Shown: in pieces, positions 1 to 64,000 of the stretch
Layout of the letters: every line of letters begins with the position of its first letter
Numbering within the stretch: position 1 is the first letter of the stretch
Assembly: GCF_006715635.1 (NCBI RefSeq)
Contig: NZ_VFNP01000002.1
Span: 2,852,001-2,916,000, forward strand
Length of the DNA stretch: 64,000 bases
Reading direction: 5' to 3'
From: Streptomyces sp. SLBN-118
Lineage (GTDB): Bacteria; Actinomycetota; Actinomycetes; Streptomycetales; Streptomycetaceae
The notes under the pieces: generated by a model
What the model saw: the letters and a program-made list of their open reading frames with translations, nothing else
What the model was told of the DNA's origin: nothing
The model's database searches: none
Position numbers and translations under genes: made by a program

Positions 1-552
1 CGGCGGGCGGGCGGAGCGGCCCTGCACGGGGCCGGGGACGGCGTGGATACGGGCGTACGGATGGCCGTCGGGGAAGTCGTCGTCCAGGAAGCGGGTGAGT
101 TCGGCCAGTTGCTGCGGGAAGTCGTCCGCGCCCTCGTTCAGCCGCTCGGTGCGGCGCAGTGCGGCGGCCGTCGCACCGTCCGTGCCGGGTGCCCGCCCGA
201 GGCCCAGATCGACACGGCCCGGCGCGAGGGCCTCCAGGGTGCCGAACTGCTCGGCTATCACCAGCGGCGCGTGGTTCGGGAGCATCACACCGCCCGAGCC
301 GAGGCGGATCCGCTCGGTGTGGGCGGCGAGGTGGGCGAGGATCACGGCCGGGGAGGACGAGGCGACGCCCGGCATCGAGTGGTGCTCGGCGACCCAGTGG
401 CGGTGGAAGCCGCGGCTCTCGGCGAGGCGGGAGATGTCCACGCTGGTGCGCAGCGCGTCGCTCGCGGTGCGGCCGACGCCGACGGTCACCAAATCCAGCA
501 CCGACAGCGGTACGGGTGCGGTGCCGGTCGCCGTGCCTCGGATCTCGTCCAC
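1..552 (-). CDS. LLM-class flavin-dependent oxidoreductase (N-terminal part, runs off the window)
   Basis: The first 184 codons translate to a luciferase-like (bacterial luciferase superfamily) flavoprotein: an early SVLDLVTVG strand, the WVAEHHSMPG segment typical of FMN/F420-dependent LLM enzymes, then RIRLGSGGVMLPNHAPL and LAPGRVDLGLGRAPGTD. The GTG start at 552 has an AGGAGG 7 nt upstream; an in-frame ATG at 573 lies before that motif and is less likely. The gene follows two racemase-family genes on the same strand by 38 nt, so it is probably the third gene of that operon. It presumably oxidises or mono-oxygenates a product of the locus; the substrate is unknown. The C-terminal half lies outside the window. 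Confidence 0.88.
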   Translation of the reverse strand, partial: MDEIRGTATGTAPVPLSVLDLVTVGVGRTASDALRTSVDISRLAESRGFHRHWVAEHHSMPGVASSSPAVILAHLAAHTERIRLGSGGVMLPNHAPLVIAEQFGTLEALAPGRVDLGLGRAPGTDGATAAALRRTERLNEGADDFPQQLAELTRFLDDDFPDGHPYARIHAVPGPVQGRSARPP

Positions 553-590
553 CGGTGGGTCCTCCTGCGCATGAAGTGGGTTCAGCGCAG

Positions 591-1403
591 TCAAACAGGA
601 GGGCTTCTCCGTTTATTCCGGGTGCCCGGAGGATATTCCGGGTGCCCGGAGGATTCGGGGGGCTCGGCGGGTTGCCCGAACTCCCGCTTCTGGAACAGCC
701 TGCCGAGCTTCGGGCCGTACACCCACGCCCTGCGCTCCGCCAGCCGAAGCCCCTCCCACACGGTCACCTGGTTCGCCGTGAGCACCGGTTTGCCGACGGC
801 CTCCTCCAGATCGGCGAGATGTGCCGCCGTGTGCAGGGCGGTGTCCGGCAGCAGGACGACTTCGGCGTCGGGGTGGTCCCCCGCGCGCGCCAGTTCCAGT
901 ACTTCCTCCCGGCCCCAGGTGCCCACCTCGGCCGCCGTGACGATCCCGCTCGCCCGGTCGGCCACGACCTCGGCCCCGGACGCCTTGAGGAAGGCCGTGA
1001 ACAGGGCCGTGACGTCCTCCGGATAGGTCGCCGCGACCGCGACGCGCGAAGCGCCCAGCTCCCGCAGGGCATGCGCGAAGCCGAACGACGTGCTCGACGC
1101 GGGCAACCCCGCCGCCAGGGCGAGCGAGCGAATCTGCTCGTGCGCGCCCTCCCAGCCGTACACGAAGCTCCCGCTGGTGCACGCCCACACCACCGACTCC
1201 GCACCCGCGAGCCGCAGCTCCTCCACCCGCGCCGCGAGCCGGTCCGCCGCGCCCATCCGCAGCAGCGCGTCGACGCGGTGCGCGTCCTCGCCGATGTCGG
1301 TGTGGACGACGGGCAGCCTGATGTCGGTGTCGAGCAGCATCTCGAGCCGGGGGTAGTCGTCCTCGGCGGAATGGCCGGGGTAGAGGAGTCCGACCGTGGT
1401 CAT
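591..1403 (-). CDS. Asp/Glu racemase superfamily protein (maleate isomerase/arylmalonate decarboxylase-like), single-cysteine form
   Basis: This 270-residue protein has two racemase-type Rossmann halves. The first catalytic cysteine is present (C75 in WACTSGSF). In the second half the equivalent position is VLLPDTAL, so the second cysteine is missing. One-cysteine members of this superfamily are usually decarboxylases or isomerases rather than racemases, but those I know keep the second cysteine, so the chemistry here is open. Its ATG overlaps the upstream gene's TGA by 4 nt, implying translational coupling with the two-cysteine paralogue. The last 15 or so codons come from a 20-bp tandem duplication (615-654): with one copy the protein would end at a TAA after ESSGHPE. 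Confidence 0.85.
   Translation of the reverse strand: MTTVGLLYPGHSAEDDYPRLEMLLDTDIRLPVVHTDIGEDAHRVDALLRMGAADRLAARVEELRLAGAESVVWACTSGSFVYGWEGAHEQIRSLALAAGLPASSTSFGFAHALRELGASRVAVAATYPEDVTALFTAFLKASGAEVVADRASGIVTAAEVGTWGREEVLELARAGDHPDAEVVLLPDTALHTAAHLADLEEAVGKPVLTANQVTVWEGLRLAERRAWVYGPKLGRLFQKREFGQPAEPPESSGHPEYPPGTRNKRRSPPV
615..654. repeat. Perfect 20-bp tandem duplication in the racemase gene 3' end
   Basis: Two adjacent identical copies of ATTCCGGGTGCCCGGAGGAT lie at 615-634 and 635-654. Each contains the palindrome CCGGGTGCCCGG. The unit is not a multiple of three, so the second copy shifts the reading frame of the overlapping gene (591-1403) past its probable ancestral stop and adds a basic tail. 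Confidence 0.95.
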
Positions 1404-2242
1404 GTCCAGCCTTCCTGTTCGTCGGGGCCGGCGGGCTGAGCGGGCGGCGCCGGCTGCGCGGGCTCCGCGGGCGCGGCCTCGGACGCGGGCGGCACGTCCG
1501 CCTGCGCATCCGGCTGAAGCAGCAGGCCCTGATACGGACCGACCGCGTGGACGCCGATCCGGCGCAGCGCCGACCACATCGTCACCTGGTTCGCGGAGAG
1601 GACCGGCATCCTCAGTTCGGCCTCCAGCTGCGGGATCGCGTCGTACGTCGGCAGATTGGTGCAGCTGATGAAGAGCACGTCGGCCGCGCCCACCACCGCT
1701 TGGCGCGCCATGTCCACCACCGACCGGTACGGCACCTTCCAGATGTGCCGGGTCAGCCCGAGAAAAGCGCGTCCGGTGACGGTTGCCCCGGCCTCGCCGA
1801 GATACTCCTGCAGCGCCTCGGTGACCGATTCCGTGTACGGAGTGACCAGGGCGACACGGCAGGCGCTCAGCTCGTCGAGTGCTTCGAGCAGGGCGCCGGA
1901 CGTGGTCAGCGAGGGCACTTCCCCCGCCGCCGTCATCGCCTCGCACATGGCGCGCTCACCGGCGAGACCGCCGACGAAGCTCCCTGACGTGCAGGCGTAG
2001 GCGACCACCTCGGGCTCGGACGCGCTCAGGGCCCGTACCGCGTCGCGCAGAGTCTCGTGCTCGCTCACCAGGCGCGCGAGGTCGAGGGAGACCTCGACGG
2101 GCACGTACGGCGTACGGGTCACCCGCAGAGAGACATCGTCGGGGACCCAGCGCCACAGCTCACGGTCCAGCGCGAAGTCGAAAGGGGCGACCACGCCGAC
2201 ACCGTGCTGGGGCTGTGGTCCGCCGAGGAACGAGACATCCAT
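1400..2242 (-). CDS. Asp/Glu racemase superfamily protein (maleate cis-trans isomerase/EutA-like), two-cysteine form
   Basis: This 280-residue protein carries both expected catalytic cysteines, C84 in YACTSGSF and C194 in FISCTNLP, one at the active-site edge of each half, as in maleate isomerase and Asp/Glu racemases. The ATG at 2242 has AAGGGGG just upstream and a good promoter at 2279-2307. The C-terminus is a low-complexity Ala/Pro tail. It is first in the operon with the single-cysteine paralogue and the LLM oxidoreductase. Related proteins (EutA) occur in ectoine-utilisation loci, which fits the EhuBCDA-like importer 14 kb away, but the substrate is inferred only from context. Confidence 0.85.
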   Translation of the reverse strand: MDVSFLGGPQPQHGVGVVAPFDFALDRELWRWVPDDVSLRVTRTPYVPVEVSLDLARLVSEHETLRDAVRALSASEPEVVAYACTSGSFVGGLAGERAMCEAMTAAGEVPSLTTSGALLEALDELSACRVALVTPYTESVTEALQEYLGEAGATVTGRAFLGLTRHIWKVPYRSVVDMARQAVVGAADVLFISCTNLPTYDAIPQLEAELRMPVLSANQVTMWSALRRIGVHAVGPYQGLLLQPDAQADVPPASEAAPAEPAQPAPPAQPAGPDEQEGWT

Positions 2243-2278
2243 AGCAGGCCCCCTTATGGCCCTGACCCGTTGTTGACG

Positions 2279-2307
2279 ACGTTAGGTTCGGGTGCGAGCG
2301 TGGTCAA
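2279..2307 (-). promoter_or_regulatory. Predicted sigma-70-type promoter of the racemase operon
   Basis: Read on the minus strand, TTGACC (2307-2302) is followed after exactly 17 nt by TAACGT (2284-2279). This is close to the housekeeping HrdB consensus and would start transcription about 30 nt before the ATG at 2242. The 137-bp gap to the divergent dehydrogenase gene is where a regulator would bind. Confidence 0.6.
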
Positions 2308-2379
2308 TCCGTACATGTCAGACTCCCGCGTAAACCCCTCGGGCACGGGGGGTGCCCCCGTCGAAACGGCTTCCGCTCG

Positions 2380-3342
2380 ATGTCCGAACCCACTCTTCTG
2401 GTGCTTGCGGCCGACCCTCCGCCCCGTCTCGGCCGGCTGGCCGGACGGGTCCGCGTCCAGTACGCCGGCGAGCAGACCCTCGCGTCTCAACTTCCGCACG
2501 CCGACGTGCTGTTGGTGTGGGACTTCACCTCCGAGGCGGTACGCGCCGCCTGGCCGGGCGAGGGGCCGCGCCCGCGCTGGGTGCACACCCCGAGCGCGGG
2601 CGTCGACCGGCTGCTCTGCCCGGAACTGATCGCTTCCGACACCGTCGTCACCAATGCGCGAGGAGTCTTCGAGGAGCCGATCGCCGAGTACGTGGCCGGT
2701 CTGGTCCTGGCCATGGCCAAGGACCTCCCGGGCACCCTGGAACTCCAGCGGCAGCGGCGCTGGCGCCATCGCGAGGGCCTGCGGGTAGCGGGCACCCGGG
2801 CCACCGTCGTCGGTGCGGGCCCCATCGGCCGGGCGGTGGCCCGCACCCTGGAGGCGCTGGGTGTCACCGTGGCGGTCGTGGGCCGTACCGAGCGCGTCGG
2901 CATCCATGGCGCCGAGGACCTGGATCCGCTGCTCGCCCGCGCCGACTGGGTGGTGAGCGCCGCGCCGCTCACGGAGGCGACGCGCGGGATGTTCGACGCG
3001 CGGCGCTTCGGTCTGATGCAGCCGTCGGCACGGTTCATCAACATCGGTCGCGGGCCCCTGGTCGTCGAAAACGATCTGATGGCCGCGCTGAACAAGAGGT
3101 GGCTCGCGGGCGCGGCACTCGACGTCTTCGCATCGGAGCCGCTCACGCCCGACAGCCCGCTCTGGGACGTGCCGGGGCTGATCGTCTCGCCGCACATGAG
3201 CGGCGACACGGTGGGCTGGCGCGACCGGCTCGGGGAGCAGTTCGTGGAGCTGTACGAGTTGTGGGAGGCCGGAAAGCCGCTCCCGAACGTGGTCGACAAG
3301 AAACGTGGGTACGTCCCCATGCATGACGTCTCCGCTGACTGA
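2380..3342 (+). CDS. D-isomer-specific 2-hydroxyacid dehydrogenase
   Basis: This 320-residue protein is NAD(P)-dependent. The dinucleotide site GAGPIG is at residues 145-150. The catalytic triad of the D-2-hydroxyacid dehydrogenase family is recognisable as R224 (NIGRGPLVV), E253 (FASEPLTP) and H272 (VSPHMSG). The length is normal. It should interconvert a 2-oxo acid and a D-2-hydroxy acid; the substrate is unknown. It is transcribed divergently from the racemase operon, and the next gene overlaps its end by 20 nt, so dehydrogenase and amidase form an operon. Such a set fits breakdown of an imported carboxylated compound. Confidence 0.92.
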   Translation: MSEPTLLVLAADPPPRLGRLAGRVRVQYAGEQTLASQLPHADVLLVWDFTSEAVRAAWPGEGPRPRWVHTPSAGVDRLLCPELIASDTVVTNARGVFEEPIAEYVAGLVLAMAKDLPGTLELQRQRRWRHREGLRVAGTRATVVGAGPIGRAVARTLEALGVTVAVVGRTERVGIHGAEDLDPLLARADWVVSAAPLTEATRGMFDARRFGLMQPSARFINIGRGPLVVENDLMAALNKRWLAGAALDVFASEPLTPDSPLWDVPGLIVSPHMSGDTVGWRDRLGEQFVELYELWEAGKPLPNVVDKKRGYVPMHDVSAD

Positions 3343-4726
3343 CCTCACCGCACGCCAACTGCTCACAGGCTATGAAAAGGGCGACTTCACGCCCGTCGAC
3401 GCGACCCTCGCGGCGCTGGAGCGGATCGAGGTGGTGCAGCCGCTGGTGAATGCCTTCGTCCGGGTCGACGCCGAACAGGCACTGGCCCAGGCCCGCGCAT
3501 CCGCCGGGCGCTGGCACCGGGGCGAGCCGCAGGGGATGCTCGACGGGGTTCCGGTGACCGTCAAGGACCTGCTGCTGCAGCGCGGCGGCCCGACCCTGCG
3601 CGGCTCGAAGAACATCTCGGAGCAGGGGAGTTGGGACGAGGACGCCCCGTCCGTCGCACGGCTGCGCGCGCATGGCGCGGTCTTCCTGGGCAAGACGACG
3701 ACCCCCGAGTTCGGCTGGAAGGGCGTGACCGACTCCCCGCGGCACGGGGTGACGGGCAATCCGTACGATCCGGCGCGCACGGCGGGCGGCTCCAGCGGTG
3801 GCAGCGCCGCGGCCGTGGCGCTCGGCGCGGGTGCGCTCTCGATCGGCACGGACGGCGGCGGTTCGATCCGTATCCCCGCGTCCTTCTGCGGCGTCTTCGG
3901 GCTGAAGCCGACGTACGGGCGCGTGCCGCTGTACCCGTCGAGCCCGTTCGGCACGCTCTCGCACGCGGGCCCGATGACCCGCGACGCCGCGGACGCCGCG
4001 CTGATGCTCGATGTCATCAGCGGCGAGGACTGGCGGGACTGGTCGCATCTGGGCCCGGCGGCGGGCGTGCGCGGCACGCTCGCGGAAGGCGTGAAGGGGC
4101 TGCGCATCGCCTACTCGCCGTCCTTCGGCGGACAGGTGGCGGTGCGCCCGGCGGTCGCGTCCGCGGTACGGCGGGCGGTGGGGGCGCTCGCAGGACTCGG
4201 CGCGTACATCGAGGAGGCGGACCCCGACATCGCCGACCCGGTGGAGGCGTTCCACACCCTGTGGTTCAGCGGTGCGGCCCGGCTGCTCCAGCCCTACGGG
4301 CCCCGCCGGCGGGAGCTGCTGGACCCGGGGCTGCGGGAGATCGCCGGGCGTGGCGCGCGGTACAGCGCGCTGGAGTACCTGGCGGCCGTCGACACCCGGA
4401 TGGCGCTGGGCAGGCGGATGGGCCGCTTCCACACCTCGTACGACCTGCTGGTCACCCCGACCCTGCCGATCACGGCGTTCGAGGGGGGCGCGGAGACCCC
4501 GGGGCGTTCGGAGCACCGGCGCTGGACGGGGTGGACACCGTTCACGTACCCCTTCAACATGACGCAACAGCCCGCCGCGACGGTGCCGTGCGGCCTCGAC
4601 GAGGACGGGCTCCCGATCGGGGTCCAGCTGATCGGCCCGCGGCACGCGGACGCGGTGGTGCTGCGTGCGGCGCACGCGCTGTACGAGTCGGGTGCGGCGG
4701 CGATCCCCGCGCCTACGCTCCCGTAA
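3323..4726 (+). CDS. Amidase (amidase signature family)
   Basis: This 467-residue amidase-signature enzyme has the Ser-cisSer-Lys triad: K81 in VTVKDLLL, the serine pair in GGSSGGSAA (about 157-158) and nucleophile S181 in GTDGGGSIRIP. It hydrolyses a carboxylic amide to acid and ammonia. The ATG at 3323 is preferred; a GTG at 3305 in the same frame adds six residues and neither has a clear ribosome-binding site. It overlaps the dehydrogenase by 20 nt. Its 3' end overlaps the convergent gene 4713-5867 by 14 nt, the apparent left edge of the lanthipeptide island. Atypical family members split N-acyl or ring-opened amides, so an ectoine-type catabolic role is possible. Confidence 0.92.
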   Translation: MTSPLTDLTARQLLTGYEKGDFTPVDATLAALERIEVVQPLVNAFVRVDAEQALAQARASAGRWHRGEPQGMLDGVPVTVKDLLLQRGGPTLRGSKNISEQGSWDEDAPSVARLRAHGAVFLGKTTTPEFGWKGVTDSPRHGVTGNPYDPARTAGGSSGGSAAAVALGAGALSIGTDGGGSIRIPASFCGVFGLKPTYGRVPLYPSSPFGTLSHAGPMTRDAADAALMLDVISGEDWRDWSHLGPAAGVRGTLAEGVKGLRIAYSPSFGGQVAVRPAVASAVRRAVGALAGLGAYIEEADPDIADPVEAFHTLWFSGAARLLQPYGPRRRELLDPGLREIAGRGARYSALEYLAAVDTRMALGRRMGRFHTSYDLLVTPTLPITAFEGGAETPGRSEHRRWTGWTPFTYPFNMTQQPAATVPCGLDEDGLPIGVQLIGPRHADAVVLRAAHALYESGAAAIPAPTLP

Positions 4727-5867
4727 CCGGGGCTCCGCCCCGGACCCGGCGCCTCAAACTCCCTGACTCGTGGTGGAGGCTGGTCCCGATCACGCGGGCG
4801 CTCGTGCGCAGTGCGGCCGCGAGTTGGTCGCCCAGCTCACTTGGGAGAGTCCCAGCTCCGAGTGCGCAGGCGTGGAGCAGAGCACGGCAGTCCTGCGCCT
4901 CCCGATCGGTGGCGAGGGCAGTGAACAGCGGGTGCGCCAGGCTCTCTCGGGCGGCGTAGCCGTCGGTCGTCTTCATCGTCCGGCGATGCAGTTCCGCAAC
5001 CACCAGGCGCGCGGCCGGGGCCTTGACCGAGTCGACCACGTCCAGCACTGCGAGCCCGAGCCTCACGTCGAAGACGGCCATGTCGTCCCTGTCCGGGCGT
5101 TCGAGGTAGGTGGTCACCAGGTTCTGCAGGGAGCGCCGCCAGGCCCGCCCCGTTATGCGGCGGCACAGGACTGTCAGGCAGTCCGTGACGACGCCTTCCC
5201 ATCCCTCTCCGGGCACTGTGTGGGCCAGGAGGCTGTTGGCGCCGAGGCTGTTTCCGCTCGCGAGGGCGGCGAGGACGGCGACTTGTCGGCCGTCGAGCAT
5301 GTGCTGTCCTACGCCGCGGTGCGCCTCGACGTGGGCGAGTGCTTCGGCCCAGCGGCCGGCAGTGGTCAGGGCGCGTGTGCCGTCGGCGAGGAGGACACTC
5401 CACAACCAGACGCGGACCTCTTGTCGGTCGTCGGCGTTCGCTACGAGGTGAGCGGGTACGGAGATGTCCTCGACCTGGGCGGGGCTCCCGGCGGTGACGG
5501 CGTCGAAAAGCGTCAGGAGGCGTTGGCGGCCGTCGTCGGCCTGTCCGGCGCGGAGTTGGAGGCGCGCGAGGTTGACGACGGGTTCGAGTGCGCGGATCGC
5601 GGTCCTGCCGGGCAGGGGGGCGGCCTGCAGGTAGGCGGCGGCGTGCTGGTGGCACATCGCGCGAGCGGTGTCCGGGGCGCCTATGTCGGAGGCGATCAGC
5701 GCTGCCTGGTTGTAGACCGTGGAGGCCATGCTCGGGTCGCCCAGGTTCGCTGCGGTGTCGGCAAGTTCGACCAGGGCGTACACCCGCTGGGGCAGAGGGA
5801 GGCAGGCAGGACGGGGGCGGGCGATGAGCGGGAAGCGCTGGGCGATGGCGTCAGGGGGTTTCCACAC
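4713..5867 (-). CDS. Helical-repeat (TPR-like) protein, last gene of the lanthipeptide operon
   Basis: This 384-residue protein is almost entirely alpha-helical and alanine-rich, with segments such as VYALVELADTAANLGD that resemble the C-terminal TPR-like half of Streptomyces XRE regulators, but no helix-turn-helix. The GTG at 5867 is chosen because AAAGGA lies about 11 nt upstream and it overlaps the preceding stop by 17 nt; the open frame extends to 6005 only through non-conserved sequence. The C-terminal SGSLRRRVRGGAPVTGA is read from the GC-rich hairpin and the amidase end, so the native end may have been lost at an insertion junction. A scaffold or regulatory role in lanthipeptide maturation is a guess. 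Confidence 0.7.
   Translation of the reverse strand: MWKPPDAIAQRFPLIARPRPACLPLPQRVYALVELADTAANLGDPSMASTVYNQAALIASDIGAPDTARAMCHQHAAAYLQAAPLPGRTAIRALEPVVNLARLQLRAGQADDGRQRLLTLFDAVTAGSPAQVEDISVPAHLVANADDRQEVRVWLWSVLLADGTRALTTAGRWAEALAHVEAHRGVGQHMLDGRQVAVLAALASGNSLGANSLLAHTVPGEGWEGVVTDCLTVLCRRITGRAWRRSLQNLVTTYLERPDRDDMAVFDVRLGLAVLDVVDSVKAPAARLVVAELHRRTMKTTDGYAARESLAHPLFTALATDREAQDCRALLHACALGAGTLPSELGDQLAAALRTSARVIGTSLHHESGSLRRRVRGGAPVTGA
4727..4743. terminator. GC-rich hairpin after the amidase gene
   Basis: CCGGGGC-TCC-GCCCCGG is a perfect 7-bp-arm hairpin starting at the amidase stop. No U-tract follows. It resembles the 'ggggctccgcccc' intergenic elements seen again near 15610 and 57980, and lies inside the 3' end of the convergent gene. 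Confidence 0.5.
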
Positions 5868-6681
5868 GGTCCGCAGCGGTCCTTTCGATGGTGGGGTCGG
5901 GGCCGAAGATGACGGTCTTGGCGGCGGCTGCGAGGGCGGCCTGCGTGAGGTAGGGCAGGCCGATCCGGTTCCAAGCGAAAAGCACGTGGTGGGCCAGGAC
6001 GTCACGCAGGCCGCGGTGCAGCTGCCCGGAAGCTGTGAGGTGGGCCAGTTCCCGTCCGGCGTCGGTGTAGGCGCGGACCCATCCGGCGATGTGGGCCAGT
6101 GGTCCGCCCGTGCGTATCAGGTCTTCACCTTTCACAGAGATCAGCCGTTGGACGGCTGTGTGAAGTCGATCGCGGCTGTTCCGTTCGGTACCTCGGGGCT
6201 GTGCACGGTGGGCACCGACGCGTGCCCAGACGTCTCCCTGCTCGTACCAGTCCAGTCCGGCGGAGCGCATCAGGAGGCTGCAAAGCATGAGGGATGTCTC
6301 GCGTCGGTGTTTGCCGGCGTCGACCTGGAGGTGGTCCAGCAGGCTTCGGCTGTCGCGGTGGAAGAGGCGGTGAGCGGATGCCATGGCTTCGGCGCCGCCG
6401 AAGGCGTGCACCTCGGGTTCGTAGATGATCTCCGTCCACCCTTTGATGTACCCGTCGGCGATCAGCGCGTCCAGGCCCTGGCCGATGCGGTCCTGCGCGT
6501 AAGCGACAGGGAGGTAGCGCACGCGCCAGCACGGGTGTTTGCGGACGAGGAACCACGCGGTGAGTGCGCCTTCGTCCTCTGCGGTGCGCAGGAGCGGGGC
6601 GAGTTGGGCCAGAGCCACTATCTCGGCGCGTTCCCAGTCCGGGAACGCGACGTTGGCCTGGCACCAGGTGGGTGAGTTCAT
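5851..6681 (-). CDS. Thiopeptide-type bacteriocin biosynthesis protein (stand-alone SpaB_C-like domain)
   Basis: This 276-residue protein begins QANVAFPDWERAE and contains AWFLVRKHPCWRVRYLP, the hallmark pattern of the SpaB C-terminal (glutamate-elimination) domain of lantibiotic dehydratases; compare ARWWFVRYRDPEDHLRVRL in the fused LanB of this cluster. In split LanB systems this domain removes glutamate from glutamylated Ser/Thr to give dehydroamino acids. Here it is an extra copy, because the LanB at 7942-10851 already has its own. It lies 19 nt after lanC and overlaps the next gene. Possible roles are a second elimination or another tRNA-dependent modification. Confidence 0.8.
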   Translation of the reverse strand: MNSPTWCQANVAFPDWERAEIVALAQLAPLLRTAEDEGALTAWFLVRKHPCWRVRYLPVAYAQDRIGQGLDALIADGYIKGWTEIIYEPEVHAFGGAEAMASAHRLFHRDSRSLLDHLQVDAGKHRRETSLMLCSLLMRSAGLDWYEQGDVWARVGAHRAQPRGTERNSRDRLHTAVQRLISVKGEDLIRTGGPLAHIAGWVRAYTDAGRELAHLTASGQLHRGLRDVLAHHVLFAWNRIGLPYLTQAALAAAAKTVIFGPDPTIERTAADRVETP

Positions 6682-6700
6682 GAGGCGGCCTCCGGGGTGT

Positions 6701-7945
6701 TCACGCCAGGGCGAGGAAGGTGTCCCAGTGCGGTGCGGGCGCGCTGCCCGTGCCGAGGGTGTGCAGGGCGAGGGCTGCTCCGGCGGCTCCGTCGAGGAGT
6801 TCCGGGTCGTGGTCGTCCTGGTCGAGCGCGGTGATCAGACGGTCGGCCAGGCGCGGCAACTCCGCGGTGATGGCGGTGTTGCCCGTCTCGGTGGACATCC
6901 GCCACGCGGCGTGCAGCAGCCCGGCCATGCCGTGGCACAGCCCGATCTCGGGGAGCTTGTCCAGTTGGAGCGGGTCGCGCAGGGTCGCAAGGATCGCGTT
7001 CTCGGCTGCACGTACGCGTACCGGGTCGCGGAGGGCGAGTCCGGCCAACTGCTGGGCGCGGGCGGTGCCGCTGACGCCGTAGCACCAGGAGGGCCGGGGC
7101 CGAAGGTCTGGATGGACATGCCCGTCGGTCGCCTGCTCCATCGAGATCATGCCCGGCCACCAGGGGCCGGTCTCGTCACCTTGGCGCCACTGGTCGGTCC
7201 AGGCACAGATCCGCTCGACCGCATCGACCATGCCGGGCACGGCCAGGTCGCGCAGCAGAGCCAGAGACAGCACGGACAGCGCGGAGCCGATGCCGTGGGA
7301 GAGCCCGAAGTTCCCGTGCCCCTGGTGGTAGTCGGCGCTGGGTGCACCGGTAGTCGCGACGTTCATCCACCACGGCGGCAGCCCGGCCGGATTGGGCAGA
7401 GGCTCGGTCAGGCGCACCAGGTAGGCCAGGACGTCATAGGTGATCTCATGATGCGGGTGTCGGCTCAGGTGGTAGGCGCCCAGCCCGGACAGGCCCTGGA
7501 TCAGGTCGAACTCTTCCATGGGGGGCCGCTCGGCGCGGTCGATGCGCAGGTGGGCCTCGGCCAGACGGGTCCGGGTGACAGTGAGGGTCGCCTCGTCCAA
7601 GCGTTCCAGGACGCGCAGGTACCGGCTCGATGCGCTGGCCGCGCGGTGCGTAATGAACGCGAGGGCCGGGGCGCCGAAGTACAAGTTTGCGTTGGCCGCT
7701 GCGCTCACTTCGCCGTGCACGGCCGCGGCCAGCCAGGTGTGCGCGGTGTCCCAGTCGCCGCGGCCGGTCCGGGCGCGCTCGATGTGCAGCAGCGCGATTC
7801 CCGAGGCTCCTCCGGCGAGAGACTGCGGCCACGAGCGGCCGACGTCCGGCCGGCCGCCGGGCCACACGGCGCGGGGGTCGGCCAGGCCGTGCGCCAGCCG
7901 GTCGGCGGTCGACAGCGCGGCGGGGGCGGGGGCTGTCGTGGTCAC
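6701..7945 (-). CDS. lanC: Lanthipeptide cyclase LanC
   Basis: This 414-residue LanC-family cyclase catalyses addition of cysteine thiols to dehydroalanine/dehydrobutyrine to form (methyl)lanthionine rings. The zinc ligands are visible as C288 (SWCYGVSG) and C337-H338 (GLCHGMAG), with further family signatures GLSGLGAYHL and HGNFGLSHGIGSAL. The GTG start at 7945 overlaps the lanB TGA by 4 nt and has AAGGAG 6-10 nt upstream, which argues against the longer frame reaching 8035. It is co-transcribed with lanB and the SpaB_C-like gene. Confidence 0.92.
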   Translation of the reverse strand: MTTTAPAPAALSTADRLAHGLADPRAVWPGGRPDVGRSWPQSLAGGASGIALLHIERARTGRGDWDTAHTWLAAAVHGEVSAAANANLYFGAPALAFITHRAASASSRYLRVLERLDEATLTVTRTRLAEAHLRIDRAERPPMEEFDLIQGLSGLGAYHLSRHPHHEITYDVLAYLVRLTEPLPNPAGLPPWWMNVATTGAPSADYHQGHGNFGLSHGIGSALSVLSLALLRDLAVPGMVDAVERICAWTDQWRQGDETGPWWPGMISMEQATDGHVHPDLRPRPSWCYGVSGTARAQQLAGLALRDPVRVRAAENAILATLRDPLQLDKLPEIGLCHGMAGLLHAAWRMSTETGNTAITAELPRLADRLITALDQDDHDPELLDGAAGAALALHTLGTGSAPAPHWDTFLALA

Positions 7946-10851
7946 GGTGTTCTCCTTGCTCGTGCCGTCCAGCTCAGGGCGGCGGCTCTGGCCAGGTGCA
8001 GGTGTGCGCGTTCTTGGGGCAGTCCCGGCCTGCACATCCGGACGTGGTGGAGATGCAGCAGGTCCGCGAGCAGGTCTTGCGGATGCAGCGTCTTCGCGTC
8101 CTCCAGCGCACTGCGGTAGGCGTTCAGCGCCACGCGGCGTGCGGACCAGCTCGCGGTGACGCGCGCGTCAAGGCCCGAAGGGTCGGCGTTCACCAGGTCG
8201 ACGGCTTGGCGGTAGACGGCGCGGGGCGGCGCGGTCGTGTCCGTGCGGGTGTGCTCGATCAGCCAGCGCATCGCCTCGGCGTCGTCCCCGATGAGGCCGG
8301 TAGCGATGTCCACCATGCTCGCCGCGGTCACCGCGCGGCCGTCAGGTGCGTTCTTCCCGGCCTGCGCGGCGAGTTGGGCCAGGGCGGCGTCGGTGTCGGC
8401 GGCGAAATACTCCTCGGCCGCGTCCATCGCCGCAGGGCCGCCGAAGCGGCCGGTCTCCGGGCGGTAGGTCTCCACGCTGGCGTGGGTGATCAGGCCGCTG
8501 TGCCGAAGCTGCCGGGTCCACTCGCCGACCTTCTCGATGGCGGAGCCGAGTGCGCCGGGCGCGCAGGTCAGACGGACGCGGAGGTGGTCCTCGGGGTCTC
8601 GGTAGCGAACGAACCACCACCGGGCTCCTCCCAGTTCTTCGAGCAGGGTCGGCAGGCGCTGGGTCAGGAGGGAGTCTTGCCGGTCGCGGTGCCCGTGGAG
8701 CTGAAGATAGATGCGGTTGTCGCAGCCGGGCAGATGGCCGTGCTCGCGGCCGACGACGTGGCCCGATCCTCGGACGGGGGCGACGGATTGATATGCGGCG
8801 GCCAGGGGGATGACGACCTCGTGAGCGCGGCCGCCGGTCCATCCCAGGTCCCTGGGCCCAGGCGCGGGGCGCAGCGTCACCTTGCCGTCGCGGTCCAGGT
8901 GCGTACGTAGCAGGGCCCGGTGTGAGGGCTCCGCCAAGTCCAGGGCCATGCACTGGTCGGCCTCGCTCAGGTACACCCGCTCGGGCAGATGAACGTCACG
9001 GCGCCATTGGGTCAGGGCTTCGTCCCACTGCGGCCACGGTGCCGACGCGCCGGGCAGATCGTCGCTGGTGAGGAGCCAGCGGGCCGGAGACAGGATCGTG
9101 CGCCCGTAGCGCAGCGCGGGCAGGAACGACAGGTTGGAGGCGGCGCTGCCCCACATGAACCCGGTGCACGGAACGGCCAGCGCGACGGGTGCCTCGATTA
9201 AGAACCGTGCCAACGGATGCGTGTGATGGCCCAGATCCACCGCGTTCAGCAGCAACGTGTGCACCGGGCGGCGGCGGGAGAGCGAGACCAGGTGCAGCCG
9301 TTCGGCATCGGCGGTCACCGCCAGATCCGTCACGGGAACCAGGCTCGTGTCCGAGTCCTGGTAGTCGCCGAGTGAGATCACCAGCTCTGTCGCCCGCGGG
9401 GCGCGCGCGACGTTCTCGGCGCGTACGTACAGCGGAGTGGAGCTGATCTGCGCGACGAGCGCGTCCCGGTGGACGCCGGGCAGTTGGGCGTACACCTCGG
9501 TCATGCGATGGCGGTCCTCGGCGTCCAGCAGGCCCAGCAAGCGGCCGGTGGTCGCTCCGGCCGAGCGTGCCACCCCGACGACGTGAAGCGTGAACTCGCC
9601 CTGTTCCAGGGCCGGAACGCCCGCGGCGTGGATGCGGACGGTCACCTCAGTGCTCGGCTGCACGGGGTGGCCAGGATCTGTGGCAGCCAGTTCCTCGAGC
9701 TCGGCATCGTCGAGCTGGACTTCGAGGCGGCGCCGCATCCCGGCGGCGTGGGCGAGCGTGATGAGTCGGCTGTCGCGGTCGGGCAGCGGGGAGGGCGCCT
9801 GCGCGGTGGTGGCCCCGAGGTAGCCGGACGGGTACCCGAGCACGTCGACGGCGTCCACGACGGGTACGACCGCCCTTGGCCCGTACCGCTCAAGGAACCG
9901 GCTGTGCCACTCCGTCCATCCGGTCAGCGCCGCACGGGGTGCGAGGCGGGTGAGCGCCTTGGCGGCCGCTGCCGCCTCCTTCGCCACCGTCTCCGGGACG
10001 ACCAGATCCCAGTCCACCCGCAGGTCGAGCGCGGGCTTGGGGGCGTCGCGTAACTCTGCTGACTCAGCGGGCGCGAGATGCTGCGCGTGTTTGAGGAGGG
10101 CGGCGAGCGGGTCGGTGACCGTCATCGCCGGGCGGAGGCTGGTGATCAGGAATCGTTGCCTGACCAGGCTCGCGAGTAGCTTCTCGATCGCGGCGAGCGG
10201 CGCGGTCGGGAAACTGGCGGAGAGCTTGGCGGTGAGGTCGCTCCACAGGATCGGAGTCCGCGCGCTGTCCAGGGCTTCGCGGACCGGTACGGTCATGCGT
10301 ATCTGCACGTGTTCGGGACCGCCGTCGCGCGCGCCGCGTGGGCGGTGCTCGATCACCACGTACCCGTCGTACTCGACGGTGAGGTTGGAGGTGAGCAGCA
10401 TGAGATGGGGCCGCAGTCCGCTGTGCTCCTCGAACCGGTCGATGAGGGCCGTGGTCCATGCCGCGTCGGGCCTGGCGGCTGCCTGGTGCCCGGTGCCCAC
10501 GCGCAGCGCGGGGGCGGCGCCTATTCGCGCGGCCGCGACCCCGGCGAACAGACCGAACGGGGTGGCGCGCGTGCGGGCGCGCAGCAGGTAGCGCAGCACG
10601 GACAGCACCGTGCGGCGTACGTCGGGGTCCGGCAGCGACTGGCCGGCACAGATTTGGTTCACTCGACGCGTGAGGTCTGGGCTGGCGGATGTGACGGCGG
10701 TCGCGAAGTCGGCCGTCTGCCAGGCCTGTTGCAGCCACGCCCGCCACGACGCGGTGTTCGCGGACGGTTCGGTCAGCTCCGGCCAGGCCACCTGACGGTC
10801 GGGGCTCCACGCGGCCGCCCTTACCACTGCTGCATCAACGTAGCGATACAC
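7942..10851 (-). CDS. lanB: Lantibiotic dehydratase LanB (full length, with fused SpaB_C domain)
   Basis: This 969-residue protein is a class I lanthipeptide dehydratase. The N-terminal two-thirds is the glutamylation domain (motifs RTRATPFGLFAGVA near residue 100 and ARFLIEAPVALAVPC), which uses glutamyl-tRNA to glutamylate Ser/Thr. The C-terminal approximately 270 residues are a SpaB_C elimination domain (ARWWFVRYRDPEDHLRVRL). The GTG at 10851 is preferred because AGGAGG lies 4 nt upstream; an in-frame ATG at 10869 lacks a site. Two leucine codons are TTA, at 10053-10051 and 9201-9199, so translation may need the bldA tRNA. It sits 85 nt after the precursor gene. Confidence 0.93.
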   Translation of the reverse strand: MYRYVDAAVVRAAAWSPDRQVAWPELTEPSANTASWRAWLQQAWQTADFATAVTSASPDLTRRVNQICAGQSLPDPDVRRTVLSVLRYLLRARTRATPFGLFAGVAAARIGAAPALRVGTGHQAAARPDAAWTTALIDRFEEHSGLRPHLMLLTSNLTVEYDGYVVIEHRPRGARDGGPEHVQIRMTVPVREALDSARTPILWSDLTAKLSASFPTAPLAAIEKLLASLVRQRFLITSLRPAMTVTDPLAALLKHAQHLAPAESAELRDAPKPALDLRVDWDLVVPETVAKEAAAAAKALTRLAPRAALTGWTEWHSRFLERYGPRAVVPVVDAVDVLGYPSGYLGATTAQAPSPLPDRDSRLITLAHAAGMRRRLEVQLDDAELEELAATDPGHPVQPSTEVTVRIHAAGVPALEQGEFTLHVVGVARSAGATTGRLLGLLDAEDRHRMTEVYAQLPGVHRDALVAQISSTPLYVRAENVARAPRATELVISLGDYQDSDTSLVPVTDLAVTADAERLHLVSLSRRRPVHTLLLNAVDLGHHTHPLARFLIEAPVALAVPCTGFMWGSAASNLSFLPALRYGRTILSPARWLLTSDDLPGASAPWPQWDEALTQWRRDVHLPERVYLSEADQCMALDLAEPSHRALLRTHLDRDGKVTLRPAPGPRDLGWTGGRAHEVVIPLAAAYQSVAPVRGSGHVVGREHGHLPGCDNRIYLQLHGHRDRQDSLLTQRLPTLLEELGGARWWFVRYRDPEDHLRVRLTCAPGALGSAIEKVGEWTRQLRHSGLITHASVETYRPETGRFGGPAAMDAAEEYFAADTDAALAQLAAQAGKNAPDGRAVTAASMVDIATGLIGDDAEAMRWLIEHTRTDTTAPPRAVYRQAVDLVNADPSGLDARVTASWSARRVALNAYRSALEDAKTLHPQDLLADLLHLHHVRMCRPGLPQERAHLHLARAAALSWTARARRTP

Positions 10852-10936
10852 AACGCCTCCTGTGGCCATGCGGTGCCCGGCCGCGCCCATGGGTCAGGAT
10901 CGGCCGGGTACCGCGATCAACGCCGGTCTGGTGCTG

Positions 10937-11128
10937 CTACGGGCAGCTCACGCACGCGGTCGCGCACGTCGAGTTGCAGCCGTCGCTCGTCAGGCGGATG
11001 AGCTGGTCCGCGGCGGGGCCGCCTTCGACGATGGTGATGTCCAGGTCGAAGTCAGCCAGGCCGGGCGCCTGCTGGTCTTCGCCGGCCGGCTGCGCAGGAG
11101 CAACCGGGCGCTCCAGTTGAACGGTCAT
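10937..11128 (-). CDS. lanA: FxLD-family lanthipeptide precursor peptide
   Basis: This 63-residue precursor has the defining FDLD motif (in LADFDLDITIVEGG) in the leader and a Ser/Thr/Cys-rich end, LTSDGCNSTCATACVSCP, as substrate for LanB/LanC. The core offers four cysteines and six Ser/Thr residues, and an Asp-Gly step (SDGC) suited to isoaspartate formation. The ATG at 11128 has GGAGG 6 nt upstream; an upstream ATG at 11140 overlaps that motif and is unlikely. It lies between the methyltransferase and lanB genes on the same strand. No protease or transporter gene is seen nearby, so leader removal and export must rely on other proteins. Confidence 0.9.
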   Translation of the reverse strand: MTVQLERPVAPAQPAGEDQQAPGLADFDLDITIVEGGPAADQLIRLTSDGCNSTCATACVSCP

Positions 11129-11167
11129 GTATGCCTCCATGGGGCAGTGGGCTGATGGTGCAAGGTC

Positions 11168-11190
11168 CCAGGGCCCGAGAGGGGCCCTGG
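11168..11190. promoter_or_regulatory. Hairpin between the methyltransferase and precursor genes
   Basis: CCAGGGCCC-GAGAG-GGGCCCTGG is a perfect 9-bp-arm inverted repeat just after the methyltransferase stop and 40 nt before the precursor start. There is no U-tract. It could be a partial terminator or an mRNA-stabilising element that lets the precursor be expressed at a different level from the enzymes. Confidence 0.55.
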
Positions 11191-11194
11191 AGTC

Positions 11195-12400
11195 TTAGTG
11201 CCAGGACACCGTGACGATGCCGTGGCGCTTCAGCACGGCGTCCTGGGGCAGGGAGGACGGAGCGGGGCCCGGGAGGTACCGGAACGTCGCAGCTCCCCGG
11301 CGGCGGTGGTTTTGGGCCCAGCGGCGGAGCAGGTACACGTACGCCTCCGCGAGGGCTTCGGCCTGCGGACCGTGGGCGATTACGCCGCTCTCGAATCCGC
11401 CGGTGTCCTCGTTCTCACGGCGGGTGCGATAAGCGATGCTGTCCTCGCCGACCAGGGCGGGCACGCCGTACAGCGCCGAGGGCTCCACGAGCCCCTGCTC
11501 GACGATGTGCTCAGCCGCGTGCAGCCGGGCCGCGCGCGGAAGGTTGAGCGAGAGGTACAGCTCCAGCTCGTCCGGCAGGTCATAGGCTGCCCCAGACCAG
11601 CGCTCCAGCCTCGGGGTGTCCAGAGCCTGGTTCAGCGCCTGGCCATCGAGGCGCACCCGCACGTCATCGGTCTGCACAGCAACGCCATCACGCAGCATCA
11701 CCTTGCGCTCCTCGGCGGCGCCGTCGCCCTGCATGGGCACGAAGCGCGCCAGGCAGTAGGAACGGCTGAGCAGGTCCCCGCCGTCGCGGTCGAACGCGAT
11801 CGAGCGGGTAGTGCCGCGTGCCGTCAGAGGGACGACGAGCCTGCCCTTCTCGGCAAGCTCGCTGATCCACGACGGAGGGATGTCCCACGCGGCCGCGGTG
11901 ACGATGATCCGGTCGTACGGTGCCCCGTCGGGAACGCCTGCCTCGCCGTCGGCGAGTGCCGTCTTCACCTGGCCGTACCCGGCGTCGTCCAGGCACATAC
12001 GGGCGCGTTCGACGATGTCGCGGTCGATGTCGACCGTGGTGACCGCCCCGTCGCTGCCTACGATTTCCTGGATGAGCGCGGCGTTGTAGCCGCCGGAGCC
12101 GATCTCCAGGACCTTCATGCCGGGCTCGATGTCGGCCTGCTCCAGCATCACGGCCTGGAGGTGAGCGGCGGACATGACGCTGATGTCGAGGCCGTGCTCG
12201 TCCTTCTTGACCGGCACAGTGCGGTGGAGGTCGTAGGCGAGTTCCAGGGGCGCGTCGGGTGCGAACCGGTGCCGCGGCACTGCGACGAAGGCAGCGGCGA
12301 CCGGCTCGGACGTGACCGCGCCCTCTTCACGGAGTGCGCTGACCATAGCCGCGCGCAGTGCGGCGGGTTCACCAACAGTCGAGTCGCTGGCAGTTGTCAT
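11195..12400 (-). CDS. FxLD-system protein-L-isoaspartate methyltransferase-like enzyme
   Basis: This 401-residue protein has a PIMT-like N-terminal domain: PRHRFAPDAPLELAYD, SVMSAAHLQAVMLEQADI, and SAM-binding VLEIGSGGYNAALI with the acidic VDIDRD. The C-terminal approximately 170 residues are specific to the 'methyltransferase, FxLD system' family. PIMT homologues in lanthipeptide clusters methylate an Asp side chain so that it passes through a succinimide to isoaspartate. The Asp-Gly in the precursor core is the obvious candidate. It is first in the biosynthetic operon; the 162-bp gap upstream (12401-12562) should hold the promoter, though I see no clear -35/-10 pair. Confidence 0.9.
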   Translation of the reverse strand: MTTASDSTVGEPAALRAAMVSALREEGAVTSEPVAAAFVAVPRHRFAPDAPLELAYDLHRTVPVKKDEHGLDISVMSAAHLQAVMLEQADIEPGMKVLEIGSGGYNAALIQEIVGSDGAVTTVDIDRDIVERARMCLDDAGYGQVKTALADGEAGVPDGAPYDRIIVTAAAWDIPPSWISELAEKGRLVVPLTARGTTRSIAFDRDGGDLLSRSYCLARFVPMQGDGAAEERKVMLRDGVAVQTDDVRVRLDGQALNQALDTPRLERWSGAAYDLPDELELYLSLNLPRAARLHAAEHIVEQGLVEPSALYGVPALVGEDSIAYRTRRENEDTGGFESGVIAHGPQAEALAEAYVYLLRRWAQNHRRRGAATFRYLPGPAPSSLPQDAVLKRHGIVTVSWH

Positions 12401-12562
12401 GCCGTTACCGTCATTTCCCTTTGTAGTTTCTGGGCGCCTGGGCCTGGTGGTCGGCTGCGACGCTAGCCAGGTCGCCGCGCCTTGAGCGCGGATACGCGCC
12501 GCCGGGAGTGGCAGCCCGCGGACTTCGGCTGAAAAGCAGTTCCGTGGCTCGTGCTGACGGGG

Positions 12563-13036
12563 TCAGCGGCGCTCGGTGGATCCAAGGTCCGACACGAAAA
12601 TCCAGACGTCCTTGCCGGCATCGGTGGTCGAAACGGAGGACTCATCGACCAGGGCGCGCACGAGGGCCAGGCCGCGCCCGCACTCGGCGAGCGGATTGGC
12701 AGCCACTGGCACCGGCGGGCGGGGGTCGTTGTCGCGCACGATCGCAGTGACTCCGTCGGGGACTTGCTGGACGAGAAGGCTCGCCATCCGGAACCCGTTG
12801 TCATCCCGTGCGGTGTGATCCAGAACGTTCGTCAGCAGCTCGTTTACGGCGCTGAGCAGTCGGTCGGAGGCCTCAGCGTCAACGCGCCACCAACGAAGGT
12901 GCTCACGCACGATGCGCCGGACGCCGGCCAGGAGCTCGGCCTCCATGTTGAGCGTCATGTCGAGCTGGCCGCGCCTGCTTCTGGACGTCGTTCGACCAGG
13001 AGTGCCCGTGTCGGGGGTGACGAGGAGTGTGCTCAT
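12563..13036 (-). CDS. Anti-sigma-like ATP-binding protein (HATPase_c, RsbW type)
   Basis: This 157-residue single-domain GHKL ATPase has an N-box (SAVNELLTNVLDHT), a G1-like VRDNDPRPP and a G2-like ECGRGLALVRALV. Such stand-alone ATPases in Streptomyces act as anti-sigma factors or partners of XRE regulators. The ATG at 13036 is chosen; the open frame to 13120 gives a non-conserved Arg/Gly-rich extension. It is divergent from the XRE/TPR gene and may act with it in controlling the lanthipeptide cluster. Confidence 0.82.
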   Translation of the reverse strand: MSTLLVTPDTGTPGRTTSRSRRGQLDMTLNMEAELLAGVRRIVREHLRWWRVDAEASDRLLSAVNELLTNVLDHTARDDNGFRMASLLVQQVPDGVTAIVRDNDPRPPVPVAANPLAECGRGLALVRALVDESSVSTTDAGKDVWIFVSDLGSTERR

Positions 13037-13200
13037 GGCTGCTCCGTCCGTTCTGCCGGAACCCCCTTCAGCAGGGGGGCGGTTGCGGTGTGTACTGGGA
13101 CCAAACCGATCAGCAACCATTCATGCAGAGCGCGCCGAGATCGTGCAGAGCCTGATGCCGAGAGCTGAAATGTTCGGCATCACGACGACGGGGACGGGAC

Positions 13201-14604
13201 ATGCCGCAGCCAGAGAAAAAGCTCGACCCGGGGGCATCCCCGCAAGAGTGGTTCGGCTACGAGCTACGCCTTCGACGCAAGGCAGAGGAACTGTCGGCCC
13301 GCGCATTGGGGCGCTTAGTGCAGGTCAGCGACGATGTGATCTTGAACATTGAGAAGGGGAAATACCCGTCGTGCCAAAGGGAGTTGGCGCAGCGCCTCGA
13401 CGGCATCCTTGAAACCGGAGGCGTCTTCGACCGGGCATGGCCCATGGCTTTCGACCCCCGTGATGCCGATAGAAAACGCTCTGATGCCGACAAGCGCCCT
13501 GCGGGCAGGCGGGAAGGAACGGTTCAGGTGCGCGAAGGCCGCATCCTGGGCAGAGACGAACCATCTCCTCGCCCTGGGAGCCCTGAGCCCGTGGACCGAC
13601 GCTCGTTCCTCCAAGTCAGTGGCCTTGCCGCCATCGCCCCCATAGACCTCACCCAGGCTTTCGCCCCGTCCGGTCTGACGCTGCCCGAGTCCGTCGGCGC
13701 GAGCCACATCGACCAGATCCAGGAAGTTGCAACCTCAATCAGCAGCTGGGACAACACGTTCGGCGGCGGCGGTATGGTCCGCGACGTCGCCGGCCGAGCC
13801 ATGCAATGGTCTGCAGGCCTTCTTCAGGCCCAGTGCCCGGAACACATGCGCGCCGACCTCTTTGCCGCCGTTTCACGTCTCGGCGTCGTCGTGGGGGCTT
13901 CCGCGTTCGACTCCTACGCGCACGAGGAAGCCACCACGACCTTCAAGTTCGCAGCGGACTGCGCAGAGGAGGCCGGGGACTGGCACTTGCGCGCCAAGAC
14001 ATACAGCTTGCTCGCCCGGCAGGCCGTGTGGATCGGACAGCCCGACGACGGGCTGACCTACGCCGAGAAGGGCTTGGTTCGCCGCGACCGCCTGACGGCG
14101 ACCGAGCAGGCGATGCTGCACACGGCGCGCGCCCGAGCGTTCGGAAAGATGGGCAATGTCCGCGATTGCATGGCCGCCGTCGGAGAGGCCGACGATGCAT
14201 TCACGCAGGCCCGCCCCGCAGAAGACCCCGCGTGGATGGCGTACTACGACGAGGCCCAGCACAACGGTGACACAGCCCACGCACTGTTCGACCTCGCGAT
14301 CCTCGCCGGCCAGGACCCCGGGCGGGCAATCAGGCGCTTCTACACCGCGGTGAAGGGGCACTCCGAGGCCTTCAAACGGTCCCGGGCGCTCTCCCGCACC
14401 AAGCTCGCCGCGCTCCTGATGGCCAAGGGCGACCCGCGGCAGGCCGCAGTCATCGGGCATGACTCCCTGGACGAGGTCGGCCGACTCACCTCCCGTCGCG
14501 CCGCCGATGATCTTCGGCAGCTCGGGGCCTTCGCCTCCAAGCATCCGAAGGTTCAGGACGCCGTAGGCCTGCGCGAGCGCATCACCGCTACCGTCTCGGC
14601 ATGA
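13201..14604 (+). CDS. XRE-family regulator with C-terminal TPR-like domain
   Basis: This 467-residue protein has a helix-turn-helix at about residues 18-72 (ELRLRRKAEELSARALGRLV, then VSDDVILNIEKGKYP), a Tat-like linker (DRRSFLQVSGLAAIAP, also common in this cytoplasmic family) and a helical-repeat C-terminus from about 175. Such regulators commonly accompany FxLD and other RiPP clusters. Leu39, inside the DNA-binding domain, is encoded by TTA (13315-13317), so translation would be bldA-dependent. The ATG follows GGGACGGGAC. The next gene overlaps by 4 nt (ATGA). Confidence 0.88.
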   Translation: MPQPEKKLDPGASPQEWFGYELRLRRKAEELSARALGRLVQVSDDVILNIEKGKYPSCQRELAQRLDGILETGGVFDRAWPMAFDPRDADRKRSDADKRPAGRREGTVQVREGRILGRDEPSPRPGSPEPVDRRSFLQVSGLAAIAPIDLTQAFAPSGLTLPESVGASHIDQIQEVATSISSWDNTFGGGGMVRDVAGRAMQWSAGLLQAQCPEHMRADLFAAVSRLGVVVGASAFDSYAHEEATTTFKFAADCAEEAGDWHLRAKTYSLLARQAVWIGQPDDGLTYAEKGLVRRDRLTATEQAMLHTARARAFGKMGNVRDCMAAVGEADDAFTQARPAEDPAWMAYYDEAQHNGDTAHALFDLAILAGQDPGRAIRRFYTAVKGHSEAFKRSRALSRTKLAALLMAKGDPRQAAVIGHDSLDEVGRLTSRRAADDLRQLGAFASKHPKVQDAVGLRERITATVSA

Positions 14605-15488
14605 CCACGTCGGCTGCCGCACCCGCCCACACTGCCCTCGAAGAGGCCTGCTCGGCTGTCGGACTGGATGCCGACGGTGCCGAGCCGGTACGGCTGGCCG
14701 AGAACCAGATATGGCGGCTACCGGGCCAGCAGGTGATCGTGCGCATCGCCCGTACCGGGCAGTCTGCGGCCGCCAGCCGGGAGGTCCGCGTCGCCCGTTG
14801 GCTCGCCGAGAACGACGTTCCGGCCGTGCGCGTGGTCGACGTCGAGCAGCCGGTCGAGGCAGGGGGAAGGCCAGTCACCTTCTGGAAAGAGCTCCCATCC
14901 CACGAACAGGGCACACCGCGCGACATCGCGCAGTTGCTCCGACAGCTCCACGCGCTCGGCGCCCCTGATCTCGAGCTCGGTTACCTCGACCCGTTTGTCC
15001 GGATCGCCGAGCGGCTCCAGGCGGCGACGACCCTGGACGAGGCCGACCGCGCGTGGCTGCACGGTCTCCACCAGGACCTCGTCGTGGCATGGTCCGATCT
15101 GCCGGCGGGGCGCGCAGACTGTGCCGTGCACGGTGACGCCTGGCCAGGCAACCTCATCCGTACGGGCAGTGGGCCAGTGATGATGGACCTGGAGCGGTTC
15201 TCGCTCGGGCCGCCGGAATGGGACCTCGTCTCAACTGCCGTACGCACAAGGACAACCGGCGCGGTCACCGCGGCCGAGTACGACAGTTTCTGTGCCGCGT
15301 ATGGGTTCGACGTCACCGACTGGGCCGGTTACGAAATCCTGGCCGGCGCCCGGGAGCTCCGGTTGGTGACCTACGCAGCCCAGCACGCGGCCGGCAACCC
15401 CGTATGGGCGGATCAGGCCCAGTACCGGGTTGACTGCTTGCGCGGTCGCCACGGTCCCCGCCCGTGGAACTGGAAAGGGATCTTGTAG
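14601..15488 (+). CDS. Aminoglycoside phosphotransferase (APH)-like kinase
   Basis: This 295-residue protein has the APH/choline-kinase fold signatures: the Brenner motif CAVHGDAWPGNLI (catalytic Asp and Asn) and MMDLERFSLGPPEWDL supplying the metal-binding acid. Length and motif spacing fit the family. Its start overlaps the XRE regulator stop (ATGA), so the two are translationally coupled. The substrate could be a small molecule, or it could serve in self-protection or signalling; nothing in the sequence decides. It is the last gene of the apparent island. Confidence 0.85.
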   Translation: MTTSAAAPAHTALEEACSAVGLDADGAEPVRLAENQIWRLPGQQVIVRIARTGQSAAASREVRVARWLAENDVPAVRVVDVEQPVEAGGRPVTFWKELPSHEQGTPRDIAQLLRQLHALGAPDLELGYLDPFVRIAERLQAATTLDEADRAWLHGLHQDLVVAWSDLPAGRADCAVHGDAWPGNLIRTGSGPVMMDLERFSLGPPEWDLVSTAVRTRTTGAVTAAEYDSFCAAYGFDVTDWAGYEILAGARELRLVTYAAQHAAGNPVWADQAQYRVDCLRGRHGPRPWNWKGIL

Positions 15489-15584
15489 CTATCGGGCGCC
15501 CACCGAACGCAACCGGTCGGCGATGTCGAATGCGTCAAGCCGCAGCGCCTTGATGTCCTCGATCAATCCAGCCCGTCCGGACAT
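15489..15584 (-). pseudogene. Short coding remnant or small protein (31 codons)
   Basis: On the minus strand MSGRAGLIEDIKALRLDAFDIADRLRSVGAR is followed by TAG. The composition is protein-like (alternating charged and aliphatic residues, amphipathic helix), but there is no ribosome-binding site before the ATG. It looks like the C-terminal end of a longer gene whose upstream part is gone. It abuts the phosphotransferase stop and lies at the right edge of the lanthipeptide island, so it may be a scar of the insertion. The rest of the gap to 15676 contains a 'ggggcggagcccg' GC hairpin and nothing else recognisable. Confidence 0.4.
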
Positions 15585-15676
15585 TGAGGATACGCCCGCA
15601 GGGCGTACGGGGCTCGGGGCGGAGCCCGCACCCGGCGGAGACGCAGAATGTCACAGCGGGAATGGGCGGGTGGGGG

Positions 15677-16171
15677 CTATCCACCTCGCCGGAAGCTGAG
15701 CGTCTCGCCCAGCGCGCCCGCCCGCCACAGGTCCTGGCAGGCCTCGGCCATCCGGTCCAGGCCTTCCACCACCGTGCCCCAGACGATGCCGGGCACCCAC
15801 CCGGTGTCGCCGTTCAGCAGGAGGTTGTTCCGCTCGTAGAACAGCGCCAGGTCGACCGTGACGGCGCGGGAGACGTCGCGGTCGTATCCGTACGCCGCCG
15901 TGCTCAACTCCGTACCGCTGAACGTGAAATAGCACAGGTCGCCCGGAATCGGGGTCACCGTCGGGTTCTCCAGCGGTGGCTCCTGTTCCGCGAACGCCGG
16001 GAACAGAGCGTAGATCTCATTGCGTGCGTACTTCGCGTGGTACACGTCCCCGGCGAGCGGCAGCGCGTCCCACACGGCCGCGCAGGTGAGCGGGGCCTTG
16101 TCGTCGAGGAGCTTCGCGGTGCAGCGGACACCGCGCTTGTCGAGGGCTACGGTCATGTATCGGTCGGCCAT
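15677..16171 (-). CDS. DUF3830 family protein
   Basis: This 164-residue cyclophilin-like protein of the DUF3830 family contains VYHAKYARNEIYALFPAF, PIPGDLCYFTFSGTEL and LFYERNNLLLNGDTGWVPG. DUF3830 genes recur beside maleate-isomerase-like, amidase and polar amino-acid ABC transporter genes, as here; the biochemical role is unknown. The ATG at 16171 lies 42 bp from the divergent ehuB-like start, so both promoters share a very short interval. Its neighbours suggest it belongs with the racemase/amidase genes now 11 kb away. Confidence 0.85.
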   Translation of the reverse strand: MADRYMTVALDKRGVRCTAKLLDDKAPLTCAAVWDALPLAGDVYHAKYARNEIYALFPAFAEQEPPLENPTVTPIPGDLCYFTFSGTELSTAAYGYDRDVSRAVTVDLALFYERNNLLLNGDTGWVPGIVWGTVVEGLDRMAEACQDLWRAGALGETLSFRRGG

Positions 16172-16213
16172 CTCGTACGCATACCCAGCCAGGAGCCGGG
16201 TAGCCGCGCGCCC

Positions 16214-17089
16214 ATGGCTCGTACAAGAGTGACAGGATCCATTCGCAGACGCACAGTGCTGTTCGGCACCGCCGGTGCCCTCGGCGCCGCGGGAGCGGCG
16301 GGGTGCAGCCGGGTTCCCTCGGGTGACGCGCTGGCCCGGCTCAAATCGCAGCGCACGGTGCGCCTGGGCATCGCCGGCGAGGTGCCCTACGGCTATGTCG
16401 ACGACCAGGGCGAGTTCACCGGGGAGGCTCCGGAGCTGGCCCGGGTGATCTTCAAACGGCTGGGGATCGACAGCGTCCAGCCGGTCGCCACGGACTTCGC
16501 CTCCCTCATCCCCGGGCTCAACTCGCAGCAGTTCGACGTCGTCTCGGCCGGGATGTACATCAACAAGGAGCGCTGCGAGCAGGTCATATTCGCCGACCCC
16601 GAGTACCAGATGCTCGACTCTTTCATCGTGCGCAAGGGCAATCCCAAGAACCTGCACACCTACGAGGACGTGGTGAAGGCGAAGGCCACGTTCGCCACCG
16701 GCACCGGCTATGCGGAGATCGACTACGCGGTCGCGGCCGGCTGTCCGGAGAAGGACATCGTCATCCTCCAGGACCAGGTGGCGGGCCTGAACGCCGTCGA
16801 GTCGGGCCGAGTCGACGTCTTCGCGGGCACCGCGCTGACCACCCGCGAGGTGGTGAAGAAGAGCCGGAAGGCCGAGGCGACCGAGCCGTTCGCGGCCGTC
16901 GTGGACGGTGACAAGAAGATCGACGGCGGCGGTTTCGCCTTCCGCCCCACCGACACCGAGCTGCGCGACGCGTTCAACACCGAGATACACAAGATGAAGA
17001 AGAGCGGCGAACTCTTCCGCATACTGCGGTCGTTCGGCTTCACCAGGAACGAGATGACCGCCCTCACTGCCGAGGAGCTGTGCCGATGA
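16214..17089 (+). CDS. ehuB: Ectoine/hydroxyectoine-type ABC transporter substrate-binding lipoprotein
   Basis: This 291-residue extracellular solute-binding protein (family 3) has a signal peptide combining a twin-arginine-like SIRRRTVLFG with a lipobox-like GAAGC, so it is probably a Tat-exported lipoprotein. The mature part has VRLGIAGEVPYGYVDDQGEF, LIPGLNSQQFDVVSAGMYI and CEQVIFADPEYQMLDSF, matching the EhuB subgroup as I know it. Substrate assignment to ectoine rests on that resemblance and on the racemase/amidase genes. It heads a tightly coupled ehuBCDA operon (4-nt ATGA overlap with the next gene). Confidence 0.85.
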   Translation: MARTRVTGSIRRRTVLFGTAGALGAAGAAGCSRVPSGDALARLKSQRTVRLGIAGEVPYGYVDDQGEFTGEAPELARVIFKRLGIDSVQPVATDFASLIPGLNSQQFDVVSAGMYINKERCEQVIFADPEYQMLDSFIVRKGNPKNLHTYEDVVKAKATFATGTGYAEIDYAVAAGCPEKDIVILQDQVAGLNAVESGRVDVFAGTALTTREVVKKSRKAEATEPFAAVVDGDKKIDGGGFAFRPTDTELRDAFNTEIHKMKKSGELFRILRSFGFTRNEMTALTAEELCR

Positions 17090-17760
17090 CAGCCGGACTC
17101 TGGCAGAACTGGGTACTTCCGGGCATCTGGATCACCGTCCAACTGCTGCTGTACAGCGCGGTGCTGGCCGGCTTCGTCGCCTTCGCCGTCGGTATGGCCC
17201 GCACCCACCGCTCCCGCTTCGTCCGCTTCCTGGCGGGCTTCTACACCGAGATCTTCCGCGGCACGTCCGCGCTGATCCTGATGTTCTGGCTGTTCTTCGT
17301 GCTGCCCCCGCTGCTGGGCTGGCAGCTCGTCCCGATGTGGGCCGCGGTGCTGGCACTGGGCCTGTCCTACGGCGCGTACGGCGCGGAGATCGTGCGCGGC
17401 GCACTGAACTCGGTGGCTCCGGCCCAGCGCGAGGCGGGCGTCGCGCTCAGCTTCTCGCCCTGGCAGCGGATGCGGCTGATCCTGCTGCCCCAGGCGGTGC
17501 CGGAGATGATCCCGCCGTTCTGCAATCTGCTGGTGGAGCTGCTCAAGGGCACGGCACTGGTGTCGCTGCTCGGGGTGGGCGACGTCTCCTTCGCGGCGTA
17601 TCTGGTGCGGCTCGCGACCCAGGAGAGCGCCCAGATCTACACCATCAGCCTCGTCATCTACTTCGTGCTCGCCTTCGCCATCACCCGCTCCATGAAGGCC
17701 CTCGAGAAGAAGACCAAGAGCAATATCGGCGTCACGGTCCTGGGAGGTGGCGCGAAGTGA
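17086..17760 (+). CDS. ehuC: Polar amino-acid/ectoine ABC transporter permease 1
   Basis: This 224-residue inner-membrane permease has about five transmembrane segments and the HisM-type EAA loop (SVAPAQREAGVALSFSPWQRM) that contacts the ATPase. The ATG at 17086 has GAGGAG 8 nt upstream and overlaps the ehuB TGA. The second permease follows with a 4-nt overlap (GTGA). It would form a heterodimeric channel with that protein. Confidence 0.88.
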   Translation: MTAGLWQNWVLPGIWITVQLLLYSAVLAGFVAFAVGMARTHRSRFVRFLAGFYTEIFRGTSALILMFWLFFVLPPLLGWQLVPMWAAVLALGLSYGAYGAEIVRGALNSVAPAQREAGVALSFSPWQRMRLILLPQAVPEMIPPFCNLLVELLKGTALVSLLGVGDVSFAAYLVRLATQESAQIYTISLVIYFVLAFAITRSMKALEKKTKSNIGVTVLGGGAK

Positions 17761-18407
17761 ACTGGGACTGGTCCGCGGTGGCGGACTTCATGCCGCGCTT
17801 CTGGGACGGCGTGCTGATCACGCTGCAGATCCTGGTGCTCGGCTCGCTGATCTCCTTCACGCTCGGCCTCCTCTGGGCGATCGGTTTCCGCGCGCCGACC
17901 CGCTTCGTACGGTGGCCGGTGAACCTGATCACGGAGTTCATCCGCACCACACCGCTTCTGGTGCAGCTCTTCTTCCTCTACTTCGTACTGCCGGAGTGGG
18001 GCGTGCAGTTCTCGGCGCTGACCACCGGCACGATCGCGATCGGGCTGCACTACTCGACATACACCGCGCAGGTCTACCGGGCGGGCATCGATGCCGTCCC
18101 GGCCGGTCAGTGGGAGGCGGCGACGGCACTGAGCCTGCCGGCCCACCGCACCTGGTTCGCGGTGATCCTGCCGCAGGCCGTCCGGCGCATCACACCGGCA
18201 CTGGGCAACTACGTCATCGCGATGCTCAAGGACACACCGCTGCTCGCCGCGATAGGCGTCCTGGAGATGCTCCAGGAGTCCCGCCTGGAGAGCGCCTCGA
18301 CGTTCCAGTACACCGAGCCGCTGACCGTGATCGGCGTCGCCTTCATTCTCATCGCCTATCCGGCTTCCCTTCTCGTACGAGCCCTGGAGCGCCGCCTTGT
18401 CCGCTGA
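17757..18407 (+). CDS. ehuD: Polar amino-acid/ectoine ABC transporter permease 2
   Basis: This 216-residue permease starts at GTG 17757 (VNWDWSAVADFMPRFWDG) with GGAGG 8 nt upstream. It has about five hydrophobic segments, the TTPLLVQLFFLYF segment and the EAA loop AVPAGQWEAATALSLPAHRT typical of HisQ/EhuD subunits. It pairs with the preceding permease. The ATPase gene start lies 11 nt inside its 3' end. Confidence 0.88.
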   Translation: MNWDWSAVADFMPRFWDGVLITLQILVLGSLISFTLGLLWAIGFRAPTRFVRWPVNLITEFIRTTPLLVQLFFLYFVLPEWGVQFSALTTGTIAIGLHYSTYTAQVYRAGIDAVPAGQWEAATALSLPAHRTWFAVILPQAVRRITPALGNYVIAMLKDTPLLAAIGVLEMLQESRLESASTFQYTEPLTVIGVAFILIAYPASLLVRALERRLVR

Positions 18408-19164
18408 CACCGCCCCCACCGATCCGACGTCCGAGCTGATCCGCTTCGAGACTGTGACGAAGCGCTTCGGCGACAACACCGTCCTCGACAACCTCAGTTT
18501 CTCGGTGAAACCCGGCAAACACGTCACACTGATCGGTCCGTCGGGCTCCGGGAAGACGACGATTCTGCGGCTGCTGATGACGCTGGCGACTCCCGACGAG
18601 GGCACGATACGGGTGAACGGGAACCGGCTGTTTCCGGCCGCCGAGAAGGAGCGCCGGGAAGCGCGCAAGCAGATCGGCATGGTCTTCCAGCAGTTCAATC
18701 TGTTTCCCCATATGACCGCTCTGCGGAATATCACCGAGGCGCCGGTCCGGGTGCTCGGCATGTCCAAGGACGAGGCGGAGGTACGGGCCAAGGAACTGCT
18801 GGAGCTGGTCGGCCTCGGCGACCGCTGTGACGCGAAGCCGACGCAGTTGTCCGGCGGCCAGCAGCAGCGGGTGGCGATCGCCCGGGCGCTGGCGATGCGC
18901 CCTCAGGTGCTGCTCCTCGACGAGGTGACCTCGGCACTCGACCCCGAGCTGGTGGCCGGCGTGCTGGACGTGCTGCGGGACATCGCGCGTTCGACGGACA
19001 TCACGATGCTGTGCGTCACGCACGAGATGAACTTCGCCCGGGACATCTCCGACGAGGTGCTGATGTTCGACGCGGGCAGGGTCATCGAGTCCGGATCGCC
19101 GGAAAAAATCTTCTCCGATCCGGAGCAGGACCGTACTCGCGAGTTTCTCGGTGCGGTGCTCTGA
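18397..19164 (+). CDS. ehuA: Polar amino-acid/ectoine ABC transporter ATP-binding protein
   Basis: This 255-residue ATPase has all motifs: Walker A GPSGSGKTT, Q-loop MVFQQFNLFP, signature LSGGQQQRVAIARALA, Walker B VLLLDEVTSALD and H-loop CVTHEM. The start is a TTG at 18397 with GGAG about 8 nt upstream; no ATG or GTG fits, so this rarer start is likely real. It completes the importer. The spacing and overlaps of the four genes indicate one transcript. Confidence 0.9.
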   Translation: MSADTAPTDPTSELIRFETVTKRFGDNTVLDNLSFSVKPGKHVTLIGPSGSGKTTILRLLMTLATPDEGTIRVNGNRLFPAAEKERREARKQIGMVFQQFNLFPHMTALRNITEAPVRVLGMSKDEAEVRAKELLELVGLGDRCDAKPTQLSGGQQQRVAIARALAMRPQVLLLDEVTSALDPELVAGVLDVLRDIARSTDITMLCVTHEMNFARDISDEVLMFDAGRVIESGSPEKIFSDPEQDRTREFLGAVL

Positions 19165-19331
19165 CCTTTCACTCCGGTCAATAAGTGTGACCCTGGCATA
19201 TGCCAATTGGATGCGCCCCAGCTTATGCGGCTGGGGCGCACCATCATTCCGGCCAACAGCCGCCCCGGAAACGGCTCTTGACCGCTATCGTGGTAGAGAA
19301 GCTTGCGGTAACAACCTGCTAGGGGGAAACC

Positions 19332-20090
19332 GTGGCGCTGAAGCCCGAGCCGACCGCGCCGTTCCATTCGGTGCAATACGTCTTGCGTGTCCTGGAGGCG
19401 ATCTCGAAGCACGGTGGCGGTGTCACCGATGTCCAGATCGCACGCGAGACAGGTCTGCCGACCGGCCATCTGGCTCCCATGCTGTCGATGCTGCGCCGCG
19501 AAGGCTATGTGGAGCAGGTCGCGGACGGCGCGTACGTGATAGGCGACTCCCTGGTGCTGCTCGGCTCGGGGATCACCCGCCGGCAGGCGCTGGAGGCGAA
19601 GATTCAGGAGACGCTCACCGAGCTGCGCGACTCCGTGGGCGCGGCCGTCTACATCAGCCGGTACATCGACGGCGAGGTCAAGATCACCCAGTACGCCGAC
19701 GGCCCGCGCGCCCCGAAGGTCAACGAGTGGGTGGACTTCCGCTCGGCGGCCCACGCGAGCGCGGTCGGCAAGTGCCTGCTGACCCAGCTGGATGTGAACG
19801 GCCGCCGCGACCACCTCTCGCGCCACAAGATCGCCCGCCTGACCTCGCGGACGATCACCAGCGAGAAGCTGCTCTTCTCCAAGCTGGACAGCCAGCCTGC
19901 GACGGTCCCGGTGCTCGACCTCCAGGAGTACGCGGTGGGCACGGTCTGCGCGGCGGTCCCGCTGACGGCGGGCTCGGCCGTGGGGTGCCTGGCACTGTCC
20001 ATGCCGGTCGAGCACGCCCACCGACTGCGCTCGGCGGCCGACCTGCTGAACCGCAAGGCAGCGCCGGTGGTGCTGTCGCTGGCGATATAG
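19332..20090 (+). CDS. IclR-family transcriptional regulator
   Basis: This 252-residue protein has an N-terminal winged helix-turn-helix (VLEAISKHGGGVTDVQIARETGLP with the recognition helix following) and a C-terminal IclR effector domain (AAHASAVGKCLLTQL, GTVCAAVPLTAG). GTG start at 19332 with AGGGGG 5 nt upstream. Its place right after the importer makes it the likely local regulator of the uptake and catabolic genes. The 167-bp gap before it holds TTGACC near 19278 but no well-spaced -10. Confidence 0.88.
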   Translation: MALKPEPTAPFHSVQYVLRVLEAISKHGGGVTDVQIARETGLPTGHLAPMLSMLRREGYVEQVADGAYVIGDSLVLLGSGITRRQALEAKIQETLTELRDSVGAAVYISRYIDGEVKITQYADGPRAPKVNEWVDFRSAAHASAVGKCLLTQLDVNGRRDHLSRHKIARLTSRTITSEKLLFSKLDSQPATVPVLDLQEYAVGTVCAAVPLTAGSAVGCLALSMPVEHAHRLRSAADLLNRKAAPVVLSLAI

Positions 20091-20195
20091 GGCCTGTCGC
20101 TCGGATCTTGCCGGGCTCGGTGCCCCGCGGCGCCTGGGGTGCCCCCGGGGGGTGTCAGGAGCACCCCGCCGGACCAGGTACTATTTTCTCAGCAG

Positions 20196-20269
20196 GCGCC
20201 GCTAGCTCAGTTGGTTAGAGCAGCTGACTCTTAATCAGCGGGTCCGGGGTTCGAGTCCCTGGCGGCGCA
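20196..20269 (+). tRNA. tRNA-Lys (anticodon CTT)
   Basis: The 74-nt cloverleaf is complete: acceptor GCGCCGC pairs with GCGGCGC, the D arm is GCTCAGTTGGTTAGAGC, the anticodon stem CTGA/TCAG encloses loop CTCTTAA with anticodon CTT, and the T loop is GGTTCGAGTCC. CCA is not encoded. An identical gene lies at 23772-23845. Confidence 0.97.
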
Positions 20270-20279
20270 CAGACAGAGA

Positions 20280-20308
20280 AAGCCCCTCGCTCAGGCGAGG
20301 GGCTTTTT
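20280..20308 (+). terminator. Rho-independent terminator after tRNA-Lys
   Basis: AGCCCCTCGC-TCAG-GCGAGGGGCT followed by TTTTT, 12 nt after the tRNA. It also lies just beyond the 3' end of the convergent LPMO gene and could stop that transcript too. Confidence 0.9.
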
Positions 20309-20326
20309 CGTGTGGACCACCACCTG

Positions 20327-20914
20327 TCAGAACTGAACGTCGGAACAGGCATAGAAGGCATTGCCGGTGTCGTGCACGGTCCACACCGCGAGGATCAGAT
20401 GCCTGCCGGACTTCGACGGCAGCCTCCCGGAGTGGCTGAGCGTGGACGGCGGGCGCTGGCCGTTGTAGGGGATTGTCAGGAACGGCTGCGGGTCGAGCGA
20501 GGCGCGGGTGAGTTTCTGGCCCGGGCTCCAGCCGTTCTTGGTGATGTAGTACCTGAAGTCGGTCGTCGCATGCATGGCGGTGAACTGCCACCGGAAGGTG
20601 TAGTTCTGGCCCGATGAGACCTTGGTCGTGGGCCAGGCGCCGCCGCGCGGGTCGTCGAGCTGCGCGAAGCGGCTGTTGCCGCCGGCGCAGATCGTTCCGT
20701 CGGCCGGGCCGGCGGCCGGGAAGCCCTTGGGGCCCTCGACACTCTGGGGTTCGTAGATGATCTCGCCGCAGTCGGCGACCGTGCGGTTGGCGCAGAGCTT
20801 CTGGCGGCTGATGGGCGAGTCGGTGTAACCGTGGCTGCTGGCGCTGCCGGTGGCGAGCACAGTGGTGCCCACCACGGCGAGACCGACCACGGCCGCACTT
20901 ATCTTCTTGCGCAT
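20327..20914 (-). CDS. Lytic polysaccharide monooxygenase, AA10 family (LpmP-like)
   Basis: This 195-residue secreted copper enzyme has an N-terminal signal peptide (MRKKISAAVVGLAVVGTTVL...) ending at ASS|HGYTDSP, so mature His1 forms the histidine brace with a second histidine in FTAMHATTDFRYYIT. Further AA10 features are the Cys pairs and the C-terminal HLILAVWTVHDTGNAFYACSD. It oxidatively cleaves chitin- or cellulose-like chains outside the cell. The ATG at 20914 follows a GGAG-containing leader; the extra upstream frame is not signal-like. In S. lividans the LPMO beside cslA-glxA (LpmP) is linked to poly-GlcNAc, from memory. A DasR-like site lies about 70 bp upstream. Confidence 0.93.
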   Translation of the reverse strand: MRKKISAAVVGLAVVGTTVLATGSASSHGYTDSPISRQKLCANRTVADCGEIIYEPQSVEGPKGFPAAGPADGTICAGGNSRFAQLDDPRGGAWPTTKVSSGQNYTFRWQFTAMHATTDFRYYITKNGWSPGQKLTRASLDPQPFLTIPYNGQRPPSTLSHSGRLPSKSGRHLILAVWTVHDTGNAFYACSDVQF

Positions 20915-20980
20915 GCTTCGCTCCTGGAGAACGTGGGGGAGTTCAGGCGAGCCGTGCTGCACATGTGCGGTGGTACGCAT

Positions 20981-20996
20981 TCCGGTCTAGACCAAG
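20981..20996. promoter_or_regulatory. DasR-responsive element (dre)-like operator
   Basis: TCCGGTCTAGACCAAG contains the perfect 10-bp palindrome GGTCTAGACC, the core of the published DasR consensus ASTGGTCTAGACCAST. It lies 67 bp upstream of the LPMO start. A weaker second match (GTCCAGACCA) follows near 21023-21033. Both are in the region where the LPMO promoter must lie. Confidence 0.7.
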
Positions 20997-21035
20997 TCCC
21001 AGGGTATTAACGGAACTTGAACATGTCCAGACCAA

Positions 21036-22190
21036 TCACGTACCTTCCACCGGCCCGGAACGCCCGGTGTAGAAGGCGATCGTGAGGTCCTTCACCAGAG
21101 CCTTGCGCTCGTAGTCGTCGAGCTCCACGAGCCCCCGCGCGGTGAGCCTGCTCACCGTCTCCTCCACCGCGTCCACCACCGAAGTGAGCACGCTGTCACG
21201 GTGTTTCGCGTCGATCGCCGCGATCCGACGGCGCTGCATCGCGGCCGCCACCTCCGGCGCGTACTCGATTCCCGTCGGCTGCGCCGAGAAGATCTCGATC
21301 CCCACCGGCGCACAGTCCGCCGACAACATCCGGGTCAGCGCGTCGCCGACAGCCTCCGCGTCGCGCAGCGTCGGAGCCTCCTCGTGGAAGGCATCGGCGG
21401 GCAGCTGCGAGAGCACCCGCGCCATCGCCGCCTCGACCTGTTCCCTCAGATAGGCCTCGTGGTCCTCGACACCGAGCGCGGCGCGCGCCGTGTCCGCCAC
21501 CCGCCACACCACGAGCACGACGACCCGCAGCGCGGTGCCGTCCGCGTCGACCGCGGGCATGGGTTCGCCGCGCCAGTGGCGCAGCCGTACGTCCACGCGG
21601 CGGCGAAGGACCAGCGGGCTCACCCACACCAGCCCCGTACGCCGCACGCTGCCGCGGTAGTCGCCGAACAGTGTGAGCACCCAGGCCTGGCCGACCCGGC
21701 CGCGGCCCAGCCCGCCGAGGGCGAAGAGCGCCAGGATCACGCCCAGCGTGAGCAGGCACCACAGTCCGATCCCGATGCCGTTGTACGGGGGCGGGGTCAG
21801 CCCGAGCATGCGTGCCATCGGGCCCGGCACCGCCCCGGCCCCCCACAGCAGTACGCCGATCCCGCCGAGCGCGCATGCGCCCGCGGCCAGACCGGTCCAG
21901 CCGGGCAGCGCGGACGCGGCGCGCTCGACCAGGTCCGGATCGACGGGAGGCGCGGGCCGCGAGGGCACGGAGGCCGGGCGGGGCGGCACGGGCCTGCGCA
22001 CCTTCGGCTGCTCACCGGTGCCCTGCCGCCGCGCCACCACGGCTGAGCCCAGGGCGATCGGCGGCGCGTCGTCGTCACGGAAGAGGAGGTGCACCGGGAT
22101 CTCGGTGGTCACTTCCTGGGCGATCACGGGGGTGCGCCGCGGGCCGTCGAAGGGTGTGTCGCCGTCGGGCTCCGGTGCCGGGGTGTTCAT
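21036..22190 (-). CDS. SPFH/Band 7 domain membrane protein
   Basis: This 384-residue protein has a proline-rich cytoplasmic N-terminus (1-110), two hydrophobic helices (about LAAGACALGGIGVLLWGAG and IGIGLWCLLTLGVILALFAL), then an SPFH domain (WVLTLFGDYRGSVRRTGLVW, VVVLVVWRVADTARAALGV, YLREQVEAAMARVLSQ). SPFH proteins scaffold membrane microdomains. The ATG at 22190 has GGAGG 9 nt upstream. It is 34 nt from the preceding gene and may be co-transcribed with it. Its place beside cslA suggests a link to a membrane synthase complex, but that is inference. Confidence 0.85.
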   Translation of the reverse strand: MNTPAPEPDGDTPFDGPRRTPVIAQEVTTEIPVHLLFRDDDAPPIALGSAVVARRQGTGEQPKVRRPVPPRPASVPSRPAPPVDPDLVERAASALPGWTGLAAGACALGGIGVLLWGAGAVPGPMARMLGLTPPPYNGIGIGLWCLLTLGVILALFALGGLGRGRVGQAWVLTLFGDYRGSVRRTGLVWVSPLVLRRRVDVRLRHWRGEPMPAVDADGTALRVVVLVVWRVADTARAALGVEDHEAYLREQVEAAMARVLSQLPADAFHEEAPTLRDAEAVGDALTRMLSADCAPVGIEIFSAQPTGIEYAPEVAAAMQRRRIAAIDAKHRDSVLTSVVDAVEETVSRLTARGLVELDDYERKALVKDLTIAFYTGRSGPVEGT

Positions 22191-22224
22191 GACTGCCGCC
22201 TCCACTGATGTGTTCGTGCGTGTC

Positions 22225-23625
22225 TCAGGCGAAGAGCCGACGCCATGTCTCGGGCCCGGGGAATCCGTCCGCCGCCGCGCCGCGCCAGCCCTGGGCCCGC
22301 TGGAAGGCCTCGACACTGCGCCGGTCCGCCTCGCCCCAGAGCGGCCCGGTGACAGTGGTGTAGTGCTTGCCGAAGCCGCGCTCGATCAGCTTCTTGCGGA
22401 GCTGGGTGACATGCGCGCTGGACCGGCCGGACCTGAAGTGCCGGGACCCCGGGTACGCGGGCCCCGCCGTGCTCGTCCCGCCGGGGCCCGGCGCCCCCGC
22501 CGTGCTCGCCCCGCCGGGGCCGGGCGCCCCCGCCGCCGGAATGTTCCTGCCCTGCTTGGTCACCAGGAGCTGCCAGGTCTCCGCGCTCGGCATTCCGTCG
22601 GCGCGCGCGCCGCGCCACCCCTGGGCGAGTTGGAAGGCCTCGGTCGCCCGCCGGTCCGCCTCGCTCCATGCCGGCCCGGGGCCCTTGGTGTAGAAGTGCT
22701 TGCCGCCGCGTTCGACGAGCAGCTTGCCGAGCTGGGTGATGTAAGCGTTGTTCGCGCCGGGACCGAACAGCGTCAGGCCCGGATACGCGTCTACTGTCAC
22801 GCCGGGAAAGGCCTCGGCCGTCACGCCCGGATACGCCTCGGGGGAGACCGGCCCGCTCGCGGCGGTGGTTCCGATGAGGCCGTTGTATCGGTACGGCAGA
22901 TAGCGGTCGGAGTTGGTCCAGTACGCCATGGGCGTCGGCTGCTTGCGGGTGTACGGCTTCGTCTGCTCGTACGCCACGTAGTAGGTGTGCGTGTAGTCGG
23001 TCCAGCCGCCGAAGATCGTGACGTGCGAGCCCTTGGTCGGATCGTCCGGGTTGTGGAAGAGCAGGATGTCGCCGGGCTCCAGTTGCTCGCGCGTGATCCG
23101 GGTGGCGAACTGCGCGAGGCTCCCGGTCCACTCGTTGCTGCCCAGGTTCCAGGCCATCGAGACATAGCCCGAGCAGTCCTGGCGATACCCGTCGGACCAG
23201 TACGCGTTCATGCTGTACGGGACCTTGGCGGCGACCCATTGCTTGGCGCGATTGATGATCTCGGCCCGGGTGACCGGGCGCAGCGGGGCGGGGGCCGAGT
23301 CGGGTTTGCCCAAGGGGCCGTGGAGCGGTGCCGTGCCACCCTGCTCGTGGACGGAGTCGGGATCGTCGGCAAAAGCGGCCACCCCGGGCGCGGCCCCCGG
23401 CGCGGAGCCCGGCGGGGAGGGGACCCCGGCCGCCGTAGCCGTCGCGGCGGCTGCTCCCCCACCGCCGCCCAGGACGACACCCGCCGCCGTCAACAGCACG
23501 AGCGCCCGGCGGCAGCCGTGCGCGGACGGGTGCTCCCCCGCGGCCAGGGCCCGGCGCTGCTGCGCGCACCCGGTGCAGTCGCAGTCGGCGGCGGGCTCGA
23601 ACTCCTCGAAAAACGGCACGGTCAT
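22225..23625 (-). CDS. Secreted peptidoglycan-binding protein with NlpC/P60-like domain
   Basis: This 466-residue protein begins with a Cys-rich N-terminus (DCDCTGCAQQRR), then a hydrophobic stretch (ALVLLTAAGVVLGGGGGA). A cysteine-protease-like domain follows with catalytic Cys in YRQDCSGYVSMAWNL and His in KGSHVTIFGGW (about residues 125-260). Next are three YPGVT-like repeats (EAYPGVTAEAFPGVTVDAYPGL) and two peptidoglycan-binding-like repeats (LGKLLVERGGKHFYTKGPGP and LRKKLIERGFGKHYTTVTGP), separated by duplicated AGAPGPGG linkers. It may cleave or bind wall peptides where the glycan exits the cell. GH25-like activity is excluded by the motifs. Confidence 0.85.
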   Translation of the reverse strand: MTVPFFEEFEPAADCDCTGCAQQRRALAAGEHPSAHGCRRALVLLTAAGVVLGGGGGAAAATATAAGVPSPPGSAPGAAPGVAAFADDPDSVHEQGGTAPLHGPLGKPDSAPAPLRPVTRAEIINRAKQWVAAKVPYSMNAYWSDGYRQDCSGYVSMAWNLGSNEWTGSLAQFATRITREQLEPGDILLFHNPDDPTKGSHVTIFGGWTDYTHTYYVAYEQTKPYTRKQPTPMAYWTNSDRYLPYRYNGLIGTTAASGPVSPEAYPGVTAEAFPGVTVDAYPGLTLFGPGANNAYITQLGKLLVERGGKHFYTKGPGPAWSEADRRATEAFQLAQGWRGARADGMPSAETWQLLVTKQGRNIPAAGAPGPGGASTAGAPGPGGTSTAGPAYPGSRHFRSGRSSAHVTQLRKKLIERGFGKHYTTVTGPLWGEADRRSVEAFQRAQGWRGAAADGFPGPETWRRLFA

Positions 23626-23771
23626 ACGTGGCCCCTGTCACTGATCCATCTGTCACGTTTAATCGCATTTTGACCGAATAGCGGTAATAAACGACGATCC
23701 GACAGGCCGGAACGATCAGATAATGGTCAGGAGCACACTTCGCCGTCCGGTAGAGTTCTCCAGGTCAGTAG

Positions 23772-23845
23772 GCGCCGCTAGCTCAGTTGGTTAGAGCAGC
23801 TGACTCTTAATCAGCGGGTCCGGGGTTCGAGTCCCTGGCGGCGCA
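23772..23845 (+). tRNA. tRNA-Lys (anticodon CTT), second identical copy
   Basis: Base-for-base identical over all 74 nt to the gene at 20196-20269, same strand, with the same CTCTTAA anticodon loop and no encoded CCA. Sequence similarity stops a few bases outside the mature tRNA, so each has its own promoter and terminator. Confidence 0.97.
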
Positions 23846-23852
23846 CGCGAAT

Positions 23853-23887
23853 CCGAGGCCCCCTCACATTGAGTGAGGGGGCCTCGG
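23853..23887 (+). terminator. Rho-independent terminator after second tRNA-Lys
   Basis: A perfect 15-bp-arm hairpin, CCGAGGCCCCCTCAC / GTGAGGGGGCCTCGG, 8 nt after the tRNA. It lacks a long U-tract and has a different sequence from the terminator of the first copy. Confidence 0.85.
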
Positions 23888-24327
23888 TCGTACGTATCCA
23901 TGTGAGCGAGAGGGCGTCGACCGTACGTATCTACAGCGATTTTCGGCCGCCTTCATCTCCACACACCTCTCACGCAAGCCCGCCTCAAATCGTACATATA
24001 TCCGCTTAAGTACTTGATTCGCCCTTGCGATCATGGCTGGGGTCGTAGAACCTGTCCTGGAGCCAAAGCCTCCAATAAAGCATCCGTTTCGCGTAGTTGG
24101 AGGTAGTGCAGGCGCATCGTTCCGTTACCGGACCGCGGGGAAGGGGACCCCATTCACGGTCCGAACACGTGCCGGGCATGATGCAACCGGCGAGTGACTG
24201 TTTCGTGTCTGTAGAGACGGTGGCCCGCCACTGATGTGTCCAGGGCAACTGGTCGAGGGGGACCGGGGTCAGGACGAAAGAACCGACCACATCACACGCA
24301 GCCAGCATGCGTGCGGGGGGATGACTC
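23888..24327. other. Long leader/promoter region of cslA
   Basis: The 440-bp gap between the tRNA terminator and cslA is noticeably richer in AT than its surroundings (for example around 23990-24020). It contains a near-repeat of CGTACGTATC (about 23889 and 23922). An open frame on the minus strand (24006-24329) has unusual composition and no Streptomyces codon bias, so I do not call a gene. The region probably carries developmental promoter(s) for cslA; I could not identify a specific sigma-factor site. Confidence 0.5.
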
Positions 24328-26247
24328 ATGACGTCGACGCCGAACGGCGCCGGGCAGCACCACGACCCTTCCCGGACGACTCAACTCCGGGTACCCGCCC
24401 ACCTGCGCGCCGGAGGCCACCGGCTGCGCCCGAAGAAAGCACTTCCCCGGTACGACTACGAGCACTACAGCCGGCTCGCAGGCCCCCTCACCCAGCCCGA
24501 TCCCACCAAGCCGTACACCGTGCAGTACCGCTCCCTGCTCTCACAGGAGCCGCACCGGATACGGGCTGCCCTGCTGCTGGGAGCCGCGCCGCTGGTGTCG
24601 CTCGGCCTGTTCGCCTGGCTGATGCAGCCTCAGCACTGGACCGAGCGCGATCCGAACCTGAACAACGACACACTGCTCATCCTCGACGTCGTCATGCTCG
24701 TCTCGATCGGCCTGATCGAGCTCTTCCGCACGATGAACGTCCTGTCCAACGCGCACGCGACGCTGGTGGCGCGCGATCCCGTGCCCGTGGTGCCCGAGAA
24801 CGGTACCCGGGTCGCCTTCCTCACCTCCTTCGTACCGGGCAAGGAGCCCCTGGAGATGGTGACGAAGACCCTGGAGGCGGCCGTCAAAATCCGCCACCGC
24901 GGGCTGATGCACGTCTGGCTCCTCGACGAGGGTGACGACCCCGCGGTGAAGGAGGTGTGCGCACGCCTCGGCGTCCACCACTTCTCCCGCAAGGGCGTCC
25001 CGCACTGGAACCAGGCCAAGGGCGCGCACCGGGCCAAGACGAAGCACGGCAACTACAACGCCTGGCTCCAGGCGCACGGTGACGCGTACGACTTCTTCGC
25101 CTCCGTCGACACCGACCATGTCCCGCTGCCCAACTATCTGGAGCGGATGCTCGGTTACTTCCGCGACCCTGACGTCGGTTTTGTCATCGGCCCGCAGGTC
25201 TACGGCAATTACGACACCTTCGTCACCAAGGCCGCCGAGTCCCAGCAGTTCCTCTTCCACGCACTGATACAGCGGGCGGGCAACCGCTACGGCGCACCGA
25301 TGTTCGTCGGCACCTCCAACGCCGTCCGTATCAAGGCGATCAAGCAGATCGGCGGCCTGTACGACTCGATCACCGAGGACATGGCCACCGGCTTCGAGAT
25401 GCACCGCGCCAAGAACCCGGACACCGGCAACAAATGGCGCTCGGTCTACACCCCGGACGTCCTGGCGGTCGGCGAGGGCCCCACAGCCTGGACCGACTTC
25501 TTCACCCAGCAGCTGCGCTGGTCCCGGGGCACCTACGAGACGATCCTCAAGCAGTACTGGAAGGGCTTCTACTCGCTGCCCGCGGGCAAGCTCTTCAACT
25601 ACACGATGATGATCATCTTCTACCCGATGTCCGCCCTCAACTGGATCCTGGCGGCGCTGAGCTGTGCGCTGTTCCTGGGCATGGGCGCCTCGGGTGTGCA
25701 GATCGACCCCACGATCTGGATGATGCTGTACGGCAATGCCTCGGCGCTCCAGATCGGCCTCTACATCTGGAACCGCCGCCACAACGTCTCGCCGCACGAG
25801 CCGGAAGGTTCCGGCGGACTCGCGGGCATGGTCATGTCCGCACTCTCCGCGCCGATCTACGCACGCTCGCTGATGGACGCCGTACTGCGCCGCAAGAGCA
25901 AGTTCGTCGTGACTCCCAAGGGCGACTCGTCCAGCCCGGACACCCTCTTCGGCACCTTCCGGATCCATCTCTTCTTCATCCTCGTCTTCGGCGGATCGCT
26001 CGGGTCCTCCTTCTACTTCGGGCACGATCATCCGGCGATGATCACGTGGGCGACGCTGGCCCTGCTGATCACGGCGGCGCCGATCTTCGCCTGGCGCCAC
26101 GGCATCCGCACAGAGAAGAAGAAACGCACACGGCGGCACGGCGGCGGGCGGCCGCCGGCCGCTCAACCCGAGACCCATGTGCCGCAGCAGCGGCCGGCCG
26201 CCGCCGACCAGACCATGCAGATCGCCCTTGGGGGACGTAAGAAATGA
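24328..26247 (+). CDS. cslA: Cellulose synthase-like glycosyltransferase CslA (GT2)
   Basis: This 639-residue processive membrane synthase has two N-terminal transmembrane helices, a cytoplasmic GT2 domain with the full D,D,D,QxxRW set (DEGDD 200-204, DTD 261-263, TED 349-351, QQLRW 394-398) and further membrane helices towards the C-terminus, then a basic tail. It polymerises a UDP-sugar into a beta-linked glycan at hyphal tips; in S. lividans the product is reported as cellulose-like and/or poly-GlcNAc. The ATG at 24328 follows GGGGGG by 7 nt. glxA starts inside its stop codon region (ATGA), so the two are coupled. No PilZ domain is evident. Confidence 0.95.
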   Translation: MTSTPNGAGQHHDPSRTTQLRVPAHLRAGGHRLRPKKALPRYDYEHYSRLAGPLTQPDPTKPYTVQYRSLLSQEPHRIRAALLLGAAPLVSLGLFAWLMQPQHWTERDPNLNNDTLLILDVVMLVSIGLIELFRTMNVLSNAHATLVARDPVPVVPENGTRVAFLTSFVPGKEPLEMVTKTLEAAVKIRHRGLMHVWLLDEGDDPAVKEVCARLGVHHFSRKGVPHWNQAKGAHRAKTKHGNYNAWLQAHGDAYDFFASVDTDHVPLPNYLERMLGYFRDPDVGFVIGPQVYGNYDTFVTKAAESQQFLFHALIQRAGNRYGAPMFVGTSNAVRIKAIKQIGGLYDSITEDMATGFEMHRAKNPDTGNKWRSVYTPDVLAVGEGPTAWTDFFTQQLRWSRGTYETILKQYWKGFYSLPAGKLFNYTMMIIFYPMSALNWILAALSCALFLGMGASGVQIDPTIWMMLYGNASALQIGLYIWNRRHNVSPHEPEGSGGLAGMVMSALSAPIYARSLMDAVLRRKSKFVVTPKGDSSSPDTLFGTFRIHLFFILVFGGSLGSSFYFGHDHPAMITWATLALLITAAPIFAWRHGIRTEKKKRTRRHGGGRPPAAQPETHVPQQRPAAADQTMQIALGGRKK

Positions 26248-28196
26248 GCACGCTGCCCGTCCGGCCGAACCACCGCAAGAACCGGGCCCGCCGGATAGCG
26301 ATCGGCGCCGCGGTGATCGTCGCGGTGGCCGGGTTCAACGGGCCCGCGCTGTGGCGCTTCGGCTCGGAGCAGTACCACGACTACAAGATCAACAAGCCCG
26401 AGTACAAGGCGGAGAACGGTCACTGGGACTTCCTGGATGTCCCTTCCGAATTCCGCATCAACACCATCCACGCGGCGCTGCTGCACACCGGCAAGGTGCT
26501 GCTCATCGCCGGATCGGGCAACAACCAGAAGAACTTCGACGCGAAGAAGTTCGAGTCGGTGCTGTGGGATCCCAGGACCAATGAGTTCAAGAAGATCCCC
26601 ACGCCCAAGGACATGTTCTGCGCCGGGCACACCCAGCTGCCCGACGGCAAGCTCCTGGTCGCGGGCGGCACCAAGCGGTACGAGAAGCTCAAGGGCGACA
26701 CCACCAAGGCCGGCGGCCTGATGGTCGTGCACAACGAGGACCCGGACGAGCCCAAGACCCTGCCCGCGGGCACCAAGTTCACCGGCAAGAAGAACGGCAA
26801 GACGTTCGTCTCCAAGGACCCCGTCCTGGTGGAGAAGGCGAAGAAGATCTTCGATCCTGCAACGGGCCGGTTCCTGCGGACCGAGCCGGGCCTCGGCCGT
26901 ATCTACGTCGAGGCCGAGGAGTCCGGCAAGGACTTCGAGACCGGCACCGAGGACAACTACCGCGTGCAGGGCCTCAAGGGCTCCGACGCCCGCAACATCT
27001 ACGGCATCGCGCAGAAGCTCGCACTCGACAAGAAGGACTTCCAGGGCATCAAGGAGGCCTTCGAGTTCGACCCGGTGGCGGAGAAGTACATCACCGTCGA
27101 CCCGATGAACGAGGCCCGCTGGTACCCCACGCTGACCACGCTCAAGGACGGCAAGGTCCTCGCGCTCTCCGGCCTGGACGAGATCGGGCAGATCGTCCCC
27201 GGCAAGGACGAGATCTACGACCCCAAGACCAAGAAGTGGCAGTACACCGGGATCATCAGGAAGTTCCCCACCTACCCGGCGATCTTCCTGATGGACAACG
27301 GCAAGCTGTTCTACTCCGGCTCCAACGCCGGGTACGGACCGGCCGACGTCGGCCGCGCGCCGGGCGTCTGGGACCTGAAGACGAACAAGTTCGTCAAGAT
27401 CCCCGGGCTGAGCGACCCGGACAAGATGGAAACCTCCGCCACGGTCATGCTGCCGCCCGCCCAGGACCAGAAGTTCATGGTCATCGGCGGCGGCGGGGTC
27501 GGCGAGTCCGAGAAGGCGAGTGAGAAGTCCCGCCTGGTCGACCTCAAGGAGAACAACCCCCGCTTCAAGGACGGCGCTTCGCTGGACAAGGGCACGCGCT
27601 ACCCGAGCGCCTCGCTGCTGCCCGACGACTCGATCCTGGTGACCGGAGGTTCCTCGGACTACCGGGGGCGCGGCGGCTCGAACGTGCTCCAGGCGCGCAC
27701 GTACGACCCGAAGACCGGCACATACAAGCGGGTCGCCGACCCCGCGGTGGGGCGCAACTACCACTCGGGCTCGGTGCTGCTCCCCGACGGACGTGTCATG
27801 ATCTTCGGCTCGGACTCGCTGTTCGCGGACAAGGCGAACACAAAGCCGGGTGTCTTCGAGCAGCGCATCGAGATCTACACGCCGCCGTATCTCTACCGGG
27901 ACGCCAGGCCGGTCGTCAGCGGCGGGCCGAAGTCCATCGCGCGCGGGGACTCGGGGACGTTCAAGGTCAAGGACGGCGCGTCCGTCAAGACGGCGAAGCT
28001 GATGCGTCCGAGCGCGGTCACACACGTCACGGACACGGATCAGCGGTCGATCGCGCTGGACGTGAAGAAGGTGGCGGACGGGATCGAGGTGACGGTGCCG
28101 TCCAACCGGGCGCTGGTGCCCTCGGGTTGGTACATGCTCTTTGTGACGGACGAGAAGGGGACGCCGTCGGAGGGTGTGTGGGTCGAGGTCCCGTAG
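26244..28196 (+). CDS. glxA: Copper radical oxidase GlxA (galactose oxidase-like)
   Basis: This 650-residue membrane-anchored protein has an N-terminal helix (IAIGAAVIVAVAGF) and a kelch-type beta-propeller. By alignment by eye to galactose oxidase, C126 (KDMFCAGHT) and Y294 (ARWYPTLTTL) should form the Cys-Tyr radical cofactor. Y506-H507 (GRNYHSGSVL) and H594 (VTHVTDTDQ) with Y294 bind copper. W293 precedes the cross-linked Tyr. It oxidises terminal groups of the CslA glycan and is needed for its deposition in S. lividans. It overlaps cslA by 4 nt. Confidence 0.95.
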   Translation: MSTLPVRPNHRKNRARRIAIGAAVIVAVAGFNGPALWRFGSEQYHDYKINKPEYKAENGHWDFLDVPSEFRINTIHAALLHTGKVLLIAGSGNNQKNFDAKKFESVLWDPRTNEFKKIPTPKDMFCAGHTQLPDGKLLVAGGTKRYEKLKGDTTKAGGLMVVHNEDPDEPKTLPAGTKFTGKKNGKTFVSKDPVLVEKAKKIFDPATGRFLRTEPGLGRIYVEAEESGKDFETGTEDNYRVQGLKGSDARNIYGIAQKLALDKKDFQGIKEAFEFDPVAEKYITVDPMNEARWYPTLTTLKDGKVLALSGLDEIGQIVPGKDEIYDPKTKKWQYTGIIRKFPTYPAIFLMDNGKLFYSGSNAGYGPADVGRAPGVWDLKTNKFVKIPGLSDPDKMETSATVMLPPAQDQKFMVIGGGGVGESEKASEKSRLVDLKENNPRFKDGASLDKGTRYPSASLLPDDSILVTGGSSDYRGRGGSNVLQARTYDPKTGTYKRVADPAVGRNYHSGSVLLPDGRVMIFGSDSLFADKANTKPGVFEQRIEIYTPPYLYRDARPVVSGGPKSIARGDSGTFKVKDGASVKTAKLMRPSAVTHVTDTDQRSIALDVKKVADGIEVTVPSNRALVPSGWYMLFVTDEKGTPSEGVWVEVP

Positions 28197-28365
28197 GTCC
28201 TGTCCGGTCGATCAGGCCGGATCAGTGAGCGGGGTCTGGTGCGTGCAGTTGCAAGGCGGAGGAAGGAGCCCACGGAGCGTAGGCGACTGACGACAACGCA
28301 GCAGATGTGCGTGCCAGGGCACGCGAGCCCGGCAAGATCGGCCGGACAGGGCCTGAGGGTTCCCG

Positions 28366-28395
28366 CCGGTCGGCCTGAATTCTCAGGCCGACCGG
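28366..28395. terminator. Bidirectional hairpin between convergent glxA and GH6 gene
   Basis: CCGGTCGGCCTGA-ATTC-TCAGGCCGACCGG, a perfect 13-bp-arm inverted repeat in the 211-bp convergent gap. It is placed to stop both transcripts. Confidence 0.75.
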
Positions 28396-28407
28396 GCCCC
28401 GTAGCGC

Positions 28408-29415
28408 CTACTTCGACGCCTGTGCCAGCCCCAGCGCGTACTCCGGCCACCACTCCCCCGCCCGGGGTCCACCCCTGCACTCCCCGTCCGACTCCCCCGG
28501 CCGCTTGACCCACAGATACGCGTCGACCAGCGCGTCGCCCGTCTGCGTCGCCGGCTTCTCGCCCAGCGCGCGGCCCGGCGGGTTGCACCACGGGTCCTGG
28601 CCCCCGGTGTACGGGCCGTTGCCGTTGCGGCTGGTGTCGATCACGAAATGCTTGCCGCCGACCTTCGCGGACAGCTTGCGGCCGAACTCCTTGCTCGCCG
28701 CGGTCGGGTAGAAGTTGGAGACGTTGACCGAGAAGCCGTCGGCCTTGTCGATCCCGGCCCGGCGCAGCGGGTCGAACAGCGCGTCCGGCTGCGACCAGCC
28801 CGCGTTGCCCGCGTCCAGGTACACCTTCGTCTTCGGCTGCTGCTTCAGTCTCTCGACGGCACCCTTGAGCAGGTCGAACCGCTCCTCGTGGAACTCCTGC
28901 GGCGTGCACGTGTCCACGAGGTGCAGCACCGCGTCCGGCTCCAGGATCACCGTGGCCCGCCGGTCGCCGATCCCCTCCGCGACCTTGTCGACCCACTCCC
29001 GGTAGGCGTTGCCGTCGGCCGCGCCGCCCTTGGAGAACTGTCCGCAGTCGCGGTGCGGGATGTTGTAGAGCACGAGCAGTGCGTCCCGGTCGGCCTTCGC
29101 GGCCGCCTCGGTGAAGCCCTTGGCCTCGGCCTCCGGATTGTCGGGGCCGATCCATTCGGCGACGGGCTGCTCGGCGATCTTCCTGATCAGTCCGGCGTTC
29201 TTGTCGTCGCCGTCCTTGAGGTAGGCGGAGACCTGCCGCGCGGCCTTCCCGTCGGGGTTGACCCAGTAGGGATCTTTCGCCTTCGGCTGCTGGCTGACCG
29301 CCGGTTTGCCGTCCTCGCCGTCGTCGGAGGAACACCCTGCGAGCGACAGCAGCACCGCTGCCCCCGCCGCCGCGGCCACGCACAGGCGGGCACGCCCCGT
29401 GGAACTCCCGTACAT
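28408..29415 (-). CDS. cslZ: GH6 glycoside hydrolase lipoprotein (CslZ-like endoglucanase)
   Basis: This 335-residue protein has a lipoprotein signal peptide (VAAAAGAAVLLSLAGC) and a single GH6 domain: LLVLYNIPHRDCGQFSKGG and ATVILEPDAVLHLVD carry the conserved catalytic-site aspartates, with KVYLDAGNAGW and VIDTSRNGNGP following. There is no carbohydrate-binding module. The ATG at 29415 has AAGGGGGA upstream; the longer frame to 29574 is not signal-like. GH6 enzymes next to bacterial cellulose synthases trim or edit the nascent glucan; the S. lividans equivalent is called CslZ, from memory. It converges on glxA. Confidence 0.92.
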   Translation of the reverse strand: MYGSSTGRARLCVAAAAGAAVLLSLAGCSSDDGEDGKPAVSQQPKAKDPYWVNPDGKAARQVSAYLKDGDDKNAGLIRKIAEQPVAEWIGPDNPEAEAKGFTEAAAKADRDALLVLYNIPHRDCGQFSKGGAADGNAYREWVDKVAEGIGDRRATVILEPDAVLHLVDTCTPQEFHEERFDLLKGAVERLKQQPKTKVYLDAGNAGWSQPDALFDPLRRAGIDKADGFSVNVSNFYPTAASKEFGRKLSAKVGGKHFVIDTSRNGNGPYTGGQDPWCNPPGRALGEKPATQTGDALVDAYLWVKRPGESDGECRGGPRAGEWWPEYALGLAQASK

Positions 29416-29807
29416 CCACTCCCCCTTGGTGCACTTGCCGGTGTCCCGCCCCCAGGCTTTCTCCCGGACAAGACAGGTCGAATCCATCCTGGCACACGCC
29501 CGCCGGCGGCCACGAGCCCGGACCCGGGGCCGCCGGCACTGAGGGCGACGACTCCACAACAAGGCGTCATCCACCCTCTAGGCCCGGCCCGCCAACCGTT
29601 CTAGAGTGTCGGGCATCCGGCCCCGGCCCCTTGCCATGAGCGCGACCGGACCATCCAGAACCTCCCGTGCCGGTGCCGGGCTTCTCCCGCAGCCCGGGCG
29701 CCCGCGGTCGAGGACCGGCTCGGCCGACGGCCCTGGGGGGAGCATGTCGTCGGTCGAGCCAGGTTGGACCCTGACGATCGCTTCCCGGCCCGACTCCCGC
29801 CTCCCGT
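29416..29807. other. Intergenic region upstream of the GH6 gene
   Basis: A 392-bp gap holding the GH6 gene leader on the right-to-left strand and the 3' flank of the class F sortase gene. No tRNA, repeat or convincing open frame was seen. Confidence 0.4.
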
Positions 29808-30476
29808 TTACGACTTCACCACTGCGGTCAGATACGCGGAGACGACCACATTCGCGTTGTACGTGCGCTTCACCCGGTCGAACGTGCCGCCGCAGGTGAT
29901 CAGCCGCAGCTCCGCCCGCCCGTCCTCGCGCGGCCCGTAGACCTTCCGCGGATCGAAGTGGTCGCGGCCGAAGACCTGGACGTCGTCGATGGTGAACTCC
30001 ACGACCGAGCCGTCGGTCCTTGTCACCCGGACCTTTTCGCCGGGGCGGGCTGAACTCAGCCCGTAGAAGACGGCGGGTCTTGTCTCTGTGTCGACATGGC
30101 CCACCAGCAGCGCCGCACCGGACGCGCCCGGCTGCGTACCGCTGTCATACCAGCCGACGGTGTTCTGCATGGCGTACGGCGGAGGGTCCACCGCACCGGC
30201 GCCGTCCAGCCCGCGCGGGACGACCGGGGCGGCGACGCCTATCGCAGGTATCTCCACCCGGTCGGGCCTGGCAGGGCTCAGCGGATCGTGAGCGGGGGGT
30301 AGAGGCACCCCTGGCGGCCGTCCGACCGCCGCCACATCCCCAGTGGTGGGAGCGGAGGTACCACCCCAGCCGCCGGTGAACCCGCGGCCCCAGAGCCACA
30401 GCCCGAGCAGGAGCACCGCCCAGGCCACTCCGGTGACCAGCCGACCGTTCCCCGCCGAGCCTTCGGCGGAGGACAT
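29808..30476 (-). CDS. Class F sortase
   Basis: This 222-residue protein has one N-terminal transmembrane helix (VTGVAWAVLLLGLWLWGRGF) and an extracellular sortase domain with His (LLVGHVDTET), Cys (LRLITCGGTFD, the TLXTC box) and Arg (RVKRTYNANVVV) of the transpeptidase triad. Class F sortases in actinobacteria attach or process surface proteins. It starts 1 nt after the stop of the preceding surface-protein gene, so the pair is coupled and that protein is the likely substrate or partner. Confidence 0.92.
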   Translation of the reverse strand: MSSAEGSAGNGRLVTGVAWAVLLLGLWLWGRGFTGGWGGTSAPTTGDVAAVGRPPGVPLPPAHDPLSPARPDRVEIPAIGVAAPVVPRGLDGAGAVDPPPYAMQNTVGWYDSGTQPGASGAALLVGHVDTETRPAVFYGLSSARPGEKVRVTRTDGSVVEFTIDDVQVFGRDHFDPRKVYGPREDGRAELRLITCGGTFDRVKRTYNANVVVSAYLTAVVKS

Positions 30477-30477
30477 G

Positions 30478-31029
30478 TCAGTCCGATTCCGTCCGGCGCC
30501 GCCGTGAGCCGTGGAACGCCACGGCGATCGCAGCCACGCCCGCGAGGACGAGGCCGATCACGGCGTGCGGAGTGCCGGGGCCCGCGCCCTCGACGCGGTC
30601 CGTCGTGGCCACGGCGAGGTTGGCCGCGCCGCCACCGCCCGCGCGGACCGGTGCGACGGGGGTGTGCTGGTCCGTCGGCGCCTGGACGACCTTGATCTGG
30701 CCCTTCGCCGGGTGGCGATGACCGTCGCAGACGACGCTGACCTCGTACGCGGCAAAACTCACGCCGGCTTTCACGGTCGTCTGTCCGGAGAACTGGGAGC
30801 CCTGCTTGGTGGAGAGCTCCACGTCCGCGGCGAAGGCCTGGGACGTGACGGTGGCCGTGGTTCCAGCGCAGCCCGAGACGCTGATCGCCACCTGATCGCC
30901 GGGGACGACGGTGGCCGGGGCGACGGCGACTTGCACGGAGTCTTCGGCGTGTGCGGCGGTGGCGGCGGGCGCCAGGACCAGGACCGTGGCCGCCCCAGCG
31001 GCACGGAGAGCTATCGAGCATGAACGCAT
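30478..31029 (-). CDS. Secreted Ig-like surface protein with C-terminal anchor
   Basis: This 183-residue protein has a Sec signal peptide (IALRAAGAATVLVLAPAATAAHA), an approximately 100-residue beta-rich domain (VAPATVVPGDQVAISVSGCAG) with one Cys pair, and a C-terminal membrane helix followed by SRRRRTESD. This looks like a cell-wall sorting signal, but no LPXTG/LAXTG motif precedes the helix (VEGAGPGTPHAVIG). The ATG at 31029 has GGAGG 6 nt upstream. It is coupled to the class F sortase. It may be a membrane-bound sortase partner rather than a covalently anchored substrate. Confidence 0.8.
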   Translation of the reverse strand: MRSCSIALRAAGAATVLVLAPAATAAHAEDSVQVAVAPATVVPGDQVAISVSGCAGTTATVTSQAFAADVELSTKQGSQFSGQTTVKAGVSFAAYEVSVVCDGHRHPAKGQIKVVQAPTDQHTPVAPVRAGGGGAANLAVATTDRVEGAGPGTPHAVIGLVLAGVAAIAVAFHGSRRRRTESD

Positions 31030-31177
31030 CGTGAACCTCCTGATACGGAAAGATTCACGCGTCTGGGGCGTTTTCGCATCCGCTGGAGCGGCCCGGTGGT
31101 CCATATGAGCCCCCTGACGTGCACAAATGCATCAGACCCGTTCGGCCTCAAACAGATCGGCGGGACAGCGTTCGGCG

Positions 31178-31957
31178 TCAGATCCGGTCGACGAGATCCG
31201 CGATCGAATCGACGACCTTGGAGGGCCGGAAGGGGAACTTGTCGATGCCCTCGGGGCTGGTCAGCCCGGTGAGCACCAGGAACGTCTCCATGCCCGCCTC
31301 GAGACCGGCCAGCACATCCGTGTCCATCCGGTCGCCGATCATGGCGCTGGTCTCGGAGTGCGCCCCGATGGCGTTGAGCCCGGTCCGCATCATCAGCGGG
31401 TTCGGCTTGCCCGCGAAGTACGGGTCCTTGCCGGTCGCCTTGGTGATCAGCGCGGCGACCGAGCCGGTCGCGGGCAGCGGGCCCTCGGTGGAGGGGCCGG
31501 TCTCGTCGGGGTTGGTGCAGATGAACCGGGCCCCGGCGTTGATCAGCCGGATCGCCTTGGTGAGGGACTCGAAGCTGTACGTACGGGTCTCGCCCAGCAC
31601 CACGTAGTCGGGCTCGTGGTCGGTGAGGACATAGCCGATGTCGTGCAGCGCGGTGGTCAGACCCGCTTCGCCGATGACGTACGCCGTGCCGCCGGGGCGC
31701 TGGTCGTCCAGGAACCGCGCGGTGGCCAGTGCCGAGGTCCAGATGTTCTCCACGGGCACGTCCAGGCCCATGCGGGCGAGCCGTGCGTGCAGGTCCCGCG
31801 CGGTGTAGATGGAGTTGTTCGTCAGGACCAGGAAGGGCCTCCCGGTCTCCCGCAGCTTCTTGATGAAGGAGTCGGCGCCCGGGATCGGCACGCCCTCGTG
31901 GATGAGGACTCCGTCCATGTCGGTGAGCCAGGATTCGATCGGCTTGCGCTCTGCCAT
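31178..31957 (-). CDS. HAD-IIA family phosphatase (NagD-like)
   Basis: This 259-residue hydrolase has HAD motif I (LTDMDGVLIHEG), motif II (FLVLTNNS), Lys of motif III (YFAGKPNP) and motif IV (MIGDRMDTDVLAG), with the IIA-type cap. It dephosphorylates small sugar or nucleotide phosphates. Length is normal for NagD. AGGAG lies 10 nt before the ATG at 31957. It stands alone, with a short GntR-type gene upstream. Confidence 0.9.
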   Translation of the reverse strand: MAERKPIESWLTDMDGVLIHEGVPIPGADSFIKKLRETGRPFLVLTNNSIYTARDLHARLARMGLDVPVENIWTSALATARFLDDQRPGGTAYVIGEAGLTTALHDIGYVLTDHEPDYVVLGETRTYSFESLTKAIRLINAGARFICTNPDETGPSTEGPLPATGSVAALITKATGKDPYFAGKPNPLMMRTGLNAIGAHSETSAMIGDRMDTDVLAGLEAGMETFLVLTGLTSPEGIDKFPFRPSKVVDSIADLVDRI

Positions 31958-32029
31958 GGGGACGGACTCCTGCCGTACGCAGTGTGCTGGGGACGCCGCG
32001 ACGACGGTGTGGCGGCGTCCCCAGCCTAA

Positions 32030-32386
32030 TCAGGAAGCGATGACCTTGACCCCGTCGATGACCCAGTCCCTGACGGCGTACGCCTCGGTGTGGCTGGCGA
32101 GCGAGAGCGGCTGCTCCAGCTTGGCGCCCGCGACGACCGTGCCGCGGCCCTGGCGGCGCAGCCGGCCCTCCAGCAGGAGTTCGCGCAGCGCCTGACGCAC
32201 CGTCTCGCGCGAGACCTCGTACCGTACGGCGAGATCACGTTCGGTCGGCAGCAGTCCCCCTTCGCCCAACTCCTCGATCAGGAGGGATATATGGGCCTTG
32301 ACGGCGTAGTACTCGGGGATGCGTCCGTGCTCCGGGATGCCGGAGCGGACAGGGGCGCCGGGCGCCCGGTCGTTCGGGTAGTCCAC
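32030..32386 (-). CDS. Short GntR-family DNA-binding protein (lacks the effector domain)
   Basis: This 118-residue protein contains a complete GntR winged helix (LLPTERDLAVRYEVSRETVRQALRELLLEGRLRRQGRGT) but stops just where a UTRA effector domain should begin (QPLSLASHTEAYAVRDWVI). Normal family members have about 240 residues. It may be a real DNA-binding-only protein or a frameshifted remnant; the downstream 70 bp before the NagD-like start leave no room for the missing domain. GTG start at 32386, no obvious ribosome-binding site. Confidence 0.7.
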   Translation of the reverse strand: MDYPNDRAPGAPVRSGIPEHGRIPEYYAVKAHISLLIEELGEGGLLPTERDLAVRYEVSRETVRQALRELLLEGRLRRQGRGTVVAGAKLEQPLSLASHTEAYAVRDWVIDGVKVIAS

Positions 32387-32416
32387 CAGGGGTGGTTCGC
32401 GGACGTGTATGAACGA

Positions 32417-33208
32417 TCAACGGCGGCCCGCGCGCATCCGGCGCTGCGCGAGCATCAGGACCCCGGTGCCCAGCAGGATCACACCGGCGGCCGCGCCGAA
32501 GCGGAGGAGAGTGCCGGTGCCGGTGGTGGCGAGTTCGTCGAAGGGGAGGGTGGTGCCGGGGATGTGGTCCTTGTCGAGGACGGCGAAGCGGTAGTCGCCG
32601 GACTCCCCCACCCAGTCGCCGTCGTCGCCCCGGCGCTGGACGACGGCGGCGTTGACCGTGACCTGGTTGGGCGGGGTGCCGGCGGCCAGGGCGAGGCGGA
32701 CCTTGATGGTGACCGTCTTGCGGGCGGGGACAACGAAGCCGGGGAAGCCGTCGTCGAACGCGCCGACGATCTCGTCCTCGGAGGTCGTCTCCAGGGTGAC
32801 AGGACGCCAGCGGGCCGCCGCGTCGTCGTGGAACTCCAGCGTGATCCGGGCGGGGGTGAGTCCCGGGTCCCGGCCGGTGAAGACGATCACCGGGTGGATG
32901 TTGCCGCAGTTCTCGCCGGTGGTGTTGGCGAGGTCCACGGACCACTCCTCGAAGCCCCCGCCCGGGTGGTGGACGGCCGGTCCGCCGTGGATGCGGGTGT
33001 CGATGGGGAAGTCGGGGTCGGACACCGTGCCGCAGGTGGGCAGCGAAACGTCGGGGCGTGCGGGCGGGGGCGGCGTGGCCGGCCCCGCAAGGGTCCCGGC
33101 GGCGGCGCGGGCGGTCACGGCCGCGGCCGCCGCGGCCGAGCCGGTGAGCACGGCGGGCGCGATGGTGGCTGCGGTGACTCCGACGGCGAGGGCATTGCGC
33201 AGTCGCAT
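32417..33208 (-). CDS. Cell-wall-anchored surface protein with LAXTG sorting signal
   Basis: This 263-residue protein has an N-terminal signal peptide ending near GSAAAAAA, a beta-rich ectodomain (VDLANTTGENCGNIHPVIVF) and a C-terminal sorting signal: LATTG, hydrophobic helix LLRFGAAAGVILLGTGVLML, then RRMRAGRR. LAXTG is the motif preferred by actinobacterial class E sortases, and such an enzyme is encoded at 38369-39160. The ATG at 33208 has AAAGG upstream. Confidence 0.85.
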   Translation of the reverse strand: MRLRNALAVGVTAATIAPAVLTGSAAAAAAVTARAAAGTLAGPATPPPPARPDVSLPTCGTVSDPDFPIDTRIHGGPAVHHPGGGFEEWSVDLANTTGENCGNIHPVIVFTGRDPGLTPARITLEFHDDAAARWRPVTLETTSEDEIVGAFDDGFPGFVVPARKTVTIKVRLALAAGTPPNQVTVNAAVVQRRGDDGDWVGESGDYRFAVLDKDHIPGTTLPFDELATTGTGTLLRFGAAAGVILLGTGVLMLAQRRMRAGRR

Positions 33209-33268
33209 GGGGGACCTTTGCTGCTCGGCTGCGTACGAACCCCGGGGGGACACCGGGTCATGCAGCGA

Positions 33269-33296
33269 GACCCTGCCACGCGCGCGCGGCAGGGTC
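33269..33296 (-). terminator. Hairpin after the ROK gene
   Basis: GACCCTGCC-N10-GGCAGGGTC, a perfect 9-bp-arm inverted repeat 49 bp beyond the ROK gene stop and 60 bp before the LAXTG protein start. The loop is (CG)n-rich. Confidence 0.65.
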
Positions 33297-33344
33297 CCCT
33301 CGCCACGTCCGGGCCGAGCCGGTCAGCCGCACAAATCCGCCCTA

Positions 33345-34439
33345 TCAGCCTATTTTCGGTGCGGTGAGTTCGACCTCGGCCCGCCCGAAGAGGGGAGCGA
33401 GGACTAGCTGCGCGGCGCCTTCGGCGACGACGTGCGCGCCGCCTTCGGCGAGGGCCACCGGGATGCCGACACGCTGCCCGACCCCCGGTACGAACGACCC
33501 GGCGTCGTCGACGACGACCCGGCCACCGAGCAGCACGCGGTCGATGTCGAGCAGCTCGACGAGATTCGCGGCGCCGATACCGAGAACACCGGCGGCACGG
33601 TCGAGTTCACCGCGCCCGACGGCCTGGAGACAGAGCGCCTCGATGCACCCACGCTTACCGCACACGCACTGGGGCCCGTCCAGCTCGATGACCTGATGCC
33701 CGAACTCCCCCGCACCGGTGCGGGCCCCCCGGTAGAGCGCCCCACCGAGGACGAGCCCGGCACCGAGCCCGGTACCGAGGTGGAGATACGCGAACGACTC
33801 CCCCGCTCCACGGAGGGCGAGGGCGAGGGCGGCCGCGTTGGTGTCCTTGTCGAGTACGACGGCCAGCCCGAGCCGCGCGGCCAGCGCGTCCCGCAGCGGA
33901 AACCCGTCCCACTCGGGAAACCCGGTGACCCGGTGGGTGACGCCGGTGGCGTGATCGAGGGGCCCGGGCATGGCGACGCCCACTCCGAGGACGCGCCTGC
34001 CCGCCGGGTCCAGCGCCTCCACCTCGCCCGCCACCCGCTCCACCACCGCTTCCGAACCCGCGCCGAGGTCGAGAGGAGCGGTGCGCACCGCGACCGGCGT
34101 GCCTGACAGGTCCAGCAGGATCGCCGTCATTTCGTCGCGATCCAGGTGCAGGCCCACCGCGTGCCCGGCCGAAGGAACCAGACGAAGCGCCGTGCCGGGT
34201 CTGCCGCCGGTGGACGCCCGTCGGCCCGCCTCCGCCGCCAGGCCCGCCTCCCGCAGCCGCGCGGTGATCTTGCTGACCGCCTGCGGTGTCAGCCCGGTGC
34301 GGTCGGCCAGCTCCATCCGGCTGATGCCTAGCTCACCGGCCGTACGCAGCAGGTCGAGCACCAGGGACGCGTTGTGGCTGCGCAGCACGGGCAGATTCGC
34401 TCCGTTGATGGTTCGGTTCATGGGCTTCACGGATCCCAT
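33345..34439 (-). CDS. ROK-family transcriptional repressor
   Basis: This 364-residue protein has an N-terminal winged helix (LGISRMELADRTGLTPQAVSKITARLREAG) and a C-terminal ROK domain with the zinc motif GEFGHQVIELDGPQCVCGKRGCIEALC (read in two parts, about residues 275-301). The phosphate-binding DxGxT of sugar kinases is replaced by LHLDRDEM, so it is a sensor rather than a kinase. A start at 34421 is also possible. It is divergent from a sugar-oxidoreductase gene, its likely target, with an inverted repeat in between. Confidence 0.9.
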   Translation of the reverse strand: MGSVKPMNRTINGANLPVLRSHNASLVLDLLRTAGELGISRMELADRTGLTPQAVSKITARLREAGLAAEAGRRASTGGRPGTALRLVPSAGHAVGLHLDRDEMTAILLDLSGTPVAVRTAPLDLGAGSEAVVERVAGEVEALDPAGRRVLGVGVAMPGPLDHATGVTHRVTGFPEWDGFPLRDALAARLGLAVVLDKDTNAAALALALRGAGESFAYLHLGTGLGAGLVLGGALYRGARTGAGEFGHQVIELDGPQCVCGKRGCIEALCLQAVGRGELDRAAGVLGIGAANLVELLDIDRVLLGGRVVVDDAGSFVPGVGQRVGIPVALAEGGAHVVAEGAAQLVLAPLFGRAEVELTAPKIG

Positions 34440-34456
34440 TGTCCTCTGCCCTTGCA

Positions 34457-34479
34457 CTTTGGCAACACCGTTGCTTAAG
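34457..34479. promoter_or_regulatory. Candidate ROK-repressor operator overlapping the oxidoreductase promoter
   Basis: CTTTGGCAAC-ACC-GTTGCTTAAG is an imperfect palindrome (8 of 10 arm positions match, inner GCAAC/GTTGC perfect) in the 48-bp divergent gap. It follows TTGCAC (34452-34457) and covers a possible -10 (TTAAGT), so binding would block both directions. Confidence 0.5.
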
Positions 34480-34487
34480 TGGAAGGC

Positions 34488-35615
34488 ATGACCGGTACCG
34501 GCACCCGCACCCCGCTTCGCGTCGGACTCGTGGGCTACGGCCTGGCAGGGTCCGTCTTCCACGCCCCGCTGATCGCGGCCACCGAGGGCCTCACGCTCGA
34601 CACGATCGTCACCTCGAACCCGGAACGGCAGCAGCAGGCCCGCGCCGAGTTCCCCGATGTGCGCCTCGCGGACTCGGCCTACGAGCTGGGGGACCGCACG
34701 GACGATCTCGACCTGATCGTGATCGCCTCCCCCAACAAGACGCACGTCCCGATCGCCACCGCCGCCCTCAAGGCCGGTCTCCCGGTCGTCGTCGACAAGC
34801 CGGTCGCCGGCACGGCCGCCGAGGCGCGTGAGCTCGCCGCCCTCGCCGAGGAGTGCGGCCTGCTGCTCTCCGTCTTCCAGAACCGCCGCTGGGACAACGA
34901 CTTCCTGACCCTGCAGCAGCTGATCGCGGCCGGCGAGCTCGGCGACGTACAGCGCTTCGAGTCCCGTTTCGAGCGCTGGCGGCCCGGACTCAAGGGCGGC
35001 TGGCGCGAGTCGGGCGACCCGATGGAGTTCGGCGGCCTGCTCTACGACCTGGGCAGTCATCTCGTCGACCAGGCGCTGACCCTGTTCGGCCCGGCCACCC
35101 GGGTGTACGCCGAGGCGGACGTACGACGCCACGGCGCCGAGACCGACGACGACACCTTCATCGCGCTCACGCACACGAGCGGCGTCCGCTCGCACCTGTA
35201 CATGAGCGCCACGACCGCACAGCTCGGTCCCCGCTTCCGGGTCCTCGGCTCGAAGGCCGGATACGTGAAGTACGGCCTCGACCCGCAGGAGGCCGCCCTG
35301 CGCGACGGCCTCCGCCCCACCGGCGACATGGACGCATGGGGCGTCGAGCCCAAGTCCCTGTGGGGCCGGGTCGGCGTCGGTGAAGGCCCGTTCCAGGTCG
35401 AAGCCTCTGGGGAAGAATCCCCCCTGACCGACGGCAGCCGCGCCGTCGAGACGGCACCGGGCGACTACCCGGCGTACTACGCGGCGATCGCCGCCGCCCT
35501 GCGCGACGGCACACCGCCGCCGGTCACCACCCAGGAGGCCGCGGCCGCGCTGGACGTCCTGGAAGCCGCCCACCACTCCGCCCGTGAAGGCATCACCGTG
35601 GAGGTACCGGCATGA
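34488..35615 (+). CDS. Gfo/Idh/MocA family oxidoreductase
   Basis: This 375-residue NAD(P)-dependent dehydrogenase has the Rossmann motif VGLVGYGLAGSVFH (GxGxxG) at the N-terminus and the family's catalytic lysine region PVVVDKPVAGTAAEA near residue 105, with GGLLYDLGSHLVDQAL supplying the substrate-side His. It oxidises or reduces a sugar or sugar acid. The ATG at 34488 lies directly after a possible -10 element and may be leaderless. The next gene overlaps by 4 nt (ATGA). Confidence 0.92.
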   Translation: MTGTGTRTPLRVGLVGYGLAGSVFHAPLIAATEGLTLDTIVTSNPERQQQARAEFPDVRLADSAYELGDRTDDLDLIVIASPNKTHVPIATAALKAGLPVVVDKPVAGTAAEARELAALAEECGLLLSVFQNRRWDNDFLTLQQLIAAGELGDVQRFESRFERWRPGLKGGWRESGDPMEFGGLLYDLGSHLVDQALTLFGPATRVYAEADVRRHGAETDDDTFIALTHTSGVRSHLYMSATTAQLGPRFRVLGSKAGYVKYGLDPQEAALRDGLRPTGDMDAWGVEPKSLWGRVGVGEGPFQVEASGEESPLTDGSRAVETAPGDYPAYYAAIAAALRDGTPPPVTTQEAAAALDVLEAAHHSAREGITVEVPA

Positions 35616-36106
35616 CCGCTCCCCTCCCCGCCCCGCTCACCGTCGAGGAGATCGAGGCCCAGGAACGCAAGCTGACGATGCGCCGCTTCACCCACGACGA
35701 CGCCTGGGCGCTCGGCAGCCTGCTGGTCGAAATGGCGCACCTGCGCGAGGCCCCGGTCTCCATCGACATCCGCCGCGGGACGCAGCAGCTCTTCCACTGC
35801 GCGCTGGCGGGATCGAGCGCCGACAACGACGCGTGGATCGACCGCAAGCGCAGGGTCGTCGAGCGCTACGGCGAGAGCTCGTTCCTTGTCGGTGCCCGCC
35901 ACCGCGCGAAGGGCACCACCTTCGAGGACGCCTCGCGCCTCGACCCGAACCTGTACGCGGCGCACGGCGGCTCGTTCCCGATCACCGTCGAGGGCACGGG
36001 CGTCGTCGGCACGATCACGGTCTCGGGCCTGCCCCAGGCCGAGGACCACGCCATGGTGGTCGAGGCGCTGGAGCGCTTCATCTCCGCCCACCGAGGCAGC
36101 CACTGA
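35612..36106 (+). CDS. UPF0303/heme-degrading-domain (GlcG-like) protein
   Basis: This 164-residue protein contains the GlcG/HbpS-like fold signatures: LTMRRFTHDDAWALGSLLVE, VSIDIRRGTQQLFHCALAG, DNDAWIDRKRRVVERYGESS and HGGSFPITVEGTGVVGTITVSGLPQAEDH (in successive stretches). Members of UPF0303 are of unknown activity, some binding heme or acting with sugar catabolism. It is translationally coupled to the upstream dehydrogenase, suggesting a joint metabolic role. Confidence 0.85.
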   Translation: MTAPLPAPLTVEEIEAQERKLTMRRFTHDDAWALGSLLVEMAHLREAPVSIDIRRGTQQLFHCALAGSSADNDAWIDRKRRVVERYGESSFLVGARHRAKGTTFEDASRLDPNLYAAHGGSFPITVEGTGVVGTITVSGLPQAEDHAMVVEALERFISAHRGSH

Positions 36107-36107
36107 C

Positions 36108-36150
36108 TCCGGCGCGGGGATATGGGACCGGTCCCGAACCCCGCGCCGGA
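36108..36150. terminator. Bidirectional terminator-like hairpin
   Basis: A 12-bp-arm inverted repeat, TCCGGCGCGGGG / CCCCGCGCCGGA, starts 1 nt after the UPF0303 gene stop and encloses a smaller hairpin GGGACC/GGTCCC. It lies between convergent genes. Confidence 0.75.
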
Positions 36151-36166
36151 CCTCCATGCGAGCGCC

Positions 36167-37027
36167 CTACGCGTCCTTGAGCTCCTGGCGCTGCCGCCCG
36201 AGCCCGTCGATCTCCAGCTCCACCACGTCGCCCGCCCGCAGGTAGGGCTTCGGCTCCGGCTGCCCCAGCGCCACGCCCGCCGGCGTGCCCGTATTGATGA
36301 CGTCGCCGGGGTAGAGGGTCATGAACTGGCTGACGTAGCGCACGACCTCGGCCACCGGGAAGATCTGGTCCGCGGTGGAGCCGTTCTGCTTGAGCTCGCC
36401 GTTGACCCACAGCTTCAGGCTCAGCGCCTGCGGGTCGGGGATCTCGTCCGCCGTCACCAGCCAGGGACCCAGCGGGTTGAACGTCTCGCAGTTCTTGCCC
36501 TTGTCCCAGGTGCCGCCGCGCTCGATCTGGAACTCGCGCTCCGAGACGTCGTGCGCGACCGCGTACCCGGCGACGTACGACAGCGGGTCCTCGTCGTCCT
36601 CGATGTAGCGGGCCGTACTCCCGATCACCACCGCGAGCTCGACCTCCCAGTCGGTCTTGCGGCTGCGGCGCGGCACCAGCACGGTGTCGTGAGGCCCGAT
36701 GACCGTGTCGGCGGCCTTGAAGAAGACGACCGGCTCGGCCGGGGCGTCCGCGCCGGTCTCGGCGGCGTGGTCGTGGTAGTTCAGCCCGATGCACACCACC
36801 TTGCCGACACGGGCGACCGGCGCACCGATCCGCAGGCCCACCGCCTCGAGCACGGGCAGCTCGCCCGCGTCCGCCGCGGCCCGTATCCGGGCGAGGGCGG
36901 AGGCGTCGGCGAGCAGTTCCCCGTCGATGTCCGTGACAAGGCCGGTCAGGTCCCGCAGGGTCGTACCGTCCTGGTCGAGCAGGGCCGGTCGCTCGGCGCC
37001 CGCAGCGCCGACACGCAGCAGCTTCAT
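36167..37027 (-). CDS. Fumarylacetoacetate hydrolase (FAH) family protein
   Basis: This 286-residue protein has the FAH fold. The N-terminal cap region is followed by VVCIGLNYHDHAAETG, the metal-binding acids in KTDWEVELAVVIGS, then GYAVAHDVSERE, GGTWDKGKNCETFNPLGPW and the C-terminal LYPGDVINTGTPAGVA. Members hydrolyse or decarboxylate acylpyruvates and oxo-acids using Mg2+. The ATG at 37027 has GGGGAG upstream. It is a single-gene unit; no pathway partner is adjacent. Confidence 0.92.
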   Translation of the reverse strand: MKLLRVGAAGAERPALLDQDGTTLRDLTGLVTDIDGELLADASALARIRAAADAGELPVLEAVGLRIGAPVARVGKVVCIGLNYHDHAAETGADAPAEPVVFFKAADTVIGPHDTVLVPRRSRKTDWEVELAVVIGSTARYIEDDEDPLSYVAGYAVAHDVSEREFQIERGGTWDKGKNCETFNPLGPWLVTADEIPDPQALSLKLWVNGELKQNGSTADQIFPVAEVVRYVSQFMTLYPGDVINTGTPAGVALGQPEPKPYLRAGDVVELEIDGLGRQRQELKDA

Positions 37028-37153
37028 GGTCTTTTCTCCCCTTGTCGAGTGCGAGCCCCGACGATGGGTAGCGGCCATCGAGAGGATCGGAGGATTGGCT
37101 GATCCTCCAAGACACCGAACCACTCTGCAAGACCCCGTTCACAACCTGGACCG

Positions 37154-37891
37154 TTACCCGGCAGTAGCCAGCGCGCCCGCGACCGGCATGTCCCGGTAGA
37201 GGAACGCCCGCTCGACGGCGGTCCAGGTGGTGCTTGTGACGACGTAGAGCGCGGCGGCCAGCGGCACCCACGCCACGGTGAGCAGCGTGAAGAAGGACAT
37301 CAGCGGCATGATCCTGGTCATCGCGCCCATGCCCGGCATGCCTTCCTGGGGCACCGGCGCAGCCGCCAGCTGCCGCTTCGTACGCAGGTAGTTGTACGTC
37401 GCCACGGCGGCGACGATCGCGAAGAGCACGACGTACACCGCCCCGGCCCCGCCGAAGACCCCGCCGTGCGCGAGGGCGTCGGACCAGCGGCCCCCGAGGG
37501 GCGCGGCGAAGAGGGTGTGCGAGAGAAGGCCGTTCGCCTCGCCGCCGATCCGCGAGCTGGAGAACAGGTGGTACATGAGAAAGAAGGCGGGCAGCTGCAG
37601 CAGGCTGGGCAGACAGCCGGAGAGGGGCGAGACCTTCTCCTCGGCGTACAGCTCCGTGAGCGCCTTCTGCATACGGTCCGGGTTCTTGGCGTGCTTCGTG
37701 CGCAGCTCGGCGATCTGCGGCGAGAGCCTGGCCTTGGCCTTCTGGCCGCGAGCGGCCGCCCGTGAGAGGGGATGGACGGCGAGGCGTACGAGCGCGGTGA
37801 ACAGGATGATCGCGGCTGCGGTGGCAGACGCGTGGAACAGCGGCTGGAGCAGGTCCGCGAGGTGTGCGACCAGGCTGGCGAAAACGGACAT
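37154..37891 (-). CDS. YidC/Oxa1-family membrane protein insertase (secondary copy)
   Basis: This 245-residue integral membrane protein has the YidC core: first helix AAAIILFTALVRLAVHPLSR with the conserved positively charged groove residue, a cytoplasmic hairpin (QIAELRTKHAKNPDRMQKALTELYAEE) and PLSGCLPSLLQLPAFFLMYHL. It inserts membrane proteins. It is shorter than the YidC that sits beside rpmH/rnpA, so this is an accessory paralogue. It is followed upstream by the DUF6412 gene on the same strand. Confidence 0.9.
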   Translation of the reverse strand: MSVFASLVAHLADLLQPLFHASATAAAIILFTALVRLAVHPLSRAAARGQKAKARLSPQIAELRTKHAKNPDRMQKALTELYAEEKVSPLSGCLPSLLQLPAFFLMYHLFSSSRIGGEANGLLSHTLFAAPLGGRWSDALAHGGVFGGAGAVYVVLFAIVAAVATYNYLRTKRQLAAAPVPQEGMPGMGAMTRIMPLMSFFTLLTVAWVPLAAALYVVTSTTWTAVERAFLYRDMPVAGALATAG

Positions 37892-37992
37892 GGGTGAGCC
37901 CTCCGAGGGTCTCGTCGTGCCGGAATGAGGACATACGTCGGCATGACGCCCGCGAGGGGTGTGTACGAGTGGGTCCCCCTGCGGGGGCTTCC

Positions 37993-38313
37993 CTACGCGG
38001 CCGTCAGGAGGGCACGGCCGGGCGCTCGGGGCCTGGTCCGCCCCTTCGCGTCGGGATCGCGCTGAGGCAGGAAGGCGGTGCGCTGCTCACGGTCGCGGAT
38101 GGCGGTGCGGACCCGGGTGCGGGGCACGACGGGAGCACAGCGCGCGCTGATGACCGCGCAGACGACGAGCGCGGAACCGGCGGCGGCGGTGGCGGTCGCG
38201 GCGAGCGCGACCGCGGCGGTGAGGCTGCCGCCGTCGATGAGGAGGACCTCGACGAGGAGGAGAAACAGGAGCGCGACGGGCCGGAGGGACTGCATCGCTC
38301 GACGCTGTTCCAT
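37993..38313 (-). CDS. Small membrane protein (DUF6412)
   Basis: This 106-residue protein has two hydrophobic helices (LRPVALLFLLLVEVLLI and VALAATATAAAGSALVVCAVI) and a basic C-terminal tail. It matches DUF6412 proteins that occur next to this secondary yidC. The ATG at 38313 has GGAGAGGGGCAGG upstream. Function unknown; the pairing hints at a YidC-related accessory role. Confidence 0.75.
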   Translation of the reverse strand: MEQRRAMQSLRPVALLFLLLVEVLLIDGGSLTAAVALAATATAAAGSALVVCAVISARCAPVVPRTRVRTAIRDREQRTAFLPQRDPDAKGRTRPRAPGRALLTAA

Positions 38314-38368
38314 ACCTGCCCCTCTCCTGTCGCTCCTCGGATCCTCCAGCCGTTATACACGACGGCTG

Positions 38369-39160
38369 CTAGCTCCGGCGGGGCCGCATGGCCTTCAGCT
38401 TTCCCCAGACGACGAGCCGGTAGGTGGAGGTGAACTCGGGCGTGCAGGTGGTGAGGGTGAGGTAGTAGCCGGGCTCGCTGTATCCGGCGGAGGGCTTCAC
38501 GATGCTGCGCGGGATGCGGGCGATCACTCCCGTGTCGCGGGGGGAGGTCTGCGCGATGCCTCTGTCGACGACGTACAGATACACCCCCTCCCGCGTCTCG
38601 ACCTGGACCTGGTCACCTTCCCGGAGCCGGTTGATGTGGCGGAAGGGCTCGCCGTGGGTGTTGCGATGCCCGGCGACGGCGAAGTTCCCGGCCTCGCCGG
38701 GCTGGGCGGTCCCCGGGTAGTGCCCGACGTATCCCTTGTCGAGGACTCCCCTCTTGGCGATGCCCTGGGCGACGGGAGCGACGACGCCGAGGCGCGGGAT
38801 GCGGAGGACGGCGTAAGCCTGGTCCCAGCGGGGTTTCGGCCGGCTGGGCGGACCCGGTTCCGGGCCGGGACTTTCGGGCTCGCCCGGCACCGCAGCTCCG
38901 GGAAGGGTCTCCCCGCTTCCTCCAGAGATGTCCTGTTCCTCACCCGGTGGTGTGCCCCACTCCTGTTCCAGGGCCCGGACCTTGTGCTCGGCGCCGACGC
39001 GGGCCTGCCGGTTGGTCCACCACAATTGGTGCACGACGAGCAGCAGCACGACGATCCCGAGGGTGACGGCGACCTCGGCGCCCGCCCACAGCCCATGAGC
39101 GAACGCGGCCCGCCTCCGCGAGCCGCGCCCCTGAACGACGACCGCCAACCGCTCTCGCAC
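38369..39160 (-). CDS. Class E sortase
   Basis: This roughly 263-residue sortase has an N-terminal membrane anchor (AEVAVTLGIVVLLLVVHQLWW), a Pro/Glu-rich spacer and a catalytic domain with His (FAVAGHRNTHGEPF), Cys (YYLTLTTCTPEF) and Arg (STYRLVVWGKL). Class E enzymes attach LAXTG proteins such as the one at 32417-33208 and chaplin-type proteins. The start is uncertain: GTG 39160 is given, and GTG 39196 is possible; neither has a ribosome-binding site, so a leaderless mRNA is conceivable. It is divergent from the TPR/SEC-C gene. Confidence 0.9.
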   Translation of the reverse strand: MRERLAVVVQGRGSRRRAAFAHGLWAGAEVAVTLGIVVLLLVVHQLWWTNRQARVGAEHKVRALEQEWGTPPGEEQDISGGSGETLPGAAVPGEPESPGPEPGPPSRPKPRWDQAYAVLRIPRLGVVAPVAQGIAKRGVLDKGYVGHYPGTAQPGEAGNFAVAGHRNTHGEPFRHINRLREGDQVQVETREGVYLYVVDRGIAQTSPRDTGVIARIPRSIVKPSAGYSEPGYYLTLTTCTPEFTSTYRLVVWGKLKAMRPRRS

Positions 39161-39274
39161 GGGCGCACGATAGGGGCTGATCGCCCAAGTCACCAGATCC
39201 GTACGGCGGCAGGACCGTCCCTGTCGTATGGGCTTCACCCCGCCGAACCGCCGTACAGCAGTACGGTGTCCACC

Positions 39275-40285
39275 ATGCGCCCCGACACGCCTGCCGACCA
39301 CATCGCCGAAGCCGAGCGCCTGCTGCGTACCGCGGCACAGTACCCCGAGGACGACGAGCAACTGCTCCTCCAAGCCGCCGCCCACCTTGAACTGGCGGGC
39401 GACCGCGAACGTGCCTCCACTCTCTACGACCGCCTCCTCACGACGGACCCCGACCACACCCTGCTGATCAAGGCCCTCCAGGCGGCGAACCTGTGGGAGT
39501 ACGGCCACGAGGCAGAGGCACGCGCCCTGATCAACGGCATCCGCACGGCGGCCCCGGCGGACGCGGCACCCTGGGAGATCATCGCGGAGACCCTGGAGTC
39601 CCACGACGAGCTCGAGGCGTCCCACGACTGCTTCACCACGGCCCTGGACCTGCTGCTCCCCGCGGACGACGACGAGGTCCCCTACGCCACCCAGTCCCTC
39701 CTCGCCGGCCGCCACCGCGTCCGCCGCCTCCTGGGCCTCCCCCACGACGGCCGCGACGCCCTGGCGGACCGGGTCCACCCGGGAGACATCTCCCTGGACG
39801 AACTCCACGACCCGAAGCGCCTGTGGGCCCTGGGCTCCGACAACCCGGCCGAACTCCAGGCAGAAATCGCCCGCCTCCGCTCCGAACTCGGCTCCTACCG
39901 CTCGGCGTTGTCCCGCCCCTTCCCGGTGGCGGTCCTCCACTGGCCGGAGCCCGAACTGGACGAACTGCTCGCGGCGTACCCCGAGTTGGAACGCGAATAC
40001 CCGACCCACGAGGCCCACCTGACGGACCTGGAGGCGTCCTTGCGGGACCTGTCGTCCACGGGTACGGAAAACCTGGGCATCGTGACGGGCACGGTCCCGT
40101 CGTACGAGGCCTTCGCAGCCTCGGAACAGTCATCCCCGTCGAACGCGGACCTGCTCCCGCAGTACGCGACGACACTGGCGGCAAGGGGCCGTGCGGCGGC
40201 GTGGCCTCCGGCGAGGGGGGCGGCGTGCTGGTGCGGGTCGGGGGCGGCTTACAGGGATTGTCACGGGCGGCCAACTCACGTGTGA
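39275..40285 (+). CDS. TPR-containing protein with C-terminal SEC-C zinc motif
   Basis: This 336-residue protein has helical tetratricopeptide repeats (AAAHLELAGDRERASTLYDR, then EYGHEAEARALINGIRTAAP) in the first 140 residues and ends in a SEC-C motif, ACWCGSGAAYRDCHGRPTHV. SEC-C motifs bind zinc and protein partners, as in SecA. Role unknown. The ATG at 39275 follows a short leader in a 114-bp divergent gap with the class E sortase gene. Confidence 0.85.
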   Translation: MRPDTPADHIAEAERLLRTAAQYPEDDEQLLLQAAAHLELAGDRERASTLYDRLLTTDPDHTLLIKALQAANLWEYGHEAEARALINGIRTAAPADAAPWEIIAETLESHDELEASHDCFTTALDLLLPADDDEVPYATQSLLAGRHRVRRLLGLPHDGRDALADRVHPGDISLDELHDPKRLWALGSDNPAELQAEIARLRSELGSYRSALSRPFPVAVLHWPEPELDELLAAYPELEREYPTHEAHLTDLEASLRDLSSTGTENLGIVTGTVPSYEAFAASEQSSPSNADLLPQYATTLAARGRAAAWPPARGAACWCGSGAAYRDCHGRPTHV

Positions 40286-40500
40286 GTCGCCTCTGCTGTA
40301 TGTACTACGCCCTGGTTCCAGGCTGACTCGACGTTCCGACGAGCGCTCCGTCCTCGACAGTGACGGCGCGCTGAATCCCAGGGCAGCATCGGCGATCGCA
40401 AGAACAGCCTCCCGACACAGCCCTTCTCTGATGCAGTGTCTGCCATGAGCGTCCCTTCGCCGAAGCCTCGAAAATTCCCAAAGCGGACCCAGGAGAGTTC

Positions 40501-41436
40501 ATGCTCGACATTCCAGTCGAACAGCAGTTGCGCCGTAGTGAAATACATGACACCTACGGTGGGAATCGGCAGCAGGGGATTACGCCAGCCACGAAAGCCG
40601 ACGGCGAGTTGATGCTCTTCAGCAGCCTCAAAGCTCGGCGACTCTACGGCTATTTCGATGACTGGGGAGCCGACGGCCACTACCACTACACGGGCGAAGG
40701 CACCGTCGGCGATCAGGAAATGACTGGCGGGAACCGCAACATCCTTCGCCATCGGAAAGAGGGTCGCCCCCTACATGTATTCCGCCCAGTAAAGTCAGGC
40801 GTTGTGCAACACATCGGCGAGTTTGCCATCGCAGACGACAACCCTTGGTACCGAACGGACCGCCCCGACAAGAACGGCGAGATGCGGAGCGTCATTACGT
40901 TCCGCCTCGCGCCGGTCTCTGCCACCCCCGCTCACGCATGTCAGATAGCGCCTCACCACACAGAAACCACGGTGGAGGACGTAGAGGTGGAGCGGCGGAA
41001 GACTGAGCGCTCAAGTGTCGGCGCTCAGCAATCCAGGGAAGCGGAACGGCGCGAGTCGCTCCTAGTTACTCGTTACCTCGTTCACCTTAGGCAGCGTGGC
41101 CTGAGAGCCACCAGCAAGAGGATCACACTCGGCGACGAGCGGACAGTCCTGCGCACAGACCTGTACATAGCTCAACACGACTTCCTCATAGAAGCCAAGG
41201 GGACGGTCAGCCGAGAGGCTATACGCATGGGCATAGGGCAACTATTCGACTATCAGCGCTACATCCAACCGCGCCCAGCACTCGGCCTCCTGCTGCCCCA
41301 TCGACCTCACAAAGAAATGCTCGACCTCTGCGCCGCACTCTCAATTACCAGCATTTGGGCGGAGGGCGACTCCTTCAACCGCACGACGAGCCTGACTGGG
41401 GGCGAGATGGGCGAACAGGGAGTAGACGACAATTAG
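40501..41436 (+). CDS. Putative restriction endonuclease with ScoMcrA-like N-terminal domain
   Basis: This 311-residue protein has two parts. Residues about 10-130 (RSEIHDTYGGNRQQGITPAT, GYFDDWGADGHYHYTGEG, GDQEMTGGNRNILRHR, RPLHVFRP) match the N-terminal ScoMcrA-like domain of Streptomyces type IV (modification-dependent) nucleases. Residues about 180-290 carry a PD-(D/E)XK-like core: D in LRTDLYIAQHDFLIEAKGTV, the EAK pair, then a helix with GIGQLFDYQRYI. It is smaller than McrA-type HNH enzymes. The ATG has AGGAGA 6 nt upstream. Codon use is less GC-biased than neighbours (many CTA, AGG, ATA codons), suggesting recent transfer. The 215 bp before it hold nothing recognisable. Confidence 0.78.
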   Translation: MLDIPVEQQLRRSEIHDTYGGNRQQGITPATKADGELMLFSSLKARRLYGYFDDWGADGHYHYTGEGTVGDQEMTGGNRNILRHRKEGRPLHVFRPVKSGVVQHIGEFAIADDNPWYRTDRPDKNGEMRSVITFRLAPVSATPAHACQIAPHHTETTVEDVEVERRKTERSSVGAQQSREAERRESLLVTRYLVHLRQRGLRATSKRITLGDERTVLRTDLYIAQHDFLIEAKGTVSREAIRMGIGQLFDYQRYIQPRPALGLLLPHRPHKEMLDLCAALSITSIWAEGDSFNRTTSLTGGEMGEQGVDDN

Positions 41437-42080
41437 CCCAACTCCGCCTCAAAGTGCGTCTGGGCCCGATCCAGAGCCTCGTCCGGATCGCGGCCGTGGG
41501 CGCGATGCCAGTGAAGAAGGTCGGCGATCAGATGCACCGAGACATCTTCGGCGACGGCGAGGCTGAGTGGTGAGGCGCTTTGCCTGCGCAGCGGCTCGCT
41601 GTCCCCGTAGAGCGCTAACACAGCCTCAGCCTTCGAGACGCGCGGATCATTGACGTGCCCATTAGCCGCCGACAGTTCCGTGGCTAGCTCAACCCAGGTT
41701 GTCTTGCCTGATCCAGTGAGGATGACGCCCCAGCGGTCGGCCACCGTGTCGACGAGCGACAGCCCTCTGCCAGCTTCTTCGGCCGGGAGCGCTGAGACCA
41801 GCATTGGAAGCGCCTGAGCGTCAGGGTCTTGCACTTCGAGGCGGAGATATGTGCCTTTCATCGAGACCGCAAGTGTCGTTGGTGTTCCTGCTCCAACGTG
41901 CGTGATGACGTTGGCGACGAGCTCACTCACACAGAGCTGGGCAGCCTCGACCGCACCTCTGAGCCCCCAGTGGTTCAAGTGCAGGCGCATGACTCGGCGG
42001 AGGCCCGCAACTTCCTCGGGTTCGGCCAGGAAGGGCAACACCCAGCTCTTCCTTGTGACTTCGTAACGGCATGCACTCAT
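41433..42080 (-). CDS. ATP-binding regulatory protein (HATPase_c, AbaA/RsbW-like)
   Basis: This 215-residue protein has a GHKL ATPase domain with N-box (LCVSELVANVITHVGAG), G1-like LEVQDPDAQ and G2-like EEAGRGLSLVDTVADRWG, plus an approximately 70-residue helical C-terminus. Such ATPases travel with XRE/DUF397 pairs in Streptomyces (the whiJ/abaA-like families). One leucine (codon 155) is TTA at 41618-41616. It overlaps the convergent nuclease gene by 4 nt and is divergent from the XRE gene. Confidence 0.85.
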   Translation of the reverse strand: MSACRYEVTRKSWVLPFLAEPEEVAGLRRVMRLHLNHWGLRGAVEAAQLCVSELVANVITHVGAGTPTTLAVSMKGTYLRLEVQDPDAQALPMLVSALPAEEAGRGLSLVDTVADRWGVILTGSGKTTWVELATELSAANGHVNDPRVSKAEAVLALYGDSEPLRRQSASPLSLAVAEDVSVHLIADLLHWHRAHGRDPDEALDRAQTHFEAELG

Positions 42081-42286
42081 TTGAATCAGCCCTTCAGCAG
42101 AGTCGCAGCGATCGCGCTGTGTAGTGGTTCAGTTCTCCAGAGTGGCAGTGGAACTCTCAATATGGAACTCTCACATACGAGTTGGAGGAGCACTCACTCG
42201 CACTACGCGCCCCCGGCGTGCGCTGTCTTGTCTGTTGCGCACCACACCGTGCACGCTCAAGGTGATCGACACGAAGGGTCTCGACC

Positions 42287-43132
42287 ATGGCAGTTGGACC
42301 AACCACCCGCAGGCGCCAACTTGGCGCCGATCTACGCCGCCTGCGCGAGCGCAAAGGCCTCACGCTGGAGGAAGCAGGAGCGTTGGTTGGCGTCTCCAAG
42401 GCCACCTTGAGTCGCTACGAGAAGAAGGAAGGCGCGGTCAAGTGGCCTGCCGTCGACGCGCTCTGCCGCGAGTACGGGGCGTCGGACCAGGAGCGCGAGA
42501 CACTTGTCGAATTGGCTAAGGGCGCCAAGATCCAGGGCTGGTGGCGATCGCTCGCTGACCCGATCCCCGAGTCGATGAACCTGATGCTGACGCTTGAAGA
42601 CGAGGTGGTACGCGAGGATCACTACGCCTGCATGTACGTACCCGGTCTGCTCCAGACCCGCGCCTACGCAGAGGCAGTGCACCGTGCATCCGAGATGAGG
42701 TGTACGGATCAAGAGATCGCGCACATGGTCGACATCCGTATGAAGCGGCAGGAGCTCCTAGATCGAGAGGAGCCGCCGCACATCTGGGCCGTGATCGACG
42801 AGGCCGTCATCCGGCGCATGGTCGGCGGCCGTGAGGTCATGCGAGAGCAGCTGCGCCACCTCTTGGCGCGGGCGGAGGAGCCCCAAGTGACCGTACAGAT
42901 ACTGCCGTTCACCGCCGGAGCTCATGCCGCCGCAGTTGGCAGCTTCGTCATCCTGGGTGGACCGACCCCGGAACTCGACGTCGTGTACGTGGACATCATC
43001 GGCGGTGGCCTGTTCATGGAGAAGCCGCAGGAACTGGAGCGCTATAAGTTGGCGTTCGAATACCTGCGCGCGCAGGCGCTGGACATTGGCGCGTCAGCCG
43101 CGCTCTTGAATCGGGTCTGCAAGGAGCTGTGA
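42287..43132 (+). CDS. XRE-family regulator with DUF5753 domain
   Basis: This 281-residue protein has an N-terminal helix-turn-helix (LGADLRRLRERKGLTLEEAG, LVGVSKATLSRYEKKEGAVK) and the DUF5753 sensor domain (CMYVPGLLQTRAYAEAVHRAS, EPQVTVQILPF). Members act with the small DUF397 protein whose gene follows with a 1-nt overlap, in developmental or antibiotic regulation. AAGGGT lies before the ATG at 42287. Confidence 0.92.
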   Translation: MAVGPTTRRRQLGADLRRLRERKGLTLEEAGALVGVSKATLSRYEKKEGAVKWPAVDALCREYGASDQERETLVELAKGAKIQGWWRSLADPIPESMNLMLTLEDEVVREDHYACMYVPGLLQTRAYAEAVHRASEMRCTDQEIAHMVDIRMKRQELLDREEPPHIWAVIDEAVIRRMVGGREVMREQLRHLLARAEEPQVTVQILPFTAGAHAAAVGSFVILGGPTPELDVVYVDIIGGGLFMEKPQELERYKLAFEYLRAQALDIGASAALLNRVCKEL

Positions 43133-43326
43133 TGGACCAGGAACACGTCCGCTGGATCAAGTCTTCGTACAGCGGAGGGAGCGGCACCGAGTGCGTCGAG
43201 GTCGCTGCATCGGGCACGGACGTGGCTGTGCGGGACTCCAAGGTTCCTCAGGGCGCGCGGCTAGGTCTCGGGTCCGCCGCCTGGACACAGTTCGTCGCCG
43301 CCCTGCGGCAGGAGAAGCTCAAGTAG
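43132..43326 (+). CDS. DUF397 family protein
   Basis: This 64-residue protein, MDQEHVRWIKSSYSGGSGTE..., shows the DUF397 hallmarks WxKSSYSgg, CVEVA and VAVRDSKVP followed by a W-x-x-F end. These proteins bind or antagonise the partner XRE/DUF5753 regulator. The ATG at 43132 overlaps the regulator stop by 1 nt and has AGGAG 5 nt upstream; a GTG at 43129 is an alternative. Confidence 0.92.
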   Translation: MDQEHVRWIKSSYSGGSGTECVEVAASGTDVAVRDSKVPQGARLGLGSAAWTQFVAALRQEKLK

Positions 43327-43466
43327 GAGGCGTACCCAGGCATTCCGTGCTGTCCCCTCCCGCTGCGAGCGGACACGGGGCGGGCAGAGCGCACTCGGCC
43401 ACGTTGGCCAGGTACGGAGTCGTAATCGGGAGGCCGTGCCGGTGAGACATACGGCAGACTCCCCGG

Positions 43467-43754
43467 GTGATCGTCGTGCAGCCTGTCCTGGAGATCTGTG
43501 CCCCCGACGGCTTCGCCCTCTGGCCCATTGCCGAGTTCGAGTCGTACGGCTTCCTGCCACTCAGTGGCGCGCTCAGTCCGGCCGAGACCGGCAAGGCGGT
43601 CATGCGGATCGCCGACTACAACGACGTCGATCCCGAGGACGACAGCCCGCCGCGGCCCGCCGATCCGCTCGGGGCCTCCCTGCACGGACTGCTGACCAGG
43701 GACGATACGCGGATGCCGGTGACGCCCCATGCCGCGGACCCGCGTGTCCCATGA
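43467..43754 (+). pseudogene. Hypothetical gene, probably truncated at the 3' end
   Basis: A 95-codon frame starting at GTG 43467 reads VIVVQPVLEICAPDGFALWP, with good third-position GC up to about LGASLHGLLTRDD. The last approximately 17 codons (TRMPVTPHAADPRVP) look like out-of-context sequence. The reverse strand there reads as part of a membrane protein, so two genes seem fused or eroded around 43700. Function unknown; no ribosome-binding site. Confidence 0.45.
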
Positions 43755-43937
43755 CGGAACGCCGTTGTCCATCCGGCTGCCACCAAAAGGGCGGACAGTG
43801 CGCAGAGGACCCAGGAAATGGCCAGCCATGGCGTGGAAGGCCGTGAGGAGTCTGATCGCCGCCAGCGGCGCAAGCACCAGAAGCGGCAGCGTCCACGTGC
43901 CCTCGGTAGCGGTGCGGGGGAACTTGGTATCGGTCAT
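43616..43937 (-). pseudogene. Frameshifted small membrane protein gene
   Basis: Read from ATG 43937 the frame gives MTDTKFPRTATEGTWTLPLL with one membrane helix, then loses sense near AFHAMAGHF. The adjacent frame from about 43830 continues with a second helix, WLAISWVLCALSALLVAAGW, and TAFRHGTRGSAAWGVTGIRV. A single frameshift would join the halves into a normal two-helix protein, so the gene looks broken, or the base count here is wrong. It overlaps the eroded plus-strand frame. Confidence 0.45.
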
Positions 43938-44087
43938 CCGGGATGCGTTTTGGTACTCAATCCTGCCCCTGTGCGGCAGTCCCCTCCTGGTCGGGCGTCC
44001 AGGCCGTGCGTCGGCCCAGACTGCGTCGAAAGCTTTGGACGTACGTGTCGAATCAGCGGGGTGTGAGGCCGACGTGCGACCGTACCG

Positions 44088-44597
44088 TCACCCCGACACC
44101 GGCATGACCAGCGTCCGGACGAAGTCGACAGCCCCCTCCCGCTGGTAGAAGCGCACCGCGTCCTCGTTGCCCGCGATGACCGAGATCTTCATGACCTGGA
44201 CCTTCAACTCGGCCAGACGCTCGCGTGCGGCCCCCACAAGGGCCTGCCCGACTCCGGTGCCGCGCGCGTCGTCATCCACCACCAGCGTTTCCAGTACGCC
44301 GACCTGATCACCCCACTGCCAGGATCCGGGGGCGTCGAGGACACGTACAACCGCGTAACCGAGCAGGCGATCCCCGTCCCGCGCGACCAGCACGGTGGTG
44401 CGTGGCTCCCGCAGCCATTCAATGTACTGCTCACGCCGGAGGCGCCAGGACTCCGCGGGAGAGCGCAACGCACCCAGCTCAGCCAGGTGCGGGGCTTTCT
44501 TACTGTGGTGGGCCAGCAACTGCCCCCACAGCCCTTCCAGATGGTCGATCTCGGAAGCAGCCAGTACATCGATCACAGGATTCACGCTGGGGAGCAT
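44088..44597 (-). CDS. GNAT-family N-acetyltransferase
   Basis: This 169-residue protein has the GNAT acetyl-CoA site: VGVLETLVVDDDARGTGVGQALVGAARERL (the R/Q-x-x-G-x-G/A segment is RGTGVG) and a C-terminal GNEDAVRFYQREGAVDF. It transfers an acetyl group to an amine of unknown identity. The start could be ATG 44597 or 44642; neither has a good ribosome-binding site. It appears to be a free-standing gene. Confidence 0.85.
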   Translation of the reverse strand: MLPSVNPVIDVLAASEIDHLEGLWGQLLAHHSKKAPHLAELGALRSPAESWRLRREQYIEWLREPRTTVLVARDGDRLLGYAVVRVLDAPGSWQWGDQVGVLETLVVDDDARGTGVGQALVGAARERLAELKVQVMKISVIAGNEDAVRFYQREGAVDFVRTLVMPVSG

Positions 44598-44649
44598 AGA
44601 CAGCGAGAGTCCCCAGCCACGACCAATTACTGAGCTGGCCATGGAAGTT

Positions 44650-44735
44650 GAGCCACCAGCAGATCTCGTACCGATCGTGCGGTACGGCCCGCGACCACAC
44701 AGCCGAGCACTCGACCCGCGCCGAGATCGGCCAGG
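44650..44735 (-). pseudogene. 3'-terminal remnant of a DUF6879 gene
   Basis: The minus strand reads SARVECSAVWSRAVPHDRYE followed by I, closely matching the end of the intact DUF6879 protein at 49728-50261 (FEAVWQRAVPHEQYEIH). No start and no stop remain. It lies 165 bp before the encapsulin gene, so DUF6879 sequence flanks the 2-methylisoborneol operon on both sides, in the same orientation. The rest of the gap between 44598 and 44900 shows no other feature. Confidence 0.6.
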
Positions 44736-44900
44736 GCGCCGTCAGCGATCAACCGCATGGGGTCGTGTGTGCGAAGAAACGACACGCCTGCCTGGCTACC
44801 CCGGACAGGAAAGGGGCATTCACCTTCTTTCGTGTGATGACAGGCGAACTGTTTAAGAAGGAGGGTAAGTCGGCACCCACAGGAGAGCTGAGGATCACAG

Positions 44901-46313
44901 ATGGCCGTTGGAGCCGACCAGGAAGCCGTGCAGGCACAAGCGTCCGGGCAGCAGAGTCTGGCGACGTCCGCCGCGCGGAAGCTGGCGACGACCGCGAAGT
45001 CCGTTCCGCAGATGCAGGAGACCTCCTCACGGTGGCTGCTACGGATGCTGCCGTGGGTGGATGTGCAGGGCGGGACCTACCGGGTGAACCGGCGGCTGAG
45101 CCATGCCGTGGGTGACGGGCGGGTGACGTTCGTGCAGACCGGCCGGCGGGTCTCGGTCGTCCCGGCCGCGCTGGGGGAGCTGCCGGCGCTCAGAGGGTAC
45201 GGCGACGAGGCGGTACTGGCCGAGCTGGCCGGTCGTTGCGAACAGCTCGACTGCGCGCCGGGCACCGTGCTGGCCCAAGCCGGCGACGCGAAGGACCGCG
45301 TCTTCCTGCTGGCGCACGGCCGCGTCGACAAAGTGGGCACCGGACCGTACGGCGCAGACGCCGTGCTCGGGTTCCTGGCCGACGGCGCCTACTTCGGGGA
45401 GCAGTGTCTGACGGAAACGGAGCCGGCCTGGGAGTGCACGTTCCGCGCCACCACCGCCTGCACGGTGCTGGTGCTGTCCAGAAGGGATGTCGACAACCTC
45501 GCCGCACGCGCCCGGTCGCTGGGCACCCACCTGGACACGGTCGCGGCGCTCCCGCAGCAGCGCACCAACAGGTACGGCGAGGCGGCGATCGACCTCGCGG
45601 CCGGACACGTGGGCGAGCCACGCATCCCCCACACCTTCGTCGACTACGAGCCCGAGCCGCGCGAGTACGAACTCTCCATCGCGCAGACGGTCCTGAAAAT
45701 CCACAGCCGCGTCGCCGACCTCTACAACGACCCGATGAACCAGACCGAGCAGCAGCTCCGTCTCACCCTTGAGGCGCTGCGCGAGCGCCAAGAACATGAA
45801 CTCGTCAACAACCCGGAGTTCGGGCTGCTCAGCAACTGTGACTACGCGCAGCGCCTTCAGCCTCACGACGGGGTGCCCGGTCCCGACGACATGGACGAGC
45901 TGCTCTCGCGGCGGCGCGGCAGCAAGTTCTTCCTCGCCCACCCCCGGGCCATCGCCGCGTTCGGCCGCGAGTGCAACAAGCGCGGCCTGCTCCTGAAGCC
46001 GGTGGACATCGGCGGCCACCGCATCCCTTCCTGGCGCGGCGTGCCGATCTATCCGTGCGGAAAGATCCCCGTGAGTGAATCGCGTACGACCTCGATCCTG
46101 TGCATGCGTACGGGCAGAGACGACCAAGGCGTGATCGGGCTGCGGCAGTCGGGGATCCCGGACGAGATCGAGCCGAGCCTGTCGGTGCGGTTCATGGGCA
46201 TCGACGAGCAGGCGATCATCTCCTACCTCGTCACCGCCTATTACTCGGCCGCGATCCTCGTCCCCGACGCTCTCGGCATCCTGGAGAACGTCGAAGTCGG
46301 CCGCTGGCGCTGA
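44901..46313 (+). CDS. Family 2B encapsulin shell protein (with cyclic-nucleotide-binding-like insert)
   Basis: This 470-residue protein combines an HK97-like encapsulin fold with an inserted cNMP-binding-like domain at about residues 95-205 ([49 protein letters not shown]). The encapsulin part shows [37 protein letters not shown] and [20 protein letters not shown]. It was formerly annotated as a Crp-type regulator but has no DNA-binding domain. It assembles a protein nanocompartment that encloses the terpene synthase encoded next. First gene of the 2-methylisoborneol operon. Confidence 0.93.
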
Positions 46314-46368
46314 CCGGAACCGACAGGCACCCAGCCGCCCCGTTGCGCCGCTGCCCCGGCGCGATCGG

Positions 46369-46426
46369 CCGTACGCCGTCCGCGGTCGCCCGGGCCGCCG
46401 TACGCCGTCCGCGGTCGCCCGGGCCT
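46369..46426. repeat. 29-bp tandem direct repeat before the 2-MIB synthase gene
   Basis: Two copies of a 29-bp unit beginning CCGTACGCCGTCCGCGGTCG lie at 46369-46397 and 46398-46426. Just after, an 11-bp motif CGCCCCTCGTA occurs twice (46441-46451 and 46455-46465), the second ending at an alternative ATG of the synthase. Confidence 0.9.
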
Positions 46427-46575
46427 TCGCCCACGTGAGACGCCCCTCGTAAGGCGCCCCTCGTATGACGCCCAACGCAGGCATACCGCGCGCGCCCTCG
46501 CACACGCGGCCACCAGCACGCGCGCCCAACGGCAGGCGCGCGCCCACCCCGTCCCATCCGAAAGGCACTCCTCGC

Positions 46576-47826
46576 ATGACCCCCACCAGTGGCGCCGGCG
46601 TCCCTCCGTGGACATGGAACGGGCCGCCGGCCGCACACCCACCAGTCGCCCTCGCCACCCCGACACTCACTACGACCGCGCAGGCCCTACCGGCCCCGCC
46701 CGCGCCCGTCGCGCTTGAGCGCCTGCTGTCCGGCCCCGCCGGGCCGGGCACGGCCGCCGCCCGCGCTTTCCGCTCCCTCGCCCCGTCCACGGCATCGCAG
46801 GCGCCGCAGTCCGCCCGACAGGACGAGGTCCCGCCGTCCGCCGAGCAAGCCCCCTCGGCCGGCCAGGACACAGCGGTGCGGATCCCGCCCCTGTACTGCC
46901 CCGACGCCCTGCGCGACGACCCCGCCCTCGGGGAGGAGGTCAACAACCGCCTGGTCGACTGGGCCGCGGAGATCGGCATCTTCACCGGCCGTCTCGAACG
47001 CCTGCGCTCGCATCAGTTCGGGCGGCTGTTCATGCTCGCGCACCCCGACTGCGACGACCCCGACCGGCTGCTGGCCGCGGCCCGCTGCGGGCTCGCGGAA
47101 TGGGCCGTGGACGACCACTGGGTCGACGAGGGCGACGACACAGAACCGGAGCTCCTGGGCTCCCGCCTCGCGATGGCCCACGCAGTGATCGACCCCGTCC
47201 GCCTCCCCGGCCGCTACCTCGCGCAGTTCGAGGAACTCGTTCAGCGGCAGCCCGTCCTGCGCGCCTTCCGATCCTGCCTCGCCCACCTGTCCCAGTTCGC
47301 CAGCACCACCCAAGTGGCCCGTCTGCGCCACGAACTCGACGTCATGTTCGTCGGATACGGGCAAGAGGCCGAATGGCGCAGCAGCGGGCGCAAGCCCGCG
47401 GTGTGGGAGTACCTCCTGCACCGTTACGAGAACGCCTTCTACCCCTGCATGGTGCTCATCGACCCGGTCGGCGGTTACGAGCTGCCCGCCCACGAGTTCG
47501 CCGACCCCACGGTGCGCCGCACCTACCTCTACGCGGGCATGGCCAACGTCCTGCTCAACGACCTCTACTCGATGGCCAAGGAAGACCCCTCAGACAACAA
47601 CCTGCCCAACCTCATCGCCGTTGAGGACAGCTGCTCCCTCCAAGAGGCGGTCGACCGCACGGCAGCCATCCACGACGAGCTGATGCACACCGTCGAGGCC
47701 GACTGCGCCGTCCTGGCAGCGGCCGGCTCCCCCCAGCTGCGCCGCTACCTGGCCGGTCTGTGGGCGTGGATGGGCGGCAGCAAGCAGTGGCACGCCACCA
47801 GCCCCCGTTACCAGAACGCGAACTGA
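46576..47826 (+). CDS. 2-methylisoborneol synthase (class I terpene cyclase, encapsulin cargo)
   Basis: This approximately 416-residue protein has a disordered Pro/Ala-rich N-terminus (1-100) and a terpene-cyclase domain with an acidic motif D179-D180-HWVDE and the NSE triad N328-DLYS332-MAKE336, which bind Mg2+-diphosphate. It cyclises 2-methyl-GPP to the odorant 2-methylisoborneol. The disordered N-terminus is the segment reported to load such enzymes into family 2B shells. An in-frame ATG at 46465 would lengthen that tail by 37 residues; which start is used affects cargo loading. Both starts follow a similar CGCCCCTCGT/ACTCCTCGC leader. Confidence 0.92.
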   Translation: MTPTSGAGVPPWTWNGPPAAHPPVALATPTLTTTAQALPAPPAPVALERLLSGPAGPGTAAARAFRSLAPSTASQAPQSARQDEVPPSAEQAPSAGQDTAVRIPPLYCPDALRDDPALGEEVNNRLVDWAAEIGIFTGRLERLRSHQFGRLFMLAHPDCDDPDRLLAAARCGLAEWAVDDHWVDEGDDTEPELLGSRLAMAHAVIDPVRLPGRYLAQFEELVQRQPVLRAFRSCLAHLSQFASTTQVARLRHELDVMFVGYGQEAEWRSSGRKPAVWEYLLHRYENAFYPCMVLIDPVGGYELPAHEFADPTVRRTYLYAGMANVLLNDLYSMAKEDPSDNNLPNLIAVEDSCSLQEAVDRTAAIHDELMHTVEADCAVLAAAGSPQLRRYLAGLWAWMGGSKQWHATSPRYQNAN

Positions 47827-47870
47827 ACCCGTACAGACCCCCGTATAGAACCCGTAAACAAGGAGAAGCC

Positions 47871-48728
47871 ATGACCGTCCAGGACACCGCCACCCACCCT
47901 CTGCGCAGCCTCTACCAGAAGTCCGTCGCCACTTACTGGAACCAGGAGAAGAACCCCGTCAACCTCCGCCTGGGCGAGGTCGACGGCATTTACCACCACC
48001 ACTACGGCATCGGCGACGTGGACTGGTCCGTGCTCGAGGGACCCGAGGAAACCCGCCAGGAACGCCTCACGGCCGAGCTTCATCGCCTGGAATGCGCCCA
48101 GGCCGATCTGCTGATGACCCACCTCGGCGACATCACCCCTGCGGACCGCGTCATGGACTCCGGTTCGGGCCGCGGCGGCAGCAGCTTCGTTGCCCACAGC
48201 CGCTTCGGATGCAGCGTCGACGGCGTCTCCATCTCGGAAACCCAGGTCGCCTTTGCCAACGATCAGGCCAAGGAACGCGGGGTGGACGACAAGGTCAGCT
48301 TCCACCTCAAGAACATGCTGCACACCGGCTTCGAGAGCGACAGTTTCCGGGCCATCTGGAACAACGAGAGCACCATGTACGTGGACCTGTCGCTGTTGTT
48401 CCCCGAATACGCCAGGCTCCTCAAGCACGGTGGTCGCTACGTCACCATCACCGGCTGCTACAACGACGCCTACGGACTGCCGTCCCGGGCCGTCAGCGAG
48501 ATCAACGCCCACTACATCTGCAGCATTCACCCCCGCAGCAGCTACTTCAAGGAAATGGCTGCCAACCGCCTCGTCCCCGTCAACGTCGTTGACCTCACCG
48601 CGGCAACCATCCCCTACTGGGAACTGCGCGCCAAGTCACCTCTGGCCACCGGCATCGAGAAGGCCTTCCTGGACGCCTACAAGGACGGCAGCTTCCAGTA
48701 TCTGCTGATCGCGGCAGACAAGGTCTGA
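47871..48728 (+). CDS. Geranyl diphosphate 2-C-methyltransferase
   Basis: This 285-residue SAM-dependent methyltransferase has motif I DRVMDSGSGRGGSS at about residues 92-105, followed by VDGVSISETQVAFANDQA and a methyltransferase core with FRAIWNNESTMYVDL. It methylates C2 of geranyl diphosphate to make 2-methyl-GPP, the substrate of the adjacent synthase. AGGAG lies 5 nt before the ATG at 47871. It completes the shell-synthase-methyltransferase operon; the gap to the synthase is 44 nt. Confidence 0.94.
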   Translation: MTVQDTATHPLRSLYQKSVATYWNQEKNPVNLRLGEVDGIYHHHYGIGDVDWSVLEGPEETRQERLTAELHRLECAQADLLMTHLGDITPADRVMDSGSGRGGSSFVAHSRFGCSVDGVSISETQVAFANDQAKERGVDDKVSFHLKNMLHTGFESDSFRAIWNNESTMYVDLSLLFPEYARLLKHGGRYVTITGCYNDAYGLPSRAVSEINAHYICSIHPRSSYFKEMAANRLVPVNVVDLTAATIPYWELRAKSPLATGIEKAFLDAYKDGSFQYLLIAADKV

Positions 48729-48729
48729 A

Positions 48730-48848
48730 CGGCGCCAGGACGTTGAGGGCGTCCGCCTGGCCGGCGTCGCCGCACGCACGGCACCACAGGTGGACGTCCT
48801 TGGCTGAGGGTGCGGAGTGCGCGTACTCGATGCGGGAGGGGCAAAGCC
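48730..48848 (-). pseudogene. Remnant of a small CxxC protein gene
   Basis: On the minus strand directly after the XRE/DUF5753 stop, an open frame without start reads DRLCPSRIEYAHSAPSAKDV then HLWCRACGDAGQADALNVLA, protein-like and with a CxxC pair. It then runs into the antisense of the methyltransferase gene with no stop, so its end has been lost at the right edge of the 2-methylisoborneol operon. Low certainty. Confidence 0.35.
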
Positions 48849-48850
48849 GG

Positions 48851-49702
48851 TCACTCGAGGGCTTCGATGGCTTTCACGATCAGCGACCGTGCCACCGCTC
48901 CGTACACCGCCATCGACCGCAGTTCCTCGAACGCCTTCAGGTACAAGGCGATCTCGGTCGGCTGTGTGACGTTCACCTGTGCCGACAGGAGCTCCACCGA
49001 CACGAGGGTGTCGTCGTAGATGCTGAAGGTCTCCTGTGCCCATAGTCGTCGCTCGGGCGTTGCAGCCGGGATGACGCCGAGTGACACGGACGGAAGCGCG
49101 CCGGCTGTCAGTAGATGGCCCAGCTGCGCGGCCATGGCCTCGGCGTCGCCCAACTGATAGCTCAGTGCGGCCTCTTCGACCAGAAAGACGAACCGGTGCC
49201 CTGGCTCATGGATGACCCGGGATCGCTCCAGGCGTGCAGTTGCGGCCTGTGCCGCGTCGTCCGGAACGTCGCGAAACCGGGCATTCGCGCTCAGGAGCCC
49301 CTTCGCATATCCCTCCGTTTGAAGCAGACCCGGTACCAGCGTCGAGCAGTACACGCGGAACAGTTGTGTCGATTGATACAAGGGCACATAGCTGTCCTGG
49401 AGTTGGCGCAGCCCTGTGCGGACCCGCTGGCGCCACTCGGTGTACATGGACTCCGCGTGCCGTGAGGCGGCAACGAGGTCCGCGGCCTGGTCCACCGCGT
49501 CGCACGCGTTGCACCACTTACGAATATCCCTAGGGGACGGAGGTGTCTTCGCGTTCTCGATCCGTGACGTCTTCGCATGGTGCCATCCGCATCGCAAGGC
49601 CAGCTCAGCCACTGTCAGCCCGGCTTCCTTCCTCAGGTCGCGGAGTTGCCGCGCGACATTCTCGCGAGCGGCCTGAGCCGAGGACGATGGGGAGGTGGGC
49701 AT
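48851..49702 (-). CDS. XRE-family regulator with DUF5753 domain
   Basis: This 283-residue protein has a helix-turn-helix (VARQLRDLRKEAGLTVAELA, LRCGWHHAKTSRIENAKTPP) and DUF5753 (YCSTLVPGLLQTEGYAKGLL, LPSVSLGVIPAATPERRLW). It is the last gene of a three-gene set with the small protein and the DUF6879 gene upstream (gap of 25 nt). It is a paralogue of the regulator at 42287-43132 but is paired with DUF6879 rather than DUF397. Confidence 0.9.
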   Translation of the reverse strand: MPTSPSSSAQAARENVARQLRDLRKEAGLTVAELALRCGWHHAKTSRIENAKTPPSPRDIRKWCNACDAVDQAADLVAASRHAESMYTEWRQRVRTGLRQLQDSYVPLYQSTQLFRVYCSTLVPGLLQTEGYAKGLLSANARFRDVPDDAAQAATARLERSRVIHEPGHRFVFLVEEAALSYQLGDAEAMAAQLGHLLTAGALPSVSLGVIPAATPERRLWAQETFSIYDDTLVSVELLSAQVNVTQPTEIALYLKAFEELRSMAVYGAVARSLIVKAIEALE

Positions 49703-49727
49703 GTGCTGGCCTGTTCGATGAAGGTCG

Positions 49728-50261
49728 TCAGTGGATCTCGTACTGCTCGTGCGGGACTGCCCGCTGCCAGACTGCTTCGAACGCGTCCATGCACCGTTTG
49801 GCAACGGCGGGCTCGGTACGCAGTTCCATCCCGAGGTCCTGCCAATCACCGTTGCCGGTGAAGTGATTGAACAGCACGGTCGTACCGTCGAAGATCCACA
49901 GGTCGTTGCCAGGCAGGAGAAGGTCTGAAGCCCGACGCCGTGACAGCCAACGAACCTGCTCGCCGGCATGGAGGTTGACGGGGGTTCCGGAGTACTCGTA
50001 CCGGATGTAGTCCGTCACAGGCTCGGACACCACCCGTGCACGGCGGACGGTCACGCCGCGAGCAACCGCGCGGGAGACGAGATCTACCCACGGGCGCCAG
50101 TACGCCGACTCCGGGTCTGCGTCGCGGAGTCCGGTGCGCTTCCAGTCGGTGAAGTCATCAGCCTCGTCTCCGACGCCGTAGACATCACGCATCTCAAGGT
50201 GCACGGCGGAGTGTCGCGCCGCCTCCATGAGGTCACTAAAGCTGGGCTCGTTCTGCGGCAT
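49728..50261 (-). CDS. DUF6879 family protein
   Basis: This 177-residue protein contains the DUF6879 pattern: FSDLMEAARHSAVHLEMRDVY, FTDWKRTGLRD, AYWRPWVDLVSRAVARGVTVRRARVVSEPVTDYIRYEYS (in parts) and VLFNHFTGNGDW. Such proteins are produced beside XRE/DUF5753 regulators and probably modulate them. It overlaps the upstream small gene by 26 nt. A decayed copy of its 3' end lies at 44650-44735. Confidence 0.88.
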   Translation of the reverse strand: MPQNEPSFSDLMEAARHSAVHLEMRDVYGVGDEADDFTDWKRTGLRDADPESAYWRPWVDLVSRAVARGVTVRRARVVSEPVTDYIRYEYSGTPVNLHAGEQVRWLSRRRASDLLLPGNDLWIFDGTTVLFNHFTGNGDWQDLGMELRTEPAVAKRCMDAFEAVWQRAVPHEQYEIH

Positions 50262-50493
50262 CGCACGCCTCCCTCAGCATTGGCACCATCCGGAGGGGGA
50301 TCCGGATCACTGTCTCATGGGCGGGGATGCCCTTCGCGTGTCCCGGTGCCGTGTTCTGCGCGCACTCGGCCCGCGTCTTCTCGTCGGCCGTGTAGCTCTG
50401 CACGATGATGTCTCGCGTTTCCGTGTCCACCCAGGCTGTTGGTGAACCGTTCTGCCCCGTCTCGGGGTCGATTCCGATGAACGTTAAGGCCAT
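50236..50493 (-). CDS. Small hypothetical protein of the DUF6879/XRE module
   Basis: This 85-residue protein (MALTFIGIDPETGQNGSPTA..., with IVQSYTADEKTR and ETVIRIPLRMVPMLREACD) belongs to a set regularly found ahead of DUF6879 genes. Its third codon is TTA (50487-50485), so translation of the whole coupled module may depend on bldA. Function unknown. Confidence 0.8.
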   Translation of the reverse strand: MALTFIGIDPETGQNGSPTAWVDTETRDIIVQSYTADEKTRAECAQNTAPGHAKGIPAHETVIRIPLRMVPMLREACDAAERAQL

Positions 50494-50691
50494 GGCCGCC
50501 TCCTGCGCCTAGCCGGTGCGCTGATGTGCGCCACTCTCCAACTCGGGATGCCAGCCGTCAAGGGCGCAATGCAGCCACCATCACAGTCTGAACGCGTGTA
50601 CGCACATTGGTGCACATCACTGGCCTGCGCACCCACGGGTTCCCTACGGTCAGGGCATCGCTGCTGACGACTTGACGGGGGACGGCCCGTG

Positions 50692-50841
50692 ATGACCATC
50701 AAGGTGTACCGAGTGGACGCGAGCGCACGCCGTCGGCTGGAGGTCCGGCGACTGTCGGTCCCGATAGGCGACCCCGAGCACCTCCCCGATTCGCTCGCCT
50801 TCCCGCCGTGCGCCTGCCCCCGTTGCCGGGTCGTCCGGTGA
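50692..50841 (+). CDS. Small hypothetical protein with Cys-x-Cys-x2-Cys end
   Basis: This 49-residue protein (MTIKVYRVDASARRRLEVRR...) ends FPPCACPRCRVVR, a compact cysteine cluster that could bind zinc. GGGGGACGG lies 6 nt before the ATG. The next gene starts inside its stop codon (GTGA). The pair is recurrent in Streptomyces accessory regions as far as I remember; function unknown. Confidence 0.65.
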   Translation: MTIKVYRVDASARRRLEVRRLSVPIGDPEHLPDSLAFPPCACPRCRVVR

Positions 50842-51032
50842 CTGCGCCCACGGCCGGCGCACGCGCGCTGCCCGCAGCCGGAGACCTGAGCTGGGAGCAG
50901 TACGCGGGACGCGCCTGCGTCTGGTGCGGCAAGCCGCTGACCGTCGGCGCGCGCAGTGTCGGCATTTCGCGCGGTCAGGAAGGCGTACACGTCCTCGACA
51001 TCGAGGTGTACGCGGGCCCGTGCTGCCCGTAG
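50838..51032 (+). CDS. Small zinc-ribbon-like hypothetical protein
   Basis: This 64-residue protein starts at GTG 50838, overlapping the preceding stop by 4 nt. It contains WEQYAGRACVWCGKPLTVGA and ends AGPCCP, so a CxxC pair plus a terminal CC could form one metal site. It is coupled to the previous small gene. Function unknown. Confidence 0.68.
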   Translation: MTAPTAGARALPAAGDLSWEQYAGRACVWCGKPLTVGARSVGISRGQEGVHVLDIEVYAGPCCP

Positions 51033-51170
51033 ACCTCGTCCGATGACCCCGCCCCGGCCGACGACTCCGGCCAGGAACCCCGACCGAGGCGGTGCCGGGC
51101 CCCGAGGGGCCCGAGTGCACGACGGCGCGCGGGAAGGCCTCGCGCCGAGGAAGCACCCAAGGAGCATCGC

Positions 51171-51608
51171 ATGAACGCTCTCGCGACAGAACAGACCAGC
51201 GGGCGCCGACTCGTCGACGCCGAACTCTTCGAACGGCTGGTCACCTTCCTCGAGTTCGAGAAGGACATGAACCGGCCCGAAGCCGAACGCGTGATGGACC
51301 AAGCCCTCGCCTTCATCGACATGGCAGGGCACCGGAACGACGTGCCGCTGTTCCCGTCACGCAGGGTCGATCCTGGCTGGCACGCCTTCATCCTGCACAG
51401 CCGCGAGTATGCGGACTTCTGCCAGCGCCGCTTCCGCAGGTTCCTGCACCACAGCCCGCTCAAGGAACAGCGCCTGCGCGACGGCGTGTCCATCAAGCGC
51501 ACGGTCCAGGCCATCGAGGAACTGGGATACGCAGTCGACCACGAGCTGTGGGGCACTGCCGCGGAGTGCAACCCGCCGGCTTGCTGCGGCGACGGCGACG
51601 GCTGCTGA
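51171..51608 (+). CDS. Hypothetical protein with glycine-rich-domain-like fold and Cys-rich C-terminus
   Basis: This 145-residue protein contains VDPGWHAFILHSREYADFC, the conserved helical segment of 'glycine-rich domain-containing protein-like' families, preceded by RVMDQALAFIDMAGHR. It ends with a cysteine-rich tail ECNPPACCGDGDGC. It lies 64 bp before another hypothetical gene on the same strand, and follows the two small cysteine proteins. The tail could bind a metal or be a modification site; no maturation enzyme is nearby. Confidence 0.75.
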   Translation: MNALATEQTSGRRLVDAELFERLVTFLEFEKDMNRPEAERVMDQALAFIDMAGHRNDVPLFPSRRVDPGWHAFILHSREYADFCQRRFRRFLHHSPLKEQRLRDGVSIKRTVQAIEELGYAVDHELWGTAAECNPPACCGDGDGC

Positions 51609-51672
51609 TCCGAAACTCTCCCGCGCGGCCGCGAAGGCGGCCGCGCCTACCCCACAGGACGGAACCACCGCT

Positions 51673-52050
51673 GTGGCCAGGCCCCTTCACTTCGCCCGCA
51701 GCCGCCTCACTGTCTTCCCGCTGGAGCACCTGACCGTCGCGTACACCACACAGTCGAGCGACCGCCGCGGCCTCGGTGATATCGCCGTCGTCGGAGTCGT
51801 GGAGCCGGAGGGGGCGACCGGCGAACACCTGTGGCGGCTGGCCGCGAGCATGTACGCCAACCCGCCCACCGGGCAGGTGCAGGCGCGGTGGATCCTCACG
51901 CAGTGCACCCGGGCCCGCATCGTCAAGGCCCCCGCGTACCGCGATCTCACCAACGCCGAGTGGACCGGTGACCTGACGCGCGAGTTCCGTCTCGATGACC
52001 TCTTCGCCAACCACACCGTCCTGTGCACAGGTCGCCTCACCATCCGGTGA
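51673..52050 (+). CDS. Hypothetical protein
   Basis: This 125-residue protein starts at GTG 51673 with AGGA about 10 nt upstream (MARPLHFARSRLTVFPLEHL). No motif is recognised. Coding bias is normal for the region. It may be co-transcribed with the Cys-tailed gene 64 bp upstream. The following 292 bp to the excalibur gene show no feature. Confidence 0.6.
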   Translation: MARPLHFARSRLTVFPLEHLTVAYTTQSSDRRGLGDIAVVGVVEPEGATGEHLWRLAASMYANPPTGQVQARWILTQCTRARIVKAPAYRDLTNAEWTGDLTREFRLDDLFANHTVLCTGRLTIR

Positions 52051-52342
52051 CACACCCCCGGGCTGGTCTCGATCCGCCTCGGCTCGCGCGCCACCCTCGC
52101 GCGCGGTTTGTCGAAGGTCGCCGAGGCTTAAGGGTGGCGGCGCGGGTGCGTGACTCCCGTTGAGCAGTTCGTGGCACTTCTTGTCCTGGGTTGATTGGTT
52201 ACGCACACCAACGGACGGATCTGACCGCCACATGCACGCTTCCATCACAACTGAGATACGAGATTCCGCAACAGCCTCGGCGCGCCAACCGGAATGTCAT
52301 GCTCAGCACCCTCGGTTCGGATCCATACACCTTGGGGGACAG

Positions 52343-53188
52343 ATGTCAGGGATAGGCAGTACGGGCGCAGACAGGCGCTTCGCGTTAATCGCCGGAGCCG
52401 TGGTCATGGCCCTGGGGGTCGTGGGGTGCGGGAGCGGTGGACAGGAGAATCCGAAATCCCTCGCGGCCACAGCGGGCCCCGCAACGACCACCTCCGCGGC
52501 GCCCACGCCGTCCGTCCAAGCCGCTCTCGGTCTCGTCGACGACCAGGAGAGCGCCGACGCGGGGAAGGCCGTCGAGGTGAAGGTGCTGGGCAACGACAGC
52601 GTCACCCTCAAGGACGGCAGGACCGGGAACGTTGAAACCGCCCTTACTGCAGGGCAGTTCACCATTTCCGTGGACACCGCGCCGGTTCACGGGACCGCCA
52701 CGGTCGACGGAAGTGTCATCACGTACACCTCCAGCCCCGGCTACGGCGGCGGCGACGAGTTCACCTACCGCGTCGACGTGGCCGGGCAGAGCCTCACCGG
52801 CACCGCCGTGGTGCGGATCACCGTCACCGCGCCGAAGCCGACCCCGAAGCCCGCGCCCAAGCCCCCGAAGCCCGCGGTCTCGTACGCCAATTGCGATGCC
52901 GTACGGGCCGCCGGCGCCGATCCCATTCACAAAAGGGAGCCGGGCTACGGGACGCACCTCGACCGGGACAGGGACGGCGTCGGCTGCGAGTCCTGGAGCG
53001 GGGGAAGCGGAACAAGCGGCGGCTCCACCGCAGGGAGCACCGGAGGCAGCACCGGCGGTGGAGGCGGGAGTACGTACTACGCCAACTGCTCCGCCGTACG
53101 GGCCGCGGGCGCCGCGCCCATCCACGCCGGGGAGCCCGGCTACGGGCGGCACCTCGACCGTGACGGTGACGGCGTCGGCTGCGAGTGA
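52343..53188 (+). CDS. Lipoprotein with two excalibur calcium-binding domains
   Basis: This 281-residue protein has a lipoprotein signal (FALIAGAVVMALGVVGC), a beta-rich domain with a cadherin-like repeat (VLGNDSVTLKD, YTSSPGYGGGDEFTYRVDVAG) and two C-terminal excalibur domains: YANCDAVRAAGADPIHKREP ... DRDRDGVGCE and YANCSAVRAAGAAPIHAGEP ... DRDGDGVGCE, joined by a Gly/Ser/Thr linker. The DxDxDG loops bind calcium. GGGGGA lies upstream of the ATG. Codon 15, in the signal peptide, is TTA (52385-52387). Confidence 0.9.
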   Translation: MSGIGSTGADRRFALIAGAVVMALGVVGCGSGGQENPKSLAATAGPATTTSAAPTPSVQAALGLVDDQESADAGKAVEVKVLGNDSVTLKDGRTGNVETALTAGQFTISVDTAPVHGTATVDGSVITYTSSPGYGGGDEFTYRVDVAGQSLTGTAVVRITVTAPKPTPKPAPKPPKPAVSYANCDAVRAAGADPIHKREPGYGTHLDRDRDGVGCESWSGGSGTSGGSTAGSTGGSTGGGGGSTYYANCSAVRAAGAAPIHAGEPGYGRHLDRDGDGVGCE

Positions 53189-53218
53189 CATTCCGGCATG
53201 ACAAGCCGGGCAACACGA

Positions 53219-53257
53219 CTGCGGCGGCCGGGGATTGGACACGGCCGCCGCAGGTTT
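53219..53257 (+). terminator. Terminator after the excalibur gene
   Basis: CTGCGGCGGCCG-N11-CGGCCGCCGCAG, a perfect 12-bp-arm hairpin followed by GTTT, 30 bp after the stop codon in a convergent gap. Confidence 0.8.
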
Positions 53258-53377
53258 ATCGGTGGGGCAATGTGAGCTGAGACACGAAGTCCGACCACAG
53301 AAGTCGAGCGACGGCAATCGGTAAAGGCGAGAGACTCCTTTATGAAGGACGCATGAATTCCGGGTACCGAACGAACA

Positions 53378-53869
53378 TCACGCCGCCTTCTTGACGAGCT
53401 TGCCGTCCGCCGCGATCACGAACCACTCGCCGTCCAGGCCCTGCCCGTTCACATCGCCGGGCCTCGAGTCGCCCACGTAGTAGTACAGCGGCCAGCCCCC
53501 GTACACGGCCTGTTCGGCCCCCTCGCCGAGCTTTGCTTCCTTCAGCAGGGCGACGTCCGTGCCCGATCCGGCCTTGACGTCCTTGGACGACGTGAGCGCG
53601 GGCCAGACCGCGATGCAGTCGGCGTCACACGCGCCGGTGCCGGGCTTGTCCTTGGTGAATCCGTACAGCGTACGGCCCGAATCGTCGACCAGGATCGGGC
53701 CGAGATCCGAGTCCGCCGTCTTGACCGAGACGGTCTTCGCGGACTTGGCCGCGGGCTTCGCGCCGTCGTCGCCGGACGAGTCGCCGGAGCCGCCGCAGGC
53801 CGCCAGGGTCAGCAGCGCCGCCGAGACCAGCGGCGCCGCGAGCAGAGCTTTGGGACGGGTACTGCGCAT
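53378..53869 (-). CDS. COG4315-type secreted lipoprotein
   Basis: This 163-residue protein has a lipobox (LVSAALLTLAAC|GGSGDS) and a repeated fold with DLGPILVDDSGRTLYGFTKD ... CIAVWPALTSS and YGGWPLYYYVGDSRPGDVNG, matching the COG4315 'secreted repeat' lipoproteins. The role is unknown; some sit with electron-transfer or heme proteins. The ATG at 53869 is divergent from the CHRD gene. Confidence 0.88.
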   Translation of the reverse strand: MRSTRPKALLAAPLVSAALLTLAACGGSGDSSGDDGAKPAAKSAKTVSVKTADSDLGPILVDDSGRTLYGFTKDKPGTGACDADCIAVWPALTSSKDVKAGSGTDVALLKEAKLGEGAEQAVYGGWPLYYYVGDSRPGDVNGQGLDGEWFVIAADGKLVKKAA

Positions 53870-54051
53870 GGTTGTTCCCCCGGTTGGTGTGTGGTGTGAG
53901 TGAGTGGTGCGTACACCCGGTGGTACGGCGGCAACTGACTGGCGGTTCAAGCGAATTAAAAGAAATTCCCACTGAACAAATCGAGCGGGAGGCGCGTACT
54001 CCATCGCGACCGGCACAAGAAGGTGCCGGGTCCAACGGGAGGATGAAATCA

Positions 54052-55008
54052 ATGCAGAAGCGTTATCTCGCTGTTACCGCCGCCACAATTGTGCTTGGTG
54101 TTGCCGGTGTAACTCCTGCGGTCGCGCACAGCGGTCACGGCGGAAATAGCGGCCACAGCGGAGGCTCCAGCAACAGCAGCAACGCCGGTGCCCACACCAA
54201 GCCCTCCAGCGGGCACGCGCTCGCCTTCGTCGCCCAGCTCTCCGGAGCCCACGAGGTGCCCGTCCAGGGCGGCCCCGCCGTGAACGACCCCGACGGCCAC
54301 GCCGTCGCCCTCGTCAAGGTGAAGGGCGACCGCGTCACCTTCGCCCTGCAGTGGAAGGGGTTCACGCCGAGCCTCGGGCACATCCACGAAGGTGCCGCCG
54401 GGAAGAACGGCGCCGTGAAGGTCCCGCTCTTCGGTACCGCGATGCCCGACTCCGTGAACTCGGCGGCCGGGCAGGTCGCCCTCACGGACGCCAAGCTGGC
54501 CGACGGCATCCGTAACAACCCGTCCGGCTTCTACGTGAATCTGCACAGCGCCGAGTTTCCGGGCGGAGCCGTACGAGGGCAGCTGAAGCCGCTGCACAAG
54601 AACATCAACCCGCTCGACATCATCAAGGGCGGCAAGCTGCGGGCCCTGTCCAACGGCGACCAGGAAGTCCCGAAGAACGACGCCTCCAAGGTGGGCGACC
54701 CGGACGGGCACGCGATCACCTTCCTGCAGCCCAAGGGCACGTCCGTCGGCTACTCGCTGGCCTGGATCAACATCAAGGCGCCCGCCAAGGGCCATGTCCA
54801 CAAGGGCGCCTTCGGCAAGAACGGCGACGTCGTCTTCGACTTCTTCAACCGGCCCGTGCCGGACGGGATCTTCGCCGTCTCCGGCAAGATCGAGGACCAG
54901 AACCCCGACGTCGTCGAGCGCGTCCGCGCCAACCCGTCCAATTACTACGCCAACATCCACACCTCCGAGTTCCCGGACGGTGCGGTGCGCGGGCAGCTCT
55001 TCCACTGA
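54052..55008 (+). CDS. Secreted protein with two CHRD domains
   Basis: This 318-residue protein has a signal peptide (RYLAVTAATIVLGVAGVTPAVA) and a His/Gly/Ser-rich spacer. Two CHRD domains follow: first LSGAHEVPVQG ... GHIHEGAAGKNG ... HSAEFPGGAVRGQL, then ALSNGDQEVPK ... HVHKGAFGKNG ... HTSEFPDGAVRGQL. The ATG at 54052 is 9 nt after GGGAGG; an ATG at 54043 abuts that motif. CHRD domains occur in chordin and bacterial surface proteins; function unknown. Confidence 0.88.
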   Translation: MQKRYLAVTAATIVLGVAGVTPAVAHSGHGGNSGHSGGSSNSSNAGAHTKPSSGHALAFVAQLSGAHEVPVQGGPAVNDPDGHAVALVKVKGDRVTFALQWKGFTPSLGHIHEGAAGKNGAVKVPLFGTAMPDSVNSAAGQVALTDAKLADGIRNNPSGFYVNLHSAEFPGGAVRGQLKPLHKNINPLDIIKGGKLRALSNGDQEVPKNDASKVGDPDGHAITFLQPKGTSVGYSLAWINIKAPAKGHVHKGAFGKNGDVVFDFFNRPVPDGIFAVSGKIEDQNPDVVERVRANPSNYYANIHTSEFPDGAVRGQLFH

Positions 55009-55103
55009 TTCGCCGCCCCCGTTGAACGCGTGCGTCCCCGCGCACGTACTCCTTGGCACCTCCCCAAGGTTGCTGGGCGCGTGGCCGTACTGGCAGGGAC
55101 CGG

Positions 55104-56516
55104 TCACGCGCCCAGCGCGTGTGCCACGGTGTAGATGAGCAGCCCGGCCAGCGCGCCGACCACGGTGCCGTTGATCCGGATGAACTGCAGATCGCGGCCG
55201 ATGTGCGCCTCGATCTTGCGCGAGGTGTGCTCCGCGTCCCAGCCGGCGACGGTCTCCGAGATCAGCGAGGTGATTTCGGCGCGGTACGTCGTCACCAAGT
55301 ACACCGCCGCGTCCTCCACCCAGCCCTCCACCTTCGACTGCAGGCGGCCGTCCGTCGCAAGCCGCGCGCCCAGCGACAGCAGCGAGGCGCGGGCGCGCAG
55401 CCGCAGTTCGCTGCGGTCGTCCTCGGCCGCCGAGATGATCATGGTGCGGATGGAGGACCAGGCCGAGGCGATCACGTCCTGCACCTCCGAGCGCGACAGG
55501 AGATCCGACTTCATCCGCTCCACCCGGACCCGGGTGTCCGTGTCCGACTGGAGGTCCGCCGCGAAGTCCGTCAGGAAACGGTCGATCGCGCCGCGGGCGG
55601 GGTGGCCGGGCATGTCCCGCATCTCCGTGACGAAGCGCAGCAGCTCCTTGTAGACCCGCTCGCCGACCTTCCGGTCCACGAAGCGGGGGGTCCAGCCCGG
55701 TGCCCCGCCCTCGACCGCGCCCATCACCGAGTCGGAGTGGAGGACCAGCCAGTCGTGGGCGCGGGCGCAGACCAGGTCGACGGCACGGTGGTGGGCGCCG
55801 TCGGCGACGACCTTCTCCAGGGTCTTGCCGATGCCGGGGGCGACCTCCGCGCTGTCGGCGCGGCGGGTGATCGCCTCGCCGACGACGGCCTGGACATCGG
55901 AGTCGCGCAGCACGGTGAGCGCACCCCGCAGTGCGGTGGACAGCTCGGCGGTGACCCGGTCGGCGTGGGCGGGCTCGGCCAGCCAGGCACCGAGGCGGCC
56001 GCCGATCCCGAGGGCGTGCAGGCGCTCCCGTACGACGCCCGCGGAGAGGAAGTTCTCGCCGACGAACGAGCCCAGGGTGGCCCCGAGCTGGTCCTTCTTG
56101 TTCGGGATGATCGCGGTGTGCGGGATGGGCAGGCCCAGTGGGTACCGGAAGAGCGCGGTGACCGCGAACCAGTCCGCCATGGCGCCGACCATGCCCGCCT
56201 CGGCCGCGGCCGCGACGTAGCCGGCCCAGGGGCCCGCGCCGGAGTTCTTCGCCCAGGTGGTGAGGGCGAAGACCAGCGCGACGAACAGGAGCGCGCCGGT
56301 AGCCGTCGACTTCATCCTGCGTACGCCGCGCATCTTCTCCGCGTCGGCCGCGGTGTACGCGATGGAGGGGAGCGGCGTGCGGCGGCGGGCCCCGCCTGCT
56401 CCGGCGCCGGGCCGGCCGCTGCCGCCCTCGATCGACTTCGGCTCCGTACGCTCCGGATCTGCCCGCTCCGGATCTGTAGGCTCCGGCTCTGTACGTTCCG
56501 GCTCTGTGCGTTCCAT
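55104..56516 (-). CDS. DUF445 family membrane protein
   Basis: This 470-residue protein has a repetitive charged N-terminus (ERTEPERTEPEPTDPERADP), a transmembrane segment with GALLFVALVFALTTWA, the DUF445 signature AAAEAGMVGAMADWFAVTALFRYPLG in the next loop, a long helical middle and a C-terminal helix (INGTVVGALAGLLIYTVAHAL). The GTG at 56525 is an alternative start. The repetitive N-terminus comes from DNA repeats at about 56440-56515 and probably varies between strains. DUF445 function is unknown. Confidence 0.88.
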   Translation of the reverse strand: MERTEPERTEPEPTDPERADPERTEPKSIEGGSGRPGAGAGGARRRTPLPSIAYTAADAEKMRGVRRMKSTATGALLFVALVFALTTWAKNSGAGPWAGYVAAAAEAGMVGAMADWFAVTALFRYPLGLPIPHTAIIPNKKDQLGATLGSFVGENFLSAGVVRERLHALGIGGRLGAWLAEPAHADRVTAELSTALRGALTVLRDSDVQAVVGEAITRRADSAEVAPGIGKTLEKVVADGAHHRAVDLVCARAHDWLVLHSDSVMGAVEGGAPGWTPRFVDRKVGERVYKELLRFVTEMRDMPGHPARGAIDRFLTDFAADLQSDTDTRVRVERMKSDLLSRSEVQDVIASAWSSIRTMIISAAEDDRSELRLRARASLLSLGARLATDGRLQSKVEGWVEDAAVYLVTTYRAEITSLISETVAGWDAEHTSRKIEAHIGRDLQFIRINGTVVGALAGLLIYTVAHALGA

Positions 56517-56614
56517 ACGCTCCACCCGTCCGCGCGCGCCCGTACGCTATGTCCCTACCTCAGGTACTCCCGGGACGCACGTCGAGTTCCCACGACATGT
56601 CGCATGATGTGCTC

Positions 56615-57868
56615 ATGTACAAGCGACGCAGGTACGCGAGCCTCGCCGCCCTCACCGCCGTGGCCCTCCTGATCAGCGGAGCGATATACCTCGGCGTCGG
56701 AGCCCTGCCGGGACGCGCCGCCGCCCGGCCACCCGCCGCCCCGGCCGCGGTCTGGGTCGGGACGTGGTCGGCTCCGCCCGTCGAGGCCGCGGCGGACGGC
56801 GACCCGGGGGGCGGCGACCCGCGAGAACCCGGGGCCCGCACCGTACGCAACGTTGTGCACACCAGCATCGGCGGGACCGCCGCCCGCCTCACCCTCTCCA
56901 ACCTCCTCGGTCGCCGCCCGCTCACCGTCGCGCAGGTCTCGCTCGCTCTCCGCGCGGGCAGCGGCGCGGACGCCGTGCCCGGCACCCTGCGGCGAGTGAC
57001 CTTCCACGGCCTGCGCCGGGTCACCATCGCGCCCGGCGGGCAGTCGGTCAGCGATCCCGTCGTGCTGAAGATCCCGTACGACGGGGACCTCCTCGTCAGC
57101 GTCGCGACGCACGGCGGGCCCGTCACCGTCCACCCGCGGGCGCGGCAGACCTCGTACGTCGCGGACGGCGACCGTACGCAGGACGTCGGCGGTGAGGCCT
57201 ACGCCTCGCGGATCCACACCTGGCGGCACCTCACGGCGGTCGACGTGCTGACCCGGGAGGCGGACGGCGCGGTGGTAGCGATCGGCGACTCGATCACCGA
57301 CGGGACCACCGCGACGAGTGACGCGAACCGGCGCTGGCCGGATGTCCTCGCCGACCTGCTGGAGCGTCGGGGCACGCCGCACTACGGCGTGCTCAACGCC
57401 GGTATCGGCGGCAACCGCCTTCTCGAAGGGGGCCGCGGTCCCACCGCGCTCGCCCGCTTCGACCGCGATGTGCTCGCGCGGCCGGGGGTGAGAACGGTGA
57501 TTGTGGCGATCGGCATCAACGATCTGCTGCGCGCGCCGCGCACCGCGACGGCGGACCGGATCACGGCGGGGTTCGCCGAACTCACGCGCCGGGCGCATGC
57601 GCGGGGCCTGCGGGTCGTCGGGGCGACACTGCTGCCGTGCGGTGGGTACCGGGGATGTACGCGGTCGGTCCAGGCCGTCCGCGAAGAGGTCAACGGGGCC
57701 GTGCGCGGAGGCGGGGTCTTCGACGGGGTGGTCGACTTCGACCGGGCGCTGCGGGATCCGTATGCGCCGGGACGGCTGAAGACGGCGTACGACAGCGGAG
57801 ACCATGTGCATCCGAGCGATGCGGGGTATGCGCGGATGGGCGGGGCGGTGGATCTGGCGGGGCTGTGA
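56615..57868 (+). CDS. SGNH/GDSL-family secreted hydrolase
   Basis: This 417-residue protein has an N-terminal signal or anchor helix (LAALTAVALLISGAIYLGV), then an SGNH domain with Ser in AIGDSITDG, Gly in NAGIGGNRLL, Asn in AIGINDLLRAP and Asp-His in SGDHVHPSDAGY. It is an extracellular esterase or deacetylase. ATG 56615 is used; ATG 56597 in frame is also possible and neither has a clear ribosome-binding site. Confidence 0.88.
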   Translation: MYKRRRYASLAALTAVALLISGAIYLGVGALPGRAAARPPAAPAAVWVGTWSAPPVEAAADGDPGGGDPREPGARTVRNVVHTSIGGTAARLTLSNLLGRRPLTVAQVSLALRAGSGADAVPGTLRRVTFHGLRRVTIAPGGQSVSDPVVLKIPYDGDLLVSVATHGGPVTVHPRARQTSYVADGDRTQDVGGEAYASRIHTWRHLTAVDVLTREADGAVVAIGDSITDGTTATSDANRRWPDVLADLLERRGTPHYGVLNAGIGGNRLLEGGRGPTALARFDRDVLARPGVRTVIVAIGINDLLRAPRTATADRITAGFAELTRRAHARGLRVVGATLLPCGGYRGCTRSVQAVREEVNGAVRGGGVFDGVVDFDRALRDPYAPGRLKTAYDSGDHVHPSDAGYARMGGAVDLAGL

Positions 57869-57960
57869 CGGTCTGCCTCTCGGGGTGGGCACCTCGGGCT
57901 CGGGCGGTCCAGTGCACCCCTGGCACTTCCCCCGCCCCGCCCCTTCCCGGCTGTGACATT

Positions 57961-58075
57961 TTACGGCTCCGCCGCGTGGGGTGGGCTCCGCCCCAGACCC
58001 CGCCGGGGGCCGGTTTTCGAGGGCTCCGCCCCCGGGACCCCCGCTCCTCAATCGCCGGAGGGGCTGGATTTCGCC
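57961..58075. repeat. Streptomyces GC-rich intergenic repeat element
   Basis: Two copies of GGGCTCCGCCCC (about 57983 and 58021) flank CCCCGCCGGGGGCCGG and are followed by CAATCGCCGGAGGGGCTGG. This layout recurs between convergent genes in Streptomyces genomes and resembles the shorter elements at 4727 and 15610. It lies between the convergent SGNH and DUF1707 genes. Confidence 0.7.
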
Positions 58076-58113
58076 CGGTAGCGCGCATCAGCCGGGCGCG
58101 AGGCTGAAGGGGC

Positions 58114-58770
58114 TCAGCCCAGTTCTTTGCGATCGGGCTTCGCTTCCTTCTCCAAGCGGGCCCGCTTCTTCTCCGCCTTCGTGCGCTTGCGCTCGACTCC
58201 CACGCCACCCATCAGCGCGAAACCCGAGATGATCACGCGGGGCGCCGACGGGTCCGGATTGCCTTCGCCGTGTTCGCCGAAGCCGCCCATGAAGCCGATG
58301 CCGCTGACCTCGACGTTCAGGTCGGGCGGTACGACGATGCTGACGCCGCCCATGATCGCGAAGCAGCGGATCACGGTCACCCGGTCCTCGAAGCGGGCCT
58401 CGCGCAGGTCGAGTTCGCCGCCGCCCATCATCGTGAAGGTGGTGAACTTGCGGGCCACCGTCCAGGTGCCCTTGCGCCCGAAGCCGCCCCAGAAGGCGAA
58501 CGCGCCCTTCGAGGTCGGTGGGCCGCCCACACGCTGGGCCCAGGTGCCCGAGCCGGTGGTGACCGCCGGTGAGGCCGGGGTCGTGCCCGTCACCGGCAGG
58601 TCGCTGACCAGGGGCTCCAACTCGCCGTGCGTACGCGCCTGGTAGGCCGCGTCGAGCCGCTGCCCGAACTCCTCCATGTCGAGCCTGCCATCCGCCACCG
58701 CCTCTCGCAGCCGCTCGGCAATCCGCTCACGCTCAGCGTCGGAGGCGCGCATTTCCGGGAGTTCGCTCAT
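58114..58770 (-). CDS. DUF1707 domain protein with LiaF-like C-terminus
   Basis: This 218-residue protein has an N-terminal DUF1707 domain (MRASDAERERIAERLREAVA, GRLDMEEFGQRLDAAYQART) and a C-terminal beta-helix-like 'cell wall-active antibiotics response' domain (ELDLREARFEDRVTVIRCFA, IMGGVSIVVPPDL). It lacks transmembrane helices. Similar proteins are thought to sense envelope stress, but this one has no linked kinase. Confidence 0.88.
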   Translation of the reverse strand: MSELPEMRASDAERERIAERLREAVADGRLDMEEFGQRLDAAYQARTHGELEPLVSDLPVTGTTPASPAVTTGSGTWAQRVGGPPTSKGAFAFWGGFGRKGTWTVARKFTTFTMMGGGELDLREARFEDRVTVIRCFAIMGGVSIVVPPDLNVEVSGIGFMGGFGEHGEGNPDPSAPRVIISGFALMGGVGVERKRTKAEKKRARLEKEAKPDRKELG

Positions 58771-58819
58771 GCGGAAAGAATATCCAGCGCCGCGCTGCCC
58801 CGCAGCGCCGGGCCAGGTC

Positions 58820-59779
58820 CTAGAGGCCGGAGCGCTCCGCGTACATCTTGGCGATCACGGCCTCGATGTCCGGCTCCCGTACCGACAGATCCACCAGCGG
58901 ATACTTGTCGGCGATCGCGGCCACCAGCGGGGCGGCGGACTGGGACGCGGGGAACGCGAGCCACTGGCGCGGGCCCTCGATCCGCACCGTGCGGGCCAGG
59001 TCCACAACGATGGGCGGCAGTTCGCGTTCCAGGTCCACGACCAGCGTCCGCTCGCTCTCCCCCACCTCGTGGAGCCCGGCGAGCGCACCGTCGTACATCA
59101 GCCGCCCGTGGTCGATGACCATCACGCGCTTGCACAGCTGCTCGATGTCGGTGAGATCGTGCGTCGTCAGCAGCACCGTCGTCTCCCGCTCGGCGTTGAG
59201 GTCGCGCAGGAAGTCCCGGACCTTCGCCTTGGAGATCACGTCGAGCCCGATGGTCGGCTCGTCCAGATACAGCACTTCGGGGTCGTGCAGCAGCGCCGCC
59301 GCGATGTCGCCGCGCATCCGCTGGCCGAGCGAGAGCTGCCGTACGGGCACGTCCAACAGCTCGGCCAGGTCCAGGAGTTCGACACAGCGGTCGAGGTTCT
59401 CGCGGAAGCGCCTGTCGGGAATCCGGTACATCCGGTGCACGAGGCGGTACGAGTCCTTCAGCGGCAGGTCCCACCACAGGGTCGTGCGCTGGCCGAAGAC
59501 CACGCCGATGCGCTGTGCGAGGCGCGTGCGCTCGCGGGACGGGTCGATGCCCGCGACCCGCAGCCGCCCGCCGCTGGGGGTCAGGATGCCCGTCAGCATC
59601 TTGATGGTGGTCGACTTCCCCGCACCGTTGGGGCCGATGTAGCCGACCATCTCGCCGCGCGGCACCCGGAAGCTGATCCCGTCGACCGCGCGGACCTGGT
59701 GTTTCTCGCGGCGCAGCCTGCCCGCCTTGCGGCGTACGTCGAAGACCTTCTCGACGCCGTCCAGCTCGATGAAGTCCAT
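58820..59779 (-). CDS. ABC-2 type exporter ATP-binding protein
   Basis: This 319-residue ATPase has Walker A GPNGAGKSTT, Q-loop VVFGQRTTLWW, signature LSLGQRMRGDIAAALLHDPE, Walker B VLYLDEPTIGLD and H-loop LLTTHDLTD. Its C-terminal approximately 80 residues match the NatA-like ABC-2 exporters. It is third in an operon with two ABC-2 permeases (6 nt after the nearer one). Substrate unknown. Confidence 0.93.
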   Translation of the reverse strand: MDFIELDGVEKVFDVRRKAGRLRREKHQVRAVDGISFRVPRGEMVGYIGPNGAGKSTTIKMLTGILTPSGGRLRVAGIDPSRERTRLAQRIGVVFGQRTTLWWDLPLKDSYRLVHRMYRIPDRRFRENLDRCVELLDLAELLDVPVRQLSLGQRMRGDIAAALLHDPEVLYLDEPTIGLDVISKAKVRDFLRDLNAERETTVLLTTHDLTDIEQLCKRVMVIDHGRLMYDGALAGLHEVGESERTLVVDLERELPPIVVDLARTVRIEGPRQWLAFPASQSAAPLVAAIADKYPLVDLSVREPDIEAVIAKMYAERSGL

Positions 59780-59785
59780 GCGCTC

Positions 59786-60589
59786 TCAGCTCCCCGTGCT
59801 CCGGTACGAACGAAGGGCCGTCCGCCACGCGAGTGCGGTGAGCAGACAGCAGGCCGCGGCGACGAACGGCGGCAGGAAGGCCGTCCAGCCCGGCACACCG
59901 GCCGGAGCGTCGCGGCCCAGGACGTACAGCGCGGGCAGCCAGTTGACGAAGGCCAGCGGTACGACGTACACGACCCCGCGCACCAGGTCCTGCGCGAATA
60001 TCGTCGGCGGGTACTGCAGCAGCGTATTGCCGCCGTAGGTGAAGGAGTTGGTGACCTCCGAGGCGTCCTGCGCCCAGAACTGGAAGGACGCGCCCGCCAC
60101 CATCACCGCGCAGAAGATCAGCGAGCCGCAGACCACCATCAGCGGCAACATCGCCACCTTCACGGCCGTCCACTCCACGTCGAGCATCACCAGCGACCAG
60201 ATCAGCACAAGCAGCCCCTGGCTGACCCGTCCGAGGCGGCGCAGCGCGAACCGGTCCGCCGCCACCTGGGCAAGCACCGGCACCGGCCGTACGAGGAGTG
60301 TGTCGAGGGTCCCGTCCCGCACCCGCCTGCCCAGCCTGTTGACCTGTCCCATCGCCAGGTCCGCGAGCCCGAAGGCGGTGCTGGTGGTGCCGTACAGGAA
60401 GGCCACCTCGGCGAAGGAGAAGCCCCCCAGGCCGTCCACCTGACTGAACATCAGCACGATGACCACAAAGTCGAAGATCGTCGCGGTGAAATTGGAGAAG
60501 AGGGTCATCGCGAAGGAGAAGCGGTACGTCATCGTGGAGCGCACCCACATCATCGCGATCATCCGGTACGCACGCCAGGACTCACCCAC
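59786..60589 (-). CDS. ABC-2 family permease (DUF990-like) B
   Basis: This 267-residue permease starts at GTG 60589, which lies inside the end of the preceding permease gene (8-nt overlap). It has six hydrophobic helices, for example FDFVVIVLMFSQVDGLGGF and MLPLMVVCGSLIFCAVMVAG, and the family motif RVRDGTLDTLLVRPV in the first cytoplasmic loop. It forms the exporter with permease A and the ATPase. Confidence 0.88.
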   Translation of the reverse strand: MGESWRAYRMIAMMWVRSTMTYRFSFAMTLFSNFTATIFDFVVIVLMFSQVDGLGGFSFAEVAFLYGTTSTAFGLADLAMGQVNRLGRRVRDGTLDTLLVRPVPVLAQVAADRFALRRLGRVSQGLLVLIWSLVMLDVEWTAVKVAMLPLMVVCGSLIFCAVMVAGASFQFWAQDASEVTNSFTYGGNTLLQYPPTIFAQDLVRGVVYVVPLAFVNWLPALYVLGRDAPAGVPGWTAFLPPFVAAACCLLTALAWRTALRSYRSTGS

Positions 60590-61382
60590 CCTGCACCACC
60601 ACCCTCCGGGTGGCCGCGGACTGGACGAAGCGCCCCGCGGCCAGCAGGACGACCGCCCAGCCGAGCTGGAACGCGTACGCCCCCACCAGCGCCCACCCCG
60701 TGCGCTTCTCCAGGAAGACATCCGCCGGGACCTGGAGCATCGACGCCCAGGGCAACGCCCGCGCGACCTCGCCCAGCGCGCCCGGGAAGACGTTCAGCGG
60801 CAGCAGCATCCCGGAGAAGAACATGCCCGCGAGCCAGGCGATCTGCGCCGTACCGGCGCCGTCCATCAGCCAGAACGCGCTCAGCGCCACCAGGTACCAG
60901 ACCGCGAAACTGACCGTCACACCCAGCGCCACCGACAGGAGGAAGGCCGGCCAGGTGAGCGCCCTCGACGGCAGCGCGAGGTCGAAGGCGAACGCGCCCA
61001 CCACCATCGGCACCACGCCGCGTCCGAGCAGATGGAACAGGGCGCGCCCCAAGTTGGCCGAGAACCACCACAGTTGGAGGTCCACTGGCCGGTACAGGTC
61101 GATGGCGATGTCGCCCGTCTTGATCCGCTCGATCAGCTCGTCCTCGAAGCCCCCGCCCATCAGCCCGGCGGTGGCCAGCAGCGCCTGACCGATCCACACA
61201 TAGGCGAGCGCCTCGGCCATGTCGTAACCGCCCAGGTGGGGCCGCTCGTCCCAGAGGGCTCTGTAGGTGTACGCCAGGATGAAGCCGAAGACGGTGTTGG
61301 TGAACACCCCCGCCGCCGTGGCCATCCGGTAGGTCGCATGGCGCCGGAATCCGCCCGCCGCAACGGCCGCGTACAGCCGCAC
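60582..61382 (-). CDS. ABC-2 family permease (DUF990-like) A
   Basis: This 266-residue permease starts at GTG 61382 with GGGGGAGGGAG 5 nt upstream. It has about six membrane helices and the family motif LIERIKTGDIAIDLYRPVDLQ. It is the first gene of the three-gene exporter operon, divergent from the penicillin-binding protein gene across 130 bp. Confidence 0.88.
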   Translation of the reverse strand: MRLYAAVAAGGFRRHATYRMATAAGVFTNTVFGFILAYTYRALWDERPHLGGYDMAEALAYVWIGQALLATAGLMGGGFEDELIERIKTGDIAIDLYRPVDLQLWWFSANLGRALFHLLGRGVVPMVVGAFAFDLALPSRALTWPAFLLSVALGVTVSFAVWYLVALSAFWLMDGAGTAQIAWLAGMFFSGMLLPLNVFPGALGEVARALPWASMLQVPADVFLEKRTGWALVGAYAFQLGWAVVLLAAGRFVQSAATRRVVVQGG

Positions 61383-61512
61383 CTGGACTCCCTCCCCCTG
61401 AAGGCACCAAAGCGCACGACCCTAGCCCAGCACCGCCGGCCCACGCGACGGCTTTTGCGCCCGGGGGTCCTGGCTCCGCTGGATAACCCACCCAAAAGGG
61501 CAGTATGTGCCT

Positions 61513-63942
61513 ATGAGCGACGAGCCACAGCGGCAGGGCTGGACACCTCGGGACGCGACCGTCGCCGGACCGGGGCCCGGGGCCGGGCCGGGGAAGAAAG
61601 GCACCAAGACCCGTCCCGGGCGCACCGGGTGGCGCCGCCTCGTCCCCACCTGGCGGATGGTGCTCGGCGCGTTCCTGCTCATCACCCTGCTGCTGATCGG
61701 CGGCTTCCTGGCCGGCTACATGCTCGTCGACATCCCGTCCGCCAATGCCGCGGCCACCGCCCAGTCCAATGTCTACCTCTACAAGGACGGCACACAGATC
61801 GCCCGTGACGGCGAGGTCAACCGCGAGAACGTGGGCCTCGCGCAGGTCCCGCTGACCGTGCAGCGGGCCGTACTGGCCGCCGAGGACCGGGACTTCTACT
61901 CCGAGCGCGCCGTCGACCCCAAGGCGATGGTCCGCGCCGCCTGGAACACCCTGACCGGGAAGGGCAGGCAGTCCGGCTCCACCATCACCCAGCAGTACGT
62001 CAAGAACTACTACCTGGGCCAGGAGCAGACGATCTCGCGGAAGTGGAAGGAGTTCTTCATCGCGATCAAGCTGGGGCGCGAGGAGAGCAAGAGCGACATC
62101 CTCGAGGGCTATCTCAACACCAGCTATTTCGGACGCAACGCATACGGCATCCAGGCCGCCGCCCAGGCGTACTACGGCAAGGACATCAAGGACCTCGACA
62201 CGGCGCAGGGCGCCTACCTCGCGTCCCTGCTCAACGCCCCGAGCGCGTACGACGTCGCCACGCACCCGGAGAACCGGGCCGCCGCGCTCGCCCGCTGGAA
62301 CTACACCCTCGACGGCATGGTCACGAAGAAGTGGCTCAGCCCCGCCGCGCGCGCGGCCATGACCTTCCCGGTGCCGCGGACCGCGAAGCCCGCGACCGGA
62401 CTGTCGGGCCAGCGCGGCTATATCGTCCAGGCCGTCGAGGACTACCTCACCAGCAACAAGATCATCGACGAGAACACCCTGGCCACCGGCGGCTACCGGA
62501 TCACGACCACACTGCAGCGCGACAAGCAGAACGCCTTCAGACAGGCGGTCGACGACCAGGTGATGTCCAGACTCGCCCCGGACCGCGAGGCCGACCGCAT
62601 CGTCCGGGTGGGCGGCGCCTCCATCGATCCGGCCACCGGGAAGGTCCTCGCCATGTACGGCGGCGTCGACTACACCAAGCAGTACGTCAACAACGCGACC
62701 CGCCGTGACTACCAAGTCGGCTCCACCTTCAAACCGTTCGTCTTCACCTCCGCCGTCGAGCACGGCTCCGAAACCCAGGACGGCCGGCACATCACCCCCA
62801 ACACCGTCTACGACGGCACCAACAGGCGCCCGGTCCAGGGCTGGAGCGGAAAGCCCTACGCCCCCGCCAACGAGGACGACTTCTCGTACGGGCCCATCAC
62901 CGTACGCACCGCCACCGACAGGTCCGTCAACGCCGTGTACGCGCAAATGGCCCTGGACGTCGGGCCCGCCAGGGTCAGAAAGACGGCGACCGCCCTGGGG
63001 ATCCCGGCGAACACCCCGGACCTGCACGCCTCCCCCTCCATCGCGCTCGGCCCCGCGACCGCGAGCGTCCTCGACATGACGGAGGCCTACGCGACGCTCG
63101 CCAACCACGGCAGGCACGGCACGTACACCCTGGTCGAGAAGGTCTCCAAGGACGGCATCGACGTCCCTCTGCCCAAGGCGGGCCCCGAACAGGCCGTCAG
63201 CCGGGAGGCCGCCGACACGACGACCTCGATCCTGCAGAGCGTGGTCGAGGGCGGCACGGGCACCGAGGCCCGCTCCGCGGGCCGCCCGGCCGCCGGCAAG
63301 ACCGGCACGGCGGAGGAGGACCAGGCCGCCTGGTTCGCGGGCTACACCCCGGACCTGGCGACCGTCGTCGCGGTGATGGGCCAGGACCCGGCGACCGGGG
63401 CGCACAAGCCGCTGTACGGGGCGCTGGGGCTGCCGCGGATCAACGGCGGCGGAGCACCGGCGAAGATCTGGGGCCAGTTCACCGGGCTCGCGCTGGAGGA
63501 CTCCGACATCGAGGAGTTCGACCTGGAGCTGCAGGAGGGGGCGGAGGAGGCCGAGCCTCCGGAGGAGCCCGAGCCCCCGGACGATTCCCCACAGGCTCCT
63601 GGCTCCAGCCCGCCGAGCCTGCCCCCCGGCCAGACGCAGGGCCAGGACCAGGGCCAGACGCAGGGGCAGAACCAGGGGCAGAGTCAGGGGCAGACCGGTG
63701 GCCAGACGGACGGCGGCACCGACGACGGCGGCACCACGGACGGCGGGCAGACGGACGGCGGGCAGACGGACGGCGGGACGACCACCGGAGGAGGCACCGA
63801 CGGGGGCACGGCCACCGGAGGGACGGCGGACGGGGGCACGACGACCGGCGGAATCATCGGCGGGAACGACACGGGCGGCGGGACGGCGGACGGGGGCGTG
63901 GACAGCAGACCCGCGCCCAGCCGTCGCCGGCCCAGTCAGTGA
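61513..63942 (+). CDS. Bifunctional penicillin-binding protein (GT51 glycosyltransferase + transpeptidase)
   Basis: This 809-residue class A PBP has one membrane anchor (VLGAFLLITLLLIGGFLAGY). A GT51 domain follows (VLAAEDRDFYSERAVDPKAM, GGSTITQQYVKNYYLG variants, EGYLNTSYFGRNAYGIQAAAQ). The transpeptidase domain has SxxK in GSTFKPFVF, SxN in DRSVNAVYAQ and KTG in AGKTGTAEE. It polymerises and cross-links peptidoglycan at the membrane surface. The last approximately 150 residues are Pro/Glu then Gln-Gly (GQTQGQDQGQ) and Thr-Asp-Gly repeats. An alternative start is GTG 61507. Confidence 0.94.
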   Translation: MSDEPQRQGWTPRDATVAGPGPGAGPGKKGTKTRPGRTGWRRLVPTWRMVLGAFLLITLLLIGGFLAGYMLVDIPSANAAATAQSNVYLYKDGTQIARDGEVNRENVGLAQVPLTVQRAVLAAEDRDFYSERAVDPKAMVRAAWNTLTGKGRQSGSTITQQYVKNYYLGQEQTISRKWKEFFIAIKLGREESKSDILEGYLNTSYFGRNAYGIQAAAQAYYGKDIKDLDTAQGAYLASLLNAPSAYDVATHPENRAAALARWNYTLDGMVTKKWLSPAARAAMTFPVPRTAKPATGLSGQRGYIVQAVEDYLTSNKIIDENTLATGGYRITTTLQRDKQNAFRQAVDDQVMSRLAPDREADRIVRVGGASIDPATGKVLAMYGGVDYTKQYVNNATRRDYQVGSTFKPFVFTSAVEHGSETQDGRHITPNTVYDGTNRRPVQGWSGKPYAPANEDDFSYGPITVRTATDRSVNAVYAQMALDVGPARVRKTATALGIPANTPDLHASPSIALGPATASVLDMTEAYATLANHGRHGTYTLVEKVSKDGIDVPLPKAGPEQAVSREAADTTTSILQSVVEGGTGTEARSAGRPAAGKTGTAEEDQAAWFAGYTPDLATVVAVMGQDPATGAHKPLYGALGLPRINGGGAPAKIWGQFTGLALEDSDIEEFDLELQEGAEEAEPPEEPEPPDDSPQAPGSSPPSLPPGQTQGQDQGQTQGQNQGQSQGQTGGQTDGGTDDGGTTDGGQTDGGQTDGGTTTGGGTDGGTATGGTADGGTTTGGIIGGNDTGGGTADGGVDSRPAPSRRRPSQ

Positions 63943-63961
63943 CCCCCGTCGCTGAGCGGGG

Positions 63962-64000
63962 TCAGTGACCCGAGGTCGCCTTCAGACCGACCACCGCGAC
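63962..64000 (-). CDS. C-terminal end of an unidentified gene entering from the right
   Basis: Reading in from the window edge on the minus strand gives VAVVGLKATSGH followed by TGA, 19 bp beyond the PBP stop on the other strand. Too short to identify. Convergent placement after the PBP gene makes it plausible as a real gene end. Confidence 0.35.
   Translation of the reverse strand, partial: VAVVGLKATSGH

Follow-up and report, generated by a model that had tools for sequence, protein, structure and literature searches.

Lanthipeptide clusters with a PIMT-like methyltransferase are common in actinobacteria, where 837 and later 1305 have been reported (PMC13001092). The hallmarks of lanthimiditides are a PIMT-type enzyme with a long C-terminal extension and a TxDGC-type core (PMC10787088, PMC13001092). 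The olv cluster of Streptomyces olivaceus NRRL B-3009 encodes a precursor, LanB, LanC and a PIMT-like enzyme that turns the core Asp of the four-ringed OlvA(BCSA) into isoAsp (PMC13001092, PMC9486935). The coi cluster of Streptomyces coelicolor A3(2) encodes an FxLD-type precursor with a conserved Asp, a full LanB, LanC and a PIMT-like enzyme, and also an extra syn-type lyase and one further protein, CoiH; mCoiA1 has rings at positions 1–5, 8–13 and 15–9, and one Ser escapes dehydration (PMC9486935). As the sequence-only reading of the present locus had remarked, few products with solved structures are known: OlvA(BCSA) and mCoiA1 both came from heterologous production, and PMC9486935 reports, as of 2022, no product from a native producer in either group and no protease in their clusters. 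A syn-type lyase encoded as a separate protein occurs in the SapT cluster (SptBa/SptBb; PMC9011353, PMC9890492), and class I precursor families I 1–4 of actinobacteria combine a fully conserved core Asp with a PIMT-like enzyme, stand-alone elimination-domain proteins also being noted (PMC7268733). We found no description in the literature of a product from the branch with a separate lyase.

A locus of that branch lies in the window (the whole 64,000-nucleotide stretch of Streptomyces sp. SLBN-118 analysed here), where six genes occupy positions 4713–12400, all on the minus strand:

11195..12400, minus strand: LanS_A-type (PIMT-like) O-methyltransferase, 401 aa (TIGR04364 541.5 bits, cut-off 320; PF01135)
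10937..11128, minus strand: FxLD precursor peptide, 63 aa (TIGR04363 60.7 bits, cut-off 30)
10982..10984, minus strand: codon of Asp49 in TSDGC, predicted methylation/aspartimide/isoaspartate site (TxDxC-type motif; role as in OlvA)
7942..10851, minus strand: LanB dehydratase, 969 aa (PF04738 586 bits, PF14028 154.3 bits)
6701..7945, minus strand: LanC cyclase, 414 aa (PF05147 129.4 bits)
5851..6681, minus strand: stand-alone PF14028 (SpaB_C) protein, 276 aa (PF14028 87.6 bits, TIGR03891 190.8 bits)
4713..5867, minus strand: TPR-like protein, 384 aa, by its place the counterpart of CoiH (co-occurrence; TPR superhelix model)

The curated models place the locus among the class I lanthipeptide clusters of the FxLD type: PF04738 and PF14028 fall in one protein and PF05147 in the next, and both the precursor and the methyltransferase score above their TIGR cut-offs. 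The sequence-only reading had proposed a compact cluster of this kind and suggested searching with these two family models; both matched, and its methyltransferase, precursor, LanB, LanC and SpaB_C-like gene all proved correctly placed and oriented, with Pfam and TIGR matches. The TPR-like gene is additional to that list.

The full six-gene set recurs in 50 of 80 actinobacterial loci, these being the best 80 of at least 495 confirmed candidates, a sample that leans to close relatives and in which rows cut by contig ends stayed in the counts. One or more of the six are missing from the other 30, several of which are cut by contig ends, and 10 of the best 80 hold only the methyltransferase. The gene-order test spanned the precursor to the TPR gene; the position of the methyltransferase gene at the head of the cluster, unlike in coi, was taken from the locus listing. 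An additional 20 stretches were taken as possible fused types, 12 with precursor, LanB, LanC and lyase and 8 with methyltransferase hits only.

The locus is thus a further member of a known family, from the branch that pairs a stand-alone syn-type lyase with a four-Cys core. Its predicted gene functions match those of coi as published (PMC9486935), on which our comparison rests, but coi fuses the lyase to the methyltransferase, whereas here they are separate genes (5851–6681 and 11195–12400), so the locus is not of the coi fusion type. The coi core forms three rings, whereas the core here has a fourth Cys; and the place of CoiA1 Thr57, which becomes a D-allo-L-MeLan, is taken by Ser61 (a correspondence derived from the residue numbers in PMC9486935), so the Thr of the coi type is absent. 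It is not of the olv type either, since olv has no extra lyase; moreover, the additional ring of olv is N-terminal, whereas the extra Cys here is C-terminal. In the SapT system LanB is split and SptBb is the sole lyase, whereas the window encodes a full-length LanB with its own lyase domain.

The precursor start codon sits behind GGAGG, and the leader contains FDLD, as the sequence-only reading had described for this 63-residue peptide; its count of four Cys and six Ser/Thr in the core also holds. The core end is LTSDGCNSTCATACVSCP. The TIGR04363 score, obtained on the 67-aa ORF 10937–11140, rules out a chance reading frame. Of 70 precursor hits, 69 contain a TxDxC-type motif by pattern search, which is the one informative figure for this motif, because the cores were picked with that same pattern and the constancy of their Asp and Cys is by construction. 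The PCMT domain (PF01135) of the methyltransferase covers residues 17–224 of 401 and leaves about 175 residues behind it; together with TSDGC in the core, this gives the features of a lanthimiditide (LanS_A, PIMT-type) system. An aspartimide or isoaspartate is therefore predicted at Asp49, most likely the methyltransferase target by analogy with OlvA (PMC13001092). The hairpin that follows the methyltransferase gene is weak: of 200 shuffled sequences, 15 fold equally well.

The likely product of the cluster is an isoaspartate-bearing class I lanthipeptide (a lanthimiditide), probably four-ringed and made with the help of an extra syn-type lyase. Gene content, family membership, the lyase signature, conservation and co-occurrence were computed here, and we infer every chemical step from characterised relatives. 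LanB would bind the FDLD leader and glutamylate core Ser/Thr residues from Glu-tRNA, its own lyase domain then removing glutamate by anti-elimination. The stand-alone lyase would take glutamate off at least one residue, by syn-elimination if that residue is a Thr. LanC would close thioethers, probably Thr47–Cys51, Thr54–Cys59 and Ser61–Cys55, and a fourth ring, Thr57–Cys62, is our guess. After cyclization the PIMT-like enzyme would methylate Asp49 within the first ring, and the ester would pass to an aspartimide that opens mainly to isoaspartate. Export and leader removal would fall to proteins encoded elsewhere.

A four-ring core is plausible by analogy: 61 of 64 stand-alone-type cores retain the fourth, C-terminal Cys, always with a Ser/Thr at position 11, against 0 of 13 fused-type cores (14 fused-type precursor hits, of which L116 lacked the motif and was excluded), and mOlvA shows the family to be capable of a fourth ring, there N-terminally (PMC9486935). 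Because 3 of the 13 fused-type cores have the position-11 Ser/Thr without a fourth Cys, that residue by itself is no sign of a fourth ring. A three-ring product with Cys62 free or otherwise paired is a possibility that we take seriously but rather doubt; mCoiA1 has three rings at the equivalent positions and a Ser that escapes dehydration (PMC9486935), and the fourth ring here is our own extrapolation.

The SpaB_C protein is probably a second lyase, a glutamyl lyase of the syn type, because it carries the published signature of such enzymes. We compared 62 stand-alone relatives and the window protein with 63 LanB proteins and the window LanB. The signature residues in the window protein are K48, R53, R55, E90 and A93. 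A Lys (K48) stands in 63/63 stand-alone proteins where LanB has Tyr (56/64) or His (8/64), and the place of the catalytic Arg (NisB R826) is taken by Ala in 60, Val in 2 and Ile in 1 of the 63 (A93 in the window). The binding Arg pair is kept in 61/63 and 63/63 and the Glu in 63/63. Loss of the catalytic His of anti-lyases is less clear-cut: the LanB His column is a gap in all 63, but two conserved His stand 2–3 residues away. The window LanB retains canonical, anti-type residues in its C-terminal lyase domain, and across the LanB set Arg, Arg and Glu are each present in 62/64 and the catalytic Arg in 64/64. The same residue differences between syn- and anti-lyases are given in PMC9486935; in CoiSA(ED), glutamylated peptide remained with K46A (PMC9011353), and net syn-elimination was demonstrated for SptBb (PMC9890492). 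Of the 11 fused lyases, 10 have the Lys and 7 carry Pro in place of the first binding Arg. The lyase tree was built from 64 stand-alone and 11 fused domains plus 10 LanB domains drawn at random from 63; set A2 comprised 47 of 64 available sequences and set A3 39 of 48. That the protein is instead a thiopeptide-type [4+2] cyclase like TbtD/PbtD or another core-tailoring enzyme seems unlikely: [4+2] cyclases share the fold, but the residues and the best fold matches, nearest to LanB lyase domains, favour a lyase. A PDB sequence search with this protein and the TPR protein gave little.

A lyase of this kind cannot work here exactly as in coi, because position 15 of the core, where the syn-lyase acts in CoiA1, is Ser and CoiA1-T57S was poorly converted. 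Thr occupies this position in only 12 of 65 cores. For fused-type cores, most of which are one residue shorter ahead of the third Cys, position 15 is not strictly comparable. Syn- and anti-elimination of Ser yield the same dehydroalanine; nevertheless, the lyase signature is retained. Syn-elimination may have shifted to another Thr (47, 54 or 57), which would give a different stereochemical pattern, or the stand-alone lyase may have turned into a Ser enzyme. The cluster thus poses a sharp stereochemical question about the residue on which its lyase acts.

The TPR-like gene belongs to the conserved gene set. It is present in 50 of the best 80 of at least 495 loci and in 12/12 coi-type loci (one partial), and among the genomes searched the protein is nearly restricted to these clusters; in L040 and L057 the gene is broken into two frames, and in L049 a contig end truncates it. 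A TPR superhelix that binds a peptide would be the mark of an RRNPPA-type sensor (Rap, NprR); the window protein has a TPR superhelix model, and its fold comparison returned only tied TPR matches. Our guess is an accessory protein, most simply a scaffold that binds the peptide or the enzymes. The sequence-only reading had remarked that transporter and leader protease are missing, and the conserved module, too, has neither: by crude motif scans of the 50 complete loci from the best 80 of at least 495, 5 have an ABC-ATPase ORF and none has a subtilase motif; L059 becomes the sixth with a transporter through a BLAST group that we interpret as ABC transporters. This gap would be explained if the product acted inside the producer, the TPR-like protein binding the finished isoaspartyl ring peptide and relaying a signal, rather than as an exported antibiotic, a scenario to which we give very little credence.

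The same genome carries a second copy of the cluster, 92.4% identical over 7,606 bases. That identity, together with flanks that do not align and hold different genes, rules out an assembly duplicate. A window copy reduced to a decayed or silent remnant beside a functional second copy is most improbable: two copies do share one genome, and the methyltransferase-only loci among the best 80 of at least 495 illustrate partial loss elsewhere, but neither copy has a disrupted frame among its six, the two cores do not differ, and dN/dS lies at 0.24–0.43 per gene, calculated on the initial ORF calls with their short extensions ahead of the revised starts, and for the precursor from two changes only. 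A chance origin of the cluster is excluded by these ratios, the curated scores and the gene set's recurrence in 50 of the best 80 of at least 495 loci.

The second copy may stem from a recent duplication of the cluster. Among 20 sets compared (19 from the best 80 of at least 495), it is nearest for five of the six window proteins; for the lyase, a locus of another species (L036) is nearer (87.7 vs 85.5%). Between the copies, dS climbs from 0.02 in the precursor to 0.23 in the lyase. The LanC Cys and Cys-His motifs align with NisC (2g02), and we take these residues to bind zinc. Comparing the two copies, together with the sequence, also revised two gene starts: LanB most likely begins at a GTG at 10851, behind AGGAGG, and LanC most likely at a GTG at 7945.

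The cluster belongs to a branch of the known FxLD-type lanthipeptide clusters. The sequence-only reading had proposed a compact class I cluster of this type, and the identification is real and rightly named, with precursor and methyltransferase both scoring far over the cut-offs of the curated FxLD models. Its six genes, in reading order, are as follows.

11195-12400, minus strand, methyltransferase
10937-11128, minus strand, precursor
7942-10851, minus strand, LanB
6701-7945, minus strand, LanC
5851-6681, minus strand, stand-alone lyase-type domain
4713-5867, minus strand, TPR-like protein

We revised the LanB, LanC and TPR gene starts by comparing the two copies of the cluster in this genome: AGGAGG precedes the GTG start of LanB, the GTG start of LanC overlaps the stop codon of LanB, and the TPR gene start is GTG or ATG, depending on the copy. 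Between the methyltransferase gene and the precursor, immediately after the former, lies a perfect hairpin (11167-11191), kept in the second copy with a slightly shorter stem; because 15 of 200 shuffled sequences fold equally well, it may be due to chance.

When the window was compared as DNA with 18 named loci and one further relative (L112), ten Streptomyces loci aligned in one piece over 7 kb, with a lowest start at window position 4784 and ends no more than about 150 bases past the methyltransferase start. These limits define a recurring module of six genes, without a transporter or protease. A methyltransferase match above the family cut-off occurs in 63 of 150 congeneric genomes, this one counted. 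Across named actinobacterial genomes, we sampled the best 80 of at least 495 confirmed candidate loci, a set biased to close relatives; among these 80, all six genes were present in 50, five in 13 (the TPR gene being absent from the stretch examined), the methyltransferase alone in 10, methyltransferase and precursor in 5 and other subsets in 2. The 50 complete loci of this sample share a single order, precursor-LanB-LanC-lyase-TPR, and the gene listing places the methyltransferase before the precursor. A motif scan of the same 50 found an ABC-ATPase ORF in five and a subtilase motif in none; a BLAST group read as ABC transporters covers four loci, one of which (L059) lies outside those five. 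Locus L041, with a methyltransferase and fragments of LanC and lyase, resembles a remnant.

The coi arrangement, found in twelve fetched loci, runs precursor, LanB, LanC, lyase-methyltransferase fusion and then TPR gene; in one coi-type locus (L117), the lyase part is split over two frames and the TPR gene is partial. We aligned 63 stand-alone SpaB_C proteins with 64 LanB lyase domains from the same set of loci. The stand-alone proteins keep the glutamate-binding Arg pair (61/63 and 63/63) and the Glu (63/63), whereas the catalytic Arg, present in 64/64 LanB domains, is replaced by Ala (60), Val (2) or Ile (1). All 63 carry Lys where LanB has Tyr (56/64) or His (8/64); these are differences by which PMC9486935 separates syn- from anti-lyases. 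The column of the anti-lyase His is a gap, though two conserved His lie close by, which blurs that mark. Matched indirectly, by motif, K46, R51, R53 and E89 of CoiSA(ED), the lyase domain of CoiSA, should correspond to K48, R53, R55 and E90 here. The predicted structure (pLDDT 94.1) best matches the lyase domains of solved LanB enzymes, with thiopeptide cyclases next. In the tree, the stand-alone lyases cluster together (support 95/87, recovered in 97% of 200 bootstrap trees), and the lyase-methyltransferase fusions fall outside this group. In two loci, the LanB frames (723 aa in L126, 4925-7093; 709 aa in L127, 12222-14348) end ahead of the lyase domain and adjoin a lyase-methyltransferase fusion, and the syn-type lyase may be the sole lyase there. 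Another locus (L116) has three precursor and three methyltransferase-family matches, one lyase-fused, within about 12 kb.

Coi-type cores carry three Cys, none of them C-terminal (13/13); in 61/64 stand-alone-type cores there are four Cys, with the last close to the C terminus, plus a Ser/Thr at position 11, counting from the first-ring Thr. Residue numbers in PMC9486935 place the rings of mCoiA1, the characterised coi relative, at positions 1-5, 8-13 and 15-9, where the window has Thr47-Cys51, Thr54-Cys59 and Ser61-Cys55; we propose that the remaining pair, Thr57 and Cys62, forms ring four. The same source gives Thr57 (position 15) of CoiA1 as the syn-lyase target and reports poor conversion of the T57S variant. 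Among 65 cores from lyase-containing loci, position 15 is Ser in 35, Thr in 12 and another residue in 18, and 7 of 64 cores have Thr at positions 1 and 8 only. The stand-alone lyases would thus either target a different Thr or accept Ser, both being compatible with the sequences. We found no branch product with a solved structure in the main texts of the open-licence papers searched, and the cluster is valuable as a clear test case for where the second lyase acts.

The PCMT domain of the PIMT-type methyltransferase stops near residue 224 of 401, so that, like the RiPP-associated PIMTs described in PMC10787088, it has a C-terminal extension. The window core contains TSDGC, and a TxDxC-type motif, searched for by that same pattern, occurs in 69 of 70 precursor matches; the exception, L079, keeps its leader and a methyltransferase and resembles a remnant. 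In lyase-containing loci (n = 65 with the window), the residue after Asp is Gly in 48, Asn in 15, Ser in 1 and Glu in 1. For OlvA, from the olv cluster, PMC13001092 describes an Asp within a MeLan ring that is methylated only after cyclisation and then forms an aspartimide, giving 70-80% isoAsp on opening. By analogy, Asp49 is expected to undergo methylation and aspartimide and isoAsp formation.

The conserved TPR partner adds to the cluster's value. The window protein has no Pfam or NCBIfam match at E 0.001; weak TPR matches appear in up to 11 of 39 aligned members, those of the window protein all being sub-threshold. Structure prediction gives it the fold of a helical TPR superhelix (pLDDT 94.3). 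Searching 150 congeneric genomes gave 34 matches in 30 genomes, of which 32, counted by hand from listings, have a lyase match no more than 1.5 kb away; the other two are one (G141) next to a methyltransferase fragment and a partial match (G030) with no lyase listed. Judged by its place, the protein should be the counterpart of CoiH, a coi protein of unknown function according to PMC9486935. The model matches the peptide sensors NprR and Rap and, equally, unrelated TPR proteins, so a receptor role would be a guess.

The genome (7.8 Mb, two contigs) holds a second LanB, a second FxLD methyltransferase above the cut-off and a second module copy (contig C2, about 20.7-28.3 kb). The copies are 92.4% identical over 7,606 bases (window 4788-12383; L035, the second copy, 7694-15277), an extent of almost exactly six genes, and their flanks are unlike: the window copy is bordered at one end by genes for an amidase and a hydroxyacid dehydrogenase and at the other by an anti-sigma-like ATPase and HTH gene, and an AMP-binding enzyme and AAA-like gene lie near the second. 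Per-gene dN/dS is 0.24-0.43; the core is the same in both, and the sole precursor amino-acid change falls in the leader. Synonymous divergence (dS) runs from 0.02 (precursor) and 0.095 (methyltransferase) through about 0.16 (lanB/lanC) to 0.23 (lyase and TPR genes), a gradient that looks as though the copies had been held alike at the precursor end by exchange.

Directly upstream lie the anti-sigma-like ATPase gene (PF13581, same strand, 12563-13120) and a divergent HTH_31 gene (13201-14604). By eye, among the 50 complete loci of the best 80 of at least 495, a group read as anti-sigma-like ATPases is upstream in 10, and HTH-type regulator groups occur in 17 and 12. The cassette looks as if inserted into a catabolic or uptake region, with an Asp/Glu-racemase-like gene, hydroxyacid dehydrogenase and amidase on one flank (1400-4726), while the opposite flank (14601-18407) encodes a phosphotransferase, a solute-binding protein and permeases.
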